Part shown: positions 1-64,000 of the stretch, piece by piece
Layout: the number at the start of each line of letters is the position of its first letter
Position numbering within the stretch: position 1 is the stretch's first letter
NCBI GenBank assembly: GCA_017538365.1
Contig: JAFYIZ010000044.1
Coordinates: 62,001-126,000 of the forward strand
Direction of reading: 5' to 3'
Source: a bacterium
Lineage (GTDB): Bacteria; UBP6; UBA1177
DNA: 64,000 nucleotides
Notes under the pieces: generated by a model
Databases searched by the model: none
Told to the model about the DNA's origin: nothing
What the model saw: the letters and a program-made list of their open reading frames with translations, nothing else
Translations under genes and position numbers: made by a program

Positions 1-613
1 GATCGAAATTTTTCTCTTTCGCCTGAATGAGAAGCGCCTTAAAGTTTGAAAAAGCATTCTTTTTGAGCCTTTCAACACGCTTTTTTCCAGCTTCAACGCT
101 CATCGCGCCCTCTTTTTTGTATTCGCCGCTCTGAATAAGCTCATCGTTTCTCTTTTCACCGAAAAAATACTGTGCGGCAAAAATTCTGATGATTTTCTGG
201 TCTCCCGTGATAGTTCCGAGCCTGCTTTCCCAGTTCAGGATTCCGATGATATCTGAGGCTTCGACTTTTGTTTCGGCGTAGGTTTTACAGAATAAATCCT
301 TGTATTTGTTGAAGAAATCAACTCCGTTTTTCACAGTTTCGTCGTTTATGAGCTTGTCGATATAGCTCGTGTGGTCTTCCGCCTGCTTTTTTATCGAAAG
401 CGGCGAATAGATAAAGGCGAGATTTTTTTCGGTAATTTCGTCTGCAACAAGAGATCCTTCAACGATCTTTCGCAGTTCGTCTTTGGAATAATGCTTTGAA
501 ACAGCCTTAAAAAGTGTATCGAAACTTTTTTCGTCGTATTTCTGCACCGCCTCATCGGCGAAAAGAGAGTTGAAAATCAGGAAAACAATGATGAAAACAA
601 GAGATCTTTTCAC
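1..613 (-). CDS. MltB-like lytic murein transglycosylase, C-terminus cut by window edge
   Basis: The reading frame is open from a GTG at 613 to the window edge, so the 3' part of the gene is missing. The first 20 residues form a signal peptide ending near LFADE. Around residues 121-160 the order DIIGILNWESRLG, then a TG and an aromatic-rich helix, matches the catalytic core of the SLT_2 (MltB) family, where the Glu after the hydrophobic strand (E129 here) is the acid that cleaves peptidoglycan glycan strands. The protein is expected in the periplasm. The GTG overlaps the TAG stop of the upstream lipoprotein gene by one base, so translation may be coupled; no strong Shine-Dalgarno is seen. The family call rests on motif recognition and no search was run. 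Confidence 0.6.
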   Translation of the reverse strand, partial: MKRSLVFIIVFLIFNSLFADEAVQKYDEKSFDTLFKAVSKHYSKDELRKIVEGSLVADEITEKNLAFIYSPLSIKKQAEDHTSYIDKLINDETVKNGVDFFNKYKDLFCKTYAETKVEASDIIGILNWESRLGTITGDQKIIRIFAAQYFFGEKRNDELIQSGEYKKEGAMSVEAGKKRVERLKKNAFSNFKALLIQAKEKNFD

Positions 614-2700
614 TATTTGTAGTAAACCTCAAGTCCGTTCGGGAACGGCTGTACGTTGTAGCCCGAAAGATCGGTTATAACTGAAGGCTGACCGGTGAAC
701 GACTGAATATAGCTTCCACTCTGCCCGCCAGGTCCACCAGGTCCACCGCCTCCCGGGAAACCGCCGCCACCACTGCCGCTGCCGGCAGTACCGGAAATCG
801 TAGGCTTGAAAGCGATATTTGCATTTCCGTAATAGTTGTTCGTGTCAAAACTCATGCTGTAATTTGTTCCCTGTTCAGATTTTCCTGTGCTGAATCCGAG
901 AGCAGTCTGAGTGGTGATACTTGCTGCACCGTCTGAATCAAAAGAGCCGCCCATTCCGCCGTTGATCTGGCATTCAACAACGATTACACCGCCGTTGATG
1001 GTCAGCGTGCCGTTGCTGTCTATGCCGTCTGTATCGCCAGTACCCGTTTTGACGTAGTGGAATCCGCCGCTGATTGTGAGATAGCCTGTGCTGTTGCTTC
1101 CGCCTCCATGACCGCCCCAGCCTGACGAACCTGAGCTGTCATTTCCGCCTGCCGCATTCCAGCCGTCGTCTCTGCCGTAAACCGCCGTAACACCGCCTGT
1201 TACCGTGATATACCAGCCCTGCATTCCTTCGAATGACATTGTGACATTGAGCGTTCCAGCCAGAATATCGAGTTTGTTGTCGGCATGAAGCCCCTGATCA
1301 TCCGAAGCTATTGTCGTGTCACCGCCTTTGATATAGATATTGCCGCTATGAATACCGTCATCTCTGGCATTGACCTTGATCGTTCCGCCAAGGATTTTGA
1401 CTATAGCAACATTCAGATTTAAATTTTCAGCATCTGTAACGGTGTCAGGAACACTCGCCTTGATTCCTTTGAGCGAAGGATTGTTTTTTGAGTCATATTG
1501 TTGAGTGGAAGTCGTGATAACGCTGCCGCCGCCGGAAGTAACATCTATGACACCATCTTTGATCTCGACATAGGAAATCGCGTGGATTCCGTCGCCGTTT
1601 GTAGCGTTTACAGTAACTTTGCCGCCTTTGATTTTGATGTATCCTTTGACGCCGTCGTAAGGATCTTCGGCTTCCGTAGTAAGTACCAGTTTCTCAGTAT
1701 TGTCAGATTTGATGCCGTCGCCGCCTGAGGTAACAGAAATATCTCCGCCGCGGATAACGACTGAATCCTTTCCTATGATTCCGTCATCTTTAGCTGTTAC
1801 GACAAGCGTTCCGCCGTCGATATCAAGGTCGTCTTTTGAAGAGATACCGTCCTGATAAGTAGCGTTTATCGTAAGCGTTCCCTCGCCTGCAAGAATAAGG
1901 TCGGACTTGCTGTAAAGAACCGCCGTCGGATCAGTCGTAGCAGCTCTCGTTCCGTCGGTGAGCGTGTTCTGCGTTCCGTTAGCCGTGAAAATTCTCACAT
2001 CTTTCGCCGTCATGACAGTGAAAGGAGAATTGTTCGAACTCGTAATATTTGCAGCGTTGAGAACAACGTGAACAACTTCTTTGTCGCTGTCAGCCGTTTC
2101 AACAATGATTCTGCCGTCGGAAAGCGTTCCGTCGATTTCGAAAACGCCCGAAGCAGTGATCGTTGCGTTCGTGCCGGAAACCGTTACATTGCCCTGATTT
2201 GCGCCGTCGACTGTGATAGAAGTGCCGTTCAAATGGATATAAGTTACATCAGCACCGTCTCTCGGATCGCTGTTGTCACCAGTACTGCCTGTACCGTTGT
2301 CATCTTCAGGATCAGTCGGATCTGTCGGATCGGTCGGTTCAACCGGATTTACAGGAGTTCCCTGACAAGCGGAAGTATCCCAACCCAAGCAGTTGGGTTT
2401 GCAAACCGCATATCCGCCGGTATAACCTGAATCAATTGCAACACATTCGGTCGCATTGCCGTCGCAGACTTCGCCTGGATCGGGCTCTCTGTTGCCGCAG
2501 GTTTCACTGACAACGCCGCTATCGGTGTCGCTTGTCGAACCGGAATCGGTATTGTCGCCGGTCGAACCCGAATCGGTGTCGGCACTGCTTGAACCCGAAT
2601 CAGTGTCATCGCCAGTGTTGTCGCCGTTGCCAGAGCCGCCGCAGGAAGCGATGAGCAGAGCAAAAGCAACCGCTGATAAAATCAAAAAGATTTTTTTCAT
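613..2700 (-). CDS. Cthe_2159-type carbohydrate-binding beta-helix lipoprotein (DUF4353-like)
   Basis: A 695-aa lipoprotein: the signal peptide ends in the lipobox IASC. A low-complexity linker of DTDSGS/DNTDSGS units follows, then a short cysteine module (CGNREPDPGEVCDG) of the type common in myxobacterial surface proteins. The rest is a right-handed beta-helix-like repeat rich in DGI, GGD and DDG turns (IDGGTL, IRGGDI, ISGG and similar), which matches the Cthe_2159 family of polygalacturonate-binding proteins. A Gly-rich stretch (GSGGGGFPGGGG) near the C-terminus is also seen in that family. I chose the ATG at 2700 because GGAGGAG lies 6 bases upstream; a TTG four codons earlier would put the Shine-Dalgarno inside the gene. 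Likely outer-membrane or surface glycan binding; the ligand is unknown. Confidence 0.75.
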   Translation of the reverse strand: MKKIFLILSAVAFALLIASCGGSGNGDNTGDDTDSGSSSADTDSGSTGDNTDSGSTSDTDSGVVSETCGNREPDPGEVCDGNATECVAIDSGYTGGYAVCKPNCLGWDTSACQGTPVNPVEPTDPTDPTDPEDDNGTGSTGDNSDPRDGADVTYIHLNGTSITVDGANQGNVTVSGTNATITASGVFEIDGTLSDGRIIVETADSDKEVVHVVLNAANITSSNNSPFTVMTAKDVRIFTANGTQNTLTDGTRAATTDPTAVLYSKSDLILAGEGTLTINATYQDGISSKDDLDIDGGTLVVTAKDDGIIGKDSVVIRGGDISVTSGGDGIKSDNTEKLVLTTEAEDPYDGVKGYIKIKGGKVTVNATNGDGIHAISYVEIKDGVIDVTSGGGSVITTSTQQYDSKNNPSLKGIKASVPDTVTDAENLNLNVAIVKILGGTIKVNARDDGIHSGNIYIKGGDTTIASDDQGLHADNKLDILAGTLNVTMSFEGMQGWYITVTGGVTAVYGRDDGWNAAGGNDSSGSSGWGGHGGGSNSTGYLTISGGFHYVKTGTGDTDGIDSNGTLTINGGVIVVECQINGGMGGSFDSDGAASITTQTALGFSTGKSEQGTNYSMSFDTNNYYGNANIAFKPTISGTAGSGSGGGGFPGGGGPGGPGGQSGSYIQSFTGQPSVITDLSGYNVQPFPNGLEVYYK

Positions 2701-2760
2701 AAGCTCCTCCAATTAATAATGAGCAAACGAATGATTTTAGGTTTTTTCAAAAAAAATGGA

Positions 2761-2828
2761 AGAAAAAAAGCGGCGGAAATTTTTTCGAGATTCCGAGATT
2801 CCGTGATCACGGGATTCCGACCGCCGCT
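2761..2828 (-). terminator. aspS terminator with GC clamp
   Basis: Read on the minus strand downstream of aspS, AGCGGCGG (2828-2821) pairs exactly with CCGCCGCT (2776-2769) and is followed by a run of seven T. The 44-base loop is made of octamer repeats rather than being short. Rho-independent termination is the simplest reading; the long loop is unusual. Confidence 0.6.
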
Positions 2829-2877
2829 TCGAGATCCCGGGATTCCGAGATCCCGTGATCCCGTTATTTCGTGATTA
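2786..2877. repeat. Octamer-phased tandem repeat CGNNATNN (copy 1)
   Basis: Ten octamers in exact 8-bp phase: CGAGATTC twice, CGTGATCA and CGGGATTC, then a 12-base interruption that holds the GC clamp, then CGAGATCC, CGGGATTC, CGAGATCC, CGTGATCC, CGTTATTT and CGTGATTA. The last two run into the final codons and stop of aspS. Related arrays occur at 44938-44998 and 48456-48487. Confidence 0.8.
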
Positions 2878-4597
2878 AAGAAAGTTCTTTGAGCTGCTTC
2901 TCGGTGACGGGAGCGGGAGCCTGAGTCATGAGGCATGTTGCGCTCGTCGTTTTCGGGAACGCGATGACATCTCTGATAGCGTCAGTGTTGTTGAGGAGCA
3001 TCATCAGCCTGTCAAAACCGAGTGCCAAGCCGCCGTGTGGCGGAGCACCGAATTCAAGCGCTTCGACGAGGTAACCGAAATTCTCCTTCGCCTCTTCGTC
3101 GCTGATTCCCAAGAACTTGAAAACTTCTTTCTGCTTGTCGGTATTGTGGATTCTTATGCTGCCGCCGCCCGCTTCGTAACCGTTGATGACGATATCGTAA
3201 GCGCGTGAATTGATTGTGCCGAGGTCGTCTCCGCGTTTTGCAGCCTCGAAATCGAAATCGGTGAAAGCGTGGTGTTTAGCGACCCACTCACCTGTCTCTT
3301 CGTCAACTTCAAATGCGGGGAAATTGGTGATCCAGACGAATTCGTAACTGTTTTTGTCATAAAGATTGTATTCAGCAGCGAGTCTTTTTCTCAGATTTCC
3401 GAGAGCCGTGAGAGCAACACCGGTCTTATCCGCGACGATGAACATAATTCCGTTTTCAGGAATCATTTCAGCAAGTTGCGCTTTTTCGGAATCGTTGAAG
3501 AATTTCATAAGCGGGGAGTCAAGTTCTCCGTTTTCCTTCTTTATCCAGGCAAGAGCCTTCGCACCGTCGCCCTGAACGTCTTTTTCGATCTTTTTGATCT
3601 GGTTTTTCGAAAGTTCCGTCGCGTGACCTTCGAGAATGACACCTTTTACAACCATTTTCGGATCTGTCGCAGCGCCTTTGAAAGCGGCAAACTCAGAATT
3701 TGCGAAGATCGGATCAAGCGTTCTGAGTTCCATGCCGAATCTGAGGTCGGGCTTGTCGCTTCCGTACTTGTCCATCGCCTCGTTGAAGGACATTTTTCTG
3801 AAAGGACGCTTGATATCGAGACCTTTGGTCTCCTTGAAAACTTTGCAGAGAAGCCCTTCGGTGACGCTCATAACGTCTTCCTCTTCTACGAAGCTCATTT
3901 CGAAGTCGATCTGCGTGAATTCAGGCTGTCTGTCGGCGCGCAGAGCCTCGTCTCTGAAGCACTTCGCGACCTGATAGTATCTGTCCATTCCCGCAACCAT
4001 GAGGATCTGCTTGAAGACCTGCGGCGACTGCGGCAGAGCATAGAAAGATCCCGGCCAGAGCCTGCTCGGAACAAGGAAATCTCTTGCACCGCCCGGGCTG
4101 CTTTTGATAAGGAAAGGAGTTTCGACTTCTACAAAATCAAGCGAATCAAAGTATGCGTGAACGAGCGCACTCACTTTCGAACGCGAAATAAGGTTTTTCT
4201 GTATGTTCGATTTCCTGATATCGATGTAGCGGTATTTCAGCTTGATCGTGTCGGATGCATCCTTTCTGAAATCGAAGGGAAGCGGCTTCGACGGGTTGAG
4301 AAGCGTGATTTTTTCAGCTTCGACTTCGATCGCGCCGGTCGAATATTTGTCAGTCCTGTTTTCTTTGCGGTCGATGACTGTTCCGCTTACCGAAACGACC
4401 GATTCAAGCGTCAGTTTTTTTGCCGATTCCGCAAGTTCAGGATCTCTTACAAAAACCTGAGTCATTCCGTAACGGTCTGAAAGTATTAAGAAAACCATCG
4501 GCCCCATTTCTCTTTTCTGGGTAAGCCATCCCGAAATGACGACATGCTCTCCCAGATTGTCGAGATTGAGCTCTCCGCAAGTGTGAGTTCTCAGCAT
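2864..4597 (-). CDS. aspS: Aspartyl-tRNA synthetase
   Basis: Charges tRNA-Asp (class II synthetase, cytoplasm). The 577-aa length is normal for the bacterial type with an inserted GAD domain. An N-terminal OB-fold anticodon-binding domain (about residues 1-110) is followed by the catalytic core with the flipping-loop/motif 2 region ([18 protein letters not shown]), the GAD insertion at roughly 270-420, and motif 3 ([13 protein letters not shown]) near the C-terminus. The start at 4597 has GGAGG seven bases upstream. It is divergent from the WecA-like gene across a 161-bp gap with a promoter candidate on each strand. Whether it is a discriminating enzyme or also charges tRNA-Asn cannot be decided here; no gatCAB genes are in the window. 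Confidence 0.97.
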
Positions 4598-4635
4598 TTT
4601 TACCTCCGAAAAACAATAAAAACCAAAAAGCGGCT

Positions 4636-4664
4636 AATTATTCTCCCAACCTTTATTAAATCAA
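4636..4664 (-). promoter_or_regulatory. Candidate aspS promoter
   Basis: On the minus strand TTGATT, 17 bases, then ATAATT, placed about 40 bases upstream of the aspS ATG. Both hexamers are close to the sigma-70 consensus. Inferred from sequence only. Confidence 0.4.
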
Positions 4665-4703
4665 GAAAAAGTTTACCGCTTGCAATGCCTTTCCAGTGAT
4701 TTC

Positions 4704-4731
4704 TTGCTTTTAAACTGAAACTCCTTATCAT
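4704..4731 (+). promoter_or_regulatory. Candidate promoter of the WecA-like gene
   Basis: TTGCTT, 16 bases, TATCAT, ending 27 bases before the ATG at 4759. It stands back to back with the aspS promoter candidate. Confidence 0.35.
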
Positions 4732-4758
4732 GTTTCTTTGCGAAATTTGGAGGCTGAG

Positions 4759-6153
4759 ATGACGACTTACCTGACTTCTTTTATCATTTCGTTTATTTTT
4801 GTTTGTTTCGCAACACCAATACTCATAAAAATCGGACTCAAATTCGGCTTCGTTGATCAGGTAAACCAGCGCAAGATCCACCGCGGTGCCATTCCCAGGA
4901 TCGGCGGCATCGGCATTTCGCTCGGCACACTCCTTCCAATATTTCTGCTCTGTTTCTTTTTTCACAGCGGTATCATTTTAAACACAACAAATAATATCGT
5001 GCTCTATTTCGTAGGCGGTCTTGCTATAAGCCTGCTCGGACTTTTCGATGACATCAACGGAATCAACGCAAAAATAAAGCTGCTTTTTCAGACAGCCATC
5101 GCTTTTATGGCGACACAGTACGGAGCGCTTGTCGAAACACTGCCTATGCCGTGGGGAAGACTTGAACTCGGTGTTTTCAGCTATGTTATCACTATTTTCT
5201 GGATCATCGGCATCATCAACGCATTCAACCTAATTGACGGAATGGACGGGCTTTCTTCGGGAATCACCCTCTTTTCGTCGCTTACTCTCGCAATACTTGC
5301 AATCGTGAACGGATATCTGCCCACTGCTCTCGTCGCACTCGCTCTTGCCGGAGCAGTTACAGGATTTCTTATCTACAACTTCAATCCGGCACGAATTTTC
5401 ATGGGTGACTCAGGTTCGATGTTCATAGGCTATATTCTGGCAGTACTTTCGCTGCGGAGCCAGTCCAAAGCCCACGCCGTCGTTTCGATAATGGTTCCGA
5501 TAATCGCTATGGGGCTGCCGATTCTCGACACGACTCTTGCCTTTCTGCGCCGAATCATGCGCCATCAGTCGATTTTTGCAGCCGACAAGCAGCACATCCA
5601 CCACTTTCTGCTTTCTTTAGGCTTCAACCAGCGCAAAACAGTGCTTATCCTCTACTCCATCTCGATAGTTTTCACCATCCTTTCGATGGTTTTGATCTTC
5701 AACAAAAATATCGACACTTTCCTTATCGTCCTTGTTTTTGCAATAATCATATTTGTCATCATCACGAAACTCGGCTATATCGAAATGATCTACAGCAGAT
5801 TCCGCGTAAAAAAGGAAAATTCGCTTGAAAAGCACATCGAAAACTTCTTTATCGACAAGATTTCGCTTAAAGAAAACGACGATATTTTTGCAGGACTTCC
5901 TATAAAAGGCTTCGACATTCTTGACATTAAAGGAAACAACCTCTTTTCGTCAGGCGAAAAAGACAAAATCAACTTTTTCGATATCTCTGCGAGACGTTCG
6001 CGCATAGTCAGACTTTACTGGACTGAAAACGTTCCGATAATCGGTGCGCGCGAATCGGCGATGCTCATACTCATGTCAAAAACTCTCGTTGCGAAATTCG
6101 CCCCCATCAGCGATGAAGACGAGAAAAAACTTTTGGCTGAAGTCAAAGAATAA
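4759..6153 (+). CDS. wecA: WecA/TagO-type undecaprenyl-phosphate sugar-1-phosphate transferase with C-terminal extension
   Basis: A polytopic membrane enzyme of the MraY/WecA/TagO superfamily that loads a sugar-1-phosphate onto undecaprenyl phosphate to start surface polysaccharide synthesis. Visible motifs in order: IHRGAIPRIGG, the FDD pair, NAFNLIDGMDGLSSG, IFMGDSGS and HIHH, all typical of the WecA/TagO branch rather than MraY. About ten membrane segments fill residues 1-340. The start at 4759 has GGAGG eight bases upstream; an in-frame TTG at 4738 lies before the Shine-Dalgarno and is rejected. The last 115 or so residues form a soluble tail not present in ordinary 320-360-aa family members. 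The sugar is probably a HexNAc, but this is not proven. It abuts map tail to tail with no spacer. Confidence 0.88.
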   Translation: MTTYLTSFIISFIFVCFATPILIKIGLKFGFVDQVNQRKIHRGAIPRIGGIGISLGTLLPIFLLCFFFHSGIILNTTNNIVLYFVGGLAISLLGLFDDINGINAKIKLLFQTAIAFMATQYGALVETLPMPWGRLELGVFSYVITIFWIIGIINAFNLIDGMDGLSSGITLFSSLTLAILAIVNGYLPTALVALALAGAVTGFLIYNFNPARIFMGDSGSMFIGYILAVLSLRSQSKAHAVVSIMVPIIAMGLPILDTTLAFLRRIMRHQSIFAADKQHIHHFLLSLGFNQRKTVLILYSISIVFTILSMVLIFNKNIDTFLIVLVFAIIIFVIITKLGYIEMIYSRFRVKKENSLEKHIENFFIDKISLKENDDIFAGLPIKGFDILDIKGNNLFSSGEKDKINFFDISARRSRIVRLYWTENVPIIGARESAMLILMSKTLVAKFAPISDEDEKKLLAEVKE

Positions 6154-6912
6154 TCAGAGACTTGTGAGAACAACAGGACCGTTTGCGGTGATTGCGACGG
6201 TGTGTTCGAACTGGCAGCTCAGTTTGCCGTCCATCGTGACAACCGTCCAGCCGTCACTCAAAGTGCGCGTTTTGTAGGTTCCTTCGTTTATCATCGGCTC
6301 GATTGCGACGACCATTCCCTCCTGCAGCCTGAGCCCGTCTCCGCGCTTGCCGTAGTGCGGGATCGCAGGATCTTCGTGAAGGTGGACGCCCGTTCCGTGA
6401 CCGACATATTCGACAACAACAGAATATCCGTTGCTTTCAGCGTATTCCTGAATTACCGCGCCGATATCGCCGATGTGATTTCCCGGAACGCACTGCTCTA
6501 TTCCGAGTTCAAGGCATCTGCGGGTAACTTCGACCAGCTTTTTAGCCTTGTCGGTAGCACCCGGCATGACGTAGGTCATCGTGCTGTCTCCGATATAGCC
6601 GTTAAGCGTAACACCGCAGTCGACCGAAAGGATGTCGCCGCGCTGGATTATCTTCGCCTTTCTCGGAATGCCGTGAACGACCTCGTTGTTTACCGAAATG
6701 CAGGTCGCGTGAACATAGTCGTCAACCGATTTGAAAGTGGGATGACCGCCGTGTTTTTTGATGAATTTATCGGCAAAAGCGTCTATCTGCAGCGTCGACA
6801 CGCCTGGTTTGATATAGGTTTTAAGTTCGTGGTAAAGTTCTGCAAGAACGTGACCGGCAGCTTTGATCTTCTCTATCTGTTCCGGTGTTTTGATGATGAT
6901 TTCCTCACACAT
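6154..6912 (-). CDS. map: Methionine aminopeptidase, type I
   Basis: Removes the initiator methionine from nascent proteins. The 252-aa length fits the compact bacterial type Ia enzyme. The five metal ligands are recognisable: Asp in SVDCGV, Asp in GYIGDSTM, His in GHGTGVHLHED, Glu in IEPMINEG and Glu in CQFEHTV. I start at the ATG at 6912, preceded by GAGG; the in-frame codon at 6930 is a TTG. The stop directly abuts the stop of the convergent WecA-like gene, so no terminator separates them. A strong promoter candidate lies about 40 bases upstream. Confidence 0.96.
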   Translation of the reverse strand: MCEEIIIKTPEQIEKIKAAGHVLAELYHELKTYIKPGVSTLQIDAFADKFIKKHGGHPTFKSVDDYVHATCISVNNEVVHGIPRKAKIIQRGDILSVDCGVTLNGYIGDSTMTYVMPGATDKAKKLVEVTRRCLELGIEQCVPGNHIGDIGAVIQEYAESNGYSVVVEYVGHGTGVHLHEDPAIPHYGKRGDGLRLQEGMVVAIEPMINEGTYKTRTLSDGWTVVTMDGKLSCQFEHTVAITANGPVVLTSL

Positions 6913-6950
6913 TTCAGCCTCAAAAAGCAAATTAGCAAAAAAACGGCGCG

Positions 6951-6978
6951 ATTATAGTCTTAAATCCGACAGTTGCAA
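6951..6978 (-). promoter_or_regulatory. map promoter
   Basis: On the minus strand TTGCAA, 16 bases, TATAAT. The -10 hexamer is consensus and sits about 40 bases before the map ATG. Confidence 0.6.
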
Positions 6979-7047
6979 GCAGATAAAGAAAGAGCACGGA
7001 AATCTTGCCTTTTCATTTAAATTAAATAGTATAACTGGCAATTTTTT

Positions 7048-7076
7048 TTGCTTGAAAAGTTGTTTTTTTTAATAAA
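7048..7076 (+). promoter_or_regulatory. Candidate promoter of the giant lipoprotein gene
   Basis: TTGCTT, 17 bases, AATAAA. It uses the same -35 hexamer as the candidate before the WecA-like gene. Transcription from here would place the repeat array at 7091-7131 in the leader RNA. A TATAAC at 7029-7034 is an alternative -10. Confidence 0.3.
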
Positions 7077-7082
7077 GACGGA

Positions 7083-7138
7083 GCGCACACTAAGGTCCCT
7101 AGGGTCCTTAAGGTCCTTAAAGTCCTTAGGGAATGCGC
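7083..7138. repeat. Nine-base tandem repeat inside a GC stem, leader of the giant gene
   Basis: Four and a half units of 9 bp in exact phase: TAAGGTCCC, TAGGGTCCT, TAAGGTCCT, TAAAGTCCT, TAGGG (7091-7131). The array is enclosed by GCGCA (7083-7087) and TGCGC (7134-7138), which can pair. The units are themselves partly self-complementary (AAGG/CCTT), so the leader RNA could fold. The design mirrors the octamer arrays elsewhere in the window, with a different unit. Confidence 0.75.
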
Positions 7139-7160
7139 GCCGCAAAGACTGGAGGAAAAA

Positions 7161-10100
7161 ATGAGAAGATTTTTGGTTTTTCTGGCAATGCTGGGTTTGG
7201 TTTTCATGGTGAGCTGCGGTGACGGAAACGGAAACAGCAGCGGCAAGAAGCAGGGTGAGCTTTACGGCTCCTGCTATCCCAACAAAACCTGTAACGAGGG
7301 TTTGACCTGTGACGAGGAAAACAACGTCTGTCTGCCAGACGGCAATGATTCCGACGCAGATGATGATACCGACACATCAGATGTCGAAATATCGGATGAA
7401 GATTCGGACAATCCTCAAGAACCAGACGATGACGCTAAGGATCCTACAGACCCCAACGACTCTACTGATCCTACAGACACTGACGATGAAGACAAGGAAG
7501 AACCTGACGAAAGAGACGATACAGATACTGATATTCCGGTAACTCCTGATGAAGACAATCAGCAAGAACCGGAAGATCACGACACTCCCGAAACTCCGGA
7601 TGAAGACAACGAAACTCCCGTAAATCCCGAAGCGACTGAAAACCACAAGATTTCCGGTATATTCCAAGTCGGAACAGGCGTTTCAGGAATAGAGGCAGCT
7701 CTTTACGAATGCGGCGGCACCGAAAAAATCGCAGCGGCGAACACCGATGCAAAAGGAAAGTTCTCTTTCAATGCCGATATAACGGCGGCAAAGACATACT
7801 GTGTTAAAGCCGGCGATTTCGCAAGCTGCTTCAAGGGCTTAAGCGACCACACGGCGAACATCTCTGAAATCACGACTGCGGCCTATCTTCTCGACAAGAC
7901 CTGTGCCGATATGCGTAAGAGCGAAACCAAAATAAGAACTTATGCAAAACTGGGAACCGGCGAATGGCTGGGCGAGCTTGACTATTCCAAACTGTCAGGC
8001 ATTTCTGAAGGACTCAAACTTCTCTCCAACTACCTCAAAACGACAAACAACAAAACCATTTCCGAAAAGATCGCCGAAGACGCGAAGAAAGAGACTCCGG
8101 CATTCGGAAAATTCTTCAACGGCTTCAGAATTTCGGCAAACAAAACCGAAACAGTAATCGGAGAAAGTGCAGACAACAGCACAACTTTCAGCGTTGATGG
8201 CGGCAGTACGAAAATCGCATCCGGCTTCAAAATCAAATGGACGATGAAGAATAAAACAGCAGAAGCCGCGACATACAAATTCACGACTTCGACTCCCGGC
8301 GAATACGTTGCACGTGCCCAGCTCGTTTCCGGAAGCAGCACCGTTTCCGACGGTTCGGCAAGCGTTCTCTACCTCCAGAAAAAGAAAAGCGGTGCGATTT
8401 ATCTGAACGGAAAATCGAAAAACATCTCACACTATATCGATAACGGCATCTACGTCGTTATTCCCAAGAACACCGTTGTCAAAAAGAACGGGGAACCTGT
8501 AACCAAAATAACATACGACATTCTTTCTGCCGGCGGCAATCAGGTTTCGCGTCTTAAATTCTACCCTGAAGGCGCTGTTTTCGAGGGCGATTCGATGTAC
8601 TTCGTCTACGAACTCGGCACGGTTTACGGCGGCGATCCCATCATGCTCTCGGCAAAGAGAACGAATGCTGACGGTTCAGTCGATGTTCTCAATTCGGCTG
8701 CCGGAGACCCGATTATGATGGCTGCTGCAGGTGATCCCATCATGACGACAGCGGCAGGTGACCCCATCATGCAGGCGGCAGCAGGCGATCCTATCATGAC
8801 TAATGCTGCCGGAGACCCGATCATGACAGCTGCTGCGGGTGATCCTATCATGACAAGCGCTGCGGGTGACCCGATAATGACTTCGGCTGCAGGAGATCCG
8901 ATAATGAATGCAGCTGCCGGAGACCCGATTATGACCTCGGCTGCGGGCGACCCGATCATGGCGGCTGCTGCAGGCGACCCGATAATGATGGGAACGAGCT
9001 CGAGCACAATGATTTCGCAGACGAACCACTATTCGATTTTCACAGTTGAAGCAGCAAATCTTCCGGTTTCTGTCGACGCACTTCTCGACAGATGGTGCGA
9101 CGGCTCCTTCTACCGCAACTATTCTCCGGTTGCATTCATCGAAGCAGGTTTCCAAAAGTACAAACCCGAATCTTCGCTACTTCCATATCTGACGTGTGAT
9201 GAAAACAGAAAGTTCGGTGACCTCGGCAACGACCTTTACGAGCTTATCAACAAACAGGTAGGCTATCAGCGCAACCTCAACCTGATCGAAAATATTTTCT
9301 ACATTTCCGAGTTCTACAACCGCATGAATACAAGAAAGGCAAACGGCGAAGTTGCAGCTGTTAAAAACGGTCTTGAACTCAGAAGCGCAATCGCAGCACT
9401 TTACACGGCAACGACTGCATACAACAGAAGCTCCACCCTTGCCGACCTGTTCGATTCTTCGATGATTCCTCTTACTTACAGCGGCGCAACTCCCGCCGAC
9501 TATACGGCAAAAGCGAAAAGCGCGATCACCGGAAACTCCGGTTCAGGCGATACATACACCGCAACAAAGAAAGAGATGATGATTTTCGCGAACTACATCA
9601 CGACATCATCCAAAGGCCCCAATTTCCAGAATGTCGAATCGGTTCTCACGCCTGATCAGCTCGTCTGTGCATGGTTTGACAGCAATACCGAGCCGCAGAA
9701 CTGCAACAAAATCTACACACTCAACGATGCTGGACACGTCGCACTCGGCGGCACCGAATTAAGCGCAGCGGAAGTAAACGCTATCTTCTCCGGACACTTC
9801 ATGCCGATGAACAGCAGACTGAGTGATGAAGAAAAACTCGATCTTTTCAGAACTTTCTACCTTGCACTTAAATATGCGGGAACGATTTTCTACGGCGGAA
9901 GCGACATCGACGAGCTCAACGACGCTCTGCTTAAAACGGCATACCTCGTTTTCGACGGGATCGATGACAACGCGAAAGCGGTCAGCATAACCGATACTTT
10001 CGATGCATCGGCTCACACCGTTTCCGTTCTTGAAGGTGCTGAAATGGCGACAGTTCCGTATCTTACCAAACTGAGTACGCTCACAGACAGAATCTCGCTC

Positions 10101-13100
10101 AAAGTAGCAGCTGCAAGCGCAGAGATCGAGAAAGTCCTCATCAGCATCGAAGGAAATGAATTCGAGAAAGTACAGGAAAATACGCGCACTTACTACAAAC
10201 CTGCAGGCTCACTCAAAGAAAAGTCGATAGTCCTCACTCCCGGAACGCTTGCACAGGGCGAAAAGGCTCTCAAGGATCTGCTCGGTTCTGAAAATGTCGA
10301 CGAACTCGGCAATATCACGGGCAAGATGACGATAGTCGTCAACTCGAAGATTTCAGGCAAAACCTATTCGACGCAGAAAACCTACGAATTTTTCGTAAAC
10401 GGCGAAAGTGACGGCGTAAATTCGAAGGAAGTTCCGGCAAATATCCAGATCCGCGTCAACGATTCAAACGGCAATGCGATTCCCGACAACGCAAATCCGA
10501 CGATAATCCTCAATCCGGGCAACAAGGTATATTATGCCGAAAACGGAATAGTCAGCATTGAAAACCTCACTCCTGCTGCATACACGGTTGACGCATTTGC
10601 AGACGGATACTATGCAAAGAATGTCAGCGTAAACGTTCCATCGGGAGCTGTGTTCGATGTTGAAATCAGGCTTGACGAAGAGGATACGACTTCGGCTGAT
10701 GCAAATCTCGAACTCTCGGTAAAAATCGACACCATAAAGCATCCGTCGAAAGTCTACATACAGATTTACAACGACGACATGGATCTCGTTGCGAACGAGA
10801 CTGCAAAATTCAACGGCGAAGGCAGGTACGAAACAATTAATATACCGATGGGTTCAGGAAGATACACTCTCCTTGCTGTCGGCGAAGACATGTACAACTA
10901 CCTTGAAGCGATAACGCTTTACGAAGGAAACAACTCAAAGGAAATCACGGTCATTGCAAAGAACGCATGCGGAAACGGCATCGTCGATTCTGCCGAAGAG
11001 TGCGAACCTTCACAAAGTGCACCTGTTCTCTGCGGCACGATCTATCCTGCCGCTCCGAATCCTGACAAACATGCGGTCTGCGATCCTCTGACCTGTACGT
11101 TCGACAAGACAGAGTGCGGCAAAGCGGCTCTCTGCGGTGACGGAATAATCGACAGCCCTGCCGAGCACTGCGACGGCGGTTCAAAGGCTTGTGCAGAAAT
11201 CGCAGGTTTCGGCAATTCAACCGGTTCCGCACCGTGCGCTGACGACTGCTCCAGTTACATCACCGCAAACAACTGCTCGCAAACGACAGGAAGCTGCGGC
11301 AACCTCAAGGAAAACGCAGTCTGGAACGACGGAAACGGCACATTCAGCCAAACATATAACGGCGAAGACTGGATACCTGCAACAAAAGCTGCAACTTTCG
11401 GACTTACCAAAGAAGAATGTGTCTTCTCCTGCAAAAAAGGTTACAAATGGAACGGCTCTGCCTGCATCCCGAGTCCGCTTTCACTCGCACTTATCTGCAC
11501 CGGCGAAACCGACTGCTTTAATGATACAAATAAAACTGAGGAATGCCCGGCTTACGGTGCGGTTTTCTTCGGTCAGGATGCACAGTATGCCAATACCCGA
11601 TTCTGCACGCATCACGATTTAACGGAAGCAGAAAACGGCATTTTCAAAGACGCTTACACCCACTATGAGTGGCAGGCTGCTTCAAACGAAGCAATGAACT
11701 GGAGTGATGCACAAGACTACTGCTCGCATCTCAACGATGAAGGCGGTTCCGAGGCACAGTGGAGAATACCGAGCCCGACTGAACTCATGACTATTCTTGA
11801 CAACAGCACGGCGAGCCTTGCTCTCGGAGAGATGTTTACAGGAAAAGGCCTCACCTTCTGGGCAAAGGAAGACAATAGAAACGACGACAACGCATGGATG
11901 CTCGGAGAAAACGGAGAAATCACAAGCGTTGCAAAGACAGAGACAAACAGCGTTATCTGCGTAAAATACGACTTTGATGCTATGCAGAACCGCTTCACAG
12001 CTACGGATGAGACAGTAAAAGATAATGACAGCGGCCTTATGTGGCAGAAACAGCCTGTTGCATCGGTAACGTGGGAAAAGGCTCTTTCATACTGCGAAGA
12101 AGTTTCGACAGCAGACAAGTTTGACTGGAGACTTCCGAACAGAAACGAACTTGCATCGCTCATCAACTATGAAAAGGAAAACGGCGTAGTCAGCGACTTC
12201 CCCGGAATCGCGGCAAAAGGCTTCTGGACTTCGACAAGCTCACTCACCGGAAATGAGGCGTGGACAGTCGATTTTGCAGACGGAAAAATTGAAGCAACTG
12301 AAAAGAAAGACGCCAGATACATAATCTGTGTAAGAAACGACGAGCCATGCTTCGGTGACGAATGTCCGAACGCATGCGGCTTCAATGCATGCAAAGGCAT
12401 GGCAAACTCGACAGGGCTCTGCACCGCTAATGACTACAGCTTCACCTGCGGCTGCAAATCGGGCTTCAACTGGAATCACGGCAAGTGCCTCCTTGCAACA
12501 ACGCGTTACACCGCCTGCACCGGACTTCCTGAAAACGGAGTCTGGAACAGTGTATTCGGCATCAGCCAGAGCCTCGACGGTGAGAACTGGTATCCGAGCG
12601 AAGTCGGCACTTTCAACAAAACACCGAGTTCTACGGAATGCAGATTTATCTGCGCAACGAACTACACATGGGATGCGGAAAATAACAAGTGCCAGCCTAA
12701 ATCTACAGTAACGCAGTGCTCCGAAAAGAAACCGAATTCTGAATGGAACAGCGTTTCAAGGATTTCGCAGACATGGGACGGAGAAAAATGGGTTCCCTCT
12801 GCAACATCTGTTTATAACATGACAGAGAGCGAAACTGAATGCCGTTTCAAATGCAAAGAGCACTACAACTGGAATGACGCGGACATGCTCTGCGATCCCG
12901 AGACTCAGCCTGCAACCTGCATCGGTCTTCCTGCAAACGCACACTGGTGGAACGATCCGGCAACGATCACCCAGACATGGACAAACGGCGGCTGGGCACC
13001 GACTGCAACGGGCGCTCACAACACCGACGCTGAAGAGAACAGATGCTTCTTCACCTGTGATGAAAACTACGACTGGAACGACACTTCCTGCGTTGCAGAG

Positions 13101-16100
13101 ACAAGAGAAACACCCTGTGTCACCACGACCGACAACTCCGAATGGACGGGAGGATTCTCAAGCATCAAGCAGACATGGAACGGCTCTGAGTGGTATCCGA
13201 GTGAAATCGGAACATACAACACCGAGGCAAATTCAAGTTACTGCCGCTTCAAATGCAAAGAAAACTACAACTGGAACGGCTCAACATGCGTTGCAGCGAC
13301 ACGGCTCGCAAGCTGCACAGGAAATCCGGCGAATTCCCAGTGGAACACCGTTTCCAGTATAATGCAGACATATATGGAAATCGGAGAAAATACTTATGGC
13401 TGGTCGCCGTCGAATATCGGTTCTTACGGTGCGGCAACGACCACGGAATGTCACTTCACATGCAAGGAAAACTACGAATGGATAAATAACGAGTGTGTCG
13501 GCAGAAAACAGATCGTTGAGTGCACCGGACTTCCCGCAAATGCTCAGTGGAAGGAAGAACACTCCACGGTAGAACAGCAGTGGAACGGTACTCAGGGATG
13601 GCTGCCGTCCGCAGTCGGACAGCACAACGTTGTTACGGGATGCAGTTTTGAGTGTGAGACGGAACATTATACATGGGATTCTGCAACATCGACATGTATC
13701 GGCAAAACAAGAAATAATCAGGACTGCATCAACAAACCTGATTCTGCAGTCTGGAATACAGTTTCCAAAATCAACCAGACTTGGAACGGCAAAGCTTGGC
13801 TTCCTGATTTGAATGCGACATACAACGAAAACTCTGCAATTGACGAATGCCGCTTCAAATGTCCTGTCAACTACACATGGAACGGTTCTACCTGCGAACC
13901 GAGAACCCAGATCGTAAGCTGCGGAACACTTCCTGCGAACGCTGCATGGAACACGGTTTCACAGATCAAGCAGACATGGAACGGTTCGACCGAAAAGTGG
14001 GAACCCGCCGTAAATCTCGAACACAACGACACTTCAAGCGAAACTGAATGCCGCTACACCTGCAAGACCAACTACGAACCTGCTTATGCAAACGCAAACG
14101 ATCAGCAGCCCTCATGTCAGGCTAAGAAGCAGACTGTTGCCTGCCAGGGACTTCCGGCAAATGCTCAGTGGTTCTACGAAACTATTGAACAAGAATGGAA
14201 CGGCACGACCTGGGCTCCGACAAATATCGGAATCCACAGCTCTGATGCCAACCAGAGTGAATGCCGTTTCCGCTGCATCGAGGAAAACGACCAGTATGTC
14301 TGGAACAACAACACCAAAACATGCGATGCAAGAACAAAAGAAAATCAACCCTGCACAGGCAAGGATATCCACTCTCACTGGACCAACCCGACCGGAACCA
14401 TTCCTCAGACATGGACCGGAACTGACTGGTTCCCGTCAACGACAGGCAGCTACAACGAATCGTCAGACGAAACTCAGTGCTACTTTGTATGCGACACAAA
14501 CTATCAGTGGGATTGGGTCGAAAAGAAATGCGTCGGCGCGGAAAAGACGTCACCTTGCGGAGCTTTGCCTGATCATGCTCAGTGGAACACCGCTTCAAGC
14601 ATAATCCAGCATTGGGCTGAAGGTGCTTGTGACGGTATTGACTGCTTCGTTCCAGATCTCACTCCGAAATACAGCACGGAAGCAACGACAGCTGAATGCC
14701 GCTACAAATGCGAGGAAAACTACGAACCTTCGGGTGACGGTGATTACAAATCATGCGTTCCTGCGACAAGAATCAGAAACTGTGAAGAAGGCAAACCGGC
14801 TAATACAGTTTGGAACACATCGCTTGCAGACGGTCAGATCAGGCAGACTTGGAACGGCTCTGACTGGGAACCTGATCTTACCGGAGTATTCGGCGGACAG
14901 GATGCTCCTGCCTCCAACAGCTGTATCTACAAGTGCGCCGAACACTACGATCCGGATGAAACAAATTCCTGCATGCCGCATAAGGAACAGGCTCAGTGTG
15001 ACGATGAATCGCTTCCTGAAAACGCAGTATGGGCAGGCGGTTTCAAGAATATCATGCAGACTTGGGCAGGCGGAAATTTAGGAATGCAGCCGCCTCTAAC
15101 AGGAACATTCAGCACAGAGGCCGATTCAAATTACTGCCGCTTCCAGTGTAAGGAAAACTACACTTGGACAGGTGTTGAAGGCGATCTGAAAGACGCAGGA
15201 GAGTGTATAGCCGACACAAGAGTGGTAGACTGCGACCAAAGACCGGCTCATTCGATTTGGTATCAGGTCCACTTCATAACACAAACCTGGAACGGATCAG
15301 AATGGCTTCCAAAAACTGAACCTGAATACAGTGTGATACCGAGTGATAACGAATGCAGATACTCCTGTGAAGAAGGCTACTATCCGATTAACGGTCTATG
15401 CACCAATAATCCTGCCGAGATAAAGCCAAATCTGTGCTTAGATGTTGACCATAGCACCTGGGGCGTCTATCTGGCTTATAATCAACTTTTCCCATACGAA
15501 TGCAGCTGCGAAAGCGGTTATTACTGGTGGGGCAAGACCGGCTGCCGTCAGGAAAAAGCGGCATTCGGCAATATATGCACCGATTCTGACAAGTGTCACA
15601 GCAGACAGGGAATTATAGAATGCGTTCCTGAAGGAAATACTTACTACGGTCAGGATGCTCAGTTCGCGGAAGCGGGTTTCTGCAGTCCCAAGAACTTACA
15701 CAAAGGCGGAAGCAGCGAACCGGTTGTAGAGGATAAGAATACAGGACTTCTGTGGCAGGGAAAATTAATTCATCCAGAAAGTAGCCCAACATGGAGCCAA
15801 GCTCAATCTTACTGTTCGAGCTTGAACACGGATGGATACGGTCCTGCATGGTCAAATGGAACAGGAACAAGCTGGAGGCTTCCTACGATCAAAGAATTGC
15901 AGACTATTGTCGATTATGGAAAACAACCTGCTCTCAATAGCGTTTTCCAAATAGAAGACCCCAACGTCTCGTACTATATATGGTCAAGCACTGCATATAA
16001 CGACAGCTTTTATTATGCAGTCTCCCATCAGGGACTTACAACTGGGCGCGCTGCAACTGAAAAGTACAATAATCGGACTCTTTGTGTAAAAGAGTACAAT

Positions 16101-17744
16101 CCTGAGCTTATTCTGCCTGAAAACGCAACATTTGATCCGGCAAATGAACCAGTGAATAGTGACGTCGTCAGAGATACTTCGGCAAACCTTTACTGGCAGA
16201 CCAACACGTTCTCAAGCTTAGGATGGGATCAAGCTCTCAGATACTGCGAGAATTCAACAGAAGGCGGATACACAGACTGGAGACTCCCGAACATAAACGA
16301 ACTTCTCTCGCTTATAAATTATAGTAAAACTTCTGCTCCACGTTCTGATTTTCCAGGTATAAACAGCGGCAAATACTGGACATCTACACCATATTCCCAA
16401 TCTAATGACAATGCTTTTTATGTCAACTTCGCAACCGGAGAAGTTCAGTATACAGGCAACTTATTACTGAATGCCCGCTGTGTCCGCTCCGATTTGTGCG
16501 GTGAAGGAAAATTCCTGTCAGGTAAAAACTGTGTCGAAAATCCATGTACATCAAATTCATGTTCTTCGGTTGCTTATTCAGACGGAGTATGCATACCGCT
16601 TACGGAAAGCAAATATTCATGCGGCTGTGCTGACGGATACGCTTGGGAAAGCTCGACTTCAAGCTGCATAGCTGATCAGTGCATCACCACCGACAATGAG
16701 TGCACTTCTATGGAAGGCTCCAACGGAATATGCACGCATTATGACGGAAAAATCAAATGCGGCTGCACGGAAGAATACTTCTGGAACGGTTCAAGATGCA
16801 TGAAAAAGAGTGCTCTCGGAAACGTCTGCACAGGACAGATGCTATGCTACGACGCAACGACACCCGACGATGAAATTGTACCCTGCCCTAAAGAAGGTGA
16901 AGATTTCTATGGTCAGGATTGTCAGTATGCCTCAAAAGGAACCTGCGCTCCGCAGCAACCCATAATCCAGACCTCATTAACCGGAGAAAAAGTTATAAAA
17001 TACAAAAATACCGGACTTATGTGGCAGAAGACTACGTCGGACGAAGCTTTGGATTGGTATCATGCAATAACATACTGTGCAGATCTTGAGTATGCAGGAT
17101 ATGATGATTGGAGACTGCCGACACTTAAAGAACTTGAAAGCATCACGAACCTATCTTATGACTTTATCTTTTTAGACCTTGATATTTTCGATGCTGATGG
17201 TTCTTTGATTTCCTGGACATCGAGTCAGCTGGCTTCAGATCACACTAGAGCATGGAGCATAACTTATAAGTATACGAATACTGGTATCTGGAGCGGTGAT
17301 CTAAAATCAACGGCTCTACCTACTGTCCGCTGCGTCAGAGGGGACTATCCGTCTGAAAATTCATCTTTCACTGTTTCGACTAAAAACGGACAAGATATCG
17401 TTACGGATAATGAAACAGGGCACATCTGGCAGGGCAGCTATTCCGATCCTCTAACATGGAAAGAAGCTCTTGCATACTGCGAAAATTCTGAGTATGCAGG
17501 ATACACAGACTGGAGAATGCCGAACATGAATGAACTTATCTCCATTTTCAATTTCGACAAATACTACAACACCAATGCAACAGATTTCCCGAAATCGTTA
17601 CCAGATGGTTTATGGACGTCTTCTTCATTCGCAAGTATCCAATATGGAACTGCCCAAAACAGGGCACTGTCGATAACTACCCATACCGGTTCGTCTTATA
17701 TTGTGAATAAAACTTCCCAAAAGAATGTTCTCTGCGTCCGTTAG
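7161..17744 (+). CDS. Giant modular surface lipoprotein with DUF1566 (Lcl-type) modules
   Basis: 3527 aa. A signal peptide with lipobox VSC is followed by a short cysteine patch and an Asp/Glu/Thr/Pro linker to about residue 155. Next come a carboxypeptidase-regulatory-like beta domain (about 160-245), an 11-unit AAGDPIMxx array (513-611), a long globular part, CGNG/CGDG..E.CD modules (about 1270-1380), and 15 cysteine-rich repeats (1379-2747) interrupted after the first by a pair of DUF1566 modules. Two further DUF1566 pairs and EGF-like cysteine segments complete the C-terminus, which ends in the family's usual CVR. DUF1566 modules are marked by W.(E/D)A..YC, DWR(L/M)P...EL and FWTS-type motifs. 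GGAGG precedes the ATG. Likely anchored in the outer membrane and exposed; its function is unknown. Confidence 0.85.
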   Translation: MRRFLVFLAMLGLVFMVSCGDGNGNSSGKKQGELYGSCYPNKTCNEGLTCDEENNVCLPDGNDSDADDDTDTSDVEISDEDSDNPQEPDDDAKDPTDPNDSTDPTDTDDEDKEEPDERDDTDTDIPVTPDEDNQQEPEDHDTPETPDEDNETPVNPEATENHKISGIFQVGTGVSGIEAALYECGGTEKIAAANTDAKGKFSFNADITAAKTYCVKAGDFASCFKGLSDHTANISEITTAAYLLDKTCADMRKSETKIRTYAKLGTGEWLGELDYSKLSGISEGLKLLSNYLKTTNNKTISEKIAEDAKKETPAFGKFFNGFRISANKTETVIGESADNSTTFSVDGGSTKIASGFKIKWTMKNKTAEAATYKFTTSTPGEYVARAQLVSGSSTVSDGSASVLYLQKKKSGAIYLNGKSKNISHYIDNGIYVVIPKNTVVKKNGEPVTKITYDILSAGGNQVSRLKFYPEGAVFEGDSMYFVYELGTVYGGDPIMLSAKRTNADGSVDVLNSAAGDPIMMAAAGDPIMTTAAGDPIMQAAAGDPIMTNAAGDPIMTAAAGDPIMTSAAGDPIMTSAAGDPIMNAAAGDPIMTSAAGDPIMAAAAGDPIMMGTSSSTMISQTNHYSIFTVEAANLPVSVDALLDRWCDGSFYRNYSPVAFIEAGFQKYKPESSLLPYLTCDENRKFGDLGNDLYELINKQVGYQRNLNLIENIFYISEFYNRMNTRKANGEVAAVKNGLELRSAIAALYTATTAYNRSSTLADLFDSSMIPLTYSGATPADYTAKAKSAITGNSGSGDTYTATKKEMMIFANYITTSSKGPNFQNVESVLTPDQLVCAWFDSNTEPQNCNKIYTLNDAGHVALGGTELSAAEVNAIFSGHFMPMNSRLSDEEKLDLFRTFYLALKYAGTIFYGGSDIDELNDALLKTAYLVFDGIDDNAKAVSITDTFDASAHTVSVLEGAEMATVPYLTKLSTLTDRISLKVAAASAEIEKVLISIEGNEFEKVQENTRTYYKPAGSLKEKSIVLTPGTLAQGEKALKDLLGSENVDELGNITGKMTIVVNSKISGKTYSTQKTYEFFVNGESDGVNSKEVPANIQIRVNDSNGNAIPDNANPTIILNPGNKVYYAENGIVSIENLTPAAYTVDAFADGYYAKNVSVNVPSGAVFDVEIRLDEEDTTSADANLELSVKIDTIKHPSKVYIQIYNDDMDLVANETAKFNGEGRYETINIPMGSGRYTLLAVGEDMYNYLEAITLYEGNNSKEITVIAKNACGNGIVDSAEECEPSQSAPVLCGTIYPAAPNPDKHAVCDPLTCTFDKTECGKAALCGDGIIDSPAEHCDGGSKACAEIAGFGNSTGSAPCADDCSSYITANNCSQTTGSCGNLKENAVWNDGNGTFSQTYNGEDWIPATKAATFGLTKEECVFSCKKGYKWNGSACIPSPLSLALICTGETDCFNDTNKTEECPAYGAVFFGQDAQYANTRFCTHHDLTEAENGIFKDAYTHYEWQAASNEAMNWSDAQDYCSHLNDEGGSEAQWRIPSPTELMTILDNSTASLALGEMFTGKGLTFWAKEDNRNDDNAWMLGENGEITSVAKTETNSVICVKYDFDAMQNRFTATDETVKDNDSGLMWQKQPVASVTWEKALSYCEEVSTADKFDWRLPNRNELASLINYEKENGVVSDFPGIAAKGFWTSTSSLTGNEAWTVDFADGKIEATEKKDARYIICVRNDEPCFGDECPNACGFNACKGMANSTGLCTANDYSFTCGCKSGFNWNHGKCLLATTRYTACTGLPENGVWNSVFGISQSLDGENWYPSEVGTFNKTPSSTECRFICATNYTWDAENNKCQPKSTVTQCSEKKPNSEWNSVSRISQTWDGEKWVPSATSVYNMTESETECRFKCKEHYNWNDADMLCDPETQPATCIGLPANAHWWNDPATITQTWTNGGWAPTATGAHNTDAEENRCFFTCDENYDWNDTSCVAETRETPCVTTTDNSEWTGGFSSIKQTWNGSEWYPSEIGTYNTEANSSYCRFKCKENYNWNGSTCVAATRLASCTGNPANSQWNTVSSIMQTYMEIGENTYGWSPSNIGSYGAATTTECHFTCKENYEWINNECVGRKQIVECTGLPANAQWKEEHSTVEQQWNGTQGWLPSAVGQHNVVTGCSFECETEHYTWDSATSTCIGKTRNNQDCINKPDSAVWNTVSKINQTWNGKAWLPDLNATYNENSAIDECRFKCPVNYTWNGSTCEPRTQIVSCGTLPANAAWNTVSQIKQTWNGSTEKWEPAVNLEHNDTSSETECRYTCKTNYEPAYANANDQQPSCQAKKQTVACQGLPANAQWFYETIEQEWNGTTWAPTNIGIHSSDANQSECRFRCIEENDQYVWNNNTKTCDARTKENQPCTGKDIHSHWTNPTGTIPQTWTGTDWFPSTTGSYNESSDETQCYFVCDTNYQWDWVEKKCVGAEKTSPCGALPDHAQWNTASSIIQHWAEGACDGIDCFVPDLTPKYSTEATTAECRYKCEENYEPSGDGDYKSCVPATRIRNCEEGKPANTVWNTSLADGQIRQTWNGSDWEPDLTGVFGGQDAPASNSCIYKCAEHYDPDETNSCMPHKEQAQCDDESLPENAVWAGGFKNIMQTWAGGNLGMQPPLTGTFSTEADSNYCRFQCKENYTWTGVEGDLKDAGECIADTRVVDCDQRPAHSIWYQVHFITQTWNGSEWLPKTEPEYSVIPSDNECRYSCEEGYYPINGLCTNNPAEIKPNLCLDVDHSTWGVYLAYNQLFPYECSCESGYYWWGKTGCRQEKAAFGNICTDSDKCHSRQGIIECVPEGNTYYGQDAQFAEAGFCSPKNLHKGGSSEPVVEDKNTGLLWQGKLIHPESSPTWSQAQSYCSSLNTDGYGPAWSNGTGTSWRLPTIKELQTIVDYGKQPALNSVFQIEDPNVSYYIWSSTAYNDSFYYAVSHQGLTTGRAATEKYNNRTLCVKEYNPELILPENATFDPANEPVNSDVVRDTSANLYWQTNTFSSLGWDQALRYCENSTEGGYTDWRLPNINELLSLINYSKTSAPRSDFPGINSGKYWTSTPYSQSNDNAFYVNFATGEVQYTGNLLLNARCVRSDLCGEGKFLSGKNCVENPCTSNSCSSVAYSDGVCIPLTESKYSCGCADGYAWESSTSSCIADQCITTDNECTSMEGSNGICTHYDGKIKCGCTEEYFWNGSRCMKKSALGNVCTGQMLCYDATTPDDEIVPCPKEGEDFYGQDCQYASKGTCAPQQPIIQTSLTGEKVIKYKNTGLMWQKTTSDEALDWYHAITYCADLEYAGYDDWRLPTLKELESITNLSYDFIFLDLDIFDADGSLISWTSSQLASDHTRAWSITYKYTNTGIWSGDLKSTALPTVRCVRGDYPSENSSFTVSTKNGQDIVTDNETGHIWQGSYSDPLTWKEALAYCENSEYAGYTDWRMPNMNELISIFNFDKYYNTNATDFPKSLPDGLWTSSSFASIQYGTAQNRALSITTHTGSSYIVNKTSQKNVLCVR
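8697..8993 (+). repeat. AAGDPIMxx array, 11 units of 27 bp
   Basis: Eleven consecutive 9-residue units AAGDPIM plus two variable residues (MA, TT, QA, TN, TA, TS, TS, NA, TS, AA, MG), with a twelfth isolated GDPIM at about residue 490. The protein motif is invariant while the codons differ from unit to unit (for example GAC CCG ATT, GAT CCC ATC, GAT CCT ATC). That argues for selection on the peptide rather than recent slippage. Confidence 0.9.
11295..15401 (+). repeat. Cysteine-rich 60-75-residue repeats, 15 copies
   Basis: Each copy follows C...(L)PANA.W....(S)I.QTWNGS.W.P...G.(Y/F)N.....ECRF.C...Y.WN....C, with four conserved cysteines and several tryptophans. Copy 1 lies at 11295-11472. 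Copies 2-15 run without a break from 12513 to 15401, after a pair of DUF1566 modules. Copies are diverged at both DNA and protein level. I do not recognise a named family for the unit. Confidence 0.85.
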
Positions 17745-18119
17745 CATCGTTTTGAGGTAGACGCGCCGCGGTCCGCGTGCAGACCTTCCGGTTTTTACAG
17801 AAATCACTGAAAAATTTTTTCTTTGACCGCGATCCTGACCTCAACACTAACCCTTCAGTCGCTTCGCGCCAGCTTCCCTTGACCCCTCACTCGATGAAAA
17901 AGTGGCTGTTGCAAAATTTGCAACAACCACTCAGTATGGTGCAACAAAAAGGGGAAAACCATCAACGAAAAATAAATATTCATAATCATAATTTTTAACA
18001 TCAATCATTGAAATATTTCTTTACTTGCAAAATTTGTCAAATATAATCTAAAGCAAAAGTTTGCTCTTTAAAACTATATGCTTGTATTTGTCATAAAATT
18101 TAAGAGACTGGAGGTTAAA
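17745..18119. other. Non-coding gap with duplicated segments and a hairpin
   Basis: No gene is seen. The gap holds the first copies of two direct repeats (17731-17753 matching 19904-19926 exactly; 17797-17834 matching 18581-18618 at 34 of 38 positions). It also holds a 31-base near-perfect inverted repeat at 17901-17931 (arms AGTGGCTGTTGCAAA / TTTGCAACAACCACT, one mismatch) that lacks a T-run. The composition is mosaic and unlike the flanking genes. Confidence 0.6.
17901..17931. repeat. 31-base imperfect palindrome
   Basis: Fifteen-base arms with a single C/A mismatch and almost no loop. There is no poly-T on either side, so it is a poor terminator. It could be a cruciform, a mobile-element end or a protein-binding site. 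Confidence 0.6.
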
Positions 18120-18569
18120 GTGACAGAAAACAAAACCGGCGAAATCATTATTTATCAGGCTGATGACGGACAGACAAAAATCGATGTGCGGTTTGAGGAA
18201 GAAACAGTGTGGCTGACGCAGGCCCAGCTTGTCGAGCTGTATCAATCAAGCAAAGCAAACATAAGCGAGCACATCAAGCACATTTTTGAAGAAGGCGAAC
18301 TTGACGAAAGTTCAACTGTTCGGAATTTCCGAACAGTTCAAAAGGAAGGAAACCGACAAGTCGCAAGAGAACAGATTTTCTACAATCTCGACATGATAAT
18401 TTCCCTCGGTTACCGCGTTAAATCAATCGTTGCGACAATCAGCCACAAGCAGGCTGTTGACAAAGCATTGGAAGAATACCGCAAATACCAGGTGAAAACC
18501 TTGAGTCCTGTGGAAAAGGCATACCTCGAAACAATAAAATCAATCGAAAAAAAGGCAAAGAACAAATAA
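18120..18569 (+). pseudogene. RhuM-family protein with large internal deletion
   Basis: The N-terminal 95 or so residues match the RhuM (virulence protein) family: WLTQAQLVELYQSSKANISEHI, then the NFRTVQKEGNRQVAR and YNLDMIISLGYRV segments. Right after YRVKS the sequence jumps to a C-terminal-type segment (ISHKQAVDKALEEYRKYQ). Full-length relatives are about 320-350 aa, so roughly 190 residues between them are gone; the frame is kept and the product is 149 aa. The GTG at 18120 has GGAGG upstream. The gene is flanked by 34/38 direct repeats (17797-17834 and 18581-18618). RhuM genes are frequent in islands near restriction or DUF1016 genes; a DUF1016 gene follows here. Probably non-functional or reduced to the HTH-like part. 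Confidence 0.7.
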
Positions 18570-18580
18570 TCTTTTATTTC

Positions 18581-18618
18581 CAGGAATCACGGAAAAATTT
18601 TTTCTTTGATCGCGATCT
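18581..18618. repeat. Second copy of the 38-bp direct repeat flanking rhuM
   Basis: Matches 17797-17834 at 34 of 38 positions, including an uninterrupted core from GAAAAATTTTTT into CTTTGA. The two copies bracket the rhuM remnant. Confidence 0.75.
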
Positions 18619-18714
18619 TTTTGACCATCTGACAAGCGGTAAATTCTCGGAGATAATTGGTTTTATCCGTTTTCTGAGATGTTTCAGGGAATGGATTTAT
18701 GAGGATAGAAGTTT

Positions 18715-19767
18715 CTATGAATTTTTCTCAATATCCAAACCTTTTTCAATTTCTTCATTTGTCGGCAGAGCAGACTTTACGTCGGATATATTTATGTCAT
18801 ACACTGCAACTCCAAGCGGTTTCTGCAACCCTTCAAAAGACCATTCTACTTTTGTGTCATCCTTTGATTTGCAGATCAAGAGTCCTATTGTAGGATTGTC
18901 GTCACTGCGCTTCAAAAGTTTATCAACAGCCGTGACATAAAAATTGAGTTTTCCAACAAATTCAGGTTTAAAAGGCACGACTTTCAACTCCACCACAACA
19001 TAACATTTTAAATGTATGTGGTAAAAAAGCATATCTATGTGATATGAAGTTCCGGAAACAACTAACTCAACCTGCCTTCCGACAAAAGCAAAACCTTTTC
19101 CCAATTCAAGAAGCAGTTTTGTAATTTCATGCGTGAGGGATTCTTCCAAAGTCTCCTCATCATATCCTGGATTCATAGTCAGAAAATCGAATTTATACGG
19201 ATCTTTCAGCATTTCATTAGCCAGGTTTCCACGTATCTCACCCAGCGTATTCTTAAAATTAGTAAGAGCTTTGCCGCTGGTTTCATATAATTTTATTGTC
19301 AAAACATCTTGAAGTGCCGAGCGGCTTAAATTGTTTTCAATGGTTTTCCGTATGTAGAAAAATGCCTCGTCAACATCACCGCACTTCGTTATGATTTCTA
19401 TATGATGCCGCCACGGAACACAGAAAAATTCTCCACCAAGCTGGTGGAGTTTTTCCAAATCCCGTGAGTAAAATAAAAACCACTTTTTGATATACCAGAG
19501 ATTTGTTGTTGAAAACCCTTTCTGCCCTGGAAAAGCTGACTTGAAATCTGAACTTAACCGTTCAATCACACCGCTTCCCCAGCGTTCCTCGGCTTTCTTT
19601 TCGGCAATATCCCGTCCAAGAGACCAATAAAACTCCAACATTTCAGTGTTTACTTTTACAACAGCCTTTATCTGAGTTGATTTGTAGCGATTCCTTAAGG
19701 TTTCAAACCATGCCGAATATTCAGGGTCATTAATTTTTACAGGATTAACAATAATTTTATTATTCAT
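18715..19767 (-). CDS. DUF1016 (YhcG-type) PD-(D/E)XK nuclease
   Basis: 350 aa. The N-terminal DUF1016_N part contains the typical LGRDIAEK, W.S.VIERLS.D and FPG..GFS..NLWYIK elements. The C-terminal part is a PD-(D/E)XK domain: an early Glu helix (EESLTHEITKLLLELG), then YHIDMLFYH and CYVVVELK, giving D...E.K. Proteins of this family sit in defence islands and have been linked to mobile DNA; the substrate is not established. ATG 19767 is preceded by GAGG; the longer frame to 19833 has no ribosome site. It converges on the rhuM remnant, and both lie between the 23-bp direct repeats at 17731 and 19904. Confidence 0.85.
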   Translation of the reverse strand: MNNKIIVNPVKINDPEYSAWFETLRNRYKSTQIKAVVKVNTEMLEFYWSLGRDIAEKKAEERWGSGVIERLSSDFKSAFPGQKGFSTTNLWYIKKWFLFYSRDLEKLHQLGGEFFCVPWRHHIEIITKCGDVDEAFFYIRKTIENNLSRSALQDVLTIKLYETSGKALTNFKNTLGEIRGNLANEMLKDPYKFDFLTMNPGYDEETLEESLTHEITKLLLELGKGFAFVGRQVELVVSGTSYHIDMLFYHIHLKCYVVVELKVVPFKPEFVGKLNFYVTAVDKLLKRSDDNPTIGLLICKSKDDTKVEWSFEGLQKPLGVAVYDINISDVKSALPTNEEIEKGLDIEKNS

Positions 19768-19903
19768 TTTCGCCCTCAAACATAAAAGGAATTTAACGAT
19801 AAATATAAGAAAACAAAAACGATAAAAAATCAAGTTTTATTTTATATTTTTTACAGATATTCAAAAATGTACTATCGAACAAATTAAATCTCAATAAATA
19901 TTT

Positions 19904-19926
19904 TCTGCGTCCGTTAGCATCGTTTT
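19904..19926. repeat. Copy of the giant gene's 3' end
   Basis: These 23 bases are identical to 17731-17753, which span the last codons (CVR), the stop and the first downstream bases of the giant DUF1566 gene. Similarity continues weakly into GCGCGCC a few bases later. Either a relic of a second DUF1566 gene or the far end of an inserted segment. Confidence 0.8.
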
Positions 19927-20012
19927 TAGGTAATGCGCGCCCTCATCCCCGACCTCTCAGCTTTCAGCAGCTCCCCTGCTTCAGGGGAACCGAGATGGGA
20001 CGCCTTGACGGG

Positions 20013-20034
20013 GAGCCGTGTCAGGTCACGGCTC
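20013..20034. repeat. Perfect 8-bp hairpin
   Basis: GAGCCGTG, six bases, CACGGCTC. A second small hairpin (CCCCTG, CTT, CAGGGG) lies at 19973-19987. Both lie in gene-free debris before the DinD fragment and lack T-runs. Confidence 0.5.
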
Positions 20035-20059
20035 TACGAATGGAAAAGTGGGAAAACAG

Positions 20060-20224
20060 CGCCCTTTGGCTGATTTTCTGCCGACACTGACGATAGCCGC
20101 AAAAAACCTTGCAACCGAAATGACAAATTACAATGTCTTGGCAAGACGCACGACATACCAAGACAAAAAACTGGCTGAAAACGCAGGTAAGTTACCAACT
20201 GACGAGGAAAACCACCGCAAATAA
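20060..20224 (+). pseudogene. DinD (DNA-damage-inducible protein D) C-terminal fragment
   Basis: RPLADFLPTLTIAAKNLATEM and TNYNV match the well-conserved segment near the C-terminus of DinD proteins, and the end LPTDEEN resembles the usual LPP(A/E)ED. The 20 or so residues between have lost similarity, and nothing upstream matches the DinD N-terminal domain. The fragment has no start site of its own. It is likely a remnant left by deletion, next to a 23-bp tandem repeat. The intact N-terminal DinD/BRO-type module appears instead fused to Fic at 38015-38887. Confidence 0.6.
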
Positions 20225-20271
20225 TGGAAGTAAAATACCGCAAATAATGGAAGTAAAATACCGCAAATAAC
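20215..20271. repeat. 23-bp tandem repeat, about 2.4 copies
   Basis: Unit CCGCAAATAATGGAAGTAAA plus ATA: exact copies at 20215-20237 and 20238-20260, then a partial third. It begins inside the last codons of the DinD fragment. Confidence 0.85.
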
Positions 20272-20518
20272 AGAACTTGACAAAGCAACTATTTGAAATT
20301 ATTATAATAAATATTTTGTTTATCCTGACACCGAGTCAATTGTTTATACTTTCAACCTCACGCGGAATAACGATTCCAGACCATTTTCGTGAGGTCACGA
20401 AAATGGTTCAACTAGGCAGTGAAATTCGTGACAGATTCGACCTTTTATGCTATCAAAAAGAGGCGTTGCGTACAATGCAACATAGAGTGTCAAGCACTAT
20501 AAGAATGGAGGTATGAAC
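20272..20518. other. AT-rich leader of the MBL-rubredoxin gene
   Basis: No gene is supported. The gap contains a diverged copy of the accessory-region palindrome at 20326-20338, an inverted repeat around CCATTTTCGTGAGGTCACG AAAATGG (20382-20406) that could fold into a hairpin, and a good Shine-Dalgarno (GGAGG, 20507-20511). Confidence 0.45.
20326..20338. repeat. Accessory-region palindrome, copy a (one mismatch)
   Basis: TGACACCGAGTCA, followed by AATTGTTTATACTTT. The 28-base context is nearly the same as copy b at 22647. Confidence 0.7.
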
Positions 20519-21460
20519 ATGAAGATCAAAGCAGTAAAATTCAGAAAAGACGGGTTTTATACCCAGCCTTTCATCTTCGGCGGAGAGGAAGGTATGGAAA
20601 AATTCGATAAGAATATCCGCTATCGCGGCAGTCTGCAGAACTACATGATCGATACCGGCGATGAGGTTATTCTTGTCGATACCGGATTACCTGCCGGAAC
20701 GCCGGAAGAAGTCCCGGATGAAAACAGCCTGCTTTATACAGGAAAAGACATCTGCAGCTATATGGAAGCGTTTGCCGCGCTCGGATACAAGCCGGAGCAG
20801 GTCACGAAAATCCTGCTGACACACAAGCACGCCGACCATTCTGGTGAACTTAAATCCTTCCCGAATGCAAAAATTTACGTTAACGCGGACGAAACCGGCG
20901 CAGACGAGCTGAAAGGGCTTGAAAATATCATCCCCGTAACATTCACCGACGGCGCATATTACAACTTCCCGGAGAGCCAGAAAATCGCAGACGGGATTTA
21001 TTTCATCAAAGCGAAAGGTCACACCAACGGAAACAGCATCGTGATCGTGGAAAACGACGGTTTGTTCTACATGCTCCACGGTGATATTACCTACATGGAT
21101 GAAGCACTGTATGAAAACAAGCTTTCGGTCGTGTTTGATGATATTTCTGCGGCACGTAAGACTCTTGACCGCGTCCGCGATTTTGTCAGCAATCATCCGA
21201 CGGTTTACTGCGGAACCCACACGCCGCAGGGTTATGAGAATCTTGAGTCAAAGCGCGTAATTGATCTTGATAATCCAGTACCGACGGTGCCTGCCGAAGT
21301 AGATTTCTCTGCTAAGAAAGCCAGCGGCAAATATGTCTGCTCGATCTGCGGCTATGTTTATGATCCTGCCGAGCATGACGGCGTAGCATTTGAGGATCTT
21401 CCGGACGACTGGAGATGTCCCCGCTGCAAGCAGCCGAAGGCAAAGTTCAATAAGGCATAA
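20519..21460 (+). CDS. MBL-fold hydrolase fused to a C-terminal rubredoxin domain
   Basis: About 313 aa. Residues 1-255 are a metallo-beta-lactamase domain with the metal motif [10 protein letters not shown], a later GHTNGN histidine and LHGD. Residues 265-313 are a rubredoxin with two CxxC knuckles ([10 protein letters not shown] and WRCPRCK) that bind one iron. Such pairings suggest a redox-coupled hydrolase or an oxygen/NO-detoxifying partner, but the MBL part is of the lactonase-like hydrolase kind and no flavodoxin domain is present, so it is not a standard flavodiiron protein. The second ATG (20519) is preferred because GGAGG lies 7 bases upstream of it and only 1 base from the first ATG. 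Confidence 0.85.
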
Positions 21461-21468
21461 TCCTTTGC

Positions 21469-22581
21469 TTACTCTTCACTGAAATCGGTATCCATCGCAG
21501 CCTGAATAGTGTAACCGGGGTATTCCTTCTGAACATCGGCGCACACTTCCTTAAAAACTTTGGAACGATCCGGAGCATCGAAGCTGATAACGGTATCGAA
21601 ACGCACGATTTTCTCCTTTTTATCAAGGTAGAAAGCGTGTATTTGCAGAATATGCTCGTGCGAAAGAACAATATCTGTGACCTTTTTCCTCGCCTCTATC
21701 GCATCGGGATCCTTGGTGTTGATGGAATAAACTCCGATCGCGGTGAGGAGCACGTCATGTTTCTGATAAACTTCAAGAGTGAGATTCCGGAGCAGTTTGT
21801 CCAGATCACAGGCTGAAAGAGTGTCGGGAACTTCGATGTGAAGAGAACCGTTGTATGAATCGGGGCCGTAGTTGTGCAGAACGAGGTCGTAAGCTCCGCT
21901 GATCTCCGGGTGGCTTGTAACTGTAGCCTTGATATTTCTTGCCAGTTCCGCATCGGCACGCTCGCCTAGTATCTGCGAAAGAGTGTCGCGAAGCATTTGG
22001 AAACCCGATTTTATGATAACGACCGCGATGACCGCACCGAGCCATGCTTCAAGAGAGAGACCGAAGATCAGATATACGGCAGCCGCGACAAGAGTCGATG
22101 CGGAGATGACCGAATCAAGGATGGCATCTTCCCCGGAATTGACCAATGAATCGGAATTCACTTTTTTGCCGACACTTTTCACATACTTGCCGAGAATGAT
22201 CTTGATAACGACCGCCACCGCGACAATGACAAGCGCTGTCGTGGAATAATCGGGGGTATCCGGCTTAATGATCTTTTTTACAGACTCCGTAAACGCCGTG
22301 ATCCCAGCATAGAGCACAAGCAGAGAAATGACCATCGCACTGAGATATTCTACCCTGCCGTATCCGAACGGATGTTTCTTGTCCGCTTCCTTTCCCGCGA
22401 GTTTCGTTCCGACGATGGTGATGAGGGAACTTGCCGCATCGGAAAGATTGTTCACGGCATCCATCACAATGGCGATCGAATTTGAGGCAAATCCGACAAA
22501 AGCCTTGAATGCCGCCAGAAAAACATTGGCGATGATACCGATAATACTGGTTTTGACGATCGTTTTATCGCGACTTTGCAT
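21469..22581 (-). CDS. Cation diffusion facilitator (CDF) family transporter
   Basis: 370 aa, inner membrane. Residues 1-205 give six membrane segments with the CDF signature (SIAIVMDAVNNLSDAASS, metal-binding NxxSD in helix 2) and HPFGYGRVEYL. Helix 5 carries SGEDAILDS, so the His of the zinc-type HxxxD site is replaced, as in relatives that prefer Mn or other metals. A C-terminal cytoplasmic domain follows, extended by a second ferredoxin-like stretch (residues about 295-370). GAGAGGA precedes the ATG. The gene ends 8 bases from the convergent MBL-rubredoxin gene. Palindrome copy b lies 66 bases upstream and includes a TTGACA that could serve as a -35. Confidence 0.88.
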   Translation of the reverse strand: MQSRDKTIVKTSIIGIIANVFLAAFKAFVGFASNSIAIVMDAVNNLSDAASSLITIVGTKLAGKEADKKHPFGYGRVEYLSAMVISLLVLYAGITAFTESVKKIIKPDTPDYSTTALVIVAVAVVIKIILGKYVKSVGKKVNSDSLVNSGEDAILDSVISASTLVAAAVYLIFGLSLEAWLGAVIAVVIIKSGFQMLRDTLSQILGERADAELARNIKATVTSHPEISGAYDLVLHNYGPDSYNGSLHIEVPDTLSACDLDKLLRNLTLEVYQKHDVLLTAIGVYSINTKDPDAIEARKKVTDIVLSHEHILQIHAFYLDKKEKIVRFDTVISFDAPDRSKVFKEVCADVQKEYPGYTIQAAMDTDFSEE

Positions 22582-22646
22582 TGTTATTATCCTCTCTTAT
22601 ATTCAAACACCTTTGGCGTAAAGCCGGAGGGAAACTACACGAAACC

Positions 22647-22659
22647 TGACACCGTGTCA
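22647..22659. repeat. Accessory-region palindrome, copy b
   Basis: TGACACCGTGTCA, a perfect odd palindrome between the exported-protein gene (ends 22688) and the CDF gene (starts 22581). Confidence 0.8.
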
Positions 22660-22687
22660 ATTATTTATACTTTGATGTGAACGATAA

Positions 22688-23257
22688 TTATTTCCGTTTT
22701 TTATGTCCGAAATTGTAGCCGACGATGATAGCCGGTTCGAAGTAGGCGGTCTCTTTTGCCAAAGAAATTCCGTAAGTTACAGATCCCATCAGATACCAGT
22801 TGCCGTAGAAGAATCTTCCGAATCGGATCTCGACGGGAAGAACAAGATCCATATCGATAAAACCGAGACCGGCGCACGGAGCAAAGCCAAGAAGGAACGG
22901 TTTGTTCTCGAGATCGCCTATCTCCATCATAAGTCCGGCATTGATCTTGAAAGGAGTAAAAAACTGGTCATACGGGCTGTACGGATGGACTCTGCTCAAA
23001 AAACCGACACCGAAAGTAAAATAGAACCCGACTGCGAGATTTTCCCTGACCGGATAGGCGAAATCAAAACTCAGGTGACCGTCCATGCCAACCGCTTCGA
23101 GATCGTAAAACTCCATCGGCATGCCGAGACCGCCGTCAAAACCGATAAGCCAGGTGTAATCCCTCGGACTTTCCGCGGCACTTTCATTTTCAGCAGCCTG
23201 AGCAGGGAGCGTTATGCAAAAAAGCAGAAAAACAGCAATAATTACAGCTTTTTTCAT
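22688..23257 (-). CDS. Exported protein, probable outer-membrane barrel
   Basis: 189 aa with a clear signal peptide (cut near AQAAENE). The mature part alternates Gly/aromatic and polar residues (FDGGLGMP, LAVGFYFTFGVGF, YGISLAK) and ends in YNFGHKKRK, which suggests a small beta-barrel or an outer-membrane protein of the OmpW/opacity type. No named family is recognised. AGAGGTG precedes the ATG. It starts 11 bases after the GH53-like lipoprotein gene, so the two are probably one operon. Confidence 0.6.
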   Translation of the reverse strand: MKKAVIIAVFLLFCITLPAQAAENESAAESPRDYTWLIGFDGGLGMPMEFYDLEAVGMDGHLSFDFAYPVRENLAVGFYFTFGVGFLSRVHPYSPYDQFFTPFKINAGLMMEIGDLENKPFLLGFAPCAGLGFIDMDLVLPVEIRFGRFFYGNWYLMGSVTYGISLAKETAYFEPAIIVGYNFGHKKRK

Positions 23258-23268
23258 ATTTACACCTC

Positions 23269-24570
23269 TTATTTTCCGATCAGTTCTTTGTGGTTCAGAA
23301 GAATAGTTTTCGCGGTGCCGACTTTACCCTCGAACTCAAACATCGCCATTCCATACCACTTTTCATAGTCCGGTGCCCAGTAGCGGACACCTGCGATGCC
23401 GTTTTTCTTTCCCCACGAGACCAGATCGCCGTAAAGATCAGCCTGTCCCGACTGCGAGTGGCTGTATTTGTCGAACTTTTTGTTCCAGCTTTTGAAAGGG
23501 CCGCTCATTTTACCGGACGGATATGAAAATTCAGCAATAAAAACAGGAACTTCAAGCTCATGGTTGATGCGGACGACTGTCCTTTTGAGAAGATCCCATT
23601 TGTCGATAGAGATTGATGTCGCGCTCGGATAAAAACTGATGCCGGCAACGTCCACGGCAAATCCGTTTTCTTTCAAAGTTTTAAAAAACGAAACGATGGA
23701 GCGCGTGGTCGCAACCACAGTTGCAATATGCGTTGAGAATTTCAGACCGGAGGCATCGAGCCCTTTCTCGGCATAAGCCTCAAGCACTCCTTCTTTTACC
23801 GCCGCCATCGCCTTTGCCTCATAATTCCAGAGATGTTCCTTGAGCCAGTAGACACTGAAAAGCGATCCTGTGAATTTCATAAGATCCGAAGCGTCTTCAA
23901 GTTCAGGATTGACCGCTGTTTTCATGCCGATCCCGATCCCTGCGAAACCGTTGTTCGCCTCGTTTCCGATATTCCAATTGTTTACCGTGCAGCCTGCATC
24001 AATAAACTCGCCCGCCACGAATTTGCCGTAAGCCTTCAGCACAGCTTTCACCTCATCAAGCGAGAGTTCTGACCACTTTTTGCCGTTCATCAGTTCATTG
24101 AATTCTGGATATTCGTCAAAATTCGGAGCCTCCTGCCTGTCCATATCCATGTAGATGTGGGCGCACATGATCTCGGGATTTATCGGCATATCGAGCTCAG
24201 CCGCGATTTTGCAGAGCTCTATGGCCTGATCGAAAGTGTGGACATTCGAGTTTTCATCTTCCTTGCCGTCAACGATATTATCCAAAGTTCCGTCATCGTT
24301 CCTCGTCACATGGCGTTTCGTCGCGATGCGCACATACATTTCCGTCGAACCCAGATTTTTGTAGATGCTCTGCAATTCCTCTGGAGTTGCCGCCGTCTCC
24401 TCTCCGACTTTGAAACTGTACCCGTCTTCGAACTGATTGAGCGAAAACGGACTCAGCGAGAGCGCCACACGGAAAGGCTCGTCACTCGCAGGCCATTCCG
24501 GATAGTCGCAGGATGTGAAAAACAGAACTGAGAGCAGCGCGAATAGGGTAAGAACCGTTTTTTGAGCCAT
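23269..24570 (-). CDS. GH53-like (clan GH-A) glycoside hydrolase lipoprotein
   Basis: 433 aa with lipobox FTSC. The mature protein looks like a TIM-barrel glycosidase: NWNIGNEANNGF has the Asn-Glu pair of clan GH-A with the acid/base Glu, GISFYPSA is the usual strand-6 motif, VFIAEFSYP carries the likely nucleophile Glu, and GVRYWAPDYEKW closes the barrel. The combination resembles GH53 endo-beta-1,4-galactanases, although identity is evidently low and the substrate is uncertain. GAAGGAGA precedes the ATG. It is followed at 11 bases by an exported protein gene. A promoter candidate lies 35-65 bases upstream. Confidence 0.6.
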   Translation of the reverse strand: MAQKTVLTLFALLSVLFFTSCDYPEWPASDEPFRVALSLSPFSLNQFEDGYSFKVGEETAATPEELQSIYKNLGSTEMYVRIATKRHVTRNDDGTLDNIVDGKEDENSNVHTFDQAIELCKIAAELDMPINPEIMCAHIYMDMDRQEAPNFDEYPEFNELMNGKKWSELSLDEVKAVLKAYGKFVAGEFIDAGCTVNNWNIGNEANNGFAGIGIGMKTAVNPELEDASDLMKFTGSLFSVYWLKEHLWNYEAKAMAAVKEGVLEAYAEKGLDASGLKFSTHIATVVATTRSIVSFFKTLKENGFAVDVAGISFYPSATSISIDKWDLLKRTVVRINHELEVPVFIAEFSYPSGKMSGPFKSWNKKFDKYSHSQSGQADLYGDLVSWGKKNGIAGVRYWAPDYEKWYGMAMFEFEGKVGTAKTILLNHKELIGK

Positions 24571-24606
24571 TTTTTTCTCCTTCTCGGATCGACAAAAAAA
24601 CGCCGC

Positions 24607-24634
24607 ATCTTACCGAAAACCCTGACGACTTCAA
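24607..24634 (-). promoter_or_regulatory. Candidate promoter of the GH53-like operon
   Basis: On the minus strand TTGAAG, 16 bases, TAAGAT, about 37 bases from the start codon. Confidence 0.4.
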
Positions 24635-24707
24635 GAAACGGCACTTGATTTATCTTTAGTTTACGGATGTGACAGCGCGACAGGTTTGCAAATTTACAGT
24701 TCAGCAG

Positions 24708-24790
24708 TTATTTGAATAATTCCGAATGCGAGCCAACACGATAGAGCATCAAAAAAGTACATCGTTCTTGATTTCATATTTGTATTTCAT
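24708..24790 (-). pseudogene. RelE/YafQ-type toxin relic
   Basis: An ATG overlaps the antitoxin stop as ATGA, as in intact relBE/dinJ-yafQ pairs. Thirteen codons (MKYKYEIKNDVLF) lead to a TGA after a run of six T. Adding one T restores the frame and gives LMLYRVGSHSELFK and a stop, which is the conserved C-terminus of YafQ/RelE toxins (usually RxGSHxELF). Only about 27 codons remain of the normal 90, so the toxin has suffered an internal deletion plus a frameshift. Confidence 0.65.
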
Positions 24791-25059
24791 GCTTCGAGTG
24801 CCGCTTTGAGTTCTTCAATGCTTGAATAGCCTTTCACATTGGGATCACCAGCTATGCGTCTGCCTTCTTCGATAGCGGCTGCGGTCGTGCTGTTCGGCAC
24901 ATCCAATTTCAAAGAAAACGGGATCCCGTGCTCTCTTATCGTGGTTCTCAGGAACATATTGATCGCGGTCGTCATGTTCAACCCGAGTTCCGAAAAAATC
25001 ATCTCCGCGTTCTCTTTAACTTCCTTGTCTGTCCTGATGTTAAGATTTGTTACAGTCAT
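24787..25059 (-). CDS. RelB/DinJ-family antitoxin
   Basis: 90 aa. The N-terminal ribbon-helix-helix (TNLNIRTDKEVKENAE, then GLNMTTAINMFL) and the IPF segment are typical of DinJ/RelB. The C-terminal part, which would wrap the toxin, is present (EEGRRIAGD, YSSIEELKAALEA). GGAGGTG precedes the ATG. The antitoxin is intact but its toxin is reduced to a relic directly downstream, so it now acts alone, if at all, perhaps as a DNA-binding regulator or an anti-addiction factor. Confidence 0.85.
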   Translation of the reverse strand: MTVTNLNIRTDKEVKENAEMIFSELGLNMTTAINMFLRTTIREHGIPFSLKLDVPNSTTAAAIEEGRRIAGDPNVKGYSSIEELKAALEA

Positions 25060-25082
25060 AATTCACCTCCAATTTCCGCAAA

Positions 25083-25110
25083 AGTATAGCTAAAATTCGT
25101 TTACTGTCAA
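25083..25110 (-). promoter_or_regulatory. relB promoter
   Basis: On the minus strand TTGACA, 16 bases, TATACT: consensus -35 and a five-of-six -10, about 24 bases before the ATG. Confidence 0.7.
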
Positions 25111-25190
25111 CATTTTATCATTACGGCATAACGCTTTTAAGATATTGTTTGGCAAATTGCGCAGTATAAACCGCGATAGTTTTAAAACTG

Positions 25191-25991
25191 CTATTTGTTC
25201 GAAGAAACCAGCTCTATCTCCTCACCTTCATTGATTATCAGGCGGTTCGGCGAATCAAACTGCTCGGCTCTTGTCCTATCGAAAAATTTTCCGTCCTTTG
25301 AGGCGATCACATGATACGGGATATCGTGCTTCGCACCGACAAGTTTCGCGCACTCGGCCGCTTCCGGCAGATCCATGTTGTAGACGCCGTCGCAGCAGTA
25401 AAATGCGTAATCGAGCTTCTTTTCCGCGAGTAATGGCATCTGTCTGGTCTTGCTCGTATCCCCTGCGACATAAACTGTAACGCCGTCGGAAAGGGTCAGA
25501 ATGTAGCCGACGCACTCTTTCACGTCGTGATTTTTGTTATATCCCGCTTCGACAGCCTCGATCTTGACATATCCGAGATCGAAGGTCTGGTGTTTTCCGT
25601 CAGCAAGCGCCTCTTTCCAAGTGATCGTGCGGCAATCCGACGCGCGGTTTTTGATCTTGTCGAGAGCATTGTGGTCGTGATGGGCGTGAGTGACAAGGAT
25701 CAGATCCGCTGCCGGTTCATAACCTTCACCCACAAAAGGATCGATATAGATCACCTTCCCTTCAGCCGTCGTTATACGCAGACTTGCGTGCCCCATGTAA
25801 AGAAGTTTCGCTTTTGAGTTTTTCACTGTTTCCTCCTTTTTTGTTTCGGTCTCCTGCTGCACTGAACCAGATGCCTGAACCTGATCCTGCCCCACTTTCT
25901 TTTCGCTCTTTTCGGCTTGGTTTGAAGCCGTTCCCGTGCATGCCGCCAAAGTCAGAGCCAGTGCCGCCAGGATCGTCATGAATCTTCTCAT
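25191..25991 (-). CDS. MBL-fold lipoprotein, UlaG-like hydrolase
   Basis: 266 aa. Lipobox LAAC, then a Gln/Glu/Lys-rich linker to about residue 58. The MBL domain has THAHHDHN as its metal site, MGHASL at its start and VAGDTS, as in the UlaG-like/YtnP group of metal-dependent hydrolases. Expected to be tethered in the outer or inner membrane; the substrate is unknown. GGAGG precedes the ATG. It begins 14 bases after the stop of the HTH-Fic gene and may be read with it. Confidence 0.8.
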   Translation of the reverse strand: MRRFMTILAALALTLAACTGTASNQAEKSEKKVGQDQVQASGSVQQETETKKEETVKNSKAKLLYMGHASLRITTAEGKVIYIDPFVGEGYEPAADLILVTHAHHDHNALDKIKNRASDCRTITWKEALADGKHQTFDLGYVKIEAVEAGYNKNHDVKECVGYILTLSDGVTVYVAGDTSKTRQMPLLAEKKLDYAFYCCDGVYNMDLPEAAECAKLVGAKHDIPYHVIASKDGKFFDRTRAEQFDSPNRLIINEGEEIELVSSNK

Positions 25992-26005
25992 TTTATCCTC
26001 CGTTT

Positions 26006-26938
26006 TTATTTGATGACACCGCGAAAGTTATTTTCCTTCCGTAAAGAAATATAAAAAACAAGCCGTTCGTTCACTGCCCGTGCAAAAAGCTGTTCCATCG
26101 CACCGAGATTGTGCCTGATGTGATATTCATCAAACGCATTGTAGTATGAGACCCTGTCGGCGAATTTTATGTCGATCGGTGGAAATCCTGCCTTCATCAA
26201 CTCCAGATTTACAAGAAGTCTGCCTGTTCTGCCGTTTCCGTCGATGAACGGATGGATTGCTTCAAATTCAATGTGGAACCGTGCGAGACGGGAAACGATA
26301 TGAGTTTCGTCTCCGGCATAATCTGAAAGCAGTTTTTCCATCTTCGGCTGGATAAGATAAGGCTGAACAGGCTCGTGTGCCGCCCCAATTATGCTTACGG
26401 GAATACGGCGGTAAACGCCCCTGTCTTCTTTTTTATCCGCAAGCACTAAATAATGGATTTCCTTTATGATTCTTTCCGAGAGCGGCTCATTCTGCTGCAC
26501 CAGCGAAACGACATAATCGAACGCTTCCTTGTGACCGATCGCTTCAAGATGGTGGGCAAGCGGCTTTTTGTCAATGGTAAGACCGCGCAGAACCATGTCA
26601 GTTTCCCTAAGAGTGAGCGTGTTTCCCTCGATCGCATTGGAATTGTAGGTATATTCCGTGACGAATTCTTCGTTCAGGCGTTCAAGCTCCCCCTGCGTAA
26701 ACGGGCGCAGTGTGTCCAAAAGCCGTTTCTTTTCGTCAATTAAAGAAAGCAGGTTTTCTGTCCGTTTTACCCTGCCGTCTGAAGGTTTCAGAGCATCAAG
26801 CGGAATCTTCCAGCCGCGACCGTGCTGCACAGCACCAGGAATTTTCCCTTCGGCACACAAAACCCTGATGCGTCTTTCCGAAATATTCCATTTTTCCGCC
26901 GCCTGAGCAACCGTTAAAAAATTTCCGTCTGTTTTCAT
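26006..26938 (-). CDS. HTH-Fic protein, class II-type inhibitory helix
   Basis: About 310 aa. An N-terminal winged/MerR-like HTH (LTVAQAAEKWNISERRIRVL) is followed by an inhibitory motif SNAIEGN and the Fic core HPFIDGNGRTGR, with a flap before it (EPVQPYLIQP). Fic proteins usually transfer AMP from ATP to a protein hydroxyl; the Glu in SNAIEGN normally blocks gamma-phosphate binding. I prefer the ATG at 26938 over the adjacent 26941 because GAGG is then 6 bases away. Three TTCCGATAA repeats lie across the promoter, suggesting self-regulation by the HTH domain. The C-terminal codons share sequence with the 3' end of the methyltransferase at 30894. Confidence 0.9.
   Translation of the reverse strand: MKTDGNFLTVAQAAEKWNISERRIRVLCAEGKIPGAVQHGRGWKIPLDALKPSDGRVKRTENLLSLIDEKKRLLDTLRPFTQGELERLNEEFVTEYTYNSNAIEGNTLTLRETDMVLRGLTIDKKPLAHHLEAIGHKEAFDYVVSLVQQNEPLSERIIKEIHYLVLADKKEDRGVYRRIPVSIIGAAHEPVQPYLIQPKMEKLLSDYAGDETHIVSRLARFHIEFEAIHPFIDGNGRTGRLLVNLELMKAGFPPIDIKFADRVSYYNAFDEYHIRHNLGAMEQLFARAVNERLVFYISLRKENNFRGVIK
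26014..26026. repeat. Accessory-region palindrome, degenerate copy
   Basis: TGACACCG is kept, the right half has decayed (CGAAA), and GTTATTTTC follows exactly as at copy e. It codes for the last residues of the HTH-Fic protein. Confidence 0.45.
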
Positions 26939-26950
26939 CATTCGCCTCAA

Positions 26951-27009
26951 TTATCGGAACAATAAGCAATTATCGGAATGATGCTATCTCATTTATCGGA
27001 ATATTGCAA
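26951..27009 (-). promoter_or_regulatory. Promoter of HTH-Fic with three TTCCGATAA operators
   Basis: On the minus strand TTGCAA (27009-27004), 17 bases, TAGCAT (26986-26981). Exact TTCCGATAA repeats lie at 27001-26993 (inside the promoter spacer), 26978-26970 and 26959-26951, all in one orientation and spaced 23 and 19 bases. The layout fits repression by the gene's own HTH domain. Confidence 0.6.
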
Positions 27010-27017
27010 GAGTTTAC

Positions 27018-27030
27018 TGACACCGTGTCA
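27018..27030. repeat. Accessory-region palindrome, copy c
   Basis: TGACACCGTGTCA, 15 bases beyond the stop of the DUF134-NifX gene and upstream of the HTH-Fic promoter. Confidence 0.8.
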
Positions 27031-27045
27031 ATTATTTTTGTTTGG

Positions 27046-27771
27046 TCAGCAGTGGTGACTTCCGCAGCTGTGTCCGCCACAGCCGCCTTCGTGATGGTCG
27101 TGGTGTTCGTGATGGGTGCAGTACGCGTTTGGATCGTATTCAAGTTTTCCAGCTGCAAGAGCTTTTGCAGCTTCGTCCGCAGAACCGTGAACACCCGGAT
27201 AGAGAGCGATCCCTGCTTCGTCCAGAGCCATTCTCGCGCCACCGCCTATTCCGCCGCAGATGAGAGCATCGACCTGGGCCGCCTTCAAAAATCCGGCAAG
27301 TGCGCCGTGGCCGCTTCCGTTGGTCGGAACAATCTGTTCCTTGACGACTTCTCCGTTTTCGACATCGTAGAATTTGAAGTTCTCAGTATGTCCGAAATGC
27401 TGAAAAACTTCGCCGTTTTCATAAGTTACCGCGATTCTTCTGTGTTCCATCTTCTTCTCCATAATATTGTCAGGCAGTTTCACGGGAGCAAATTCACAAC
27501 ATCCGCCCACGATCAAAAGGCGTTTCCCGCGGACAAGGGCATCGGCAACTTTGCGCCGCGCACTTTCATAGATCGCAGTGACCGTGGTCCTTGCGACATT
27601 CATCTTCAAAGCGCACGCTTCCTGCGTAAGTCCTTCGTCATCGAGAAGACGCATAGCCTCGAATTCATCCACAGTCATGAAAACACTTTCCGCCGTTTCG
27701 ACATCATCCGGAGAAAAACTCCTGAAAAGCGGCAATTTTTCGATCCTGCGGCATCTTGCTGGTCTTGACAT
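27046..27771 (-). CDS. DUF134 DNA-binding domain fused to a NifX/NifB-like domain
   Basis: 241 aa. Residues 1-105 are DUF134: MSRPARCRR, FMTVDEFEAMRLLDDEGLTQEACA and a sigma-region-4-like HTH (VARTTVTAIYESARRKVADAL). Residues 110-215 are a dinitrogenase iron-molybdenum cofactor-type domain (FQHFGHTENF, ICGGIGGGARMAL). The tail is His/Cys-rich (HHEHHDHHEGG, then CGGHSCGSHHC), a likely metal sensor. Such fusions occur in anaerobes near Fe-S and Mrp/NubA genes, which are absent here. The start at 27771 has GGGAGG; the longer frame lacks a ribosome site. A perfect 12-bp palindrome overlaps its promoter, suggesting autoregulation. Confidence 0.85.
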   Translation of the reverse strand: MSRPARCRRIEKLPLFRSFSPDDVETAESVFMTVDEFEAMRLLDDEGLTQEACALKMNVARTTVTAIYESARRKVADALVRGKRLLIVGGCCEFAPVKLPDNIMEKKMEHRRIAVTYENGEVFQHFGHTENFKFYDVENGEVVKEQIVPTNGSGHGALAGFLKAAQVDALICGGIGGGARMALDEAGIALYPGVHGSADEAAKALAAGKLEYDPNAYCTHHEHHDHHEGGCGGHSCGSHHC

Positions 27772-27788
27772 CGTGAACCTCCCGCGAA

Positions 27789-27816
27789 AAATTAGTTTAT
27801 TTCTGACATATGTCAA
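27789..27816 (-). promoter_or_regulatory. Promoter and 12-bp palindromic operator of the DUF134 gene
   Basis: On the minus strand TTGACA (27816-27811), 16 bases, TAATTT. The -35 is part of the perfect palindrome TGACATATGTCA at 27804-27815. A dimeric regulator bound there would block RNA polymerase. Confidence 0.6.
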
Positions 27817-27871
27817 ATATTTTTTATAAATCAATTTAAAATTAGCAGAGAAAAAACAGAAAAAAATAATC

Positions 27872-27907
27872 TTGATTTTCTCCATTAAATGCACTAAAAT
27901 TGCATTT
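27872..27907 (+). promoter_or_regulatory. abiE promoter with inverted-repeat operator
   Basis: TTGATT, 17 bases, TAAAAT (27895-27900). The inverted repeat AAATGCA (27887-27893) and TGCATTT (27901-27907), 7 bases apart, brackets the -10. AbiEi antitoxins are known to repress their own operon by binding inverted repeats in the promoter, so this is the expected operator. Confidence 0.65.
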
Positions 27908-27920
27908 GGAGGTGAAAATA

Positions 27921-28508
27921 ATGATTGTTACAATTCCAATGCTTTTGGAAAAATATCGCGATTACAGCAATCCTCTGAGCAAAATCAAGCGTTTGAAGGA
28001 TAAAGGAGAGATTTTTTATCTGACACGCGGACTATACGAAACTGACAAAAACGCACCGGGGCACTGCCTTGCAGGAGCGATATACGGCCCGTCATATCTT
28101 TCTTTAGATTACGCGCTTTCGCGTTACGGACTCATTCCGGAAGCTGTTTACGCCTTCACGTCAGCCACTTTTGAAAAGAAAAAGGCAAAAAAACACGAAA
28201 ATTACTTCGGCACGTTTTTATACCGCGACATTCCGTCGGAGGCTTATCCTTTCGGAATCACAATAAAAGAGGAAAACGGTTATTTTTATCAGATTGCCGA
28301 CCCTGAAAAGGCACTCTGCGACAAGCTTTACACGATGCCGCCCGTAACAAGCCGTAGTGAGCTGGAAAAAATGCTTTTTGAAGACCTGCGGATAGATGCG
28401 GACGAATTTGCAAAACTGAATAGCGAAACAATCATGCAGATCGGAGGCAAGTATCACTGTAACAACCTAAAATATTTGATGAAATATCTGCAAAGGGGTG
28501 GAAAATGA
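27921..28508 (+). CDS. abiEi: AbiEi-type antitoxin and autorepressor
   Basis: 195 aa. Short HTH-like N-terminus (IPMLLEKY, then ISKIKRL-type helix) and the antitoxin body with YGPSYLSLDYALSRYGLIPE, typical of the AbiEi_4 group. With the next gene it forms a type IV toxin-antitoxin pair known for phage abortive infection. GGAGGTG precedes the ATG at 27921. Its stop overlaps the AbiEii start by ATGA. The promoter carries an inverted repeat at the right place for autorepression. Confidence 0.85.
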   Translation: MIVTIPMLLEKYRDYSNPLSKIKRLKDKGEIFYLTRGLYETDKNAPGHCLAGAIYGPSYLSLDYALSRYGLIPEAVYAFTSATFEKKKAKKHENYFGTFLYRDIPSEAYPFGITIKEENGYFYQIADPEKALCDKLYTMPPVTSRSELEKMLFEDLRIDADEFAKLNSETIMQIGGKYHCNNLKYLMKYLQRGGK

Positions 28509-29386
28509 ACGGCGTTTTAGCGGAAATGCTGAAAAAATATCAGGCAGAATCTATTGCCGACAAAAAAAATGCGGTGAAAGAAGTCATGCAGGAACTTGTT
28601 CTGTGCGCACTTTCAAGAAGCGGATTTTTCAAACATGCCGCTTTTTACGGCGGGACAGCTCTCCGTATTTTCTACGGTCTCGACCGCTTTTCTGAAGATC
28701 TGGATTTTTCCCTGATGAAACCGGATCCCGATTTCGAACTTGCCGGTTATTTTCCCGATTTGAAAAAAGAACTTGCCTCATACGGGCTCAATGTCGAAAT
28801 ATCGGAAAAGCGGAAAACAAAAGAATCGCCTGTCCGATCCGCGTTTTTGAAAGGGAATACGAAAGAACACATTCTTCTTTTCTATGCTTCCGACTCCGCC
28901 GCTGAAAGAATCGCCGGTGACGAAATGATAAAAATCAAATTCGAGGTTGACACGAATCCGCCTGACGGAGCAAACTTTGAACGCAAATACAGACTTCTTC
29001 CCGCCCCTTATGAGATCGCCCTTTACGACATGCCTTCACTTTTTGCAGGAAAAGCGCACGCCGTTATCTGCCGCGCCTGGAAAAGCCGCGTAAAAGGGCG
29101 TGATCTATACGATTACATTTTTTATCTTTCACGCGGAACAGCTCTCAATATCGGGCATTTGAAAGCCCGCCTTGTGCAGTCGGAAGCATGGAAATCAGAA
29201 AACAAATTCACAATTGACGACGCAAAAAAACTGCTCTGCGAACGCTTTGACTCAATCGATTACGAACAGGCAAAAAACGACGTGCGTCCGTTCGTAAAAG
29301 ATGCAGCCGCACTGGAAATCTGGAATGCCGATTTTTTCAAGCAGATTACAAGAGAACTAAATTTTGACACAGTGTCAGTTTTGTGA
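28505..29386 (+). CDS. abiEii: AbiEii/AbiGii nucleotidyltransferase toxin
   Basis: 293 aa. The nucleotidyltransferase signature FYGGTALRIFYGLDRFSEDLDF (GGTxL...R.SxDLDF) is intact with both catalytic acidic residues, followed by KFEVDTNPP and KAHAVICRAWKSRVKGRDLYD, where AbiEii proteins have their C-terminal motifs. AbiEii toxins block growth by modifying tRNA acceptor ends. The last codons (FDTVSVL) are encoded by a copy of the accessory-region palindrome, and the gene overlaps the convergent TfoX gene by 12 bases. Confidence 0.88.
   Translation: MNGVLAEMLKKYQAESIADKKNAVKEVMQELVLCALSRSGFFKHAAFYGGTALRIFYGLDRFSEDLDFSLMKPDPDFELAGYFPDLKKELASYGLNVEISEKRKTKESPVRSAFLKGNTKEHILLFYASDSAAERIAGDEMIKIKFEVDTNPPDGANFERKYRLLPAPYEIALYDMPSLFAGKAHAVICRAWKSRVKGRDLYDYIFYLSRGTALNIGHLKARLVQSEAWKSENKFTIDDAKKLLCERFDSIDYEQAKNDVRPFVKDAAALEIWNADFFKQITRELNFDTVSVL
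29365..29377. repeat. Accessory-region palindrome, copy d
   Basis: TGACACAGTGTCA, inside the last codons of abiEii and overlapping the end of the convergent TfoX gene. Confidence 0.8.
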
Positions 29387-29689
29387 TTTTGCCCCGTAAA
29401 GTTCATCATATATCGCTTGCACAAGTTTCGTCAGAAAATCCCTGTCCTCGATCTCGGAAACCAGAATCATCTCTTTTGCGCCTGGATAAGGCTTTTCCAT
29501 TGCTGCATCGGGCATTTTTTCATGAGCCGATTTCACAGGTTTCACAAGAAAGCGGTCGTCGTAGATCCCGCCGACGATCTTTCCGTGATAATAGATTATG
29601 TATTCGCCCATCATCTGCCTGAAGGTTATCTCCTTCAAGCCCGAAAGCTGGTCAAGGACAAAATCGAGATATTCTCTACTTGAAGACAT
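29375..29689 (-). CDS. TfoX/Sxy N-terminal-domain protein
   Basis: 104 aa, a single TfoX_N domain: the early EITFRQMMGEYIIYYHGKIVGGIYDD (G.Y.....G...G.I.D) and FLVKPV segments and the LPYPGAKEM-like KPYPGAKEMIL stretch are characteristic. Unlike the full competence regulator Sxy it has no C-terminal domain. Stand-alone forms are widespread and of unknown function. A GGAGC sequence precedes the ATG. Overlaps abiEii tail to tail. Confidence 0.8.
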   Translation of the reverse strand: MSSSREYLDFVLDQLSGLKEITFRQMMGEYIIYYHGKIVGGIYDDRFLVKPVKSAHEKMPDAAMEKPYPGAKEMILVSEIEDRDFLTKLVQAIYDELYGAKSQN

Positions 29690-29714
29690 TGGATGCTCCT
29701 AATCGAGAAGTCAT

Positions 29715-30224
29715 TTAAAAGTCTACTTTCCCTTCCAGTTTCAGCAGCGCAATCTTGTTTTTGATGCCGCCGCCATATCCCGTAAGGCTTTTGTTTAAAC
29801 CGATAACACGGTGGCAGGGAATGATTATGCAGAGAGGATTCCAGCCGACAGCTCCGCCCACAGCCTGCGCAGACATTCTTTTGATGCCGCGCTTCTGAGC
29901 GATAAGTGCCGCGATCCCGCCGTAAGTCATGGTATACCCGAACGGTATTGATCGCATTATGTCGGAGACTTCCTTTCTGAATGGCGTCAGGCAATCTATG
30001 CGGTATGCCGGCATAAAATCAGGTTGCCTGCCAGAAAAATAGATGTCGAGCCACTCTTTTGTGCTGCAAAAAACCGAAAGGTCATTTTCTTCACGATCCA
30101 TTATGTGTTTTGACTGGTTTTCCGAATAATTTATGAACCGCAAACCGGTGAGCACGTCGCCGTCGGAGCTCATAATCATGTCGTCAAAGCCGTCCGGCGT
30201 GCGGTAGATCTTTGTGAAAGTCAT
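29715..30224 (-). CDS. ogt: Methylated-DNA--protein-cysteine methyltransferase
   Basis: 169 aa. The C-terminal DNA-binding domain has IPFGYTMTYGGIA (recognition helix region) and the active-site motif IPCHRVIG, whose Cys takes methyl groups from O6-methylguanine, a suicide repair reaction. SLTGYGGG.KNK follows as expected. It begins 7 bases after the flavoprotein gene and has only a weak ribosome site, so it is probably co-translated. Confidence 0.95.
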   Translation of the reverse strand: MTFTKIYRTPDGFDDMIMSSDGDVLTGLRFINYSENQSKHIMDREENDLSVFCSTKEWLDIYFSGRQPDFMPAYRIDCLTPFRKEVSDIMRSIPFGYTMTYGGIAALIAQKRGIKRMSAQAVGGAVGWNPLCIIIPCHRVIGLNKSLTGYGGGIKNKIALLKLEGKVDF

Positions 30225-30231
30225 TTTGCCG

Positions 30232-30870
30232 TTATCTTATGAAATTCGTGGAGACGATCTCTTCTCTTTCCGGCAGCTGAACTCCAGCTTTCTCGGCGGC
30301 TTCGCGGCATTTGAGGTGCCATGCGAAATTGCGGGCGAGAATGCGCATATTCTGCATTCCCTCGAGATCCTTTTTCACGTCTTCGGCGGTGCTTCCGTGG
30401 ACCATGTTCCAGTATCTGCCCGAGATCATCGGCATTTCGGTGATGGCGAAATACTTGTTGAGCTGATCTAAAGTCGCAGTCGTTCCGGCGCGTCTCGCAC
30501 TCGCTATCGCCGCACCTGGTTTGTGCCTGAAGATGTCACCACGCCCAGATTTGAAGGCCGACACGAAGACCTTGTCCAGAAAAGCCGTGATCCCGCCGCA
30601 CGCCGAAGCGTAGTGAACAGGAGAGCCGAAAATGAAACCGTCAAAACCGGCGGCGTAGTCAACGAAATTATTCACACCGTCATCGTTTACGACACATTTT
30701 CCGAGTTTTCCGCACATTCCGCAGCCTCTGCACGGGGTTATCGCACCGGTCCCGATCTGGTAAATTTCGGAACCGACCCCCTCTTCCTTCAAAGTTTTCG
30801 CGATCTCTTCCAAAGCGGTGAACGTGCAGCCGTTTTTGTGCGGCGAACCGTTAAAAAGCAATACTTTCAT
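30232..30870 (-). CDS. Iron-sulfur flavoprotein / NADPH-dependent FMN reductase family
   Basis: 212 aa. The flavodoxin-like FMN loop FNGSPHKNGCT at the N-terminus, a cysteine cluster PCRGCGMCGKLGKC that may hold an Fe-S cluster, and FGSPVHYAS as the second flavin loop mark the NAD(P)H-dependent FMN reductase/iron-sulfur flavoprotein group common in anaerobes. Substrate unknown. CGGAGG precedes the ATG. It is upstream of ogt in the same orientation. Confidence 0.88.
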   Translation of the reverse strand: MKVLLFNGSPHKNGCTFTALEEIAKTLKEEGVGSEIYQIGTGAITPCRGCGMCGKLGKCVVNDDGVNNFVDYAAGFDGFIFGSPVHYASACGGITAFLDKVFVSAFKSGRGDIFRHKPGAAIASARRAGTTATLDQLNKYFAITEMPMISGRYWNMVHGSTAEDVKKDLEGMQNMRILARNFAWHLKCREAAEKAGVQLPEREEIVSTNFIR

Positions 30871-30893
30871 GATACCTCCGATATAAAACTCTC

Positions 30894-31541
30894 TTATTTT
30901 GACACCGTGTCAGTTATTTTCTTGGCCACTACGCAGATATAGTCTTTTTCGATTATCTCGTCTATTGAAATTTCGGTAAAACCGGCTGATTCAAGCGCGG
31001 TTTTGATCTCAACTCCCGTGTGGATCTTGAGTCCGGGGATCTGCTTTTCCCACTCGAAATTTTCGGGGATGCGCCCGGCAGCTTCGTTGGTTATCATGAA
31101 AACGCCGCCACTTTTGAGGACACGCAGGATCTCTTTGAAGCATTCAATAAGATTTTCCCAGTAATAAATGGTCTCGAATGCCGTCACGACATCAAATTTT
31201 GCCTCTTCAAACGGAAGTTTTTTCACATCGGCAAGAAATGCATCGCATCTTCCGCTTTTGACTTCACTTTTGTTAAATTTTTTCGTTTCGGCAACTGCGA
31301 CTTTTGAGAAATCAGCTCCGAAAACGCGCCCTTTCGTCATGCCGAGAAGCCGTTTTATGTTCGCTCCGCCGCCGCATCCGCAGTCAAGGCAGTCGGCGTT
31401 CTCCGGAACTTTCAAGTGCGAGAACCCCCAGTCGGCAAGGACGGCGTGACGCTCTCCGTTGAGCTTTCGAACCATGATTTTTCCCAGAAAACCGATCGGC
31501 TTTCGCGCCATATTTTTAAATTTTCTATAAAGCCAGCCCAT
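30894..31541 (-). CDS. Class I SAM-dependent methyltransferase
   Basis: 215 aa. The nucleotide-binding loop LDCGCGGGANIKRL, an acidic end of strand 2 (FGADFS), and the C-terminal LKSGG step typical of Methyltransf_11 proteins are visible. No substrate can be proposed. AAGGAG precedes the ATG. Its last codons (KKITDTVSK) are written by palindrome copy e and match, over GAAAATAACT and CGGTGTCA, the end of the HTH-Fic gene 5 kb away, although the proteins are unrelated. Confidence 0.85.
   Translation of the reverse strand: MGWLYRKFKNMARKPIGFLGKIMVRKLNGERHAVLADWGFSHLKVPENADCLDCGCGGGANIKRLLGMTKGRVFGADFSKVAVAETKKFNKSEVKSGRCDAFLADVKKLPFEEAKFDVVTAFETIYYWENLIECFKEILRVLKSGGVFMITNEAAGRIPENFEWEKQIPGLKIHTGVEIKTALESAGFTEISIDEIIEKDYICVVAKKITDTVSK
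30900..30912. repeat. Accessory-region palindrome, copy e
   Basis: TGACACCGTGTCA followed by GTTATTTTC, forming the 3' end of the methyltransferase gene. Confidence 0.8.
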
Positions 31542-31702
31542 GATTCACTCCTTTTTTAAGAACTCTTGAAACGAGAAATCATGCAACAAAGATTTAATAA
31601 AATCAAATAATTCAACAACTTAACAAAGGGAACCTCCTCTGGTTTGATGTCACACCAAAAAACAACCCAATATAAGTAATTTGCTGGTTGCTTATCTATC
31701 TG

Positions 31703-32587
31703 TCAGTTTTGAGAACTTTCAGCATCGATCCCAATCTTATATAAAAAAGCTAAAAGCTCTTTATGATTCTGAAATGAAACTTCTATAGAATCACCGTTGG
31801 AATATATAATCTTTGATTCAAAACGTAAAAACCTTACCTCCCCACTTCTGTTTTCAGCCTTTACCAAAAAACATTGTGCATCTCTTACATTATTAAATGT
31901 ATATTCTTTCCCATAAATTGACCATATTTTTACAAGCGAAATGTGCCTTACAATATTATTTCTCAATTCTTTTAGAAAATTATTTATCTCAGAACAATTT
32001 TCTTTATAGATAGCATCATACAATTTTTTCTTATCAGCATTTGTTAACTTGTCCCACTGGTTAATTTTGTTTTTAAAACATTCTTCAGATGTGCGTTCAT
32101 CAAAACTTGCATCAATGTCAATTATCTTAAAGGCAGAGCATATTTTATCATAAGGAATGTACAATATATGAAATCCCAGTGAACGTAATTGGTCTAAAGA
32201 ATTTTTTGTAAATTGTCCAGCCAAAACAACTCCAATAAAAGGACTATCTTTTTTATATTTTTTCAACAATGGCATTATAGCACCTTGAATTTCTTGAGCC
32301 TTATTTCTGGAATGCTTTGTGTACCTTCTCCATGCACATTCGATAAAAGCCACAGGAGTGCCTCGTTTTTCATCAGAGCCGTCTCGTTCTATAACAAAAT
32401 CTAAATCATGCATATTGCCATTAATATCACACAACGAAAGTTTTACCCCATCTCTAATTTTTCGATATCCTTTTTTATCTAAGTACAAACCATTTTCTTT
32501 AGAAAAATCATAGAGAAATGATTCAACAACCATTTCTAGAGAGTCCCCGACTATTTGTCCGAACTTATGTGCGTATGAAGTAGCCAT
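31703..32587 (-). CDS. Putative type II restriction endonuclease (PD-(D/E)XK-like)
   Basis: 294 aa, AT-rich and unlike its neighbours in codon use. HDLDFVIERDG followed by PVAFIECAWRRYTKHSRNKA gives a D-x-D...E-C-x-W arrangement, a variant PD-(D/E)XK core in which the usual Lys is replaced, as in several restriction enzymes. The directly upstream gene is a DNA methyltransferase, 3 bases apart, which is the main reason for the call. GGGGTG precedes the ATG. The C-terminal half (about 170-294) would hold the recognition part. The target sequence is unknown. Confidence 0.6.
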   Translation of the reverse strand: MATSYAHKFGQIVGDSLEMVVESFLYDFSKENGLYLDKKGYRKIRDGVKLSLCDINGNMHDLDFVIERDGSDEKRGTPVAFIECAWRRYTKHSRNKAQEIQGAIMPLLKKYKKDSPFIGVVLAGQFTKNSLDQLRSLGFHILYIPYDKICSAFKIIDIDASFDERTSEECFKNKINQWDKLTNADKKKLYDAIYKENCSEINNFLKELRNNIVRHISLVKIWSIYGKEYTFNNVRDAQCFLVKAENRSGEVRFLRFESKIIYSNGDSIEVSFQNHKELLAFLYKIGIDAESSQN

Positions 32588-32590
32588 TTT

Positions 32591-33868
32591 TCACCCCTTT
32601 ATCCACAACCTACCTTCTTTCAAAGGAACATCATGTTTTCTGTTTTTCCATTTTATATTTCTATCACGAGTTTTTTCAAAGCTACAGGAGCTAAAACCTG
32701 CAGAAATTGCTAATTTAGAAAGCCAAATATCGGCAGGAGCATAAACACCATAAGGCGCAGAATCCCCTATAACAAAACACATCAAAGAATTATGTTTCAT
32801 CGCTTTTCGTAACGCAATAAACACATTTGCCATATCACAATAATATGATGCCAACATAGTATGATATGTTTTTTTCCCTCCATGCAAGAACCGAACTTGT
32901 TCTAATTCTTTGCATACAGATTGCAACTCACCATATATAGGAGCAAGTACATGTTCTTCCAATATTTTGTCCAAAGGAATTTTATCAGCAGCAGAATGTT
33001 GGGAACATGACCTTACAAGATTTTTACGAACTTTCCCGTATAAATCAGACCAACCAGATATTTCTTTCCAAAATATCATTTCCAACCTTGTTGCATCCGC
33101 ATAATCATAATTATTGGGATAGGGTGGAGATGTTATCACCAAATCTATTTGGTTGTTAATCTGAGAATTTTCTTTGCGAGCATCATGTTCTATAACGGTT
33201 CCAAGTTCTTTGAAGTCTTTTTGCTTTGAAACTTTTATATCAGCAATCACCTCCTCAGCTTTTTTTCTCAAAGCAATTTTAGGAGTTAAGGTATTTTTTT
33301 TTGTTTTGTTCGGTAATATATATTGCCATTGTGCTGTTCCTACATGACTTGTTATTCTTAGTATTGAAGTAAGTACAAGCCAAAATAAATGCCATTCTGG
33401 AGTTTCTCTTTTATTCGTAAAATAAAAATCTCTAAAAGTTAACAATTCAACTAAGACATCTGGAGCATAACATTTCATCAACAGGTCAGATTCTTCCAAA
33501 ATGGACATCTTTTTTGTTGGATACATTAGAGCATTATCCACTATAGTTTTGAAAACATCAATATTAATGCCATAAAACAATTTTATATTGGCCAACTGAC
33601 GAACAAAATAATGTTGTTCATATCCAAGGGAGTGTATTCCTAGTTCATTTGCAACAACATTTGTCGTGCCGGATCCAGCAAATGGATCCAATATAAAAGA
33701 ATCTTTTTTACAATATTCATTAATAACATTTTTTACCCAATCAGCGGAAAAACCGGCAGAATATTTAAACCAACGATGGATTGGTAACTTCATATTATCA
33801 ACAAAGGTTGTAGTTTTATCTTGTTTTTGGGACGAACCAATATTATCAAAAAGACATAACTGTTCCAT
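32591..33868 (-). CDS. Site-specific DNA methyltransferase (N4-cytosine/N6-adenine)
   Basis: 425 aa. The SAM-binding motif DPFAGSGTT lies near the N-terminus (residues 61-69) and the catalytic motif TSPPY at 246-250, so the order is SAM motif first with about 180 residues between them that may hold the target-recognition region. The Ser in TSPPY is more usual for N4-cytosine enzymes. With the gene 3 bases downstream it forms a type II restriction-modification pair. The AT-rich composition against the GC-balanced flanks points to recent transfer. The ribosome site is weak (AAGG). Confidence 0.88.
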   Translation of the reverse strand: MEQLCLFDNIGSSQKQDKTTTFVDNMKLPIHRWFKYSAGFSADWVKNVINEYCKKDSFILDPFAGSGTTNVVANELGIHSLGYEQHYFVRQLANIKLFYGINIDVFKTIVDNALMYPTKKMSILEESDLLMKCYAPDVLVELLTFRDFYFTNKRETPEWHLFWLVLTSILRITSHVGTAQWQYILPNKTKKNTLTPKIALRKKAEEVIADIKVSKQKDFKELGTVIEHDARKENSQINNQIDLVITSPPYPNNYDYADATRLEMIFWKEISGWSDLYGKVRKNLVRSCSQHSAADKIPLDKILEEHVLAPIYGELQSVCKELEQVRFLHGGKKTYHTMLASYYCDMANVFIALRKAMKHNSLMCFVIGDSAPYGVYAPADIWLSKLAISAGFSSCSFEKTRDRNIKWKNRKHDVPLKEGRLWIKG

Positions 33869-33872
33869 AACC

Positions 33873-34067
33873 TTAATACATCAATTCATAAATTTTTGTA
33901 TGCCAACTAAAAATTCCAACAAATTCACCATAGAAGAAAATGAGCCGTAAAAACTTTAAAAGCTTTATGTTTTTATCAAATAATTTCTTTTTTGTACATT
34001 TTTTCGCAATGATCTTTTCACCCAAAGCTGCATAAGTAAATCTTATAAATTTTGAAAAAAGACTCAT
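33873..34067 (-). CDS. Small basic protein or 5' remnant, function unknown
   Basis: 64 aa, Lys/Phe-rich (AALGEKIIAKK, then CTKKKLFDKN). Its ATG overlaps the msrC stop as ATGA, a typical coupled start, and it ends just before the methyltransferase gene. No family is recognised. It may be a real small gene, or the start of a longer gene whose remainder was lost when the restriction-modification pair was inserted. Confidence 0.35.
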   Translation of the reverse strand: MSLFSKFIRFTYAALGEKIIAKKCTKKKLFDKNIKLLKFLRLIFFYGEFVGIFSWHTKIYELMY

Positions 34068-34534
34068 CGTGAATTATTTATTTCCCACTCTGCCTTTTCT
34101 TCCAGAAGTCTCGCAAGCTGCCCGAGCCCTGCCTTGTCAGCCTCGGAGAAACGGTTAAGAAGCGGGCTGTCGATATCGAGAACGGCTACAACTCTGCCGT
34201 TTGAATGGATCGGGACGACTATTTCGGAATTTGACGCGCTGTCGCATGCGATATGCCCAGAAAATGCGTGGACATCGGGAACAAGCATGGTCTCATCTTT
34301 CAGAAGCGCCGTTCCGCAGACACCTTTGCCCGGCTGAATGTGGATGCAGGCAGGCTTTCCCTGAAACGGTCCGACAGTAAGAACGCCGTTTCTCACGAGG
34401 TAGAATCCCGCCCAGTTCAAGTCTTTCAGACTCGTCATTATGAGTGAAGAAATGTTGCTGAGTGCCGCGATGCACCACGGCTCGCCTTCGATTATTTCGC
34501 TAGCCTGTTTCAGAAGAATTTTGTAATCGGTCAT
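34064..34534 (-). CDS. msrC: Free methionine-(R)-sulfoxide reductase (GAF fold)
   Basis: 156 aa, a single GAF domain. WAGFYL, VGPFQGKPACIHI, GKGVCGTAL, VPDVHAF and GHIACDSASNSEIVVP match the fRMsr family closely, with all three redox cysteines present (in PACIHI, GVCGTA and IACDS). It reduces free methionine-R-sulfoxide in the cytoplasm using thioredoxin. AAAGGAG precedes the ATG. It follows the MFS gene by 11 bases and is probably co-transcribed. Confidence 0.93.
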   Translation of the reverse strand: MTDYKILLKQASEIIEGEPWCIAALSNISSLIMTSLKDLNWAGFYLVRNGVLTVGPFQGKPACIHIQPGKGVCGTALLKDETMLVPDVHAFSGHIACDSASNSEIVVPIHSNGRVVAVLDIDSPLLNRFSEADKAGLGQLARLLEEKAEWEINNSR

Positions 34535-34545
34535 TTAAATCTCCT

Positions 34546-35742
34546 TTATTTCAGAGCTTTCGCAGTTTTGATAGTTGCCGCATACGCGCTGTTGATAAGC
34601 CCGAGTATCGCAGAGAGGACGAAAAGGGTCTCGATCCCGAGAGTGTGCCATATCCAGCCGCCGAAAAGGGCGATGAGGATGCTTATCAGGTGGTTTACTG
34701 AAACGCCGGTAGAGATCGTGGCTCTGGTCTCTTCAGGCGAATCGGAAAGATCTTTGACATATACGTTTGAAGCCATCGAGGCGAGCGAGATCACCGAATC
34801 GAGGACATAGTTCACGCAGCAGACGACAAACGCTACATCCCGCGGAAAAATGTGGTGCGCGAAGCCGTATAAAAAGCAGACTCCGACAAGGATCACGGTA
34901 TCCATTATCATTATGATCTTGTAGCCGAAGCGGTCGATCATCCTGCCGACGAGCGGGGATGCGGTGAAACAGCACACTGCCGAGATCGCGAAAAGAAGGC
35001 TTATCACCATTGCGTCGGCGCCGTAGAAAAGGACGAGAACGTAAGGACCGAATGTGAAAAATATCTGCTTTCTCGCGCCGTAAAAAACTTCAAGCATGTA
35101 GTATTTTGAGAATTTGCGGCGGAAATAAAAACGCCTTTTCGCCTTATCGGTCTCGCTGCTACCGGTCATACGGAAGGAAAAGATGAGCCCGAGAAGAAGT
35201 ATCAGGCTGCTCACCATGAAAACGGGCTTGAAAAGGGAAGTGCTTTTGCCGACAAAAAAGCACACCCCGAAAATTATGACATAACCCGCGAGCATTCCCA
35301 TCTGATGCACCGCGTTCTGCATTCCGAGCGCGATCCCTCCCCTGCCCTCTTTCGCATATTCGAGAGTGAGCGTGTTGCGCATTCCGAGTTGGACATGCTC
35401 GCCTAAAGAGTAGATGAACATCGCGAGTATCACGAGAAAACGCACCGGCGGAACTACCGACTGCAAGCTCATCCCGCAGACCATGATGATAGCGCCCACC
35501 CTGTATATTTTCTCAGCCGAAAAAGTGTAGAAAACCGCAAGGAAGAAGATAAGCAGAAAACCCGGAAGTTCGCGGAAAAACTCGGAAACTCCTTTGTCGA
35601 ATTCGCTCATTCCGACCACCTGCGCGAGATAGTTGTCAAGCACCCCTTTATACAGGCCGAAAGCGAGCGCGAAAGTCACCATCGAGATGAAAAACGCCCT
35701 GTATTTCGAATCCTGCCTGAAAACTTCTTTGAATCCGCCCAT
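34546..35742 (-). CDS. MFS transporter
   Basis: 398 aa with about 12 membrane segments. MFS features are the loop GRMIDRFGYK between helices 8 and 9 in the second half and a basic cytoplasmic loop (KAKRRFYFRRKF) in the middle. Substrate unknown. I start at ATG 35742 (GGAG five bases upstream); the frame continues to a TTG at 35808 without a ribosome site. It stands upstream of msrC. Confidence 0.82.
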   Translation of the reverse strand: MGGFKEVFRQDSKYRAFFISMVTFALAFGLYKGVLDNYLAQVVGMSEFDKGVSEFFRELPGFLLIFFLAVFYTFSAEKIYRVGAIIMVCGMSLQSVVPPVRFLVILAMFIYSLGEHVQLGMRNTLTLEYAKEGRGGIALGMQNAVHQMGMLAGYVIIFGVCFFVGKSTSLFKPVFMVSSLILLLGLIFSFRMTGSSETDKAKRRFYFRRKFSKYYMLEVFYGARKQIFFTFGPYVLVLFYGADAMVISLLFAISAVCCFTASPLVGRMIDRFGYKIIMIMDTVILVGVCFLYGFAHHIFPRDVAFVVCCVNYVLDSVISLASMASNVYVKDLSDSPEETRATISTGVSVNHLISILIALFGGWIWHTLGIETLFVLSAILGLINSAYAATIKTAKALK

Positions 35743-35826
35743 AACCGCTCCAAACCGCTCAAAAACAGCGCAGAGATAGTGTTTTGGCGTGATTTTGTCA
35801 AATTTCAAGGCAAGCGAGAGCTCGAA

Positions 35827-37092
35827 TCAAATATAATCAATCGGCAGAGCCGCAAGATTTTCCCGGAGAAAAGTTTTTCTGTCAGTCCGGCAGATTATCG
35901 TGCCCAAACCACGTTTTGCATCGGGGATTTTGTCCAAAACATCGAATTCCGATGCCATATCAGCTTTCGGTGTTGCCGACATCTTTATTTCAACAGGGTA
36001 AAGTATTCCGTTTTCCTGAATGATAAGGTCGATTTCGCCGTCAACATTTTCTTCACCGCCGTTTTTTCTAACCTTTTTTTTGTCTTTTCCGTTGTAGAAT
36101 GAGACGTAAAAATCATAGTCCAGCCCTTCGTTTGCATAGGATTTCAGTATTTCGTTGACGACAAAAGTTTCAAACATAGCTCCCGCCATAGCTCCGTTTT
36201 TCAATGTTTCGGGAGTTAGCCAGCGCGTGAGATATGAACAGAGTCCTGTATCCCTGAAATAAAGTTTCGGAGTTTTTATCGAGCGGCTGAGCACGCTTGC
36301 CGCATAAGGCTTGAGAATGTAAATAACGCCGCTTTTTTCCAGAATCGAGATCCATTCCTTGACCGTAACTTCCGAAACGCTCAGCTCCGAAGATATTGCC
36401 GCATAATTGATTATCTGCCCTGTTCTTGCGGCAACAGAAGTCATAAAGCGGACAAAAGTAAGGTAGTTTTTGGCTTTGATAAGCTCGTTCACATCTCTTT
36501 CGATGTAGGTTTTTACGTAAGACTGATAAAAATCCATCCACTCTTTTTCGCAGTTCGAATAAAGCTCGGGAAAACTGCCGCGGTGTATCGTCTGCCAGAT
36601 GTCAGCATCATATTTTTTCAGTTCTTTTTCCCGTTCTGAAATATATTTTTCGGTCGGAACAAAGTGTTTATTGAATGCAACTTCGTTGATTTCGCGCAGA
36701 GAAAGCCCTTCGAGCTCCATGACTGAGATTCTGCCCGCCAAAGATTCACTTGCCGATTCGATCAGACGCAGCTTCTGCGAGCCTGTAAGATAAAAATTTG
36801 AAAGTTTGTCCGTGTTGTCAAGCACGATCTTCAGGCGGTTGAATATCTGCGGACACTTCTGAACCTCGTCGATCATCAAGGGACACGGATTGTTGAGAAG
36901 AAAAAGGCTCATGTCTTCTTCGACCTGCGCCCTCAGCAGATCGTCATCAAATGTTACCTGCGTGACCGTTGGAAAAAGATGTTTGAAAAGTGTAGATTTC
37001 CCCACTTGTCTTGAACCGGTAAGAAGAATCGCCTTGCTGTTTTCAGCCCGTCTTTTCAAAACCGGCTCGATTGCTCTTTTTATCGAATACAT
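35827..37092 (-). CDS. AAA_14/DUF4143 ATP-binding protein
   Basis: 421 aa. Walker A LLTGSRQVGKST, Walker B PLMIDEVQKCP and sensor FYLTGSQ belong to the AAA_14 domain. The C-terminal DUF4143 part shows the winged-helix segment, LYFRDTGLCSYLTRW, and a nuclease-like VDGEIDLII followed by YPVEIK (D...E.K). The family is abundant in accessory DNA and its role is not settled. GAGGTGA precedes the ATG. A 35-bp palindrome overlaps its promoter. Confidence 0.88.
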   Translation of the reverse strand: MYSIKRAIEPVLKRRAENSKAILLTGSRQVGKSTLFKHLFPTVTQVTFDDDLLRAQVEEDMSLFLLNNPCPLMIDEVQKCPQIFNRLKIVLDNTDKLSNFYLTGSQKLRLIESASESLAGRISVMELEGLSLREINEVAFNKHFVPTEKYISEREKELKKYDADIWQTIHRGSFPELYSNCEKEWMDFYQSYVKTYIERDVNELIKAKNYLTFVRFMTSVAARTGQIINYAAISSELSVSEVTVKEWISILEKSGVIYILKPYAASVLSRSIKTPKLYFRDTGLCSYLTRWLTPETLKNGAMAGAMFETFVVNEILKSYANEGLDYDFYVSFYNGKDKKKVRKNGGEENVDGEIDLIIQENGILYPVEIKMSATPKADMASEFDVLDKIPDAKRGLGTIICRTDRKTFLRENLAALPIDYI

Positions 37093-37102
37093 TAATCACC
37101 TC

Positions 37103-37154
37103 GCGACAAATCCAAAGTTCCACTTTAGATTAGTCGCAAAAATTTCAAAGTCAA
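37103..37154 (-). promoter_or_regulatory. DUF4143-gene promoter with 35-bp palindrome
   Basis: On the minus strand TTGACT (37154-37149), 16 bases, TAATCT (37132-37127). The interval 37137-37103 is an inverted repeat with 16-base arms (GCGACTAATCTAAAGT and ACTTTGGATTTGTCGC, 14 pairs) and a 3-base loop. It covers the -10, the likely transcription start and the leader up to the ribosome site: operator or leader hairpin. Confidence 0.6.
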
Positions 37155-37327
37155 GCCGGCATCAGATTTTTCAATGGCAAACAGATGGATATTTCTGGAA
37201 AAAAATACCATGACGTTGATGTCGCACTCATGAAAAAAACTCTTTCGGAAATACTTTTCGTGGGAAAAACAGCTTGGTTCTCCCTCTAAGCTAGAGAGAG
37301 TGCCCGAAGGGTGAGGACGTGTGTTCT

Positions 37328-37798
37328 TTACTTTGAATCACTGGTAACTTCTATCAATATTTTCTGACACCCTTCGGCATTGAAAAACTCGTCTCCTTCT
37401 CCAGTCAGCGATATTAAACGCAATCCTTTTGTAGAATTGGGATATTCTTGAAGTTGTGAATATAAGAAAACATATTTTATTCCCATTCTTTCAATCAGAA
37501 TATTCTCGCCTTCCAGTTGGTAATCAACTGTTGCCGAACGTGTTATCTCTCCAGCATTGTCAGAGTCTTCTGACCAAAATTCATGGAAAATAAATTTGGC
37601 CTTTTTGTCATTGATAAAAATTATTTTTGTAGAAAGTTCACCTTCACAGATACTTTGAAAAGTTTTTCCTGCCAAAATCGCTTTAGTTTTTTCCGCAACA
37701 TTCTCTTTCTCTTTTTCCGTTTTTGGTGTTTCCGGAACAGAAGATGAACAAGAAACAAACGACAACAGTAAAAGTATCAAAATTATTAGATTCTTCAT
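37328..37798 (-). CDS. Small lipoprotein, function unknown
   Basis: 156 aa with lipobox FVSC, a short Pro/Lys/Glu linker (residues 20-40) and a single domain that looks lipocalin-like or calycin-like: one G-K-x-F-Q-S start and alternating strands (KIIFINDKKAKFIFHEFW, ATVDYQLEGENILIE). The resemblance is structural guesswork. GGTGAG lies just before the ATG. Confidence 0.6.
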   Translation of the reverse strand: MKNLIILILLLLSFVSCSSSVPETPKTEKEKENVAEKTKAILAGKTFQSICEGELSTKIIFINDKKAKFIFHEFWSEDSDNAGEITRSATVDYQLEGENILIERMGIKYVFLYSQLQEYPNSTKGLRLISLTGEGDEFFNAEGCQKILIEVTSDSK

Positions 37799-37921
37799 TT
37801 CTCACCGCTCAAAATCAAAAGCCTACAAAAAGCAAACGCCGTATTTTACAGGAACTCTTTTTTAAGGCAAGCAAGAGCTAGTAATGTCAACATCGGTTGC
37901 GGAGCTTTCGAAGTACAGGGA

Positions 37922-37954
37922 ACTTCAAATTTGAAGTCGTGAGCAACACTCACG
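37922..37954. repeat. Adjacent perfect palindrome and hairpin
   Basis: ACTTCAAATTTGAAGT (37922-37937) is a perfect 16-base palindrome, followed at once by CGTGAG, CAACA, CTCACG (37938-37954). No T-run follows. They lie between the lipoprotein gene and the DinD-Fic gene. Confidence 0.65.
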
Positions 37955-38014
37955 AGTTGAACATTGTCATTTGCTGAGCTTGTCGAAGCAAAATTTCTTT
38001 TTGAAACCGCGGCT

Positions 38015-38887
38015 TTATGCTTCTTCGTAATAATACGAATAGTCGATGCCTTTCATGAACATTTCGCGGTCGTCGATTTTGTCGGTGAGGGCGTTTTTCA
38101 GAAGTCCGTTGATTTTCGTTGAATCAAGAATGCTTTCCGACATCGCTGAAAGATAGTCGTATTTGTTGATCTGGCTCCAGTCGACGCATCTTTTCAGGCT
38201 GCGTTTGAGCATAAGATCGAGCCAGATACGTGTGGTGCGGCCGTTTCCCTCACGGAAAGGATGCGCGACATTCATTTCAACGTATTTATCCACGATCTGA
38301 TCAAATGTTTCTTCGGGCATTTTCTCGATCTTCTCCAGAGTTTTCGGCAGATATTCCGCCGCTGCGAATTTGAAGCCGCCCTTGGAAATGTTCACAGTTC
38401 TTATCTTTCCGGCAAAATCGTAAAGACCGCCGAAAAGATAGGCGTGGATCTGCTTCAAACCTTTCGCAGTCCCTATTTCTATCGTATCCAGAAGTGAACT
38501 TTCAAAAAGTTTGTACGCCTTGACTTTGCTTTTTCCGTCGATGGTTTCATCGCTGTATGTAAACCACTCTATAAACGGAGCCGAGATGTTGTTCGGGAAA
38601 TTGCGGGCGAATTCGATTATCTGGTCATAATCCATAACATTGGACAATCTCTTTTTCCCATCAGGAGCCGTCAATTTGAACTGGGTAGTGACACTACCCA
38701 ATTGATGGTTTTCCTTTTTAAGTTTAGCTTTCATAAATTTCCAATAGTTGCGGTTTTTTTCGTAATCGTCCTGATTATTCAAAACACCGACGACATCGAT
38801 AACACTGAACCACCACTTGGAATTTTCCTCGTCCCACACTGCTCTGACCTCGCGGTCGTTAAAAAAACGGATCGAAATTTTGCTCAT
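38015..38887 (-). CDS. DinD/BRO-type N-domain fused to a Fic domain
   Basis: 290 aa. Residues 1-105 resemble the N-terminal domain of DinD/BRO proteins (FFNDREVRAVWDEENSKWWF, SVIDVVGVL, WFTYSDETIDGKSK). Residues 110-290 are a Fic domain with AHPFREGNGRTTRIWLD, close to the short NmFic-like class, which is inhibited by a C-terminal helix and by oligomerisation. The common FVEWFTYS-type linker shows this is an established domain pairing. The ATG at 38887 with GGAG is preferred; the GTG at 38914 has no ribosome site. Confidence 0.88.
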   Translation of the reverse strand: MSKISIRFFNDREVRAVWDEENSKWWFSVIDVVGVLNNQDDYEKNRNYWKFMKAKLKKENHQLGSVTTQFKLTAPDGKKRLSNVMDYDQIIEFARNFPNNISAPFIEWFTYSDETIDGKSKVKAYKLFESSLLDTIEIGTAKGLKQIHAYLFGGLYDFAGKIRTVNISKGGFKFAAAEYLPKTLEKIEKMPEETFDQIVDKYVEMNVAHPFREGNGRTTRIWLDLMLKRSLKRCVDWSQINKYDYLSAMSESILDSTKINGLLKNALTDKIDDREMFMKGIDYSYYYEEA

Positions 38888-39037
38888 TTCATGCACTCCA
38901 AAAAACTCAGGCACCGAATATTATAGTAAAGAAAATAAAAATTGAAAGAAAATTTTTCTTTAATTTCAATATTTGTAAAAAATAAAATCAACTTAAAAAA
39001 GTTTGTTTTTCAAACCGCCGCCGGGAGCGCTTTTTTC

Positions 39038-39065
39038 TTGAACAAAATCGTGTTTTGTTTAAAAT
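39038..39065 (+). promoter_or_regulatory. Candidate sirtuin promoter
   Basis: TTGAAC, 16 bases, TAAAAT, 43 bases before the ATG at 39108. Confidence 0.45.
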
Positions 39066-39107
39066 TGTTGGTCTTTTTGAGTTGTCAACTGAATTTTGAG
39101 GTGCAAA

Positions 39108-39851
39108 ATGGACGAAAAAATCAAAAAACTGCGTGATTTCATCGAAGAATCGGAAAATATCGTATTTTTCGGAGGTGCCGGTGTTTCGACGGAAAGCGGC
39201 GTTCCCGATTTCAGAAGCAAGGACGGCTTATACAATCAGCACGATGTTCAGTTTGAAAAATACCGCCCTGAATATCTGCTCAGCCACAGCTGCCTTGTCG
39301 ATCATCCGGAGGTATTTTTCGAGTTCTACAGGCAGAAAATGGACGCAAGAAACGTAAAACCGAATGCGGCGCACTACTTTCTTGCCGAACTTGAAAAACG
39401 CGGCAAACTCACAGCTGTGGTCACTCAGAATATCGACGGACTTCACCAGAAAGCCGGCAGTAAAAATGTTTACGAGATCCACGGAACGACTACGCGCAAC
39501 TACTGCGCAAAATGCGGAAAAATGTATCCCGCAGATTACATTTTTGAATCAAAGGAACGAATTCCTCACTGCGCCTGCGGAGGAATCGTGCGCTGCGACG
39601 TAACTCTTTACGAAGAGCAGCTTCCGGCTGATGCCGTCACAAAGGCGATAAACGCGATCTCATCAGCAGATATGCTCATCATCGGCGGGACCTCGCTTTC
39701 AGTCTATCCTGCGGCATCATACGTCGGATATTTCAGAGGCAGTCACCTTGTCATCATCAACAAGGAACACCTCGTCTACAAACTCGATCCGGTGAATGAT
39801 CTTGAGATCAATCAGCCGATAGGAAAAGTTTTTTCGGAAATAAGCGAATAA
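39108..39851 (+). CDS. cobB: NAD-dependent protein deacylase (sirtuin)
   Basis: 247 aa. Sir2 motifs are complete: GAGVSTESGVPDFRS, TQNIDGLH, the catalytic His in EIHGT, a zinc ribbon with CAKC and CACG, GGTSLSV. It removes acyl groups from lysine using NAD. The usual RP(D/N)VV(L/W)FGE segment reads RCDVTLYEE, as in a Clostridium/Treponema-like branch. GAGGTG precedes the ATG. It is followed after 22 bases by a possible 40-aa gene and then by the alpha-2-macroglobulin gene. Confidence 0.95.
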   Translation: MDEKIKKLRDFIEESENIVFFGGAGVSTESGVPDFRSKDGLYNQHDVQFEKYRPEYLLSHSCLVDHPEVFFEFYRQKMDARNVKPNAAHYFLAELEKRGKLTAVVTQNIDGLHQKAGSKNVYEIHGTTTRNYCAKCGKMYPADYIFESKERIPHCACGGIVRCDVTLYEEQLPADAVTKAINAISSADMLIIGGTSLSVYPAASYVGYFRGSHLVIINKEHLVYKLDPVNDLEINQPIGKVFSEISE

Positions 39852-39873
39852 CGGAGTAAAACAACGAGGTGAG

Positions 39874-39996
39874 ATGAAACGAATCCGTTCCTGGATCAAC
39901 GGCATAATTTTTTTGAAAAAAATTTCATTCCCGACTCAGAAAAACCGGCATTTTGTGCAACTAAATACAAGTAAATCGTGTTTTTTAACTTTATAG
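39874..39996 (+). CDS. Possible 40-aa basic protein
   Basis: An ATG with an excellent Shine-Dalgarno (GAGGTGAG) opens a 40-codon frame starting MKRIRSWINGII and ending just before the alpha-2-macroglobulin gene. The product is basic with one hydrophobic stretch. Below the usual ORF-calling length and without recognisable homology; a leader peptide or decaying gene is equally possible. Confidence 0.35.
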   Translation: MKRIRSWINGIIFLKKISFPTQKNRHFVQLNTSKSCFLTL

Positions 39997-40007
39997 TGGA
40001 GAGAGTA

Positions 40008-43000
40008 ATGAAAAAATCGGCGATTTTATTGTTTCTCACCGCCCTGCTTGCAGTTTTTACATGCTCATGCAGCAAAAAATCGGGCTCGGGTTCAGATTTC
40101 GGAAAAGAATTCCCGAATCCTTTTGAAGACGAAGGAGACCGGATCGTAAAAGTCGGAACTCTGGAGGTCAACGAAAGTCATATTTTCATCTTCTACAAAT
40201 CGGGGAAATTTTTTCTGAACATTCCCGTCAAACTTGACAACGGTACCCCTTCGATATCTGCGGAATGCTCGGTCAGCGAGGAACTTCTCGACGGAACGCC
40301 GAAAGATGACACTGAAAGGAATCAGAAAGAGACTATCGACGACAAAACCGAAACGCTGGCGATAGATCTGGGCGCAGATTACCTGCCCGACATTGAAGAA
40401 CTGACAGATCTCATTTTGAAATACTCGATAAAATGGGGAAAACACAATCTCAGCGGCAAAGTTTCGATGTTCAGAATCTCTCCGAAAACGAGGACTTTCA
40501 TCATCGGAAACAAAGAAGTGACTGTCGGTAAAACCTCGACTATCAGAATTTTCGTAAGCGATGTCCTTTCGGGAGAACCGATAGAGGGCGGTTCCCCTCT
40601 CATGGACAAAGACATAACTGTCGAATTTTTCAGCGGAGAAGAGCTTGTCGGCAAAGCATCTGCAAAAACCGACAAAGGCGGCATGGCGGAAATCCCGGTT
40701 TCTCTCGAAGACTCCGTCACGGGGAACATCACGATGGTCGCAACAGCTGAAACCGTCTACGGGAAACGCACTCTTTCGGTGAACTTATTCTCCACATCAC
40801 CGGAAAATTACAACAAAACGCTGCTTACGACAGACAAACCTATCTATCAGCCCGGACAGACGATACACATCCGCTCGCTTTCTCTCGGACTTCCCGACAA
40901 AAAACCGCTGGATGACAGCGACATAACGTTTGAACTCATCGACCCGAAAGGCAATAAAGTATTCAAAAAAACAGGCAAAACAAGCAAATACGGCATATTT
41001 TTGGCCGATTTCAAGCTTGCAAACCTTGTAAATCTCGGGAATTATCAGCTTTCAGCATTGATAGACGGCGTAATTGCAGCGCAGAAAACGCTTACAGTTG
41101 AAAAGTACGTCCTTCCGAAGTTCGGAATCGAATTTTCCGCCGACAAAGGGTTTTATCTGCCGAACGAAACCATGAAAGGCGAGATCGTTTCGAACTATTT
41201 TTACGGAAAACCGGTAAGCAAGGGTGCAGTCCACATCGAAGCGAAGAGTTCTGATGTTTCGGAAACGACTTTCCAGACGATCGATGCGACACTTTCGCAG
41301 AACGGGAAATACTCATTTTCGATAAAACTGCCGAATTACTTTACAGGCAGCGAACTTGAACAGGGAAAGGCGAAAGTAAAACTTGAAATCACCGTCACCG
41401 ACACGGCGGATCATGCGCAGTCCGTCGTCAAATACCTGACTATAGCAAAGGCTCCCGTCATTGCTACACTCGTTCCGGCAGCAGGGAAAGTTCTTTCAGG
41501 GACCGAGCAGGAGATGTATCTCATCCTCACTGATCCTCAGGGAAATCCCGTTTCCGGCAAAGCATCGATAAAAGCCGGCGGCAAATCTGTTGAACAGAAT
41601 GTCGGAGAGAACGGTTTCGCCGAGTTTAAAATGGTTCTTCCAGAAAACGGCAATGTTACCGTCGAAATCAAATACGACGGAAAAACATACCAAAGCACAA
41701 AATATTTCCAAAACGACGGAAACGCCGAATTTATATTCCTTTCGACAGATTCGCCGATCTACGATGCCGGAGAAGATGTCGAAGTGAGCGTTTTTACAGG
41801 TTTTGACCCGAATGCGGAACAGCCTTCGATGCTTCCTGACAGGGCTTATTTGGACGTTGTCGTCGAAGATCAGATAAGGCTTACCAAAGTGGTAGAACTG
41901 AAAGAAGGAAAGGGAAAAATCTCGCTTCCGCTTGATGAAACAATGCACGGAGTCGTCGAATTTCTTGCATACTATCTCACGAAAGAAGGAAACATCATCC
42001 GCTCGTCGAAAGCGGTTTACGTAAGACACGCAAGCTCGCTTTCAGTCGAATTTTCGACCGACAAAGAGGAATACAAGCCGAGAGAGACCGCAAAAGCGCG
42101 TTTCACTGTTAAAGATGCCGAAGGAAAACCGGCACCGGCTGCGCTCGGAGTTGCAATGGTTGATGAAGCCGTTTTCCATGTCATGGATTTCGTTCCGGGA
42201 ATGGAAGCGACATATTTCAACATCGAAAGTGCAGTGATGGAATCGAATTTTGTGATTTACGGAACGAGTTATCAGGACATCGTTTCTCCTGCCGAAGATG
42301 AAGAAACCGAGGAAGAAACTGAAAAGAGGGCGAGCGCATTTTTCGCGGACAATGCAGGGAATATTCAGCACGACATAGCACAGGAAGACTATTCACAGTA
42401 TGAATCAAAGCACAATTCCGCAGCAAAAAGCGCCGTTTCCGGAAGAATATCAAAAATCCTTTCCGAGGTTGACTGGGGTGAATGCGAAAAAGAAAAAGTC
42501 CTCAAAAAACTGAATAAAATAATCGCACAATCTGAAAACGCCGACCCGTGGGGCAACATGTTCTCCGCATCAGTTGAAGGAAGCTGGACCCTTTACGGAA
42601 AGTTCGTTTCGGCAGGTCCGGATGAAACACCTGATACAGAAGACGATATCGAGACAAGCAGGAATTTGTGCTATACTGACGATTACGCAGAATATGATTC
42701 AGGCGACACCGGTGCTGAACCGGGTTATCCTGAAGAAGATCCTGTATATGACGGAGGTGACACCGATACTCCGGGAGATACCGACAGCAAAAAAATAAAA
42801 GTAAGAGAATGGTTCCCCGAGACTCTCTACTACAATCCGCAGCTTATCACTGACGATTCGGGAAAAGCCGAAATCGAAATACAGATGGCGGATTCCATAA
42901 CGTCATGGCGCGTCACTGCTCTTGCCAACACTCTTGACGGCGCAATCGGAAGCTCGCTTGACAGCATAAAAGTTTTCCAGGACTTCTTCGTCGATATCGA

Positions 43001-44897
43001 CTTTCCCGTTTACCTTACGCAGAACGACGAAATCTCCGTTCCTGTCGGAATTTACAACTATCTCAATGTCGAGCAGAACATAACTTTGGAAGCCGAAAGC
43101 GAAGAGTGGTTTGAAATGACAGGCAGCTCGGCGATAAACGTCACCGTTCCGGCAAACTCCGTAACATCGGCATACTTCCCGATAAAAGTGCTGAAGATAG
43201 GAACACACAGCATGACGATTTTCGCCCACGGCTCGCAGATGTCAGACGCGATAAAGCGCACCGTTACCGTCAAACCCGACGGAATCATGGAAGATAAATC
43301 TGAAAGCGCGGTATTCAGCGGCAACAAAACGATAAAACTGACGATTCCCGAAAATACAATTCCTGACAGTGCGGAACTTTTCGTAAAAATCTATCCGGGT
43401 TTCATGAGTCAGGCTGTGGAAGGGCTTGATTCGATACTGCAGCTGCCTTACGGCTGTTTTGAACAGACTTCCTCAACGACTTATCCGAACGTTCTGGTCC
43501 TTCAATACATGATCGCGGCTGGTACGCTGACACCCGAAATCGAGCTTAAGGCGCGTGACTACATAACTCAGGGTTATCAGAGACTGCTCACCTACGAAGT
43601 TGCAGGCGGCGGTTTTGAATGGTTCGGCGATTCGCCCGCACACCTCACGCTTACTGCTTACGGACTTCTCGAATTCAACGACATGAGCAAAGTCCATACG
43701 ATCGATCCCAGCCTCATCGACAGAACAGCATCATGGATAGCGCACCAGCAGAAATCGGACGGCTCTTTCGTCACTGAAAACGGATATATGGACGGAGCAA
43801 TCAACAATTTCCTCGCATCAGCTCTCAGAACTACGGCTTACGCGGCGTGGGCTCTCGCGGAAACCGACAAAGAACTTTCAGCAAGACAGAAAGCCGTTCA
43901 GTATATAGAATCACATATTTCGGAAGCAGATGACATCTATTCAAAAGCAATGGCCGCGATCGCGCTTCTGAAAAACGGCGGATCTGCGACAAAAATCGAA
44001 CAGCTTACAAACGAAATTCTGGAAGCAAAACAGGAAGATGCAGAGGGCAATATTTACTGGAACCAGACTTTGAGCACAGAGACCTACACTTCAGGCGAAG
44101 GAGCAAAGCTCGAAACAACGGCTCTCGTCGGTTCGCTTCTTGTCTACAAAGGCGGATACACAAACATTACTGACCGCATTCTCAAATGGATCGTCAAACA
44201 GAAAGACTCTTTCGGAACATGGGATACTACTCAGGGAACGATCCGCGCACTCAAATTCATGATCGAATCGATGTACGCTTCTTCCGCTCCAGATATAAAC
44301 GCGACGCTGAAAATTTCCGCAAACGGCTCCCCGGAAACCACAATAAAAATAACGCCCGATGACTCCGACGTAATGCGCCTCATCGACTTCAAAGAACATC
44401 TGGTTTACGGAGAAAACACTATCGAAATAAAATCGGAATCAGATTCCAACATGCTTTATCAGGCTACGGCTACATGGTATGTTCCGGGAACGGATGCTTC
44501 ATCTGCCGGTCCTCTCACGATAGATGTGACCTACGACAAGACGAATCTCACGGTAAACGACACGGTGAAAGCGACTGTAACCATCAAAAACGTAAGCGGA
44601 GAAAAAGTGAACATGGTTCTTGCAAGCGTAGGAATCGCACCCGGATTCACACTGATACCGGCACTGCTCGACAAAGCCGTCGAAAACGGAACTCCTCTCA
44701 GAAAATACGAAACGACTCCGCGACAGATCATCCTTTATCTCAACTATATCGATGCAGAATCGACTCAGACTTACCAGTTCGAGCTTGTTGCCGACTATCC
44801 GATCAAAGGAGCAACCGGCGAATCGTCAGTACACCCCTACTACAATCCTGAAGAAAACTACAACGATCTTTCGCAGGAAATCGTAATTTCAGAATAA
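40008..44897 (+). CDS. Thioester-containing alpha-2-macroglobulin lipoprotein
   Basis: 1629 aa with lipobox FTCSC. A run of MG-type beta domains (YQPGQTIHIRSL, YLPNETMKGEI, YKPRETAKARF) leads to a bait-like acidic region at about 760-930 (DTEDD, DSGDTGAEPG, GGDTDTPGDTD). The A2M domain follows (KVREWFPETLYYNPQLITDD), then the thioester domain with PYGCFEQ, where C1150 and Q1153 form the bond that traps attacking proteases, and a receptor-like C-terminal domain. Bacterial A2Ms sit on the periplasmic face and are often next to pbpC; no pbpC is present here. GGAGAG precedes the ATG. It converges on the smr gene across a bidirectional terminator. Confidence 0.93.
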   Translation: MKKSAILLFLTALLAVFTCSCSKKSGSGSDFGKEFPNPFEDEGDRIVKVGTLEVNESHIFIFYKSGKFFLNIPVKLDNGTPSISAECSVSEELLDGTPKDDTERNQKETIDDKTETLAIDLGADYLPDIEELTDLILKYSIKWGKHNLSGKVSMFRISPKTRTFIIGNKEVTVGKTSTIRIFVSDVLSGEPIEGGSPLMDKDITVEFFSGEELVGKASAKTDKGGMAEIPVSLEDSVTGNITMVATAETVYGKRTLSVNLFSTSPENYNKTLLTTDKPIYQPGQTIHIRSLSLGLPDKKPLDDSDITFELIDPKGNKVFKKTGKTSKYGIFLADFKLANLVNLGNYQLSALIDGVIAAQKTLTVEKYVLPKFGIEFSADKGFYLPNETMKGEIVSNYFYGKPVSKGAVHIEAKSSDVSETTFQTIDATLSQNGKYSFSIKLPNYFTGSELEQGKAKVKLEITVTDTADHAQSVVKYLTIAKAPVIATLVPAAGKVLSGTEQEMYLILTDPQGNPVSGKASIKAGGKSVEQNVGENGFAEFKMVLPENGNVTVEIKYDGKTYQSTKYFQNDGNAEFIFLSTDSPIYDAGEDVEVSVFTGFDPNAEQPSMLPDRAYLDVVVEDQIRLTKVVELKEGKGKISLPLDETMHGVVEFLAYYLTKEGNIIRSSKAVYVRHASSLSVEFSTDKEEYKPRETAKARFTVKDAEGKPAPAALGVAMVDEAVFHVMDFVPGMEATYFNIESAVMESNFVIYGTSYQDIVSPAEDEETEEETEKRASAFFADNAGNIQHDIAQEDYSQYESKHNSAAKSAVSGRISKILSEVDWGECEKEKVLKKLNKIIAQSENADPWGNMFSASVEGSWTLYGKFVSAGPDETPDTEDDIETSRNLCYTDDYAEYDSGDTGAEPGYPEEDPVYDGGDTDTPGDTDSKKIKVREWFPETLYYNPQLITDDSGKAEIEIQMADSITSWRVTALANTLDGAIGSSLDSIKVFQDFFVDIDFPVYLTQNDEISVPVGIYNYLNVEQNITLEAESEEWFEMTGSSAINVTVPANSVTSAYFPIKVLKIGTHSMTIFAHGSQMSDAIKRTVTVKPDGIMEDKSESAVFSGNKTIKLTIPENTIPDSAELFVKIYPGFMSQAVEGLDSILQLPYGCFEQTSSTTYPNVLVLQYMIAAGTLTPEIELKARDYITQGYQRLLTYEVAGGGFEWFGDSPAHLTLTAYGLLEFNDMSKVHTIDPSLIDRTASWIAHQQKSDGSFVTENGYMDGAINNFLASALRTTAYAAWALAETDKELSARQKAVQYIESHISEADDIYSKAMAAIALLKNGGSATKIEQLTNEILEAKQEDAEGNIYWNQTLSTETYTSGEGAKLETTALVGSLLVYKGGYTNITDRILKWIVKQKDSFGTWDTTQGTIRALKFMIESMYASSAPDINATLKISANGSPETTIKITPDDSDVMRLIDFKEHLVYGENTIEIKSESDSNMLYQATATWYVPGTDASSAGPLTIDVTYDKTNLTVNDTVKATVTIKNVSGEKVNMVLASVGIAPGFTLIPALLDKAVENGTPLRKYETTPRQIILYLNYIDAESTQTYQFELVADYPIKGATGESSVHPYYNPEENYNDLSQEIVISE

Positions 44898-45010
44898 GGC
44901 GCCGCAGCTTTTTCGGAATCCTGACATCAACTAATCCCGAGATTCCGAAGCGCCGCATCGTGATAACGTAATCACGTAATCCCAGGATACCGGCAAATGT
45001 CAGCGGCGCC
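44898..45010. terminator. Bidirectional terminator with octamer repeats in the loop
   Basis: GGCGCCGC (44898-44905) pairs exactly with GCGGCGCC (45003-45010), with a second nested stem CTGACAT (44921-44927) and ATGTCAG (44997-45003). Between them CGAGATTC (44938-44945) and, in strict 8-bp phase, CGTGATAA, CGTAATCA, CGTAATCC, CAGGATAC (44959-44990). It separates the convergent A2M and smr genes. T-runs are poor, so the role as terminator is inferred from position and stem. Confidence 0.5.
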
Positions 45011-45012
45011 AA

Positions 45013-45483
45013 TTAGACCGTTACGTCAACCTGACCTGACTCTTCGACACTTTTTTTGTCCCACTCGATCTTCGAGCAGCAGCCCTCTTTTTTGAGCTGT
45101 CTGAGAAGGATATCGATCGCGTTTCTGATAACGGGCGAACTTTTCGAATGAAGTCCTTTGCCGGTGACGATCCTGATCTTGTATATGCGGCCGCTTTTCA
45201 TGGCTCTGACATTGGTTTCTACAACTCTTTCAGCCTCGTCCTGCGTCAGTCCGTGGAGATCGATCTCGAATTCGGGAAAAACGTTTTCACTGCGCGGTCT
45301 GAAGAAATCTTTCTGCTCTTCGGCGCTTGATTCCTTCTCGCGTTTGTGGATCTCGAAATCGATGTCGGAATATTCTTCGAGAAGGTCCGCGAAACTCTCT
45401 TTTTCAGTCTCTTTTTTCTCTGTCTTGCCTGAAAAAAGTTCGGCAAAATTCATTGAACTATTGTTTTGGAATTTTTTACTCAT
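45013..45483 (-). CDS. Smr-domain protein
   Basis: 156 aa. A charged N-terminal 65 residues lead into a C-terminal Smr domain: EIDLHGLTQDEAERVV with the LDLHG motif, then IRIVTGKGLHSK (the GxGxHS motif) and PVIRNAI. Smr domains nick or bind nucleic acid; recent work links them to endonucleolytic cleavage at collided ribosomes, and this short form resembles SmrB-like proteins. GAGGTTGTG precedes the ATG, which overlaps the nadK stop by one base, so it is translationally coupled. Confidence 0.88.
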   Translation of the reverse strand: MSKKFQNNSSMNFAELFSGKTEKKETEKESFADLLEEYSDIDFEIHKREKESSAEEQKDFFRPRSENVFPEFEIDLHGLTQDEAERVVETNVRAMKSGRIYKIRIVTGKGLHSKSSPVIRNAIDILLRQLKKEGCCSKIEWDKKSVEESGQVDVTV

Positions 45484-46316
45484 CACAACCTCTTTCCAAG
45501 ATGCAGTCTTTCCGAAAGGATCTCGAAAAAACTCCTTTCGGGGTTTGAAACGACACTCAGATCGCGCCCGTTCCTGCGGATGAGCACGACATCGTTTTCG
45601 CATACTTTGACCGAATTTTTGCCGTCGCAGGTGAGGAATCCGAGAACGCACTCCTTCAAAGTGACGCGGATCGAACCCGATGCAGGAAGAACGATCGGCC
45701 TGTGCGTCAGAGCGTGAGGCGCAACGGCGTTTATGACAAAAGATTCGTCGCCGGGATAAATTATCGGTCCGTTGCACGAAAGGTTGTACGCCGTCGAACC
45801 GGTAGGAGTCGCCGCGATAAGCCCGTCACACTTGTACTGCGGCATTTCCTCGCCGTTGTATTCAATACCGAAGCAGAGCATCGGAGAAACATTCATATCA
45901 CGGATTATCGTCACTTCGTTGAGCGCGGTAAATGCGGCGAATTCTTTGTTTTCGCGGATCAGCCTGACATCCATCATCATGCGGTGTTTGACGTCGAAAT
46001 CGCCTTTCAGGAGGTTCGTGATCATCGTTTTTTCGCCTGGATTTATCTCAGCCAAGAAACCTAACTGACCGACATTTATTCCGGCAATCGGGATGTTCCG
46101 CTCGAAAGCAAGAGATGCTCCGGCAAGAAAAGTTCCGTCTCCGCCGACAGTGATGACAAGATCCGAACCTTCGACCTCATCAGGGTTATCAACGATTTTT
46201 ACGCCGAGCTCGCGACTTTTTTCAGCGATGAAAGCCCGTGTTTCCTGCTGTTCGGCTATTTTTCTGCCGTCATTTCTGAAAAAGAGAAAAACTTTTGAAA
46301 TTTTATTTGATGTCAT
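45483..46316 (-). CDS. nadK: NAD kinase
   Basis: 277 aa. Phosphorylates NAD to NADP. GGDGTFL (the invariant GGDGT), the NVGQLGFLAE helix and DGLIAATPTGSTAY are the signatures of ATP-NAD kinases. The first 14 bases overlap the end of hslO and the stop overlaps the smr start, giving a tight operon of redox and quality-control genes. Confidence 0.95.
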   Translation of the reverse strand: MTSNKISKVFLFFRNDGRKIAEQQETRAFIAEKSRELGVKIVDNPDEVEGSDLVITVGGDGTFLAGASLAFERNIPIAGINVGQLGFLAEINPGEKTMITNLLKGDFDVKHRMMMDVRLIRENKEFAAFTALNEVTIIRDMNVSPMLCFGIEYNGEEMPQYKCDGLIAATPTGSTAYNLSCNGPIIYPGDESFVINAVAPHALTHRPIVLPASGSIRVTLKECVLGFLTCDGKNSVKVCENDVVLIRRNGRDLSVVSNPERSFFEILSERLHLGKRL

Positions 46317-47022
46317 CTTTTCTTATCCCGTATTTAAAGCCGCATCTGGGACATTCGACCTGAAGCGTGTGCTCCTGCTCAAAAAGAAAATCTATGTCCT
46401 TAGGCGCCATTCTGTGAAAAATTTTCGCGATTTTCTCTTTTGTACAGCCGCATCTGAAAGCAAACGCAACTTCCTGAATTTCTTCGTTATTTTCAAAATC
46501 ATCACTGATTTCGGTGTTTTTTATCCCGAAAGTTTCATCTTCTTCGTAGATTTTAAGAAAACTCTGCGACTGGTCGGAAAAAAATCTTGAAAAAAGCTCG
46601 CCCAAAATCTTATCCGACGGAACATTTTCGGCGCAGTCGACCATCGTGACGCTCTCCATTCCCGAAATATCGGAAACCATCTGCACCGTCATGCGCGGAT
46701 TTTTTTCGTAAGGCGAAGGCTCCCACGAATGGGTTTTCGCAACAAAAGTGCGGTTTGACGAATCGACGCAGCAGAAAAGTCTGCGCTTCTGCACAGGCAT
46801 AGAGACATTCCACGCAAAACTCCAGCCGTCCGGCATAAAAGGAAAGTATGCAAGAGCGAAGGAAATCAGTTTTTTGAGATTCGGGAAACACTCCTGAGGA
46901 ACCGCTTCGACCGGGCTCTGCACGTAAAAATCGAGGTACAGACCCATAAAATCGACGGAATTGAGCTCGGAAAAAGCAGTTTCGCCGTTTTTCAGAGAAA
47001 TTTTAACTGTTGCGGAAGACAT
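46303..47022 (-). CDS. hslO: Hsp33-like redox chaperone, divergent
   Basis: 239 aa, against about 290 for typical Hsp33. The C-terminal zinc switch is intact: CGC (FRCGCTKEKIAKI) and, about 30 residues later, CPRC (VECPRCGFKYG), the CxC...CxxC set that releases zinc on oxidation and activates the holdase. The N-terminal domain is poorly conserved (only QMVSDI and similar pieces fit), so this is a shortened, diverged member. An AAAGGT site precedes the ATG, 3 bases from the kinase stop. Confidence 0.78.
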   Translation of the reverse strand: MSSATVKISLKNGETAFSELNSVDFMGLYLDFYVQSPVEAVPQECFPNLKKLISFALAYFPFMPDGWSFAWNVSMPVQKRRLFCCVDSSNRTFVAKTHSWEPSPYEKNPRMTVQMVSDISGMESVTMVDCAENVPSDKILGELFSRFFSDQSQSFLKIYEEDETFGIKNTEISDDFENNEEIQEVAFAFRCGCTKEKIAKIFHRMAPKDIDFLFEQEHTLQVECPRCGFKYGIRKDDIK

Positions 47023-47024
47023 TT

Positions 47025-48422
47025 TTACCTTTGTTTGAGAGTCATATTGATCTGACGGTTTTCTGAAGTCGGCGTAAATTCAAGACCGCCGATCATATCG
47101 TCTTTTCGGAATTCGATGATATACTTTTTGTTGAGTTCAAGCTGGAGCGATGCTGGTGTCACCTTGCCGGTATCCTCACCGTTGATGAAAATCTGAGCTC
47201 CGCCGGGATTCGAGAAAACCGTTATCATGTCAACTTCAACCTCAGGATCGACAAAAAGGAATTTCAGAATCAGCGCAATGACCGCAAGGCCTGCAACAAT
47301 CCCTGAGATAAGCCCCAGTTTTGAAAAGAAAGCCTTTTTTTTCGCGCGTTTTTTTTCAGCTTCTGCCTTTTGACGCGCCGCCTCTTCAGTCTTCTTTTTC
47401 TCTTCGAGGTCAAGGTCTTCGAGCTCGCCGATATTATTGAACAATTCATCCATCAGATATTCTGTCTGCGCCTGTTCGATGATTTTCGTCATCTTGATGA
47501 AGTGAGCAGGGAAAAGTTTTTTCACGAACGCAGGAAGCATTTCGCTGTTCGGGTCAAATTCAAGCGAATTGTAGACCAGCTGCAGATCTTCGCGCATATC
47601 CATCGCCGATGCGTAACGTCTGTTAGGATTCTTTTCGAGTGCCTTCATGACAATTTTAGCAAGTTTCGGATCGATTTCGGGCATAAGTTCATTTATCGGC
47701 TCGATCTCGTCGTTCAAAATCGCATTCATGATTGCCATATCGTTGTCAAGCTGCTTGTAAAGCGTCTGACCGGTCAGCATTTCGTAAAGGATTATACCGA
47801 CCGAAAATATGTCGCTGCGCCTGTCGACCGCCTTGCCGCTGCACTGTTCGGGTGAAAGATATGCGTAAGTTCCCTGAATTCCGGCAGTATCCTTGAATTT
47901 TTTGGTATAATTCGCGTTTGCGATGCCGAAATCGACGACTTTTATCTTTCCTTCGTAAGAAATCAGGATGTTGTTCGGATTCATGTCGAGGTGGACTATA
48001 TTCAGAAAGTTGCCGTTTCTGTCCTGAGCGTTGTGGGCATGGTCAAGACCGCACAGAACAGCCGAAATTATCTCAATCGTGAGATTGAGCGGCATAATCT
48101 GATCCCTTTCCTTGAGTTTTTCGAGTATAGCGCCCAAATTCTGTCCGAAAACGTATTCCATAGCGATGAAATACTGATCGTCGAACTTTCCGAAATCGTA
48201 GATTTTAACTATGTTTTCGTGGCTTATATTACAGATTATTCTAGCCTCGGCAAGAAACATCTTAACAAGCATCGGATTGTTGCCGTACTGTTTCAGCACC
48301 TTTTTGATCGCGATCGGCATTGAGTTGACAGGCGAATTCACATGTTTGGCAAGAAAAATCTCCGCCATTCCGCCCGTCGCTATCTTTGAAAGCAACTGAT
48401 AATTGTCGAATCTCTCAAGCAT
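47025..48422 (-). CDS. Transmembrane Ser/Thr protein kinase with PEGA domain
   Basis: 465 aa. Kinase domain at 8-285: GGMAEIFLA (glycine loop), AIKKVL (catalytic Lys), HLDMNPNNIL (catalytic loop), VVDFGIAN (DFG), GTYAYLSPEQ. The Arg of HRD is Leu, so it is a non-RD kinase and probably not controlled by activation-loop phosphorylation. After an acidic and a basic coiled segment comes one membrane helix (about 370-390) and a C-terminal PEGA domain (SNPGGAQIFINGEDTGKVTP) facing the periplasm. PEGA kinases are typical of myxobacteria. GGGAGG precedes the ATG. First gene of the hslO-nadK-smr group. Confidence 0.93.
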   Translation of the reverse strand: MLERFDNYQLLSKIATGGMAEIFLAKHVNSPVNSMPIAIKKVLKQYGNNPMLVKMFLAEARIICNISHENIVKIYDFGKFDDQYFIAMEYVFGQNLGAILEKLKERDQIMPLNLTIEIISAVLCGLDHAHNAQDRNGNFLNIVHLDMNPNNILISYEGKIKVVDFGIANANYTKKFKDTAGIQGTYAYLSPEQCSGKAVDRRSDIFSVGIILYEMLTGQTLYKQLDNDMAIMNAILNDEIEPINELMPEIDPKLAKIVMKALEKNPNRRYASAMDMREDLQLVYNSLEFDPNSEMLPAFVKKLFPAHFIKMTKIIEQAQTEYLMDELFNNIGELEDLDLEEKKKTEEAARQKAEAEKKRAKKKAFFSKLGLISGIVAGLAVIALILKFLFVDPEVEVDMITVFSNPGGAQIFINGEDTGKVTPASLQLELNKKYIIEFRKDDMIGGLEFTPTSENRQINMTLKQR

Positions 48423-48435
48423 GCAGCCTCCCTCT

Positions 48436-48497
48436 CCGCCGCCGCAATTTTATGTCGATATCCCGATATCACGTTATTTCGGTATATCGAAGGCGGC
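48436..48497. repeat. Octamer-phased repeat with GC clamp (copy 3)
   Basis: GCCGCC (48438-48443) can pair with GGCGGC (48492-48497). Inside lie CGATATCC, CGATATCA, CGTTATTT and CGGTATAT in exact 8-bp phase from 48456 to 48487. CGTTATTT is the same octamer as at 2862-2869. It would be in the leader RNA of the kinase operon. Confidence 0.75.
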
Positions 48498-48537
48498 ACA
48501 ACGACAAAAACGATAAGAACGACAAAAAAACTGGTGT

Positions 48538-48565
48538 ATTATACTAATTTTTTTTGAAATTGCGA
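48538..48565 (-). promoter_or_regulatory. Candidate promoter of the kinase operon
   Basis: TATAAT on the minus strand at 48543-48538 is a consensus -10; the -35 is weak (TCGCAA or CTCGCA at 16-17 bases). It lies between ompH and the kinase gene. Confidence 0.4.
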
Positions 48566-48578
48566 GAGGAAAAGCGAA

Positions 48579-49073
48579 CTACTTGTTGATTTCTGCTATT
48601 ACATCTTTTGTGATGTCGAACTTGTCGTTGTAGTAAAGCGTCTGTTCAGCCGGAACAACCATGTCATACCCCTTTGTCAGAGCTATCTTCATAGCGATTT
48701 TGCGCACCTTGCCGAGAAATTCCTCCTGGGCCGCAGCATCTTTGTCCGCAAGTTCTTTTTCTTTTTGAGCTGCCATTTTCTGAAGTTCGAGAGCTTTTTT
48801 CTGATACTCTTCAAGCATTATAGCCTGAGCTTCTTCTGTAGCCATTTTTGCTTCTTTTTTGATCTTTTCCTGAATTTTTATGACTTCCGCTTCTTTAGCC
48901 TTGAGTTCGTCCTGGCTCTTTTTCAGAAGCGCTTCGACTTTCTTTCTTTCTTTTTCGACTTCTTTCGATTCAGACCAAACTTTTTTAACATCGACGAACG
49001 CGATTTTCTGAGCGTAAACCGGCGTGATCATCAACAAAACAAACAACACTGCAAAAATTCTGAATTTCGTCAT
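48579..49073 (-). CDS. OmpH/Skp-family periplasmic chaperone
   Basis: 164 aa with signal peptide (cut near VYAQ). The mature N-terminus KIAFVDVKKVW matches the OmpH start (I.(Y/F)VD...V), followed by a long Lys/Glu coiled coil (about 35-115) that forms the jellyfish-like tentacles holding unfolded outer-membrane proteins, and a C-terminal strand (KGYDMVVPAEQTLYYND). AGGAGG precedes the ATG. Placed at the end of the polysaccharide export group. Confidence 0.9.
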   Translation of the reverse strand: MTKFRIFAVLFVLLMITPVYAQKIAFVDVKKVWSESKEVEKERKKVEALLKKSQDELKAKEAEVIKIQEKIKKEAKMATEEAQAIMLEEYQKKALELQKMAAQKEKELADKDAAAQEEFLGKVRKIAMKIALTKGYDMVVPAEQTLYYNDKFDITKDVIAEINK

Positions 49074-49082
49074 AATTTCCTC

Positions 49083-49829
49083 CTATTCTTCAATTGTAAC
49101 TATTTCGGCATCTTTCCATGAAAAATTATTTATATCGGCCTGAGCCTCCTCTTTGGACGAATATCTGCCGTATCTGACTTCGAATTTTCCATCACTTGTG
49201 AAAATGTATGTATCCTCTTTTATTCCGCTCTGATAGTTCTTCGCCGCATCGATATTGCCGAATGCCGCGAGCATGATTGCATAAAAGACCTCTTTTCTGG
49301 CCTCTTTCGGAGCCTCTTTTTCAGGTTCTTTCTGTTCTTCCCCGTGAGCCGCTTTTTCTTCTTCGGCACTCTTTTCGGGTTCAGCAGCCGCAGTAGAAGC
49401 AGCTTTCGGAGCGCTTTCGGCAAGACCGACAACTTTTATTTTCGCCCGAATTTTTCCTTTTGCCGCGTTGTCTATCTCATCAAAAGCCTTTTTCGTAAGG
49501 TCTACGACCTCTTTTCCAGGCCTGTCGATGACTGTGACTTCGACTTTTTTACCAGTATCGAGAGACTGAACTTCAAGCATGGTTCCGAAGGGAAAACCTT
49601 TTGCAGCGCAAGTCATCGCGTCGTTTGAAAAAGGCTCGCCGTTTGCCATGTTTTTACCGTTGTATTCGTCACCGTAAAAAGTGACATAATAGTAATATGT
49701 GTCGCCTCTCGAAACGGGATGCTTAACAACTCTCGGAGATTCACAGGCTGCCGACAGAATACAGAGAAAAGCCGCGCAGAGCACGTAAAACAGACTAAGA
49801 ATGTTTTTTCTTCTTTTTAGTTTGTCCAT
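49083..49829 (-). CDS. rlpA: RlpA-like lipoprotein with SPOR domain
   Basis: 248 aa with lipobox SAAC. Double-psi barrel: VTFYGDEYNGKNMANGEPFSN, AAKGFPFGTMLEV and VTVIDRPGK match RlpA, which in some species cleaves denuded glycan at septa; the catalytic Asp region (VIDRPG, normally NDRGP) is altered. A charged Ala/Glu/Lys linker leads to a SPOR domain (about 185-248) that binds denuded peptidoglycan. It overlaps the end of wzc by 35 bases with no clear ribosome site at either possible start (GTG 49835, ATG 49829). Confidence 0.85.
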   Translation of the reverse strand: MDKLKRRKNILSLFYVLCAAFLCILSAACESPRVVKHPVSRGDTYYYYVTFYGDEYNGKNMANGEPFSNDAMTCAAKGFPFGTMLEVQSLDTGKKVEVTVIDRPGKEVVDLTKKAFDEIDNAAKGKIRAKIKVVGLAESAPKAASTAAAEPEKSAEEEKAAHGEEQKEPEKEAPKEARKEVFYAIMLAAFGNIDAAKNYQSGIKEDTYIFTSDGKFEVRYGRYSSKEEAQADINNFSWKDAEIVTIEE

Positions 49830-51984
49830 CTTCACTGGAAGTATAGTAGTAATAGTTCGATTTGTAGTATGACGAATGATAGTAGGAATAGCCGTAATAA
49901 GATTTGAACTTCTTTTCCTGCTTGAAATCTATGTTGTTGACAACAACACCGAGACGCACGATACCCGGTTTCGAAATATTCGCGATTACAGACTTGAATA
50001 CGTCGCGCGGAGTCTCGCTGATGTTGACGGCAAGAATAAGTCCGTCGGTGAGAGGCGCGATCGTTGCGGCATCGCTTACCGGACTGAGCGGCGGAGTATC
50101 GATAATGACGACATCGTAAATCTCCGAAAAATCCTTCAGAATATCGGCAAAACGCGAACTTTCAAGAAGTTCTGCAGGGTTCGGCGGGATAATGCCGGCC
50201 GTAACGACATCAAGTCCTTCGTAAACGTTCTTGTTGACGACATCGTCCATAGAATGTTCACCGACAATAAGAGTCGAAAGACCTTTTTCGTTTTTGAGTC
50301 CGAAAACTTTATGAACTCTCGGCTTTCTCATATCGGCATCGATGAGAAGCACCTTCTTGCCTGCAACTGAATAACTCGATGCGAGGTTGGAAGAAACGAT
50401 CGTTTTACCTTCATGCGGAACGGAGCTCGTAACAAGCATGACTTTGAGCCTTGAATCGGGATTGCTCAGCTTGATATTGGTTCTCAAAGACCTGAAAGCC
50501 TCAACTGCAAGATTTTTACCGCTTTTATCCTCGAAAGCGATCTCTTTGAACTGAGAAGTTTCAATCTGCTGGAACTTCGGAATAATGCCCAGAAGCGACT
50601 TTCCGGAAATAGTTTCAAGCTCTTTAAAGCTCTTGAATTTGGTATCGAAAAATTCGACGAGAAAAACTGCAAGAGACGAAAGAACAAGCGCAATAGCAAA
50701 GCCTGCAAGCAGGATTATCTGCTTTCTCGGCTTCACCGGAATCTTAGAAACAAGCGCACGGTCGATCATGCGGATGTTGTTGTTCTTGAGGAGCGCACTG
50801 AGATCGGCCTCTTTCGACCTTTCAAGGACGATGTCGTAAAGTTTTTTATTGGTTTCGACTTCACGGCGCAGCTTGCTGTAGTTGATATCGAGCTTATTCA
50901 GATTTATCGCCTCGGTCTGCGAATCGGAAAGCATTTTGCGGTTCTTTTTCATCTCGTTGTCGAGCATTTTCAACTCGAGATTGTAACTGCTTACAACACC
51001 TTCGATTTCGCTTTTGAAAGTTTTCTCGATGTTTTCCTTGTCGGCAAGCAGCGTTACGACTTTCGGATGTTTCTCGCCGTAAACCTGCTCTGACTCGTTT
51101 ATCTTCGAAACGACCTCAAGATATTTCAGCTTAAGATTGCCGATGATCGGGTTTTCTTTGCTGATTTCCTTAAAAAAACCGTCTTCGGGATTGTCGATGT
51201 TGAGGTGCGCATACTCCTCGATCTTCGCCGTAAGGGCATTGCGCCTGATCTCCTGATCGGTCAGAGTGTTCGTCAGCTTGATTATTCGGTTCGAAAGAAG
51301 TTCCTGTTTCGCCTCGAAAGTCGTAGCCAGAACGTTGTTACTCTGCTTGAACTCGAAAAGCATCATCTCTGAATTTTCGAGGTTCTGCTTAAGGCTGACA
51401 CTCTGATCCATGAGCCAGCGTGCAGCATCCTTCGTTTCGAAATACTTCTTTTCAAGGTTGAATTCGATGTAAGATGAAGCAACCGCGTTTGCAAGAAAAG
51501 CCGCCTTTTCAGGATCTTTGTCTTCGACCGAAATACGCACGATATTGCTGTTTTTCTGAGGGGAAACAGTGATTTTCGACAAAAGAACGGCTATCGGATC
51601 AATGTCTTTTATTTTACCTGGTTCGATTTTTTCGAGATCAAAACCGAGATACTCGAGAACATTTTCGCCGGGCACCATTTCAAGCACTTTCTGAGAAACA
51701 GCACGGCTCTTGATTATCTCATACTGAGTCGCGTAATAATCTTTGTTTGCCAGAAAATTGCCCTGACTTCCGCTCTGGACGACCTCCATGTTGCCGCCGA
51801 GAACATTCGCCGCCTTTGGTTCTATCTCGATCGTCGCAGTTGACTCATAGATTTTTACCATGCGGTAGATCTGCGCAACCGTAAAAGTCATCACGATCAG
51901 GATTATCGCGACAAACAGGTAAATATGCCTTTTCAACAAGGTAAGAATTTCCATTAAATCTATTTCGCGTTCCTGTTCATTCAT
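49795..51984 (-). CDS. wzc: Wzc-type polysaccharide co-polymerase / tyrosine autokinase
   Basis: 729 aa, inner membrane. Wzz domain with helix 1 at about 18-38 and a long periplasmic coiled coil, second membrane helix near 430, then the BY-kinase domain: SSVPHEGKT (Walker A), LLIDADMRKP (Walker A'), VVIIDTPP (Walker B). The C-terminus has the Tyr cluster YYGYSYYHSSYYKSNYYYY that is autophosphorylated. It controls polymer length and export together with Wza. The start overlaps the wza stop (TGATG). No phosphatase gene is near. Confidence 0.95.
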   Translation of the reverse strand: MNEQEREIDLMEILTLLKRHIYLFVAIILIVMTFTVAQIYRMVKIYESTATIEIEPKAANVLGGNMEVVQSGSQGNFLANKDYYATQYEIIKSRAVSQKVLEMVPGENVLEYLGFDLEKIEPGKIKDIDPIAVLLSKITVSPQKNSNIVRISVEDKDPEKAAFLANAVASSYIEFNLEKKYFETKDAARWLMDQSVSLKQNLENSEMMLFEFKQSNNVLATTFEAKQELLSNRIIKLTNTLTDQEIRRNALTAKIEEYAHLNIDNPEDGFFKEISKENPIIGNLKLKYLEVVSKINESEQVYGEKHPKVVTLLADKENIEKTFKSEIEGVVSSYNLELKMLDNEMKKNRKMLSDSQTEAINLNKLDINYSKLRREVETNKKLYDIVLERSKEADLSALLKNNNIRMIDRALVSKIPVKPRKQIILLAGFAIALVLSSLAVFLVEFFDTKFKSFKELETISGKSLLGIIPKFQQIETSQFKEIAFEDKSGKNLAVEAFRSLRTNIKLSNPDSRLKVMLVTSSVPHEGKTIVSSNLASSYSVAGKKVLLIDADMRKPRVHKVFGLKNEKGLSTLIVGEHSMDDVVNKNVYEGLDVVTAGIIPPNPAELLESSRFADILKDFSEIYDVVIIDTPPLSPVSDAATIAPLTDGLILAVNISETPRDVFKSVIANISKPGIVRLGVVVNNIDFKQEKKFKSYYGYSYYHSSYYKSNYYYYTSSEDGQTKKKKKHS

Positions 51985-52619
51985 CAGAAGAACCTTTCAC
52001 CTACAAAAACTATATCTCCGGCGTCGAGATAAAAATTCTCTTTAGCGCCGTTCACTATTGATTTTATATCTACGACAAAGCGTTTTTCCCTGCCGTCGCC
52101 GCCCTTTCTTGTCACAACGACATTCGAAAGGTCTGCCAAATTGGTGAACCCGCCGGCAAGACTTATCGCCTCGATGACGCTCATGCGCCTTCTAATCGGG
52201 AAACTGCCGGCCTTTTTGACCTGTCCCAAAACAAAAATACGCTTGCTTACGAACTCTTCGACCAAAACCGTAACATTCGGCTCTTTCAGATAACCTTCTT
52301 TCAACTTTGACGAAATTTTCGTAGCGAGGGTAAAAATATTAAGCCCGTCGACCTTGATTTCGCCGATGAAAGGAAAATTGATATAGCCTTCCGGACTTAC
52401 CTGATAAACGCCGGAAAGTTCCTTTTCGTTGTAAACCTGAATATTGATCTTGTCTCCGGCACCTATGAAAGAAAGGTGATCCTCTTCTTCTTCCACAGCT
52501 TCAGCCGAAGTCTGAGAACTTGTCTGTCTGTCGGCGTTGTTTTCACCGACTCTTATTGTGCAGGATACAAAAAGCGATAAACTAAAAAAAAATAACAGCT
52601 TGGGGAGAAGTCTGTTCAT
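51984..52619 (-). CDS. wza: Short Wza-type polysaccharide export lipoprotein
   Basis: 211 aa with lipobox FVSC. A Poly_export domain (IGAGDKINIQVYNEKELSG, VSPEGYINFPFIGEIKVDGL) and one SLBB domain (IFVLGQVKKAGSFPI) end at GDIVFVGE. It lacks the C-terminal amphipathic helix by which E. coli Wza forms its own outer-membrane pore, so a partner is required; the gene immediately upstream (5-base gap) encodes an outer-membrane barrel. Short OPX proteins with separate barrels are established in Myxococcus. Confidence 0.93.
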   Translation of the reverse strand: MNRLLPKLLFFFSLSLFVSCTIRVGENNADRQTSSQTSAEAVEEEEDHLSFIGAGDKINIQVYNEKELSGVYQVSPEGYINFPFIGEIKVDGLNIFTLATKISSKLKEGYLKEPNVTVLVEEFVSKRIFVLGQVKKAGSFPIRRRMSVIEAISLAGGFTNLADLSNVVVTRKGGDGREKRFVVDIKSIVNGAKENFYLDAGDIVFVGERFF

Positions 52620-52624
52620 AAGAA

Positions 52625-54046
52625 TTAGTAATCCAGAACGATTGAAAGCATTACCCTGTGGTCAATGTAGTCGTAATGGGTTGCAACCGTTCTTGTATAA
52701 CTCTGTTCAGCGTTTGTTGCGTGGTTAAAATTCGTGGTCGAAGTTCTGACATAATCAGTATCTTTGTATTCAAGATCATAGCTGAGTTTAAGACCGAACC
52801 ACGGTAAAATAGCATAGGAAAGCGACGGACCGAAGTTTACAAGATGATCTCTGCGTTTTCCTTTCGGCATAAGAATCGAGTATGTAAGGGTAGAACCGTC
52901 ATCGTATGTCTCAACTTTCTGATAGGAACCGTCATCAGCCTGAGTATATTCATCTCTGCTTTTGAATTCTATATTCTTGCCGTACATGAGGTAGGAATAG
53001 CTGAAATTCATCGAAGCAAGGAATTTCTTTGCAAATTTCTGTTTGAAGTTCAAGTAAACTTTATGCGTCGAATTATACTGGAAATAAGCAGAAGGACGCA
53101 TCGTCTTGAGGTAACCGAGAGCAAGACCGGTATCCTGATACTTGAAAATCAACTCTGCATTAGCATTGTAGTCATGCTGAACGCTGCTGCCGACATTTAC
53201 AGAATAACCTGCTGCAAGTTTTCCGGAAATATAAGGAGTGAACTGGCTCATTACACCAAGGAAAATGTTTATCGGAACAGCTCTAGAATCACTACGGATT
53301 TTTGACTCGTAGTAATCCTGATATCTTGTCGAAACAGAAGCGAAAGCCATCGTTTTCGGGAGGAATTTCCATCTTCCGAAAAGATCAAGGAACGGAGAAA
53401 TGTAGTTGTAATCTTTATACGCGGCATTATCTTTCGACTGTTCAAGGTAGTTGATATCAAAACCGAGTTTGATCTTTCCGTAAAGGACGTCTTCAACGCT
53501 TTTGAACGCAACGCCTACTGCAAATGAATCCATAAGGTTTCTGTTTTTGCCGGAAAGCTCCTGTCCGTCAGGAGTCGAAGACCTTGAAAGAGAGTTCTTG
53601 AAATCGAAAATTATAAGACCGTCTTTATTGAATTCACCCAAAAGATCCGATCTGATATCAAGTTCAGACAGGTTTTTCGATGTTTTTTTGTCTTCAAGAC
53701 CGAGATAGTGGTTGTAGTCGAAAAGAAGCGAAAAACCGAGAGTTTTTTTGTCGTCATCAAGTCTGATACGGAGAGAGGGGCTGTAGTGGAGAATCATATC
53801 AGAAATGATCTCAGCCTTTTTCTCTGCACCGTCATCAACTCTCGTATCGGTAGTTACGGTGTCTTCCGAAGCTTTCGTGATGTTTGACTCAAATTCCGGA
53901 TTAATAGCTATACCTACATTCAAAACCGTATCTTTTGTTATTTTGAAACCTTTTTCCGGAGCATCTTCCGAAAATACAGATACAGGAAAAGTCATAACAA
54001 GCAGTACAAAACAAACTGCTATGAAAAAATTTCTGTTAGTTGTCAT
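52625..54046 (-). CDS. Outer-membrane beta-barrel, likely export porin partner of Wza
   Basis: 473 aa with signal peptide (cut near VFSEDA). The mature chain is a series of 8-12-residue amphipathic strands with Tyr/Phe girdles (LRIRLDDDKKTLGFSLLFDYNHYLG, ASMNFSYSYLMYG, LKLSYDLEYK), ending in DHRVMLSIVLDY with a C-terminal aromatic, as outer-membrane barrels do. It resembles the BBP2/Wzp type of barrel in exopolysaccharide loci. The barrel call is firm and the export role is inferred from position. Confidence 0.75.
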   Translation of the reverse strand: MTTNRNFFIAVCFVLLVMTFPVSVFSEDAPEKGFKITKDTVLNVGIAINPEFESNITKASEDTVTTDTRVDDGAEKKAEIISDMILHYSPSLRIRLDDDKKTLGFSLLFDYNHYLGLEDKKTSKNLSELDIRSDLLGEFNKDGLIIFDFKNSLSRSSTPDGQELSGKNRNLMDSFAVGVAFKSVEDVLYGKIKLGFDINYLEQSKDNAAYKDYNYISPFLDLFGRWKFLPKTMAFASVSTRYQDYYESKIRSDSRAVPINIFLGVMSQFTPYISGKLAAGYSVNVGSSVQHDYNANAELIFKYQDTGLALGYLKTMRPSAYFQYNSTHKVYLNFKQKFAKKFLASMNFSYSYLMYGKNIEFKSRDEYTQADDGSYQKVETYDDGSTLTYSILMPKGKRRDHLVNFGPSLSYAILPWFGLKLSYDLEYKDTDYVRTSTTNFNHATNAEQSYTRTVATHYDYIDHRVMLSIVLDY

Positions 54047-54071
54047 CTTACGTTACCCAAATACAATCTGA

Positions 54072-54722
54072 TTACATTGTAGGACTCTGATCTTCCTGAT
54101 CAGGAACTTGCTCTACCTGAGAAGCGTCTTCAGGAGTTTCAGCAGCCGTAGCAGTAGCAACAATATCATTAGCGGCAGAACCGTCATTGGTCGTCTGAAT
54201 AACACCGCTTGCATCGATGTTTGCCGCATCTGCGGAATCAGATCCTTCCATAGCGCCGCGGCTTATTTCAGTCGGCATATCATTGCCCATACTCAAACTC
54301 ATAGCACTGGAAACACTTGCTCTAACAGCACTCTGCTGCTCGGTCTTAGACTGTGTTTGATTGGAACGTTCGCATGATTGTGCAGCAGCCAACGACTTTT
54401 CTGCGGATTCAGCCATTCCGTTCAAAATTACCAACTGACCCTGAGCTTCGGCAATCTTACCTGCAGCAACCAAAGCTACAATCTTTGAAGCTATACCGGA
54501 CGCGCTGGAAACTAAATTTTTAACTGAACCAAGATGTCCGCTGACACATGATTTCCACTTCTGATCCTTTGCCGCGGAGGCATCTGCGCTCGCCTTGTTC
54601 AATTCCGCCTCTACATCGGCAATCTTGCTTGCCTTAGCCTGGGCATCATCTTTGATATCTGCATAAAGTGCAGAAGCCAAAAGCAAAGAGACGAACAATA
54701 AAATGAATTTTGAAAAAGACAT
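54072..54722 (-). CDS. Ala/Ser-rich exported protein, function unknown
   Basis: 216 aa with signal peptide (cut near LYADI). Residues 25-130 are predicted helical and Ala/Lys/Glu-rich (ADVEAELNKASADAS) with two cysteines (SCVSG, QSCERS) that could pair. The C-terminal third is disordered and acidic (EDASQVEQVPDQEDQ). No family is recognised. GAGGTG precedes the ATG. It sits between the AgmX-like and barrel genes in the same run, so it may be a periplasmic accessory of either machine. Confidence 0.65.
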   Translation of the reverse strand: MSFSKFILLFVSLLLASALYADIKDDAQAKASKIADVEAELNKASADASAAKDQKWKSCVSGHLGSVKNLVSSASGIASKIVALVAAGKIAEAQGQLVILNGMAESAEKSLAAAQSCERSNQTQSKTEQQSAVRASVSSAMSLSMGNDMPTEISRGAMEGSDSADAANIDASGVIQTTNDGSAANDIVATATAAETPEDASQVEQVPDQEDQSPTM

Positions 54723-54744
54723 TTTACACCTCTATACCAATAAT

Positions 54745-56142
54745 TTAATTACTAAACATGAACGGGAAAGTAACGCTGGCGGGACCACCTTCCGGTTTCG
54801 GAAAACGCAACCGGCCGATAACTCCTTTGATGCACTTTATAGTTTCTGCATCTTTGAGAGTATCCTCTGCTATATCGATACTTTCGACACGTCCTTTTTC
54901 ATTTATCAAAATAGTAACCGATACTTTACCTTTCAATGTCGGATTTGCCAACAAAGCCTTGTCGTAGCAACGTTTTACCGCCGCACTGCTGCCCCTGATT
55001 GTTTTAGCTACGCTTGCGGAATCAACAGCACCGTCGACTTCCGTTTTTCCGACAGAAGCTTTACCGACGACAGCTTTTTCAGCTCTTCCCTTGACCGCAA
55101 CAGCACCTTCTGATTTTTCGACTTTAAGGTCATCGATCTTAGCTGTTTCGACAGCACCGGCATCGCCTTTTCTGCTGCGCTGGGAAGAACTTGTAGCAAC
55201 TCCGATCTGTTTTACACCGGAAAGAGCCGAATCTATATCTCTGTCCTTTCCGCCGTCACCGAGAACATCTGTGATAAATCCGCCGGTTCCGCCTTCACCT
55301 ACCGAACCTATCATTTTCAAAAGACCTTTTCCTGCGACTTTTTTCTGCATTTCAGCCACACGAACAGATTCTTCACGTTGGATAGTGGAAGCATCTCTCG
55401 GCTTTTCAACTTTTTTAGGAGCTGCTTCTTCCTGCTTTTCAGCAACTTTCTTAGCTTTTGCAGATGTTGCCTGTGCATTCGGATCAACTTCCTTTTCTTC
55501 TTTAGGAGTTTTATCCTCTATTTCCTTTTCTTCTACAACTTCATCCTTCACATCAAGTTCTGGTGCGATAAGTTTTGCGAAACGGTTAGGAACATCGGTA
55601 AGTTCCACCGGTTCCGGCTTGGGAACATTCGCAATATAAACCGCAAAAAAGAAGTAACCGAAAACCATGATGACCAACTCTATCGAAACAAAAGGCCAGT
55701 CAAAATGCTGTGTCCACGAGCCTCTGATCGACTTCGGCAATCTCAATTTCGGAGGTTTCGGCGAAGGAACTACGAATTGAAACAGTACTATTGCATTCCC
55801 GATAAAAATTTTACCGCGATATTCTTCAGAAATAGGAAGAACATAATCATCACCGCGTCTCTTCAGCGTTCCGCTTTTAATCAGATCTTCAACGTCTTTC
55901 GGCTCACCTTTCAAAAAGATCTTACCAGTCATCTTCTGTGTAAGAACGAGCTCATAGCGACCTGATCTAAAATAAAACATCGGGAACTTTCCGGACAAAA
56001 AAGACGAAGGCACAACAAAATGCGCTTTTTCAGAGTCACCTATAAAAACCGTCTCAGCTTTTCTGAATACCTGCTCGTCAAGGATTCGACCGTTCTGAAT
56101 AACGCCGACCCTTAAGACCTTCTCTGATATCCCCTGGGGCAT
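54745..56142 (-). CDS. AgmX/PglI C-terminal-domain protein (GltJ/TonB-like)
   Basis: 465 aa. An N-terminal FHA-like or forkhead-type beta region in the cytoplasm (1-150) is followed by one membrane helix (about 155-175), a long charged periplasmic linker and a C-terminal AgmX_PglI domain: AAVKRCYDKALLANPTLKGKVSVTI, then IGRLRFPKPEGG. This is the TonB-like domain of AgmX/GltJ in Myxococcus, which transmits motor force to the outer envelope. GAGGTTG precedes the ATG. It lies directly downstream of two ExbD genes. Confidence 0.88.
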   Translation of the reverse strand: MPQGISEKVLRVGVIQNGRILDEQVFRKAETVFIGDSEKAHFVVPSSFLSGKFPMFYFRSGRYELVLTQKMTGKIFLKGEPKDVEDLIKSGTLKRRGDDYVLPISEEYRGKIFIGNAIVLFQFVVPSPKPPKLRLPKSIRGSWTQHFDWPFVSIELVIMVFGYFFFAVYIANVPKPEPVELTDVPNRFAKLIAPELDVKDEVVEEKEIEDKTPKEEKEVDPNAQATSAKAKKVAEKQEEAAPKKVEKPRDASTIQREESVRVAEMQKKVAGKGLLKMIGSVGEGGTGGFITDVLGDGGKDRDIDSALSGVKQIGVATSSSQRSRKGDAGAVETAKIDDLKVEKSEGAVAVKGRAEKAVVGKASVGKTEVDGAVDSASVAKTIRGSSAAVKRCYDKALLANPTLKGKVSVTILINEKGRVESIDIAEDTLKDAETIKCIKGVIGRLRFPKPEGGPASVTFPFMFSN

Positions 56143-56221
56143 AACAACCTCGTAAAATGCAATAATAATCTTTCAAAAAAACATTGTGACCGGCAACTTA
56201 ATGCCGGCCACATAAAACATA

Positions 56222-56797
56222 CTAACCGGCTGTGGAAATAGTCGCGAACTTAAAGTTCGAGAATTCCGCCTGACCGGCAGTGTACATAACTTCCGTCAAC
56301 AAACGATACGGACTTTCCTTATCCATAACGATTGTGCAGACACCGTCAAATTTGATGGTGGGGTTGATAGCTTCGAGACGTCTTTTCTTTTCGACTGCCT
56401 CGACAAGCGCTTTATTCAACGGAATGATGAAATAAGCGTCTTCGCCGCCGCGTTTCTGCGAAGCTTCAACTTTACCGTCTTTTACAACCGTAACAGGTTC
56501 GTTGTCAACAACTATTGAAGACTTAGCAACCGTAACTGTAACAGTCGCTGCAGGCTGCAACAATGAAGTCGACTTCGGAATATCCAAGTCTGGTCCGGGA
56601 GTAATGTTGACAGGATCTGTAGCATAGCTTTTAAGAAGGAAAACAAGCATGATCGTAAGAATATCCATCAACGAGTTGATGTTTAATTTCTGTCCGCCTG
56701 CACTTTCTCTGCCAGCTTTAGATTTTTTCCTGCTCTTCAGGATTTCTTCTTCATAATTTTCCGGAAGGTATTCGTAAGTTTTGTTTTCTTCTGCCAT
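56222..56797 (-). CDS. ExbD/TolR-family protein (second)
   Basis: 191 aa. A basic cytoplasmic N-terminus, one membrane helix (NINSLMDILTIMLVFLLKS) with the proton-path Asp in MDILTIMLVFLL, and a periplasmic domain. This corresponds to AglS among the two TolR-like subunits of the Myxococcus motor. AAGGAGG precedes the ATG, 10 bases after the first ExbD gene. Confidence 0.9.
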   Translation of the reverse strand: MAEENKTYEYLPENYEEEILKSRKKSKAGRESAGGQKLNINSLMDILTIMLVFLLKSYATDPVNITPGPDLDIPKSTSLLQPAATVTVTVAKSSIVVDNEPVTVVKDGKVEASQKRGGEDAYFIIPLNKALVEAVEKKRRLEAINPTIKFDGVCTIVMDKESPYRLLTEVMYTAGQAEFSNFKFATISTAG

Positions 56798-56807
56798 AAC
56801 ACCCTCC

Positions 56808-57356
56808 TTATGCTATACCTGCGCTAAGTACAACGTTCGGGAAAAGAGTTTTCTTCTTTTCGCCGTCCTTTTTCTCGCGGGTAGCGTCCATTATTTTCAT
56901 AATGTATTTGTACTTAGTATTCGGTTCAGCGGTGATGATAATGTTTTCTTCAGCCGGATTTGCATCTTTCAAATCCGAAATGATCTCAACAAGCTTATCA
57001 ATATCATAAACTTTAGCATCAATCATTTTGCCTTCCGCATCTTCTTCTTGTCCGTCAATCTTAAGAATTGTCGGACCCAACGGATCGTCTTTGTTTTCAA
57101 TAACCTGATCTCTTACAAAAACAGTGATGCCTCTGTCAGTCAGAGCAACTGTCAGTTTAAGAGGTTTATCATCCGGTCTGTCTGCCGGCGGATTTGCCTC
57201 GGAAGAAGGACCGATCTGCGGTGTAGCAACGTTGACAACGGCTATTTTTACAGACTCCATTGAGGTCAACAACAACGGTATAAGAATAAGAATGAGGTTC
57301 ATTGCAGCCGTCATGTCGAGATCCTGACCGGATCCTTGTGAACGTCTCTTACCCAT
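56808..57356 (-). CDS. ExbD/TolR-family protein (first)
   Basis: 182 aa. LDMTAAMNLILILIPLLLTS is the membrane helix with the key Asp; a periplasmic domain follows with an ERGITV-like TDRGITVFVRD. Two consecutive ExbD genes behind one TolQ gene is the arrangement of the Agl motor (AglR-AglQ-AglS). GGAGG precedes the ATG. Confidence 0.9.
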   Translation of the reverse strand: MGKRRSQGSGQDLDMTAAMNLILILIPLLLTSMESVKIAVVNVATPQIGPSSEANPPADRPDDKPLKLTVALTDRGITVFVRDQVIENKDDPLGPTILKIDGQEEDAEGKMIDAKVYDIDKLVEIISDLKDANPAEENIIITAEPNTKYKYIMKIMDATREKKDGEKKKTLFPNVVLSAGIA

Positions 57357-57386
57357 TTTTTATTCCTCCAAATCGTGTCTGTTTAC

Positions 57387-58025
57387 TTACTCAGCCGTTC
57401 CTTTTTCTCTGCTAACAAGCAAGTTCGAAAGTTTTACAGAGTAAAGATCAAGGTCATTGAGTATTTTTCCTGCAAGACCGTTAAGAACAAGGTGAATAAC
57501 CGTTCCAGGAATAGCGATCATAAGACCCCAACCGGTGGTGTTCATTGCGATAGCGATACCGTTTGCAAGCATTGCCGATTTCTGCTCAGGAGCAGCGTGA
57601 GCAACTGCTTCGAATGCATCGATAAGTCCGAAAATCGTTCCAAGAAGTCCGAACATGGTAGCTGTACTCGAAATAGCGAAAATGCTGGGAAGGAGTTTAG
57701 AAACTTTCGGGGTTACTTCAAGAGTAGCTTCTTCCATTGCGTTCTGAATTTCAAGTTCGCCTCTGTTTGCTCTGGAAAGACCAGCCTTCATAACTTTTGC
57801 AAGAGCTGCATCGCCTGCTGCGTCGCAAAGTTTGATAGCTTTGTCAACATTGTTTGCCATAACAAGTTTCTGGATCTGTTTCATCAAATTTGCGCCGTTT
57901 GTGTTGAACTTTACAAGAAGGAAAATGCATTTGTAAATTGCAACACCGAGAACGTAAAGACCGCAAATAGCGATGAAGTGCATAAACGTTCCGCCTGAAC
58001 GATAAAACTCAGCAAACCATTCCAT
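57387..58025 (-). CDS. MotA/TolQ/ExbB proton channel protein
   Basis: 212 aa with three membrane helices (about 15-35, 110-130, 150-170) and a cytoplasmic loop between the first two. The TolQ signature is present: LPSIFAISSTATMFGLLGTIFGL in helix 2 and the NTTGWGLMIAIPGTV helix 3. With the ExbD pair it forms a proton-driven rotary or power-stroke unit. GGAGG precedes the ATG. Confidence 0.93.
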   Translation of the reverse strand: MEWFAEFYRSGGTFMHFIAICGLYVLGVAIYKCIFLLVKFNTNGANLMKQIQKLVMANNVDKAIKLCDAAGDAALAKVMKAGLSRANRGELEIQNAMEEATLEVTPKVSKLLPSIFAISSTATMFGLLGTIFGLIDAFEAVAHAAPEQKSAMLANGIAIAMNTTGWGLMIAIPGTVIHLVLNGLAGKILNDLDLYSVKLSNLLVSREKGTAE

Positions 58026-58058
58026 AGTAAATCCTCCTAAAAAAATAAAAATAATATA

Positions 58059-58277
58059 CTAGAAAGCATCGTCTACACAGACGGCTTTCTCCACCTCTTC
58101 CAAAAAACTAACGTTCAGATCAAGCGAGCGGTACGAGAACTTAGCCCTAGACAGGAAGGTCATAACTTCGGGTTTCTGTATCGTTCCTTCGATCTGAATC
58201 TCTTCTATAACTATTGTTTTCGCTTCAACATTAAAAGAAAAAAGCAGTGAAGCGATAAGCGCACAAATAAAAAGCAT
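58059..58277 (-). CDS. Small exported protein of the motor cluster
   Basis: 72 aa from the ATG at 58277 (a GTG one codon earlier is also possible; AAAGGG lies 7-10 bases upstream). A signal peptide (cut near VEAK) is followed by VIEEIQIEGTIQKPEVMTFL and a short FSYRSLDL. I recall the IEG.IQKPE motif from small proteins next to TolQ/ExbD genes in myxobacteria, but no name is attached. The longer frame to 58403 has no ribosome site and would bury the signal peptide. Confidence 0.6.
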   Translation of the reverse strand: MLFICALIASLLFSFNVEAKTIVIEEIQIEGTIQKPEVMTFLSRAKFSYRSLDLNVSFLEEVEKAVCVDDAF

Positions 58278-58414
58278 CACAAAATTACCCTTTACAAGAA
58301 CAAAGTTGCGGGGAATATACACAAACAAATTTTTTAAAGCAAATTTTTTGGCAAAAGCACCGTAAAAAATACGCAAATATTTGATTATATTGCCGTTTTT
58401 CATTGTCGTTTTTA

Positions 58415-60121
58415 TTATTCCACCCCTTTGTTTTCTTCCGTTCCAGTATTTGTTCCGTCAGTTCCCTGCGTTTGAGCTGCTTCGGGCTCTGCTTCAGGTT
58501 TCTGTTCCGGAGCTGCTTCGGCACCGCCGTTTGCCTCTTCCGGCTTCTGTTCAGGAGCAGTTTCCGCCGGAGCCTGATTTTCAGCCTGTTCAGGCGCTTT
58601 CGGCGTCAACTCTTCAAGTTTCGCCTTTGCCGAAAGACTGAGCGTGTCGTTTTCGTCAACAACCGGATATTCCTCCAGATATTTGCTCCAAGCCTCTGCT
58701 GTTCCGGCCTCTGCAGCTTTTTTGAACGCCGCTTCCTTGTTCTGCCTGAACAACCTGGCCTCTTCTTCCTGCGCCTGTTTTCTCTTCTCTGCCTTTGCCT
58801 TTGCCGCGAGTGCAAACTCGAGTTTCTTCTTTTCGGTGTTCGCCTCTTTTATGTAGCCGTCGACAAGCGCCTTCTGCTCCTTGAAGTTTTTGCTTTTTGC
58901 AATCAGCTTGAGGTATTCGTTGAAATATTTTACTGCCGTGTCGAAACGCGCCGGATTCTTGTCTCCGTTGACATCGGCATCAAGGTAAAGCAGCGCCTTG
59001 TTGAAGATGACACTGTTGCGCAGTTCTGCGGGAAGATCATTTCTCGCTTCAAGTTCGTCAAGAACAACCGCCGCGTTTTTGTAATCCTCAAGCCCTTTGT
59101 AAGCCAGAGCGAGGTTCAGTTTTGCCGACCAGAAGTCATCCTTGATCTTCAAAGCAGCTTCGAGCTGTTCCTTCGCCGTGGAGTAATCCTCGATTTTCAT
59201 AGCGAGAACCGCCAGAATATTCCTTACTTCCGGCTGATCAGGATTTGACTTGACCGATTTCATAAGATGAGTCGTAGCCCCTTTCGAATCGCCGGTTCTG
59301 TAAAGCAGGAAACCGTAAAGCCTCTGAAGTCTGAAGTTTTCCGGATCCCATTTTTCGGCAGTTTCAAGAGCCGATTCGGCAAGTTCGTACATCTTTTTGC
59401 TGAAGTATGAAGTTGCAAGCGAAATGACCGCCTCGGAATTCTGTTCGTCTTCCTTCAGAACCATCTTCGCGTACTTTTCAGCTTCGTCATTGCGTCCCAG
59501 CTGAAGATTGAGCCACGCGATGAAGTTGTATTTTTCAACGACATCGGAATTCTTCTCGGCAAGCTGTGTGAGATAACCCTCTTTTTCCTTTATCTGAGCG
59601 GGCATATAGAGCAGCGCCAGATTGTAGAGCGGTTTTGTGAAAGAGTTGTCGGCAAGATACGCCTTTTCATACCACGCGGCCGCATCTTCGCGGTTTTTCA
59701 TACGCTCGAAACATACTGCCGTATTGAAAGCAATCTGCGCATTTCTCTGATCCTTGTTGAAAGCGGCCTGCCAGAACTTGACAGCCTTTTCGCAGCCGCC
59801 GTCGGAGTAAGCGCGGAGACCTTCTTCAAAGTCTGCTGCAGCCGGTCCGATGTATTTGCCGCCGTCGTAATTCGGATTTTTCTCCTCTTTTACCTCTCCT
59901 GCTTCGTTTGTTTCAGCACTTGCCGCAACACTATCCGATGCAGCTTCAGGCTGTTTTTCGGAACCGTCAGCGTTTTCTGATGCGGATTCAGTCTGGTCAC
60001 TGACCTTATCGGAACTTCCTTCCGGTTTTTCTGAATCAGAAGAAGAAGCTGCAGGTGCCGTTCCACACGAAACGAAAGAGATAAGTGCCAATAATATAAA
60101 GATTTTATTCAGCTTTTTCAT
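58415..60121 (-). CDS. TPR lipoprotein of the motor cluster (AglT/GltE-like)
   Basis: 568 aa with lipobox FVSC, a Ser/Glu/Ala linker (about 20-75), then tetratricopeptide repeats from about 85 to 400 (AQIAFNTAVCFERMKNREDAAAWYEKA, AEKYAKMVLKEDEQNSEA and others), a helical segment, and a Pro/Glu/Ala/Gln-rich tail from about 500. In Myxococcus the AglT/GltE TPR lipoprotein is part of the Glt envelope complex. GAGGTGG precedes the ATG, which overlaps the upstream TPR gene by 17 bases. Confidence 0.85.
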   Translation of the reverse strand: MKKLNKIFILLALISFVSCGTAPAASSSDSEKPEGSSDKVSDQTESASENADGSEKQPEAASDSVAASAETNEAGEVKEEKNPNYDGGKYIGPAAADFEEGLRAYSDGGCEKAVKFWQAAFNKDQRNAQIAFNTAVCFERMKNREDAAAWYEKAYLADNSFTKPLYNLALLYMPAQIKEKEGYLTQLAEKNSDVVEKYNFIAWLNLQLGRNDEAEKYAKMVLKEDEQNSEAVISLATSYFSKKMYELAESALETAEKWDPENFRLQRLYGFLLYRTGDSKGATTHLMKSVKSNPDQPEVRNILAVLAMKIEDYSTAKEQLEAALKIKDDFWSAKLNLALAYKGLEDYKNAAVVLDELEARNDLPAELRNSVIFNKALLYLDADVNGDKNPARFDTAVKYFNEYLKLIAKSKNFKEQKALVDGYIKEANTEKKKLEFALAAKAKAEKRKQAQEEEARLFRQNKEAAFKKAAEAGTAEAWSKYLEEYPVVDENDTLSLSAKAKLEELTPKAPEQAENQAPAETAPEQKPEEANGGAEAAPEQKPEAEPEAAQTQGTDGTNTGTEENKGVE

Positions 60122-63100
60122 TTTCCACCTCTTTAGGCGTTTCATTCTTCTGTTCGGAATTTCCTTCCTCTGCGGCAGCTCCGAGACCCGCCTTCTTGTA
60201 AACTTTCTTTTCCGCCTTATCAAGCGAAATGACAGGCGCGAAACCGGAATCAACCGCGTTTTCCTCTGCGAAAATCGGAGTTTTGCCGACTTTGTATTCA
60301 GCCGGGCGCATAACTGCGAGTTTTTCGGTTATAAGCTGCGTCCACTTGTTGAAAACCTTGAACTCACGGGCCTTTTCCAAAGCCTTTGAATAGTAGGTGA
60401 CAGCCTGTTCCTCGATGGGCTCGGCCTGCTGTTTGAGCATGTCGGTATAAATTTCCTCTTCTTCCTCACTCAATCCTGCCGGCGGCTCAGCGTCAAACAG
60501 AGCATCCGAGAAACTCTGGTAGAGGAAACCGATTCTGTACATTCCGGCCATCATCCACTCGTAAACCTGGAATTTCAGAACTTCGTTGTATTTTCCTTCA
60601 AGTTCCTTCATCGCTGCGACTTTCTTCTTGAGATTTTCCTCAAGCTGTTTGTCGTTCTTTCCGATGATCTTGAGTTTCAGATAAGTATTGAACTCGTCTT
60701 CCAGAAGCTTGAACTTCGCTTCAGCCGCATAGAGCATCGACTCATCAGTCGTAACTTTCTTCGCAGCAATGTAGGCAATAATCTTTTCGTAGGATGCCTT
60801 CGCCATCTTATGATTGTTCAGTTTCTCCTCGTAGATCTTCGCAATCTGGTAGCGCGCCCTTGCAACAAGGTGGGTTACGGAAAGATCGTTTTCGAAAGTG
60901 GTTATGAAACTTTCGTAATTTTTGATTGCGTCTTTCCAGTCTTCAGCCTTCTGATACATCCTGCCGACATCGTAAAGAGCCTCTTTTCCTTCAGGTTTTG
61001 ACTTCTCTTCGGTGTAGTAAAGCCTGTAGTATCTCGCTGCGTCTTTATACTTCTGGAGTTTTTCGAGAAGGAAGGCCGCGTTGAAGACCGCATTCGATTT
61101 TTCCTTATATTTCGGATATTTGTTGTACAGCTGAATATAAGCCTTGACCGCCTTTTCGTGGTCGTAGCTCATTTCTGCGTTGTAGGCAACCAGATAAAGC
61201 GACTGCGGCGCAAGTTCGGAATTCGGATATTCGGTGTAAATCCTTTCGTGCAGATGCAGAGCAGACTCGAACATCGTCGCTCTCGAATAGTTGACGGCAG
61301 CGTTGTAAATCGCCTTGTCAGCGTCTTTATTGCCCGGATTCTCTTCGACCATTCTCAGATATTCTTCAGCCGCTTCTGAGTGTTTACCCTCTTCCTCAAG
61401 CTGCTGAGCATGTTTGAAAAGAGCGCTTGCACGGTATGTCGAGAACTCTTCCTTCGCCTTTTTGTCGGTTTTTGCCTTTGTAGCAAACCTTTCCGCAAAG
61501 ACTTTCGACCATTTTGCAACACTGACCCAGTCTTTTTTAGCGGTGTAGTAGGCAATTATGTCTTTCGACGCCATAACAGCCGGCTCAGTCTCCGGAAATT
61601 CGCTGATTATGCGGAGATAGCGCGGTTCAGCGTCGCTGTAGAGATCGTGGTCATAGTAGATTCTCGCGACGTTGTAGGCGACGACCGGTTTGTCCTCGAC
61701 CTCTTTCGCAAGTTTCAGGTACATATCACTCGAGAAGACGAGTTTCTGCTCAAGATCGCTGAGCGGTTTGCCAGCTTTTTCGGCAGCGGGAATGTTCTTT
61801 TCGTCGGAGCCTTCCCAGATGCTGTTGTAGCAGTAGAAAACCTGGAATGCCGCGTCGTCTCTGTATTTGTCCTGATTTTTGTCGTCTCTGACTTTTTCGT
61901 AAACAACGACCGCAGCCTTGATGTCACCCGAATAGAACAGTGTGTCGGCCAGACTGTAGGTTATGTCGTAAGTTTCCGAAGTGTACGGAAAATCCTTAAG
62001 GTATGCGGCATAGAAGTTCGCAGCCTTGCGGTATTCGGCAGCCGCACCGTCAGCATCTCCGTTTTCTTTCAGCGCCTGAGCCTGTTTGTGGTGGAAAACC
62101 GCAGTGTCGAGAAGCGCAACCTTTGCAAGTTCCGCTGCAGCACGAACTGCCGCAGGATTTCCGCGGTTGACTCTCGCCCACTCGCTCGAAGCATTGTATT
62201 TTTCCGCAAAAATCTCAGTCTCGGCCGCAGCTTTGTCGAATTCACGAGCCTTGTTGCAGAGCTGAATAAGAGAATTGTGGAGCATCGGCGTATTTTCGTA
62301 GTAAGGATAACGTCCTATTATGTAGCGGTAAACCTTTTCGGCTTCCGTGTATTTGTTGTTTTCGTCGAAGTAGCCGCCCAACTGTTCGAACACATCAATT
62401 TCAAACGACTCAGCCTTGATTCCCGAGAAGTACGCGATCGCCTTGTCAGCGCTTCCCCACTCGTCGTCTGCGAAACTGATCGCAATATACTGGATCGCTT
62501 CTTTTCTGAGGTTCTGACCTTTATCAACACCTTGAGCCTTCATCTCGTCGGAGTAGAAAAGGAGCTGCGTAAAGGTTTTTACAGCGTCTTCGAGGCGGAA
62601 CTGCCTGTAGTATGTCCACGCCAGTTTATAGAGAATCTGGTCGTAGAAGTTGCTTTCTGGGAATTTTTTGCCTTCCAGATACTGTTCTTCGGCTTTTTTG
62701 AGGTCATTTTCAGCGAAGTAGTAGTCACCCAGACGGAGCCTGAGTTCGACGTAATTTTCGCCGGCAAGCCCTTTTTCAAGCAGCGTGAGCCAAACCTGAA
62801 CAGCCTTTTCGCCCTGGCCCGACTCGGAGTAGCAGTAACCAAGCAGATAGTAAACCGAGCCGATGTATTCAAAATCGGGGAAACGGCGTATCATCTCGGT
62901 ATAAAGCCTTATCGAATCAGAAAAATCGATTTCCGGAAGTTCCGGCTCGACTGAAATTTCGTGGTTATCGAATTTTTCGAGAGCAGCTTCGTAACCTTCG
63001 GTCTTCTCGTTGTAGACGATCATCGAACGTTCGTAGTAGAGCTCGGCGAGCCTGTACATCGCATTCGGAGTGTACTTCGGATTGTCGGGATACTTTCTGA

Positions 63101-63446
63101 TGAATTCCTCGAAAAGGATTATCGCATCCTTTCTAGCCTGAGTCTCCTTAAGTTCCTGTTCGGATATAGCTTCGGAATATTTTGACTCGACGAATCTTCT
63201 TTTTTCCGCAACTTCCCTGAGAACGAGCTGCTGGAATTCCTTCTGGTATTCCCTGACGCGCCCTTCGAAACGAACGACTTCCCTTGCGAAAGCCTCGCTG
63301 TTGAAAAGATCGCCGTCAACAATCACGTCATCCGGAGAAGAAGCAGACTTTTCCGCTTCGGCGTTCTGCGTTTCAGCCGGCTTTTCATCCGCAACAACAG
63401 GCGCAGCCGCAAACAACGCAAATAGAAAAATCAGAAAATATCTCAT
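60105..63446 (-). CDS. Large TPR protein of the motor cluster (AgmU/GltD-like)
   Basis: 1113 aa with signal peptide (cut near VVADE). Tetratricopeptide/Sel1-like helical repeats fill nearly the whole protein (FEEFIRKYPDNPKYTPNAMYRL, YRYIIGRYPYYENTP, YTEYPNSELAPQSLYLVA, VKAYIQLYNKYPKYKEKSNA). The P(N/D)..YTPNA spacing resembles YbgF/BamD-type repeats. Periplasmic; a counterpart of AgmU/GltD, which tracks along the Myxococcus gliding complex. The start overlaps the previous stop by ATGA. Confidence 0.85.
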   Translation of the reverse strand: MRYFLIFLFALFAAAPVVADEKPAETQNAEAEKSASSPDDVIVDGDLFNSEAFAREVVRFEGRVREYQKEFQQLVLREVAEKRRFVESKYSEAISEQELKETQARKDAIILFEEFIRKYPDNPKYTPNAMYRLAELYYERSMIVYNEKTEGYEAALEKFDNHEISVEPELPEIDFSDSIRLYTEMIRRFPDFEYIGSVYYLLGYCYSESGQGEKAVQVWLTLLEKGLAGENYVELRLRLGDYYFAENDLKKAEEQYLEGKKFPESNFYDQILYKLAWTYYRQFRLEDAVKTFTQLLFYSDEMKAQGVDKGQNLRKEAIQYIAISFADDEWGSADKAIAYFSGIKAESFEIDVFEQLGGYFDENNKYTEAEKVYRYIIGRYPYYENTPMLHNSLIQLCNKAREFDKAAAETEIFAEKYNASSEWARVNRGNPAAVRAAAELAKVALLDTAVFHHKQAQALKENGDADGAAAEYRKAANFYAAYLKDFPYTSETYDITYSLADTLFYSGDIKAAVVVYEKVRDDKNQDKYRDDAAFQVFYCYNSIWEGSDEKNIPAAEKAGKPLSDLEQKLVFSSDMYLKLAKEVEDKPVVAYNVARIYYDHDLYSDAEPRYLRIISEFPETEPAVMASKDIIAYYTAKKDWVSVAKWSKVFAERFATKAKTDKKAKEEFSTYRASALFKHAQQLEEEGKHSEAAEEYLRMVEENPGNKDADKAIYNAAVNYSRATMFESALHLHERIYTEYPNSELAPQSLYLVAYNAEMSYDHEKAVKAYIQLYNKYPKYKEKSNAVFNAAFLLEKLQKYKDAARYYRLYYTEEKSKPEGKEALYDVGRMYQKAEDWKDAIKNYESFITTFENDLSVTHLVARARYQIAKIYEEKLNNHKMAKASYEKIIAYIAAKKVTTDESMLYAAEAKFKLLEDEFNTYLKLKIIGKNDKQLEENLKKKVAAMKELEGKYNEVLKFQVYEWMMAGMYRIGFLYQSFSDALFDAEPPAGLSEEEEEIYTDMLKQQAEPIEEQAVTYYSKALEKAREFKVFNKWTQLITEKLAVMRPAEYKVGKTPIFAEENAVDSGFAPVISLDKAEKKVYKKAGLGAAAEEGNSEQKNETPKEVENEKAE

Positions 63447-64000
63447 TGTTCACCGTCTAAATTAAATTGGAGTTGCTGTATTTCGGTAGCTTTCTTGGTT
63501 TTGAGACGCATGATTTCGGAAGTGGAATCCTCCTTCTTTTCCCATGCAACGTCTATCAACCCGAGATCGCCCTGAAGTACAAGGTCTGCAAAAATATTGC
63601 GTGCGGTATTCATATTCGAATAGATCGCGAGAACTGCCATTTCCTCGACTTCGCGCTTAGCTCTCAGGAGCTCGCTCTTGTAACCGTCGACATTGTTTCT
63701 TTCCTGCTCGTATGAAGTGCGGAGATCAGCAATGATTCCCTTCATCGCATCGTTCAGCCTGTCGTAGAAATCAGCGAGTTTTGCGTCGATTCTGTCAGCT
63801 TCTTCGATTACTGCAGCGACTTCGGCAGCCTCTCTTCTGTCGGAGGAATTTCCGATGATGCCCTGCTGGCGTGCCACGATTCCGTTGAAAGAATCTCTTA
63901 TCTCGTTTTCCGCTTCAATCAGCGTTCCGCCGAGAACGAGACCGTTTTTCTCGTCGTCTATCTCAGCCTGACAGGCATCGCTTTCAGCCGAAAGAGCGTT
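63443..64000 (-). CDS. Helical/coiled-coil protein of the motor cluster, 5' end outside window
   Basis: The frame is open to the window edge on its 5' side; a GTG at 63877 is internal because ESDACQAEIDDEKNG and further residues precede it in frame. The visible 185 residues are almost wholly helical and charged (EEADRIDAKLADFYDRLND, LRAKREVEEMA) and end with NIFADLVLQGDLGLIDVAWEKKED. Its stop overlaps the TPR gene start (ATGA). Probably a further periplasmic component of the same complex; no family can be assigned from this part. Confidence 0.65.
   Translation of the reverse strand, partial: NALSAESDACQAEIDDEKNGLVLGGTLIEAENEIRDSFNGIVARQQGIIGNSSDRREAAEVAAVIEEADRIDAKLADFYDRLNDAMKGIIADLRTSYEQERNNVDGYKSELLRAKREVEEMAVLAIYSNMNTARNIFADLVLQGDLGLIDVAWEKKEDSTSEIMRLKTKKATEIQQLQFNLDGEQ

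Follow-up and report, generated by a model that had tools for sequence, protein, structure and literature searches.

Sushi (CCP) modules, of about 60 residues with four cysteines bonded 1-3 and 2-4, form tandem arrays of the complement factor H type, and EGF-like domains carry six cysteines. Gracilibacteria are tiny bacteria, and to our knowledge UBP6, a barely studied candidate phylum, has no cultured member. The Legionella protein Lcl binds glycosaminoglycans and is described as a trimer in which a DUF1566 head sits on a collagen-like stalk; the DUF1566 domain is suggested to act in carbohydrate recognition and/or trimer formation (PMC11162425). Here, we analyze a repeat unit in the giant lipoprotein P0001 of a rumen-type UBP6 bacterium, encoded in a window (the whole stretch of DNA analyzed) of 64,000 nucleotides.

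Repeat units of P0001

The first-pass annotation had placed fifteen four-cysteine copies at positions 11295-15401, which equal residues 1379-2747 of P0001. Copy number and cysteine count were borne out: a pattern scan and alignment gave exactly 15 units, all with the four cysteines, and held-out units (five random splits; profile built from 7 units and scored on the other 8) reached 45-76 bits, against a best of ≤7.2 bits over 200 shuffles of P0001. One unit is isolated (residues 1379-1435), and 14 form a contiguous block (1786-2747), whose first unit was separated by eye from the preceding stretch, to which the pattern had joined it. The units make up 29% of the protein, not the claimed third and more, and one lone unit plus one 14-unit block is not the regular alternation with DUF1566 pairs that had been proposed. 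The order is a unit, a DUF1566 pair, an EGF-like stretch, 14 units, a Cys-rich stretch, a second DUF1566 pair, two EGF-like stretches, and a third DUF1566 pair (Table 1), with Lcl_C places taken from profile matches and EGF-like stretches assigned by eye. A Pfam scan found Lcl_C in six stretches (E value, 2.2e-124). The N terminus, MRRFLVFLAMLGLVFMVSC, was judged lipobox type by eye and also matched the lipobox pattern.

Table 1. Features of the P0001 gene (window positions)
Feature	Positions	Strand	Basis
Giant lipoprotein gene P0001, 3527 aa	7161..17744	+	open frame
Lipoprotein signal peptide, last residue Cys19	7161..7217	+	pattern and eye
Unit 1, isolated	11295..11483	+	
Lcl_C/DUF1566 domain 1	11640..11966	+	Lcl_C profile match
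Lcl_C/DUF1566 domain 2	12009..12335	+	Lcl_C profile match
EGF-like Cys-rich stretch	12348..12488	+	by eye, without Pfam match
Unit 2, opens 14-unit array	12516..12716	+	
Unit 3	12717..12917	+	
Unit 4	12918..13115	+	
Unit 5, modeled alone	13116..13313	+	
Unit 6; units 4-6 modeled jointly	13314..13520	+	
Unit 7	13521..13721	+	
Unit 8	13725..13919	+	
Unit 9	13920..14141	+	
Unit 10	14142..14348	+	
Unit 11	14352..14555	+	
Unit 12, six Cys (insert adds one pair)	14556..14780	+	
Unit 13	14781..14996	+	
Unit 14	14997..15230	+	
Unit 15, closes array	15231..15425	+	
Cys-rich stretch 3' of array	15435..15545	+	by eye
Lcl_C/DUF1566 domain 3	15723..16061	+	Lcl_C profile match
Lcl_C/DUF1566 domain 4	16164..16487	+	Lcl_C profile match
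EGF-like Cys-rich stretches, two	16545..16799	+	by eye
Lcl_C/DUF1566 domain 5	16995..17339	+	Lcl_C profile match
Lcl_C/DUF1566 domain 6, C terminus	17397..17741	+	Lcl_C profile match

Each Trp-rich unit comprises about 57 residues plus a linker of about 8 (~65 in all), stacked head to tail, with cysteines at columns 1, 42, 46, and 57 of the profile alignment. These columns are invariant in 124 aligned units, and profile alignment recovered all four cysteines in 457 of 467 units; of the remaining ten, eight have a gap at the first column and two lack an end. Exactly four cysteines, not the six of an EGF domain, are carried by 272 of 281 array units, and six units carry six; all 12 cysteines are invariant across 87 aligned unit triples (some overlapping). 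Conservation reaches 85-96% at four Trp columns and at one Tyr column (233 units). When compared with three 15-unit relatives, 12, 12, and 13 of the 15 window units found their best match at the same rank; congeners preserve both the length of the array and the order of its units.

The even, conserved cysteine number is that of a disulfide-stabilized secreted domain, and the earlier wording "disulfide-rich" is likely apt, if unproven, given four near-invariant cysteines and departures that are mostly even. Joint loss of cysteines, from which pairing might be read, was sought in the profile alignment, and no clear loss was seen. DsbA-like domains occur in 18 of 18 genomes and VKOR in 6 of 18, all Gracilibacteria-side; DsbB appeared in 1 of 18 (E value, 7.6e-4), with none above the cut-off. 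Neither VKOR nor DsbB was detected in 9 of 9 UBP6-side genomes examined, a point against the reading preferred below, though DsbA-like domains are present there.

Family and structure searches

The statement that the unit belongs to no recognized family holds at the level tested (Pfam, NCBIfam, PDB sequence, and fold), with a weak similarity to DUF5874 as its reservation. No single unit was seen at a Pfam or NCBIfam cut-off (124 units, most judged by the best E value per family, without bit scores). A sushi or EGF profile match, named beforehand as the contrary outcome, was searched for and none was significant: Sushi/CCP (PF00084) is absent from the four families matching P0001 at an E value of ≤10, and the best EGF model reached 0.017 in 1 of 124 units (25 of 38 families listed). 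No unit matched PDB sequences at an E value of ≤0.001 (best, 0.37), and none had a significant match among viral contigs, plasmids, or phages. In open PMC papers, no mention was found of DUF5874 or of three peptide words of the unit, and none of the titles or abstract starts on DUF1566/Lcl_C, UBP6, Gracilibacteria surface proteins, or Cys-rich repeats describes it; a Gracilibacterium with a different, PTD-type repeat is reported in PMC6851277.

DUF5874 (PF19202), a function-unknown family, showed similarity at an E value of ≤1 in 28 of 124 units (best, 3.1e-5). The alignments shown for window units are partial (model positions 28-70 of 74, in the later part of the unit), and where bits were shown, neither a unit nor a stretch by itself was seen at the 27.1-bit cut-off. 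Summed over the units of one protein (L098), DUF5874 scored 40.7 bits against that cut-off, and protein-level sums passed it in 2 of the 28 phylum genomes as well. Such summed passes mean little, because the unrelated MBG_3 model likewise exceeds its own cut-off in L098 without any single stretch passing. On the Gracilibacteria side, DUF5874 appeared in 2 of 117 genomes, 0 above the cut-off. DUF5874 was kept as a candidate parent family but not adopted as such.

AlphaFold2 gave high-confidence models of both unit 5 alone (pLDDT, 92.4) and the tandem of units 4-6 (pLDDT, 94.8; pTM, 0.71), and in the tandem both linkers contain assigned strands; the pTM is no proof of a fixed angle between units. 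Foldseek against the PDB gave no match at an E value of ≤0.001 for the single unit (best, 6.0) or the tandem (best, 0.067, to coagulation factor XIII), and the single unit had no significant fold match in BFVD. Weak structural matches were mostly to CCP modules (Z, 2.2-3.1; for the best, Z 3.1, rmsd 3.5, 78 aligned).

Distribution and neighboring domains

A profile search, as the first-pass annotation had suggested, found the unit in its own genome, across the UBP6 phylum, and in Gracilibacteria, so it is not unique to P0001. The own genome (2.3 Mb) holds 47 unit matches in 13 frames and 110 DUF1566 matches. Within UBP6, 26 of 28 genomes carry the unit, versus none of the 358 other genomes of that draw, and the UBP6-side matches listed are without internal stop codons. 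In the Gracilibacteria-side class, 27 of 192 genomes carry it, many copies with TGA codons inside, and one set (L148) has CGA at 16 of 23 residues of the four conserved Trp columns. CGA is reported to be reassigned to Trp in Absconditabacteria (PMC8629427). Since TGA and CGA serve there as sense codons, the copies that use them are native, and the L148 aromatic residues have thus been retained through the code change. The best match of 29 of 33 Gracilibacteria-side units (L097 included) is a UBP6-side unit; no direction of transfer is drawn from this, because sampling of UBP6 was about tenfold heavier and a UBP6-side query was used to fetch the loci. Candidate loci from Bacteroidetes (L170) and Competibacteraceae (L171), in which the profile finds no unit, were dropped. 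In UBP6 and some Gracilibacteria, the unit recurs as a module of proteins that are secreted and mostly anchored.

A lectin-like domain lies downstream of a unit in 13 of 13 own-genome frames (Lcl_C in 11, Laminin_G_3 after units in two). Some paralogues (L080, L083) alternate single units with single DUF1566 domains. A lone unit placed between two heads could serve just as a linker, and the one-unit frames (5 of 13 here) would make a very short stalk, a point against a stalk role. Among Gracilibacteria-side proteins scanned, 5 of 9 have MAM, Fibrinogen_C, Laminin_G, or Fib_succ_major after the units, and 4 of 9 showed no lectin-like domain. Of the 91 non-Gracilibacteria-side frames whose start could be read, 77 matched a lipobox pattern, in a loosened form because the stricter one (19 of 77 non-Gracilibacteria frames) misses signal peptides charged right after Met. 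Gracilibacteria-side frames have a prepilin-type start in 7 of 14 cases and neither anchor pattern in 6 of 14. Found behind a lipid anchor in one group and behind a type IV pilin-like start in the other, the unit looks like a swappable stalk.

Interpretation

We think it probable that the unit is an unclassified stalk domain, likely stabilized by disulfides, that presents adhesive heads, because it falls in no catalogued family, occurs in dozens of copies next to lectin-like domains, and is also present in Gracilibacteria. Each unit would hold two disulfides, and the 14-unit block may form a stiff rod that runs from the lipid anchor outward off the outer membrane, acting as the stalk of a multidomain adhesin and carrying the DUF1566/Lcl_C heads outward; these would bind glycans or surface proteins on feed particles, host mucus, or other cells. 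The proposal of an "adhesive module" is upheld insofar as the unit occurs in adhesin-like proteins; the unit itself looks more stalk-like, because the neighboring lectin-like domains are better candidates for binding.

That the unit is itself adhesive, its exposed, near-invariant Trp/Tyr binding carbohydrate or protein with avidity from 14 copies, seems doubtful: the aromatic conservation, kept in L148 despite CGA recoding, argues for it, but in a domain of only 57 residues such Trp may just make up the core, and every unit-bearing frame of the genome already has lectin-like domains. We hold it unlikely that the unit belongs, as a divergent member, to a known small Cys-rich family (sushi/CCP, EGF, TNFR type, or DUF5874). 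The weak DUF5874 similarity of single units, the L098 sum, the weak and mostly CCP structural matches, and the factor XIII row point that way; no individual unit or stretch was seen at any family cut-off, MBG_3 passes equally in L098, the Gracilibacteria side adds no DUF5874 match over the cut-off, Foldseek finds no significant PDB match, and the cysteine columns are unlike CCP and EGF spacing. It would be very surprising if the unit were private to UBP6 and its outside copies assembly or binning artifacts; the L097 contig, filed under Fermentimonas, does look misbinned and shares its sample series with an Absconditabacteria genome (L096), but 27 of 192 Gracilibacteria-side genomes carry the unit, and the TGA and CGA codons already largely refute this. 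A bolder and improbable reading would make the unit a new small Trp/Cys-rich fold, itself ligand binding, that moved between ruminant UBP6 and cell-attached Gracilibacteria/Absconditabacteria as a shared cell-sticking kit.

The stalk reading, with its lectin heads, offers a testable account of UBP6 and Gracilibacteria attachment. Unit and DUF1566 matches are conspicuous in the genome, and a unit profile would therefore probably allow annotation of a few hundred UBP6 and Gracilibacteria surface proteins that are blank at present.

Comparison with known systems

In its later part, the unit aligns weakly with DUF5874, and no single unit was seen at the family's cut-off. P0001 also matches the DUF1566-bearing end of the Leptospira adhesin Lsa25 (NF047850), scoring 92 bits where the cut-off is 260, with the best stretch within a DUF1566 domain and outside the units. 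Like sushi/CCP arrays, the units are ~60-residue, four-cysteine tandem modules with marginal structural matches to CCP; unlike them, they show no profile match (P0001, E value of ≤10), no significant Foldseek match, and a cysteine spacing other than that of CCP. Toward its C terminus (CxxxC...Y.W...C), the unit looks like the last part of an EGF domain, and EGF-like stretches were seen by eye in P0001, but the unit has four cysteines and no significant EGF model match. Lcl, as described, is like P0001 a surface protein in which a repetitive stalk adjoins a DUF1566 domain; its stalk is a collagen-like triple helix with one head per chain and no Cys-rich unit, whereas P0001 is a lipoprotein whose six heads are arranged pairwise.

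Results

The giant lipoprotein P0001 has a lipobox-type N terminus (pattern match) and six DUF1566/Lcl_C domains arranged as three pairs (profile search). The first-pass annotation had described in it a fifteen-copy repeat rich in cysteine and tryptophan; 15 units were counted, each spanning 57 to 70 residues from first to fourth cysteine, and in five splits eight held-out units scored 45 to 76 bits against profiles from seven random units, with shuffled P0001 (200 shuffles) reaching at most 7.2 bits in each. The repeat observation is upheld with two details corrected: units take up 29% of P0001, not over a third, and form one block and one outlier instead of alternating regularly with DUF1566 pairs. 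Upstream of the units, GDPIM occurs repeatedly, the last eleven copies exactly nine residues apart. A short RhuM-family match and a YhcG-nuclease gene after that of the lipoprotein are mobile or defence-type in appearance, and the window also encodes a bacterial alpha-2-macroglobulin homologue that matches MG2, bait region, A2M, and TED.

Coordinates of units, neighbouring features, and two further loci
Feature	Location	Strand	Copies
P0001 gene (3527 residues)	window 7161-17744	+	
Isolated unit	P0001 residues 1379-1435		1
Uninterrupted unit array	P0001 residues 1786-2747		14
GDPIM region of P0001, weak PGDYG match (Pfam)	window 8631-8987		12
Short RhuM-family match, then YhcG-nuclease gene	window 18078-19833		
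699-aa protein with Cthe_2159 carbohydrate-binding domain, near lipoprotein gene	window 616-2712	-	
Alpha-2-macroglobulin homologue (1639 aa)	window 39978-44897	+	
CGA at conserved Trp positions of the unit, Gracilibacteria-titled genome	L148 4377-5567		
Triple DsbA-like fusion	L179 5180-7162	-	

As the annotation had supposed in assigning it to no recognised family, the unit is uncatalogued in the libraries searched. Pfam (E ≤ 10) returned four families for P0001, none above its own cut-off over the units, and the best stretches of three NCBIfam matches all lay inside DUF1566 domains. For 124 diverse units, compared by best E-value per family rather than bits, no E-value among the 25 of 38 families listed suggests an above-cut-off match. 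The commonest weak match was DUF5874 (PF19202; 28 of 124 units, best E 3.1e-5), and one protein (locus L098) exceeded its cut-off when scores were summed over units; in the same scan the unrelated MBG_3 model likewise exceeded its own by summing. The unit may have a distant kinship with DUF5874, itself a function-unknown family. A sequence-profile search of the PDB with the unit gave a best E of just 0.37.

Fold prediction, one of the checks named with the repeat, gave confident AlphaFold2 models of a single unit (mean pLDDT 92.4; 124 aligned units as input) and a three-unit tandem (pLDDT 94.8, pTM 0.71; 87 aligned triples, some overlapping), the latter with strands assigned in both linkers. 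Foldseek found no PDB match at E ≤ 0.001 for either (best tandem row, coagulation factor XIII, E 0.067), and a BFVD structure search with the single unit found none. A second aligner placed factor H modules 19-20 best (Z 3.1, rmsd 3.5, 78 aligned), a Z of at most 3.1 being, per its notes, no more than a common arrangement. The absence of a structural match to these predicted models does not prove a new fold.

None of the four cysteine columns varies in the 124-row alignment, and the 281 array-internal units have four cysteines in 272 cases, six in 6, and five in 3 (the boundary of one of these three including a cysteine of the unit that follows). The even counts fit two putative disulfides per unit, now and then three. 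Counting against disulfides, DsbB was above cut-off in none of 18 genomes (one weak match, Gracilibacteria side) and VKOR was found in none of the nine UBP6-side genomes. VKOR was found in six of nine Gracilibacteria-side genomes and DsbA-like domains in all 18, three of them fused in one lipoprotein-like protein in the window's genome. This triple fusion (L179) has a lipobox-like start and, by eye, CPFS in its first domain and CPFC in the other two; neither DsbB nor VKOR was found in the genome.

The window's genome holds 47 unit matches across 13 frames (counted from listed lengths), and the unit is present in 15/15 genomes of the genus and 4/4 others of the family, with a maximum of 96 matches per genome. 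Searching elsewhere with unit profiles, also proposed as a check, extended this range: a broader profile matched 26 of the phylum's 28 genomes (three by one weak match each) and, in the same draw, none of 358 genomes belonging to other phyla. The class that includes the Gracilibacteria-titled genome G387 had 27 matching genomes out of 192, eight of them already known as positives; a draw across its phylum gave 2 of 379, one being G387 and the other partial. Many titles of near loci name ruminant gut samples, and a rumen study assigned three of its genomes to phylum UBP6, genus UBA1177 (PMC7820578).

In a public genome collection, 13 of 18 informatively titled non-UBP6 loci (leaving out four mislabelled Spirochaetales loci) bore the title Gracilibacteria, Absconditabacteria, or Patescibacteria, with identity up to 66% across two units. 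The other five were titled Fermentimonas (7 profile matches in the genome), Myxococcota (1; best E 9.5e-19), Myxococcales (10; best E 2.3e-13), Bacteroidetes, and Competibacteraceae (no unit matches by profile in the last two); the unit is thus not strictly limited to two groups. The single Myxococcota unit and ten weaker Myxococcales units (L154, L165) may point to further spread. The contig filed as Fermentimonas (L097) shares its sample series with the Absconditabacteria genome of L096 and is probably misbinned.

Under the standard code, TGA interrupts many Gracilibacteria-side frames that table 25 leaves open. At L148, 23 residues in conserved Trp columns are encoded by 16 CGA and seven TGG codons, in agreement with a reported reassignment of CGA to Trp among Absconditabacteria (PMC8629427). 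TGA and CGA sense codons inside units show that these copies are native, and CGA at conserved columns, matching the reassignment, that the Trp positions are truly Trp. The L148 codons also point independently to a CGA=Trp code.

In three 15-unit congeners, 12, 12, and 13 of the window's 15 units had the same-rank unit as best match; two other arrays have 14 units (plus one in the preceding frame) and 12 units. The array is thus of long standing and, within the genus, largely stable rather than in rapid expansion.

Discussion

In all 13 unit-bearing frames of the window's genome a unit is followed downstream by a lectin-like domain, Lcl_C in 11 frames and Laminin_G_3 in two (the scan of a 5094-aa frame covering 3633 aa). 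The expansion of the Lcl_C/DUF1566 model in this genome is striking, with 110 matches in 2.3 Mb, most above the curated cut-off. Outside the Gracilibacteria side, a lenient pattern gives a lipobox in 77 of 91 frames whose start is readable, overlapping loci being deduplicated in part only, and several of the remaining 14 have one by eye. Among 14 Gracilibacteria-side frames, seven begin with a prepilin-type sequence, one shows a doubtful lipobox, and six have neither. In five of nine scanned proteins from that side, the units are followed by a lectin-like or adhesion-type domain (MAM in two, one slightly below cut-off; Fibrinogen_C; Laminin_G; Fib_succ_major); the remaining four have Flg_new only, DUF4215 with TSP1, FecR with a pilin start, and nothing clear. 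In the Absconditabacterium Vampirococcus, host attachment is thought to be mediated by type IV pili together with surface proteins of very large size (PMC8080830).

The unit is constant while anchor and head vary, which is stalk-like behaviour, and the best-supported reading is that it is probably an adhesin stalk; that the unit is itself a binding module seems rather unlikely. As an adhesin stalk, the 14 units would form a stiff rod, fixed in the outer membrane by the lipid anchor, with the DUF1566 pairs at the rod as the binding part. CCP modules measure 3-4 nm each, and by that analogy the rod is estimated, no more, at roughly 40-55 nm. In Legionella, Lcl is a trimer that binds glycosaminoglycans, although the authors of that work describe what DUF1566 does in general as unclear (PMC11162425). 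Like the model proposed for P0001, Lcl carries a DUF1566 head on a stalk, which in Lcl is collagen-like.
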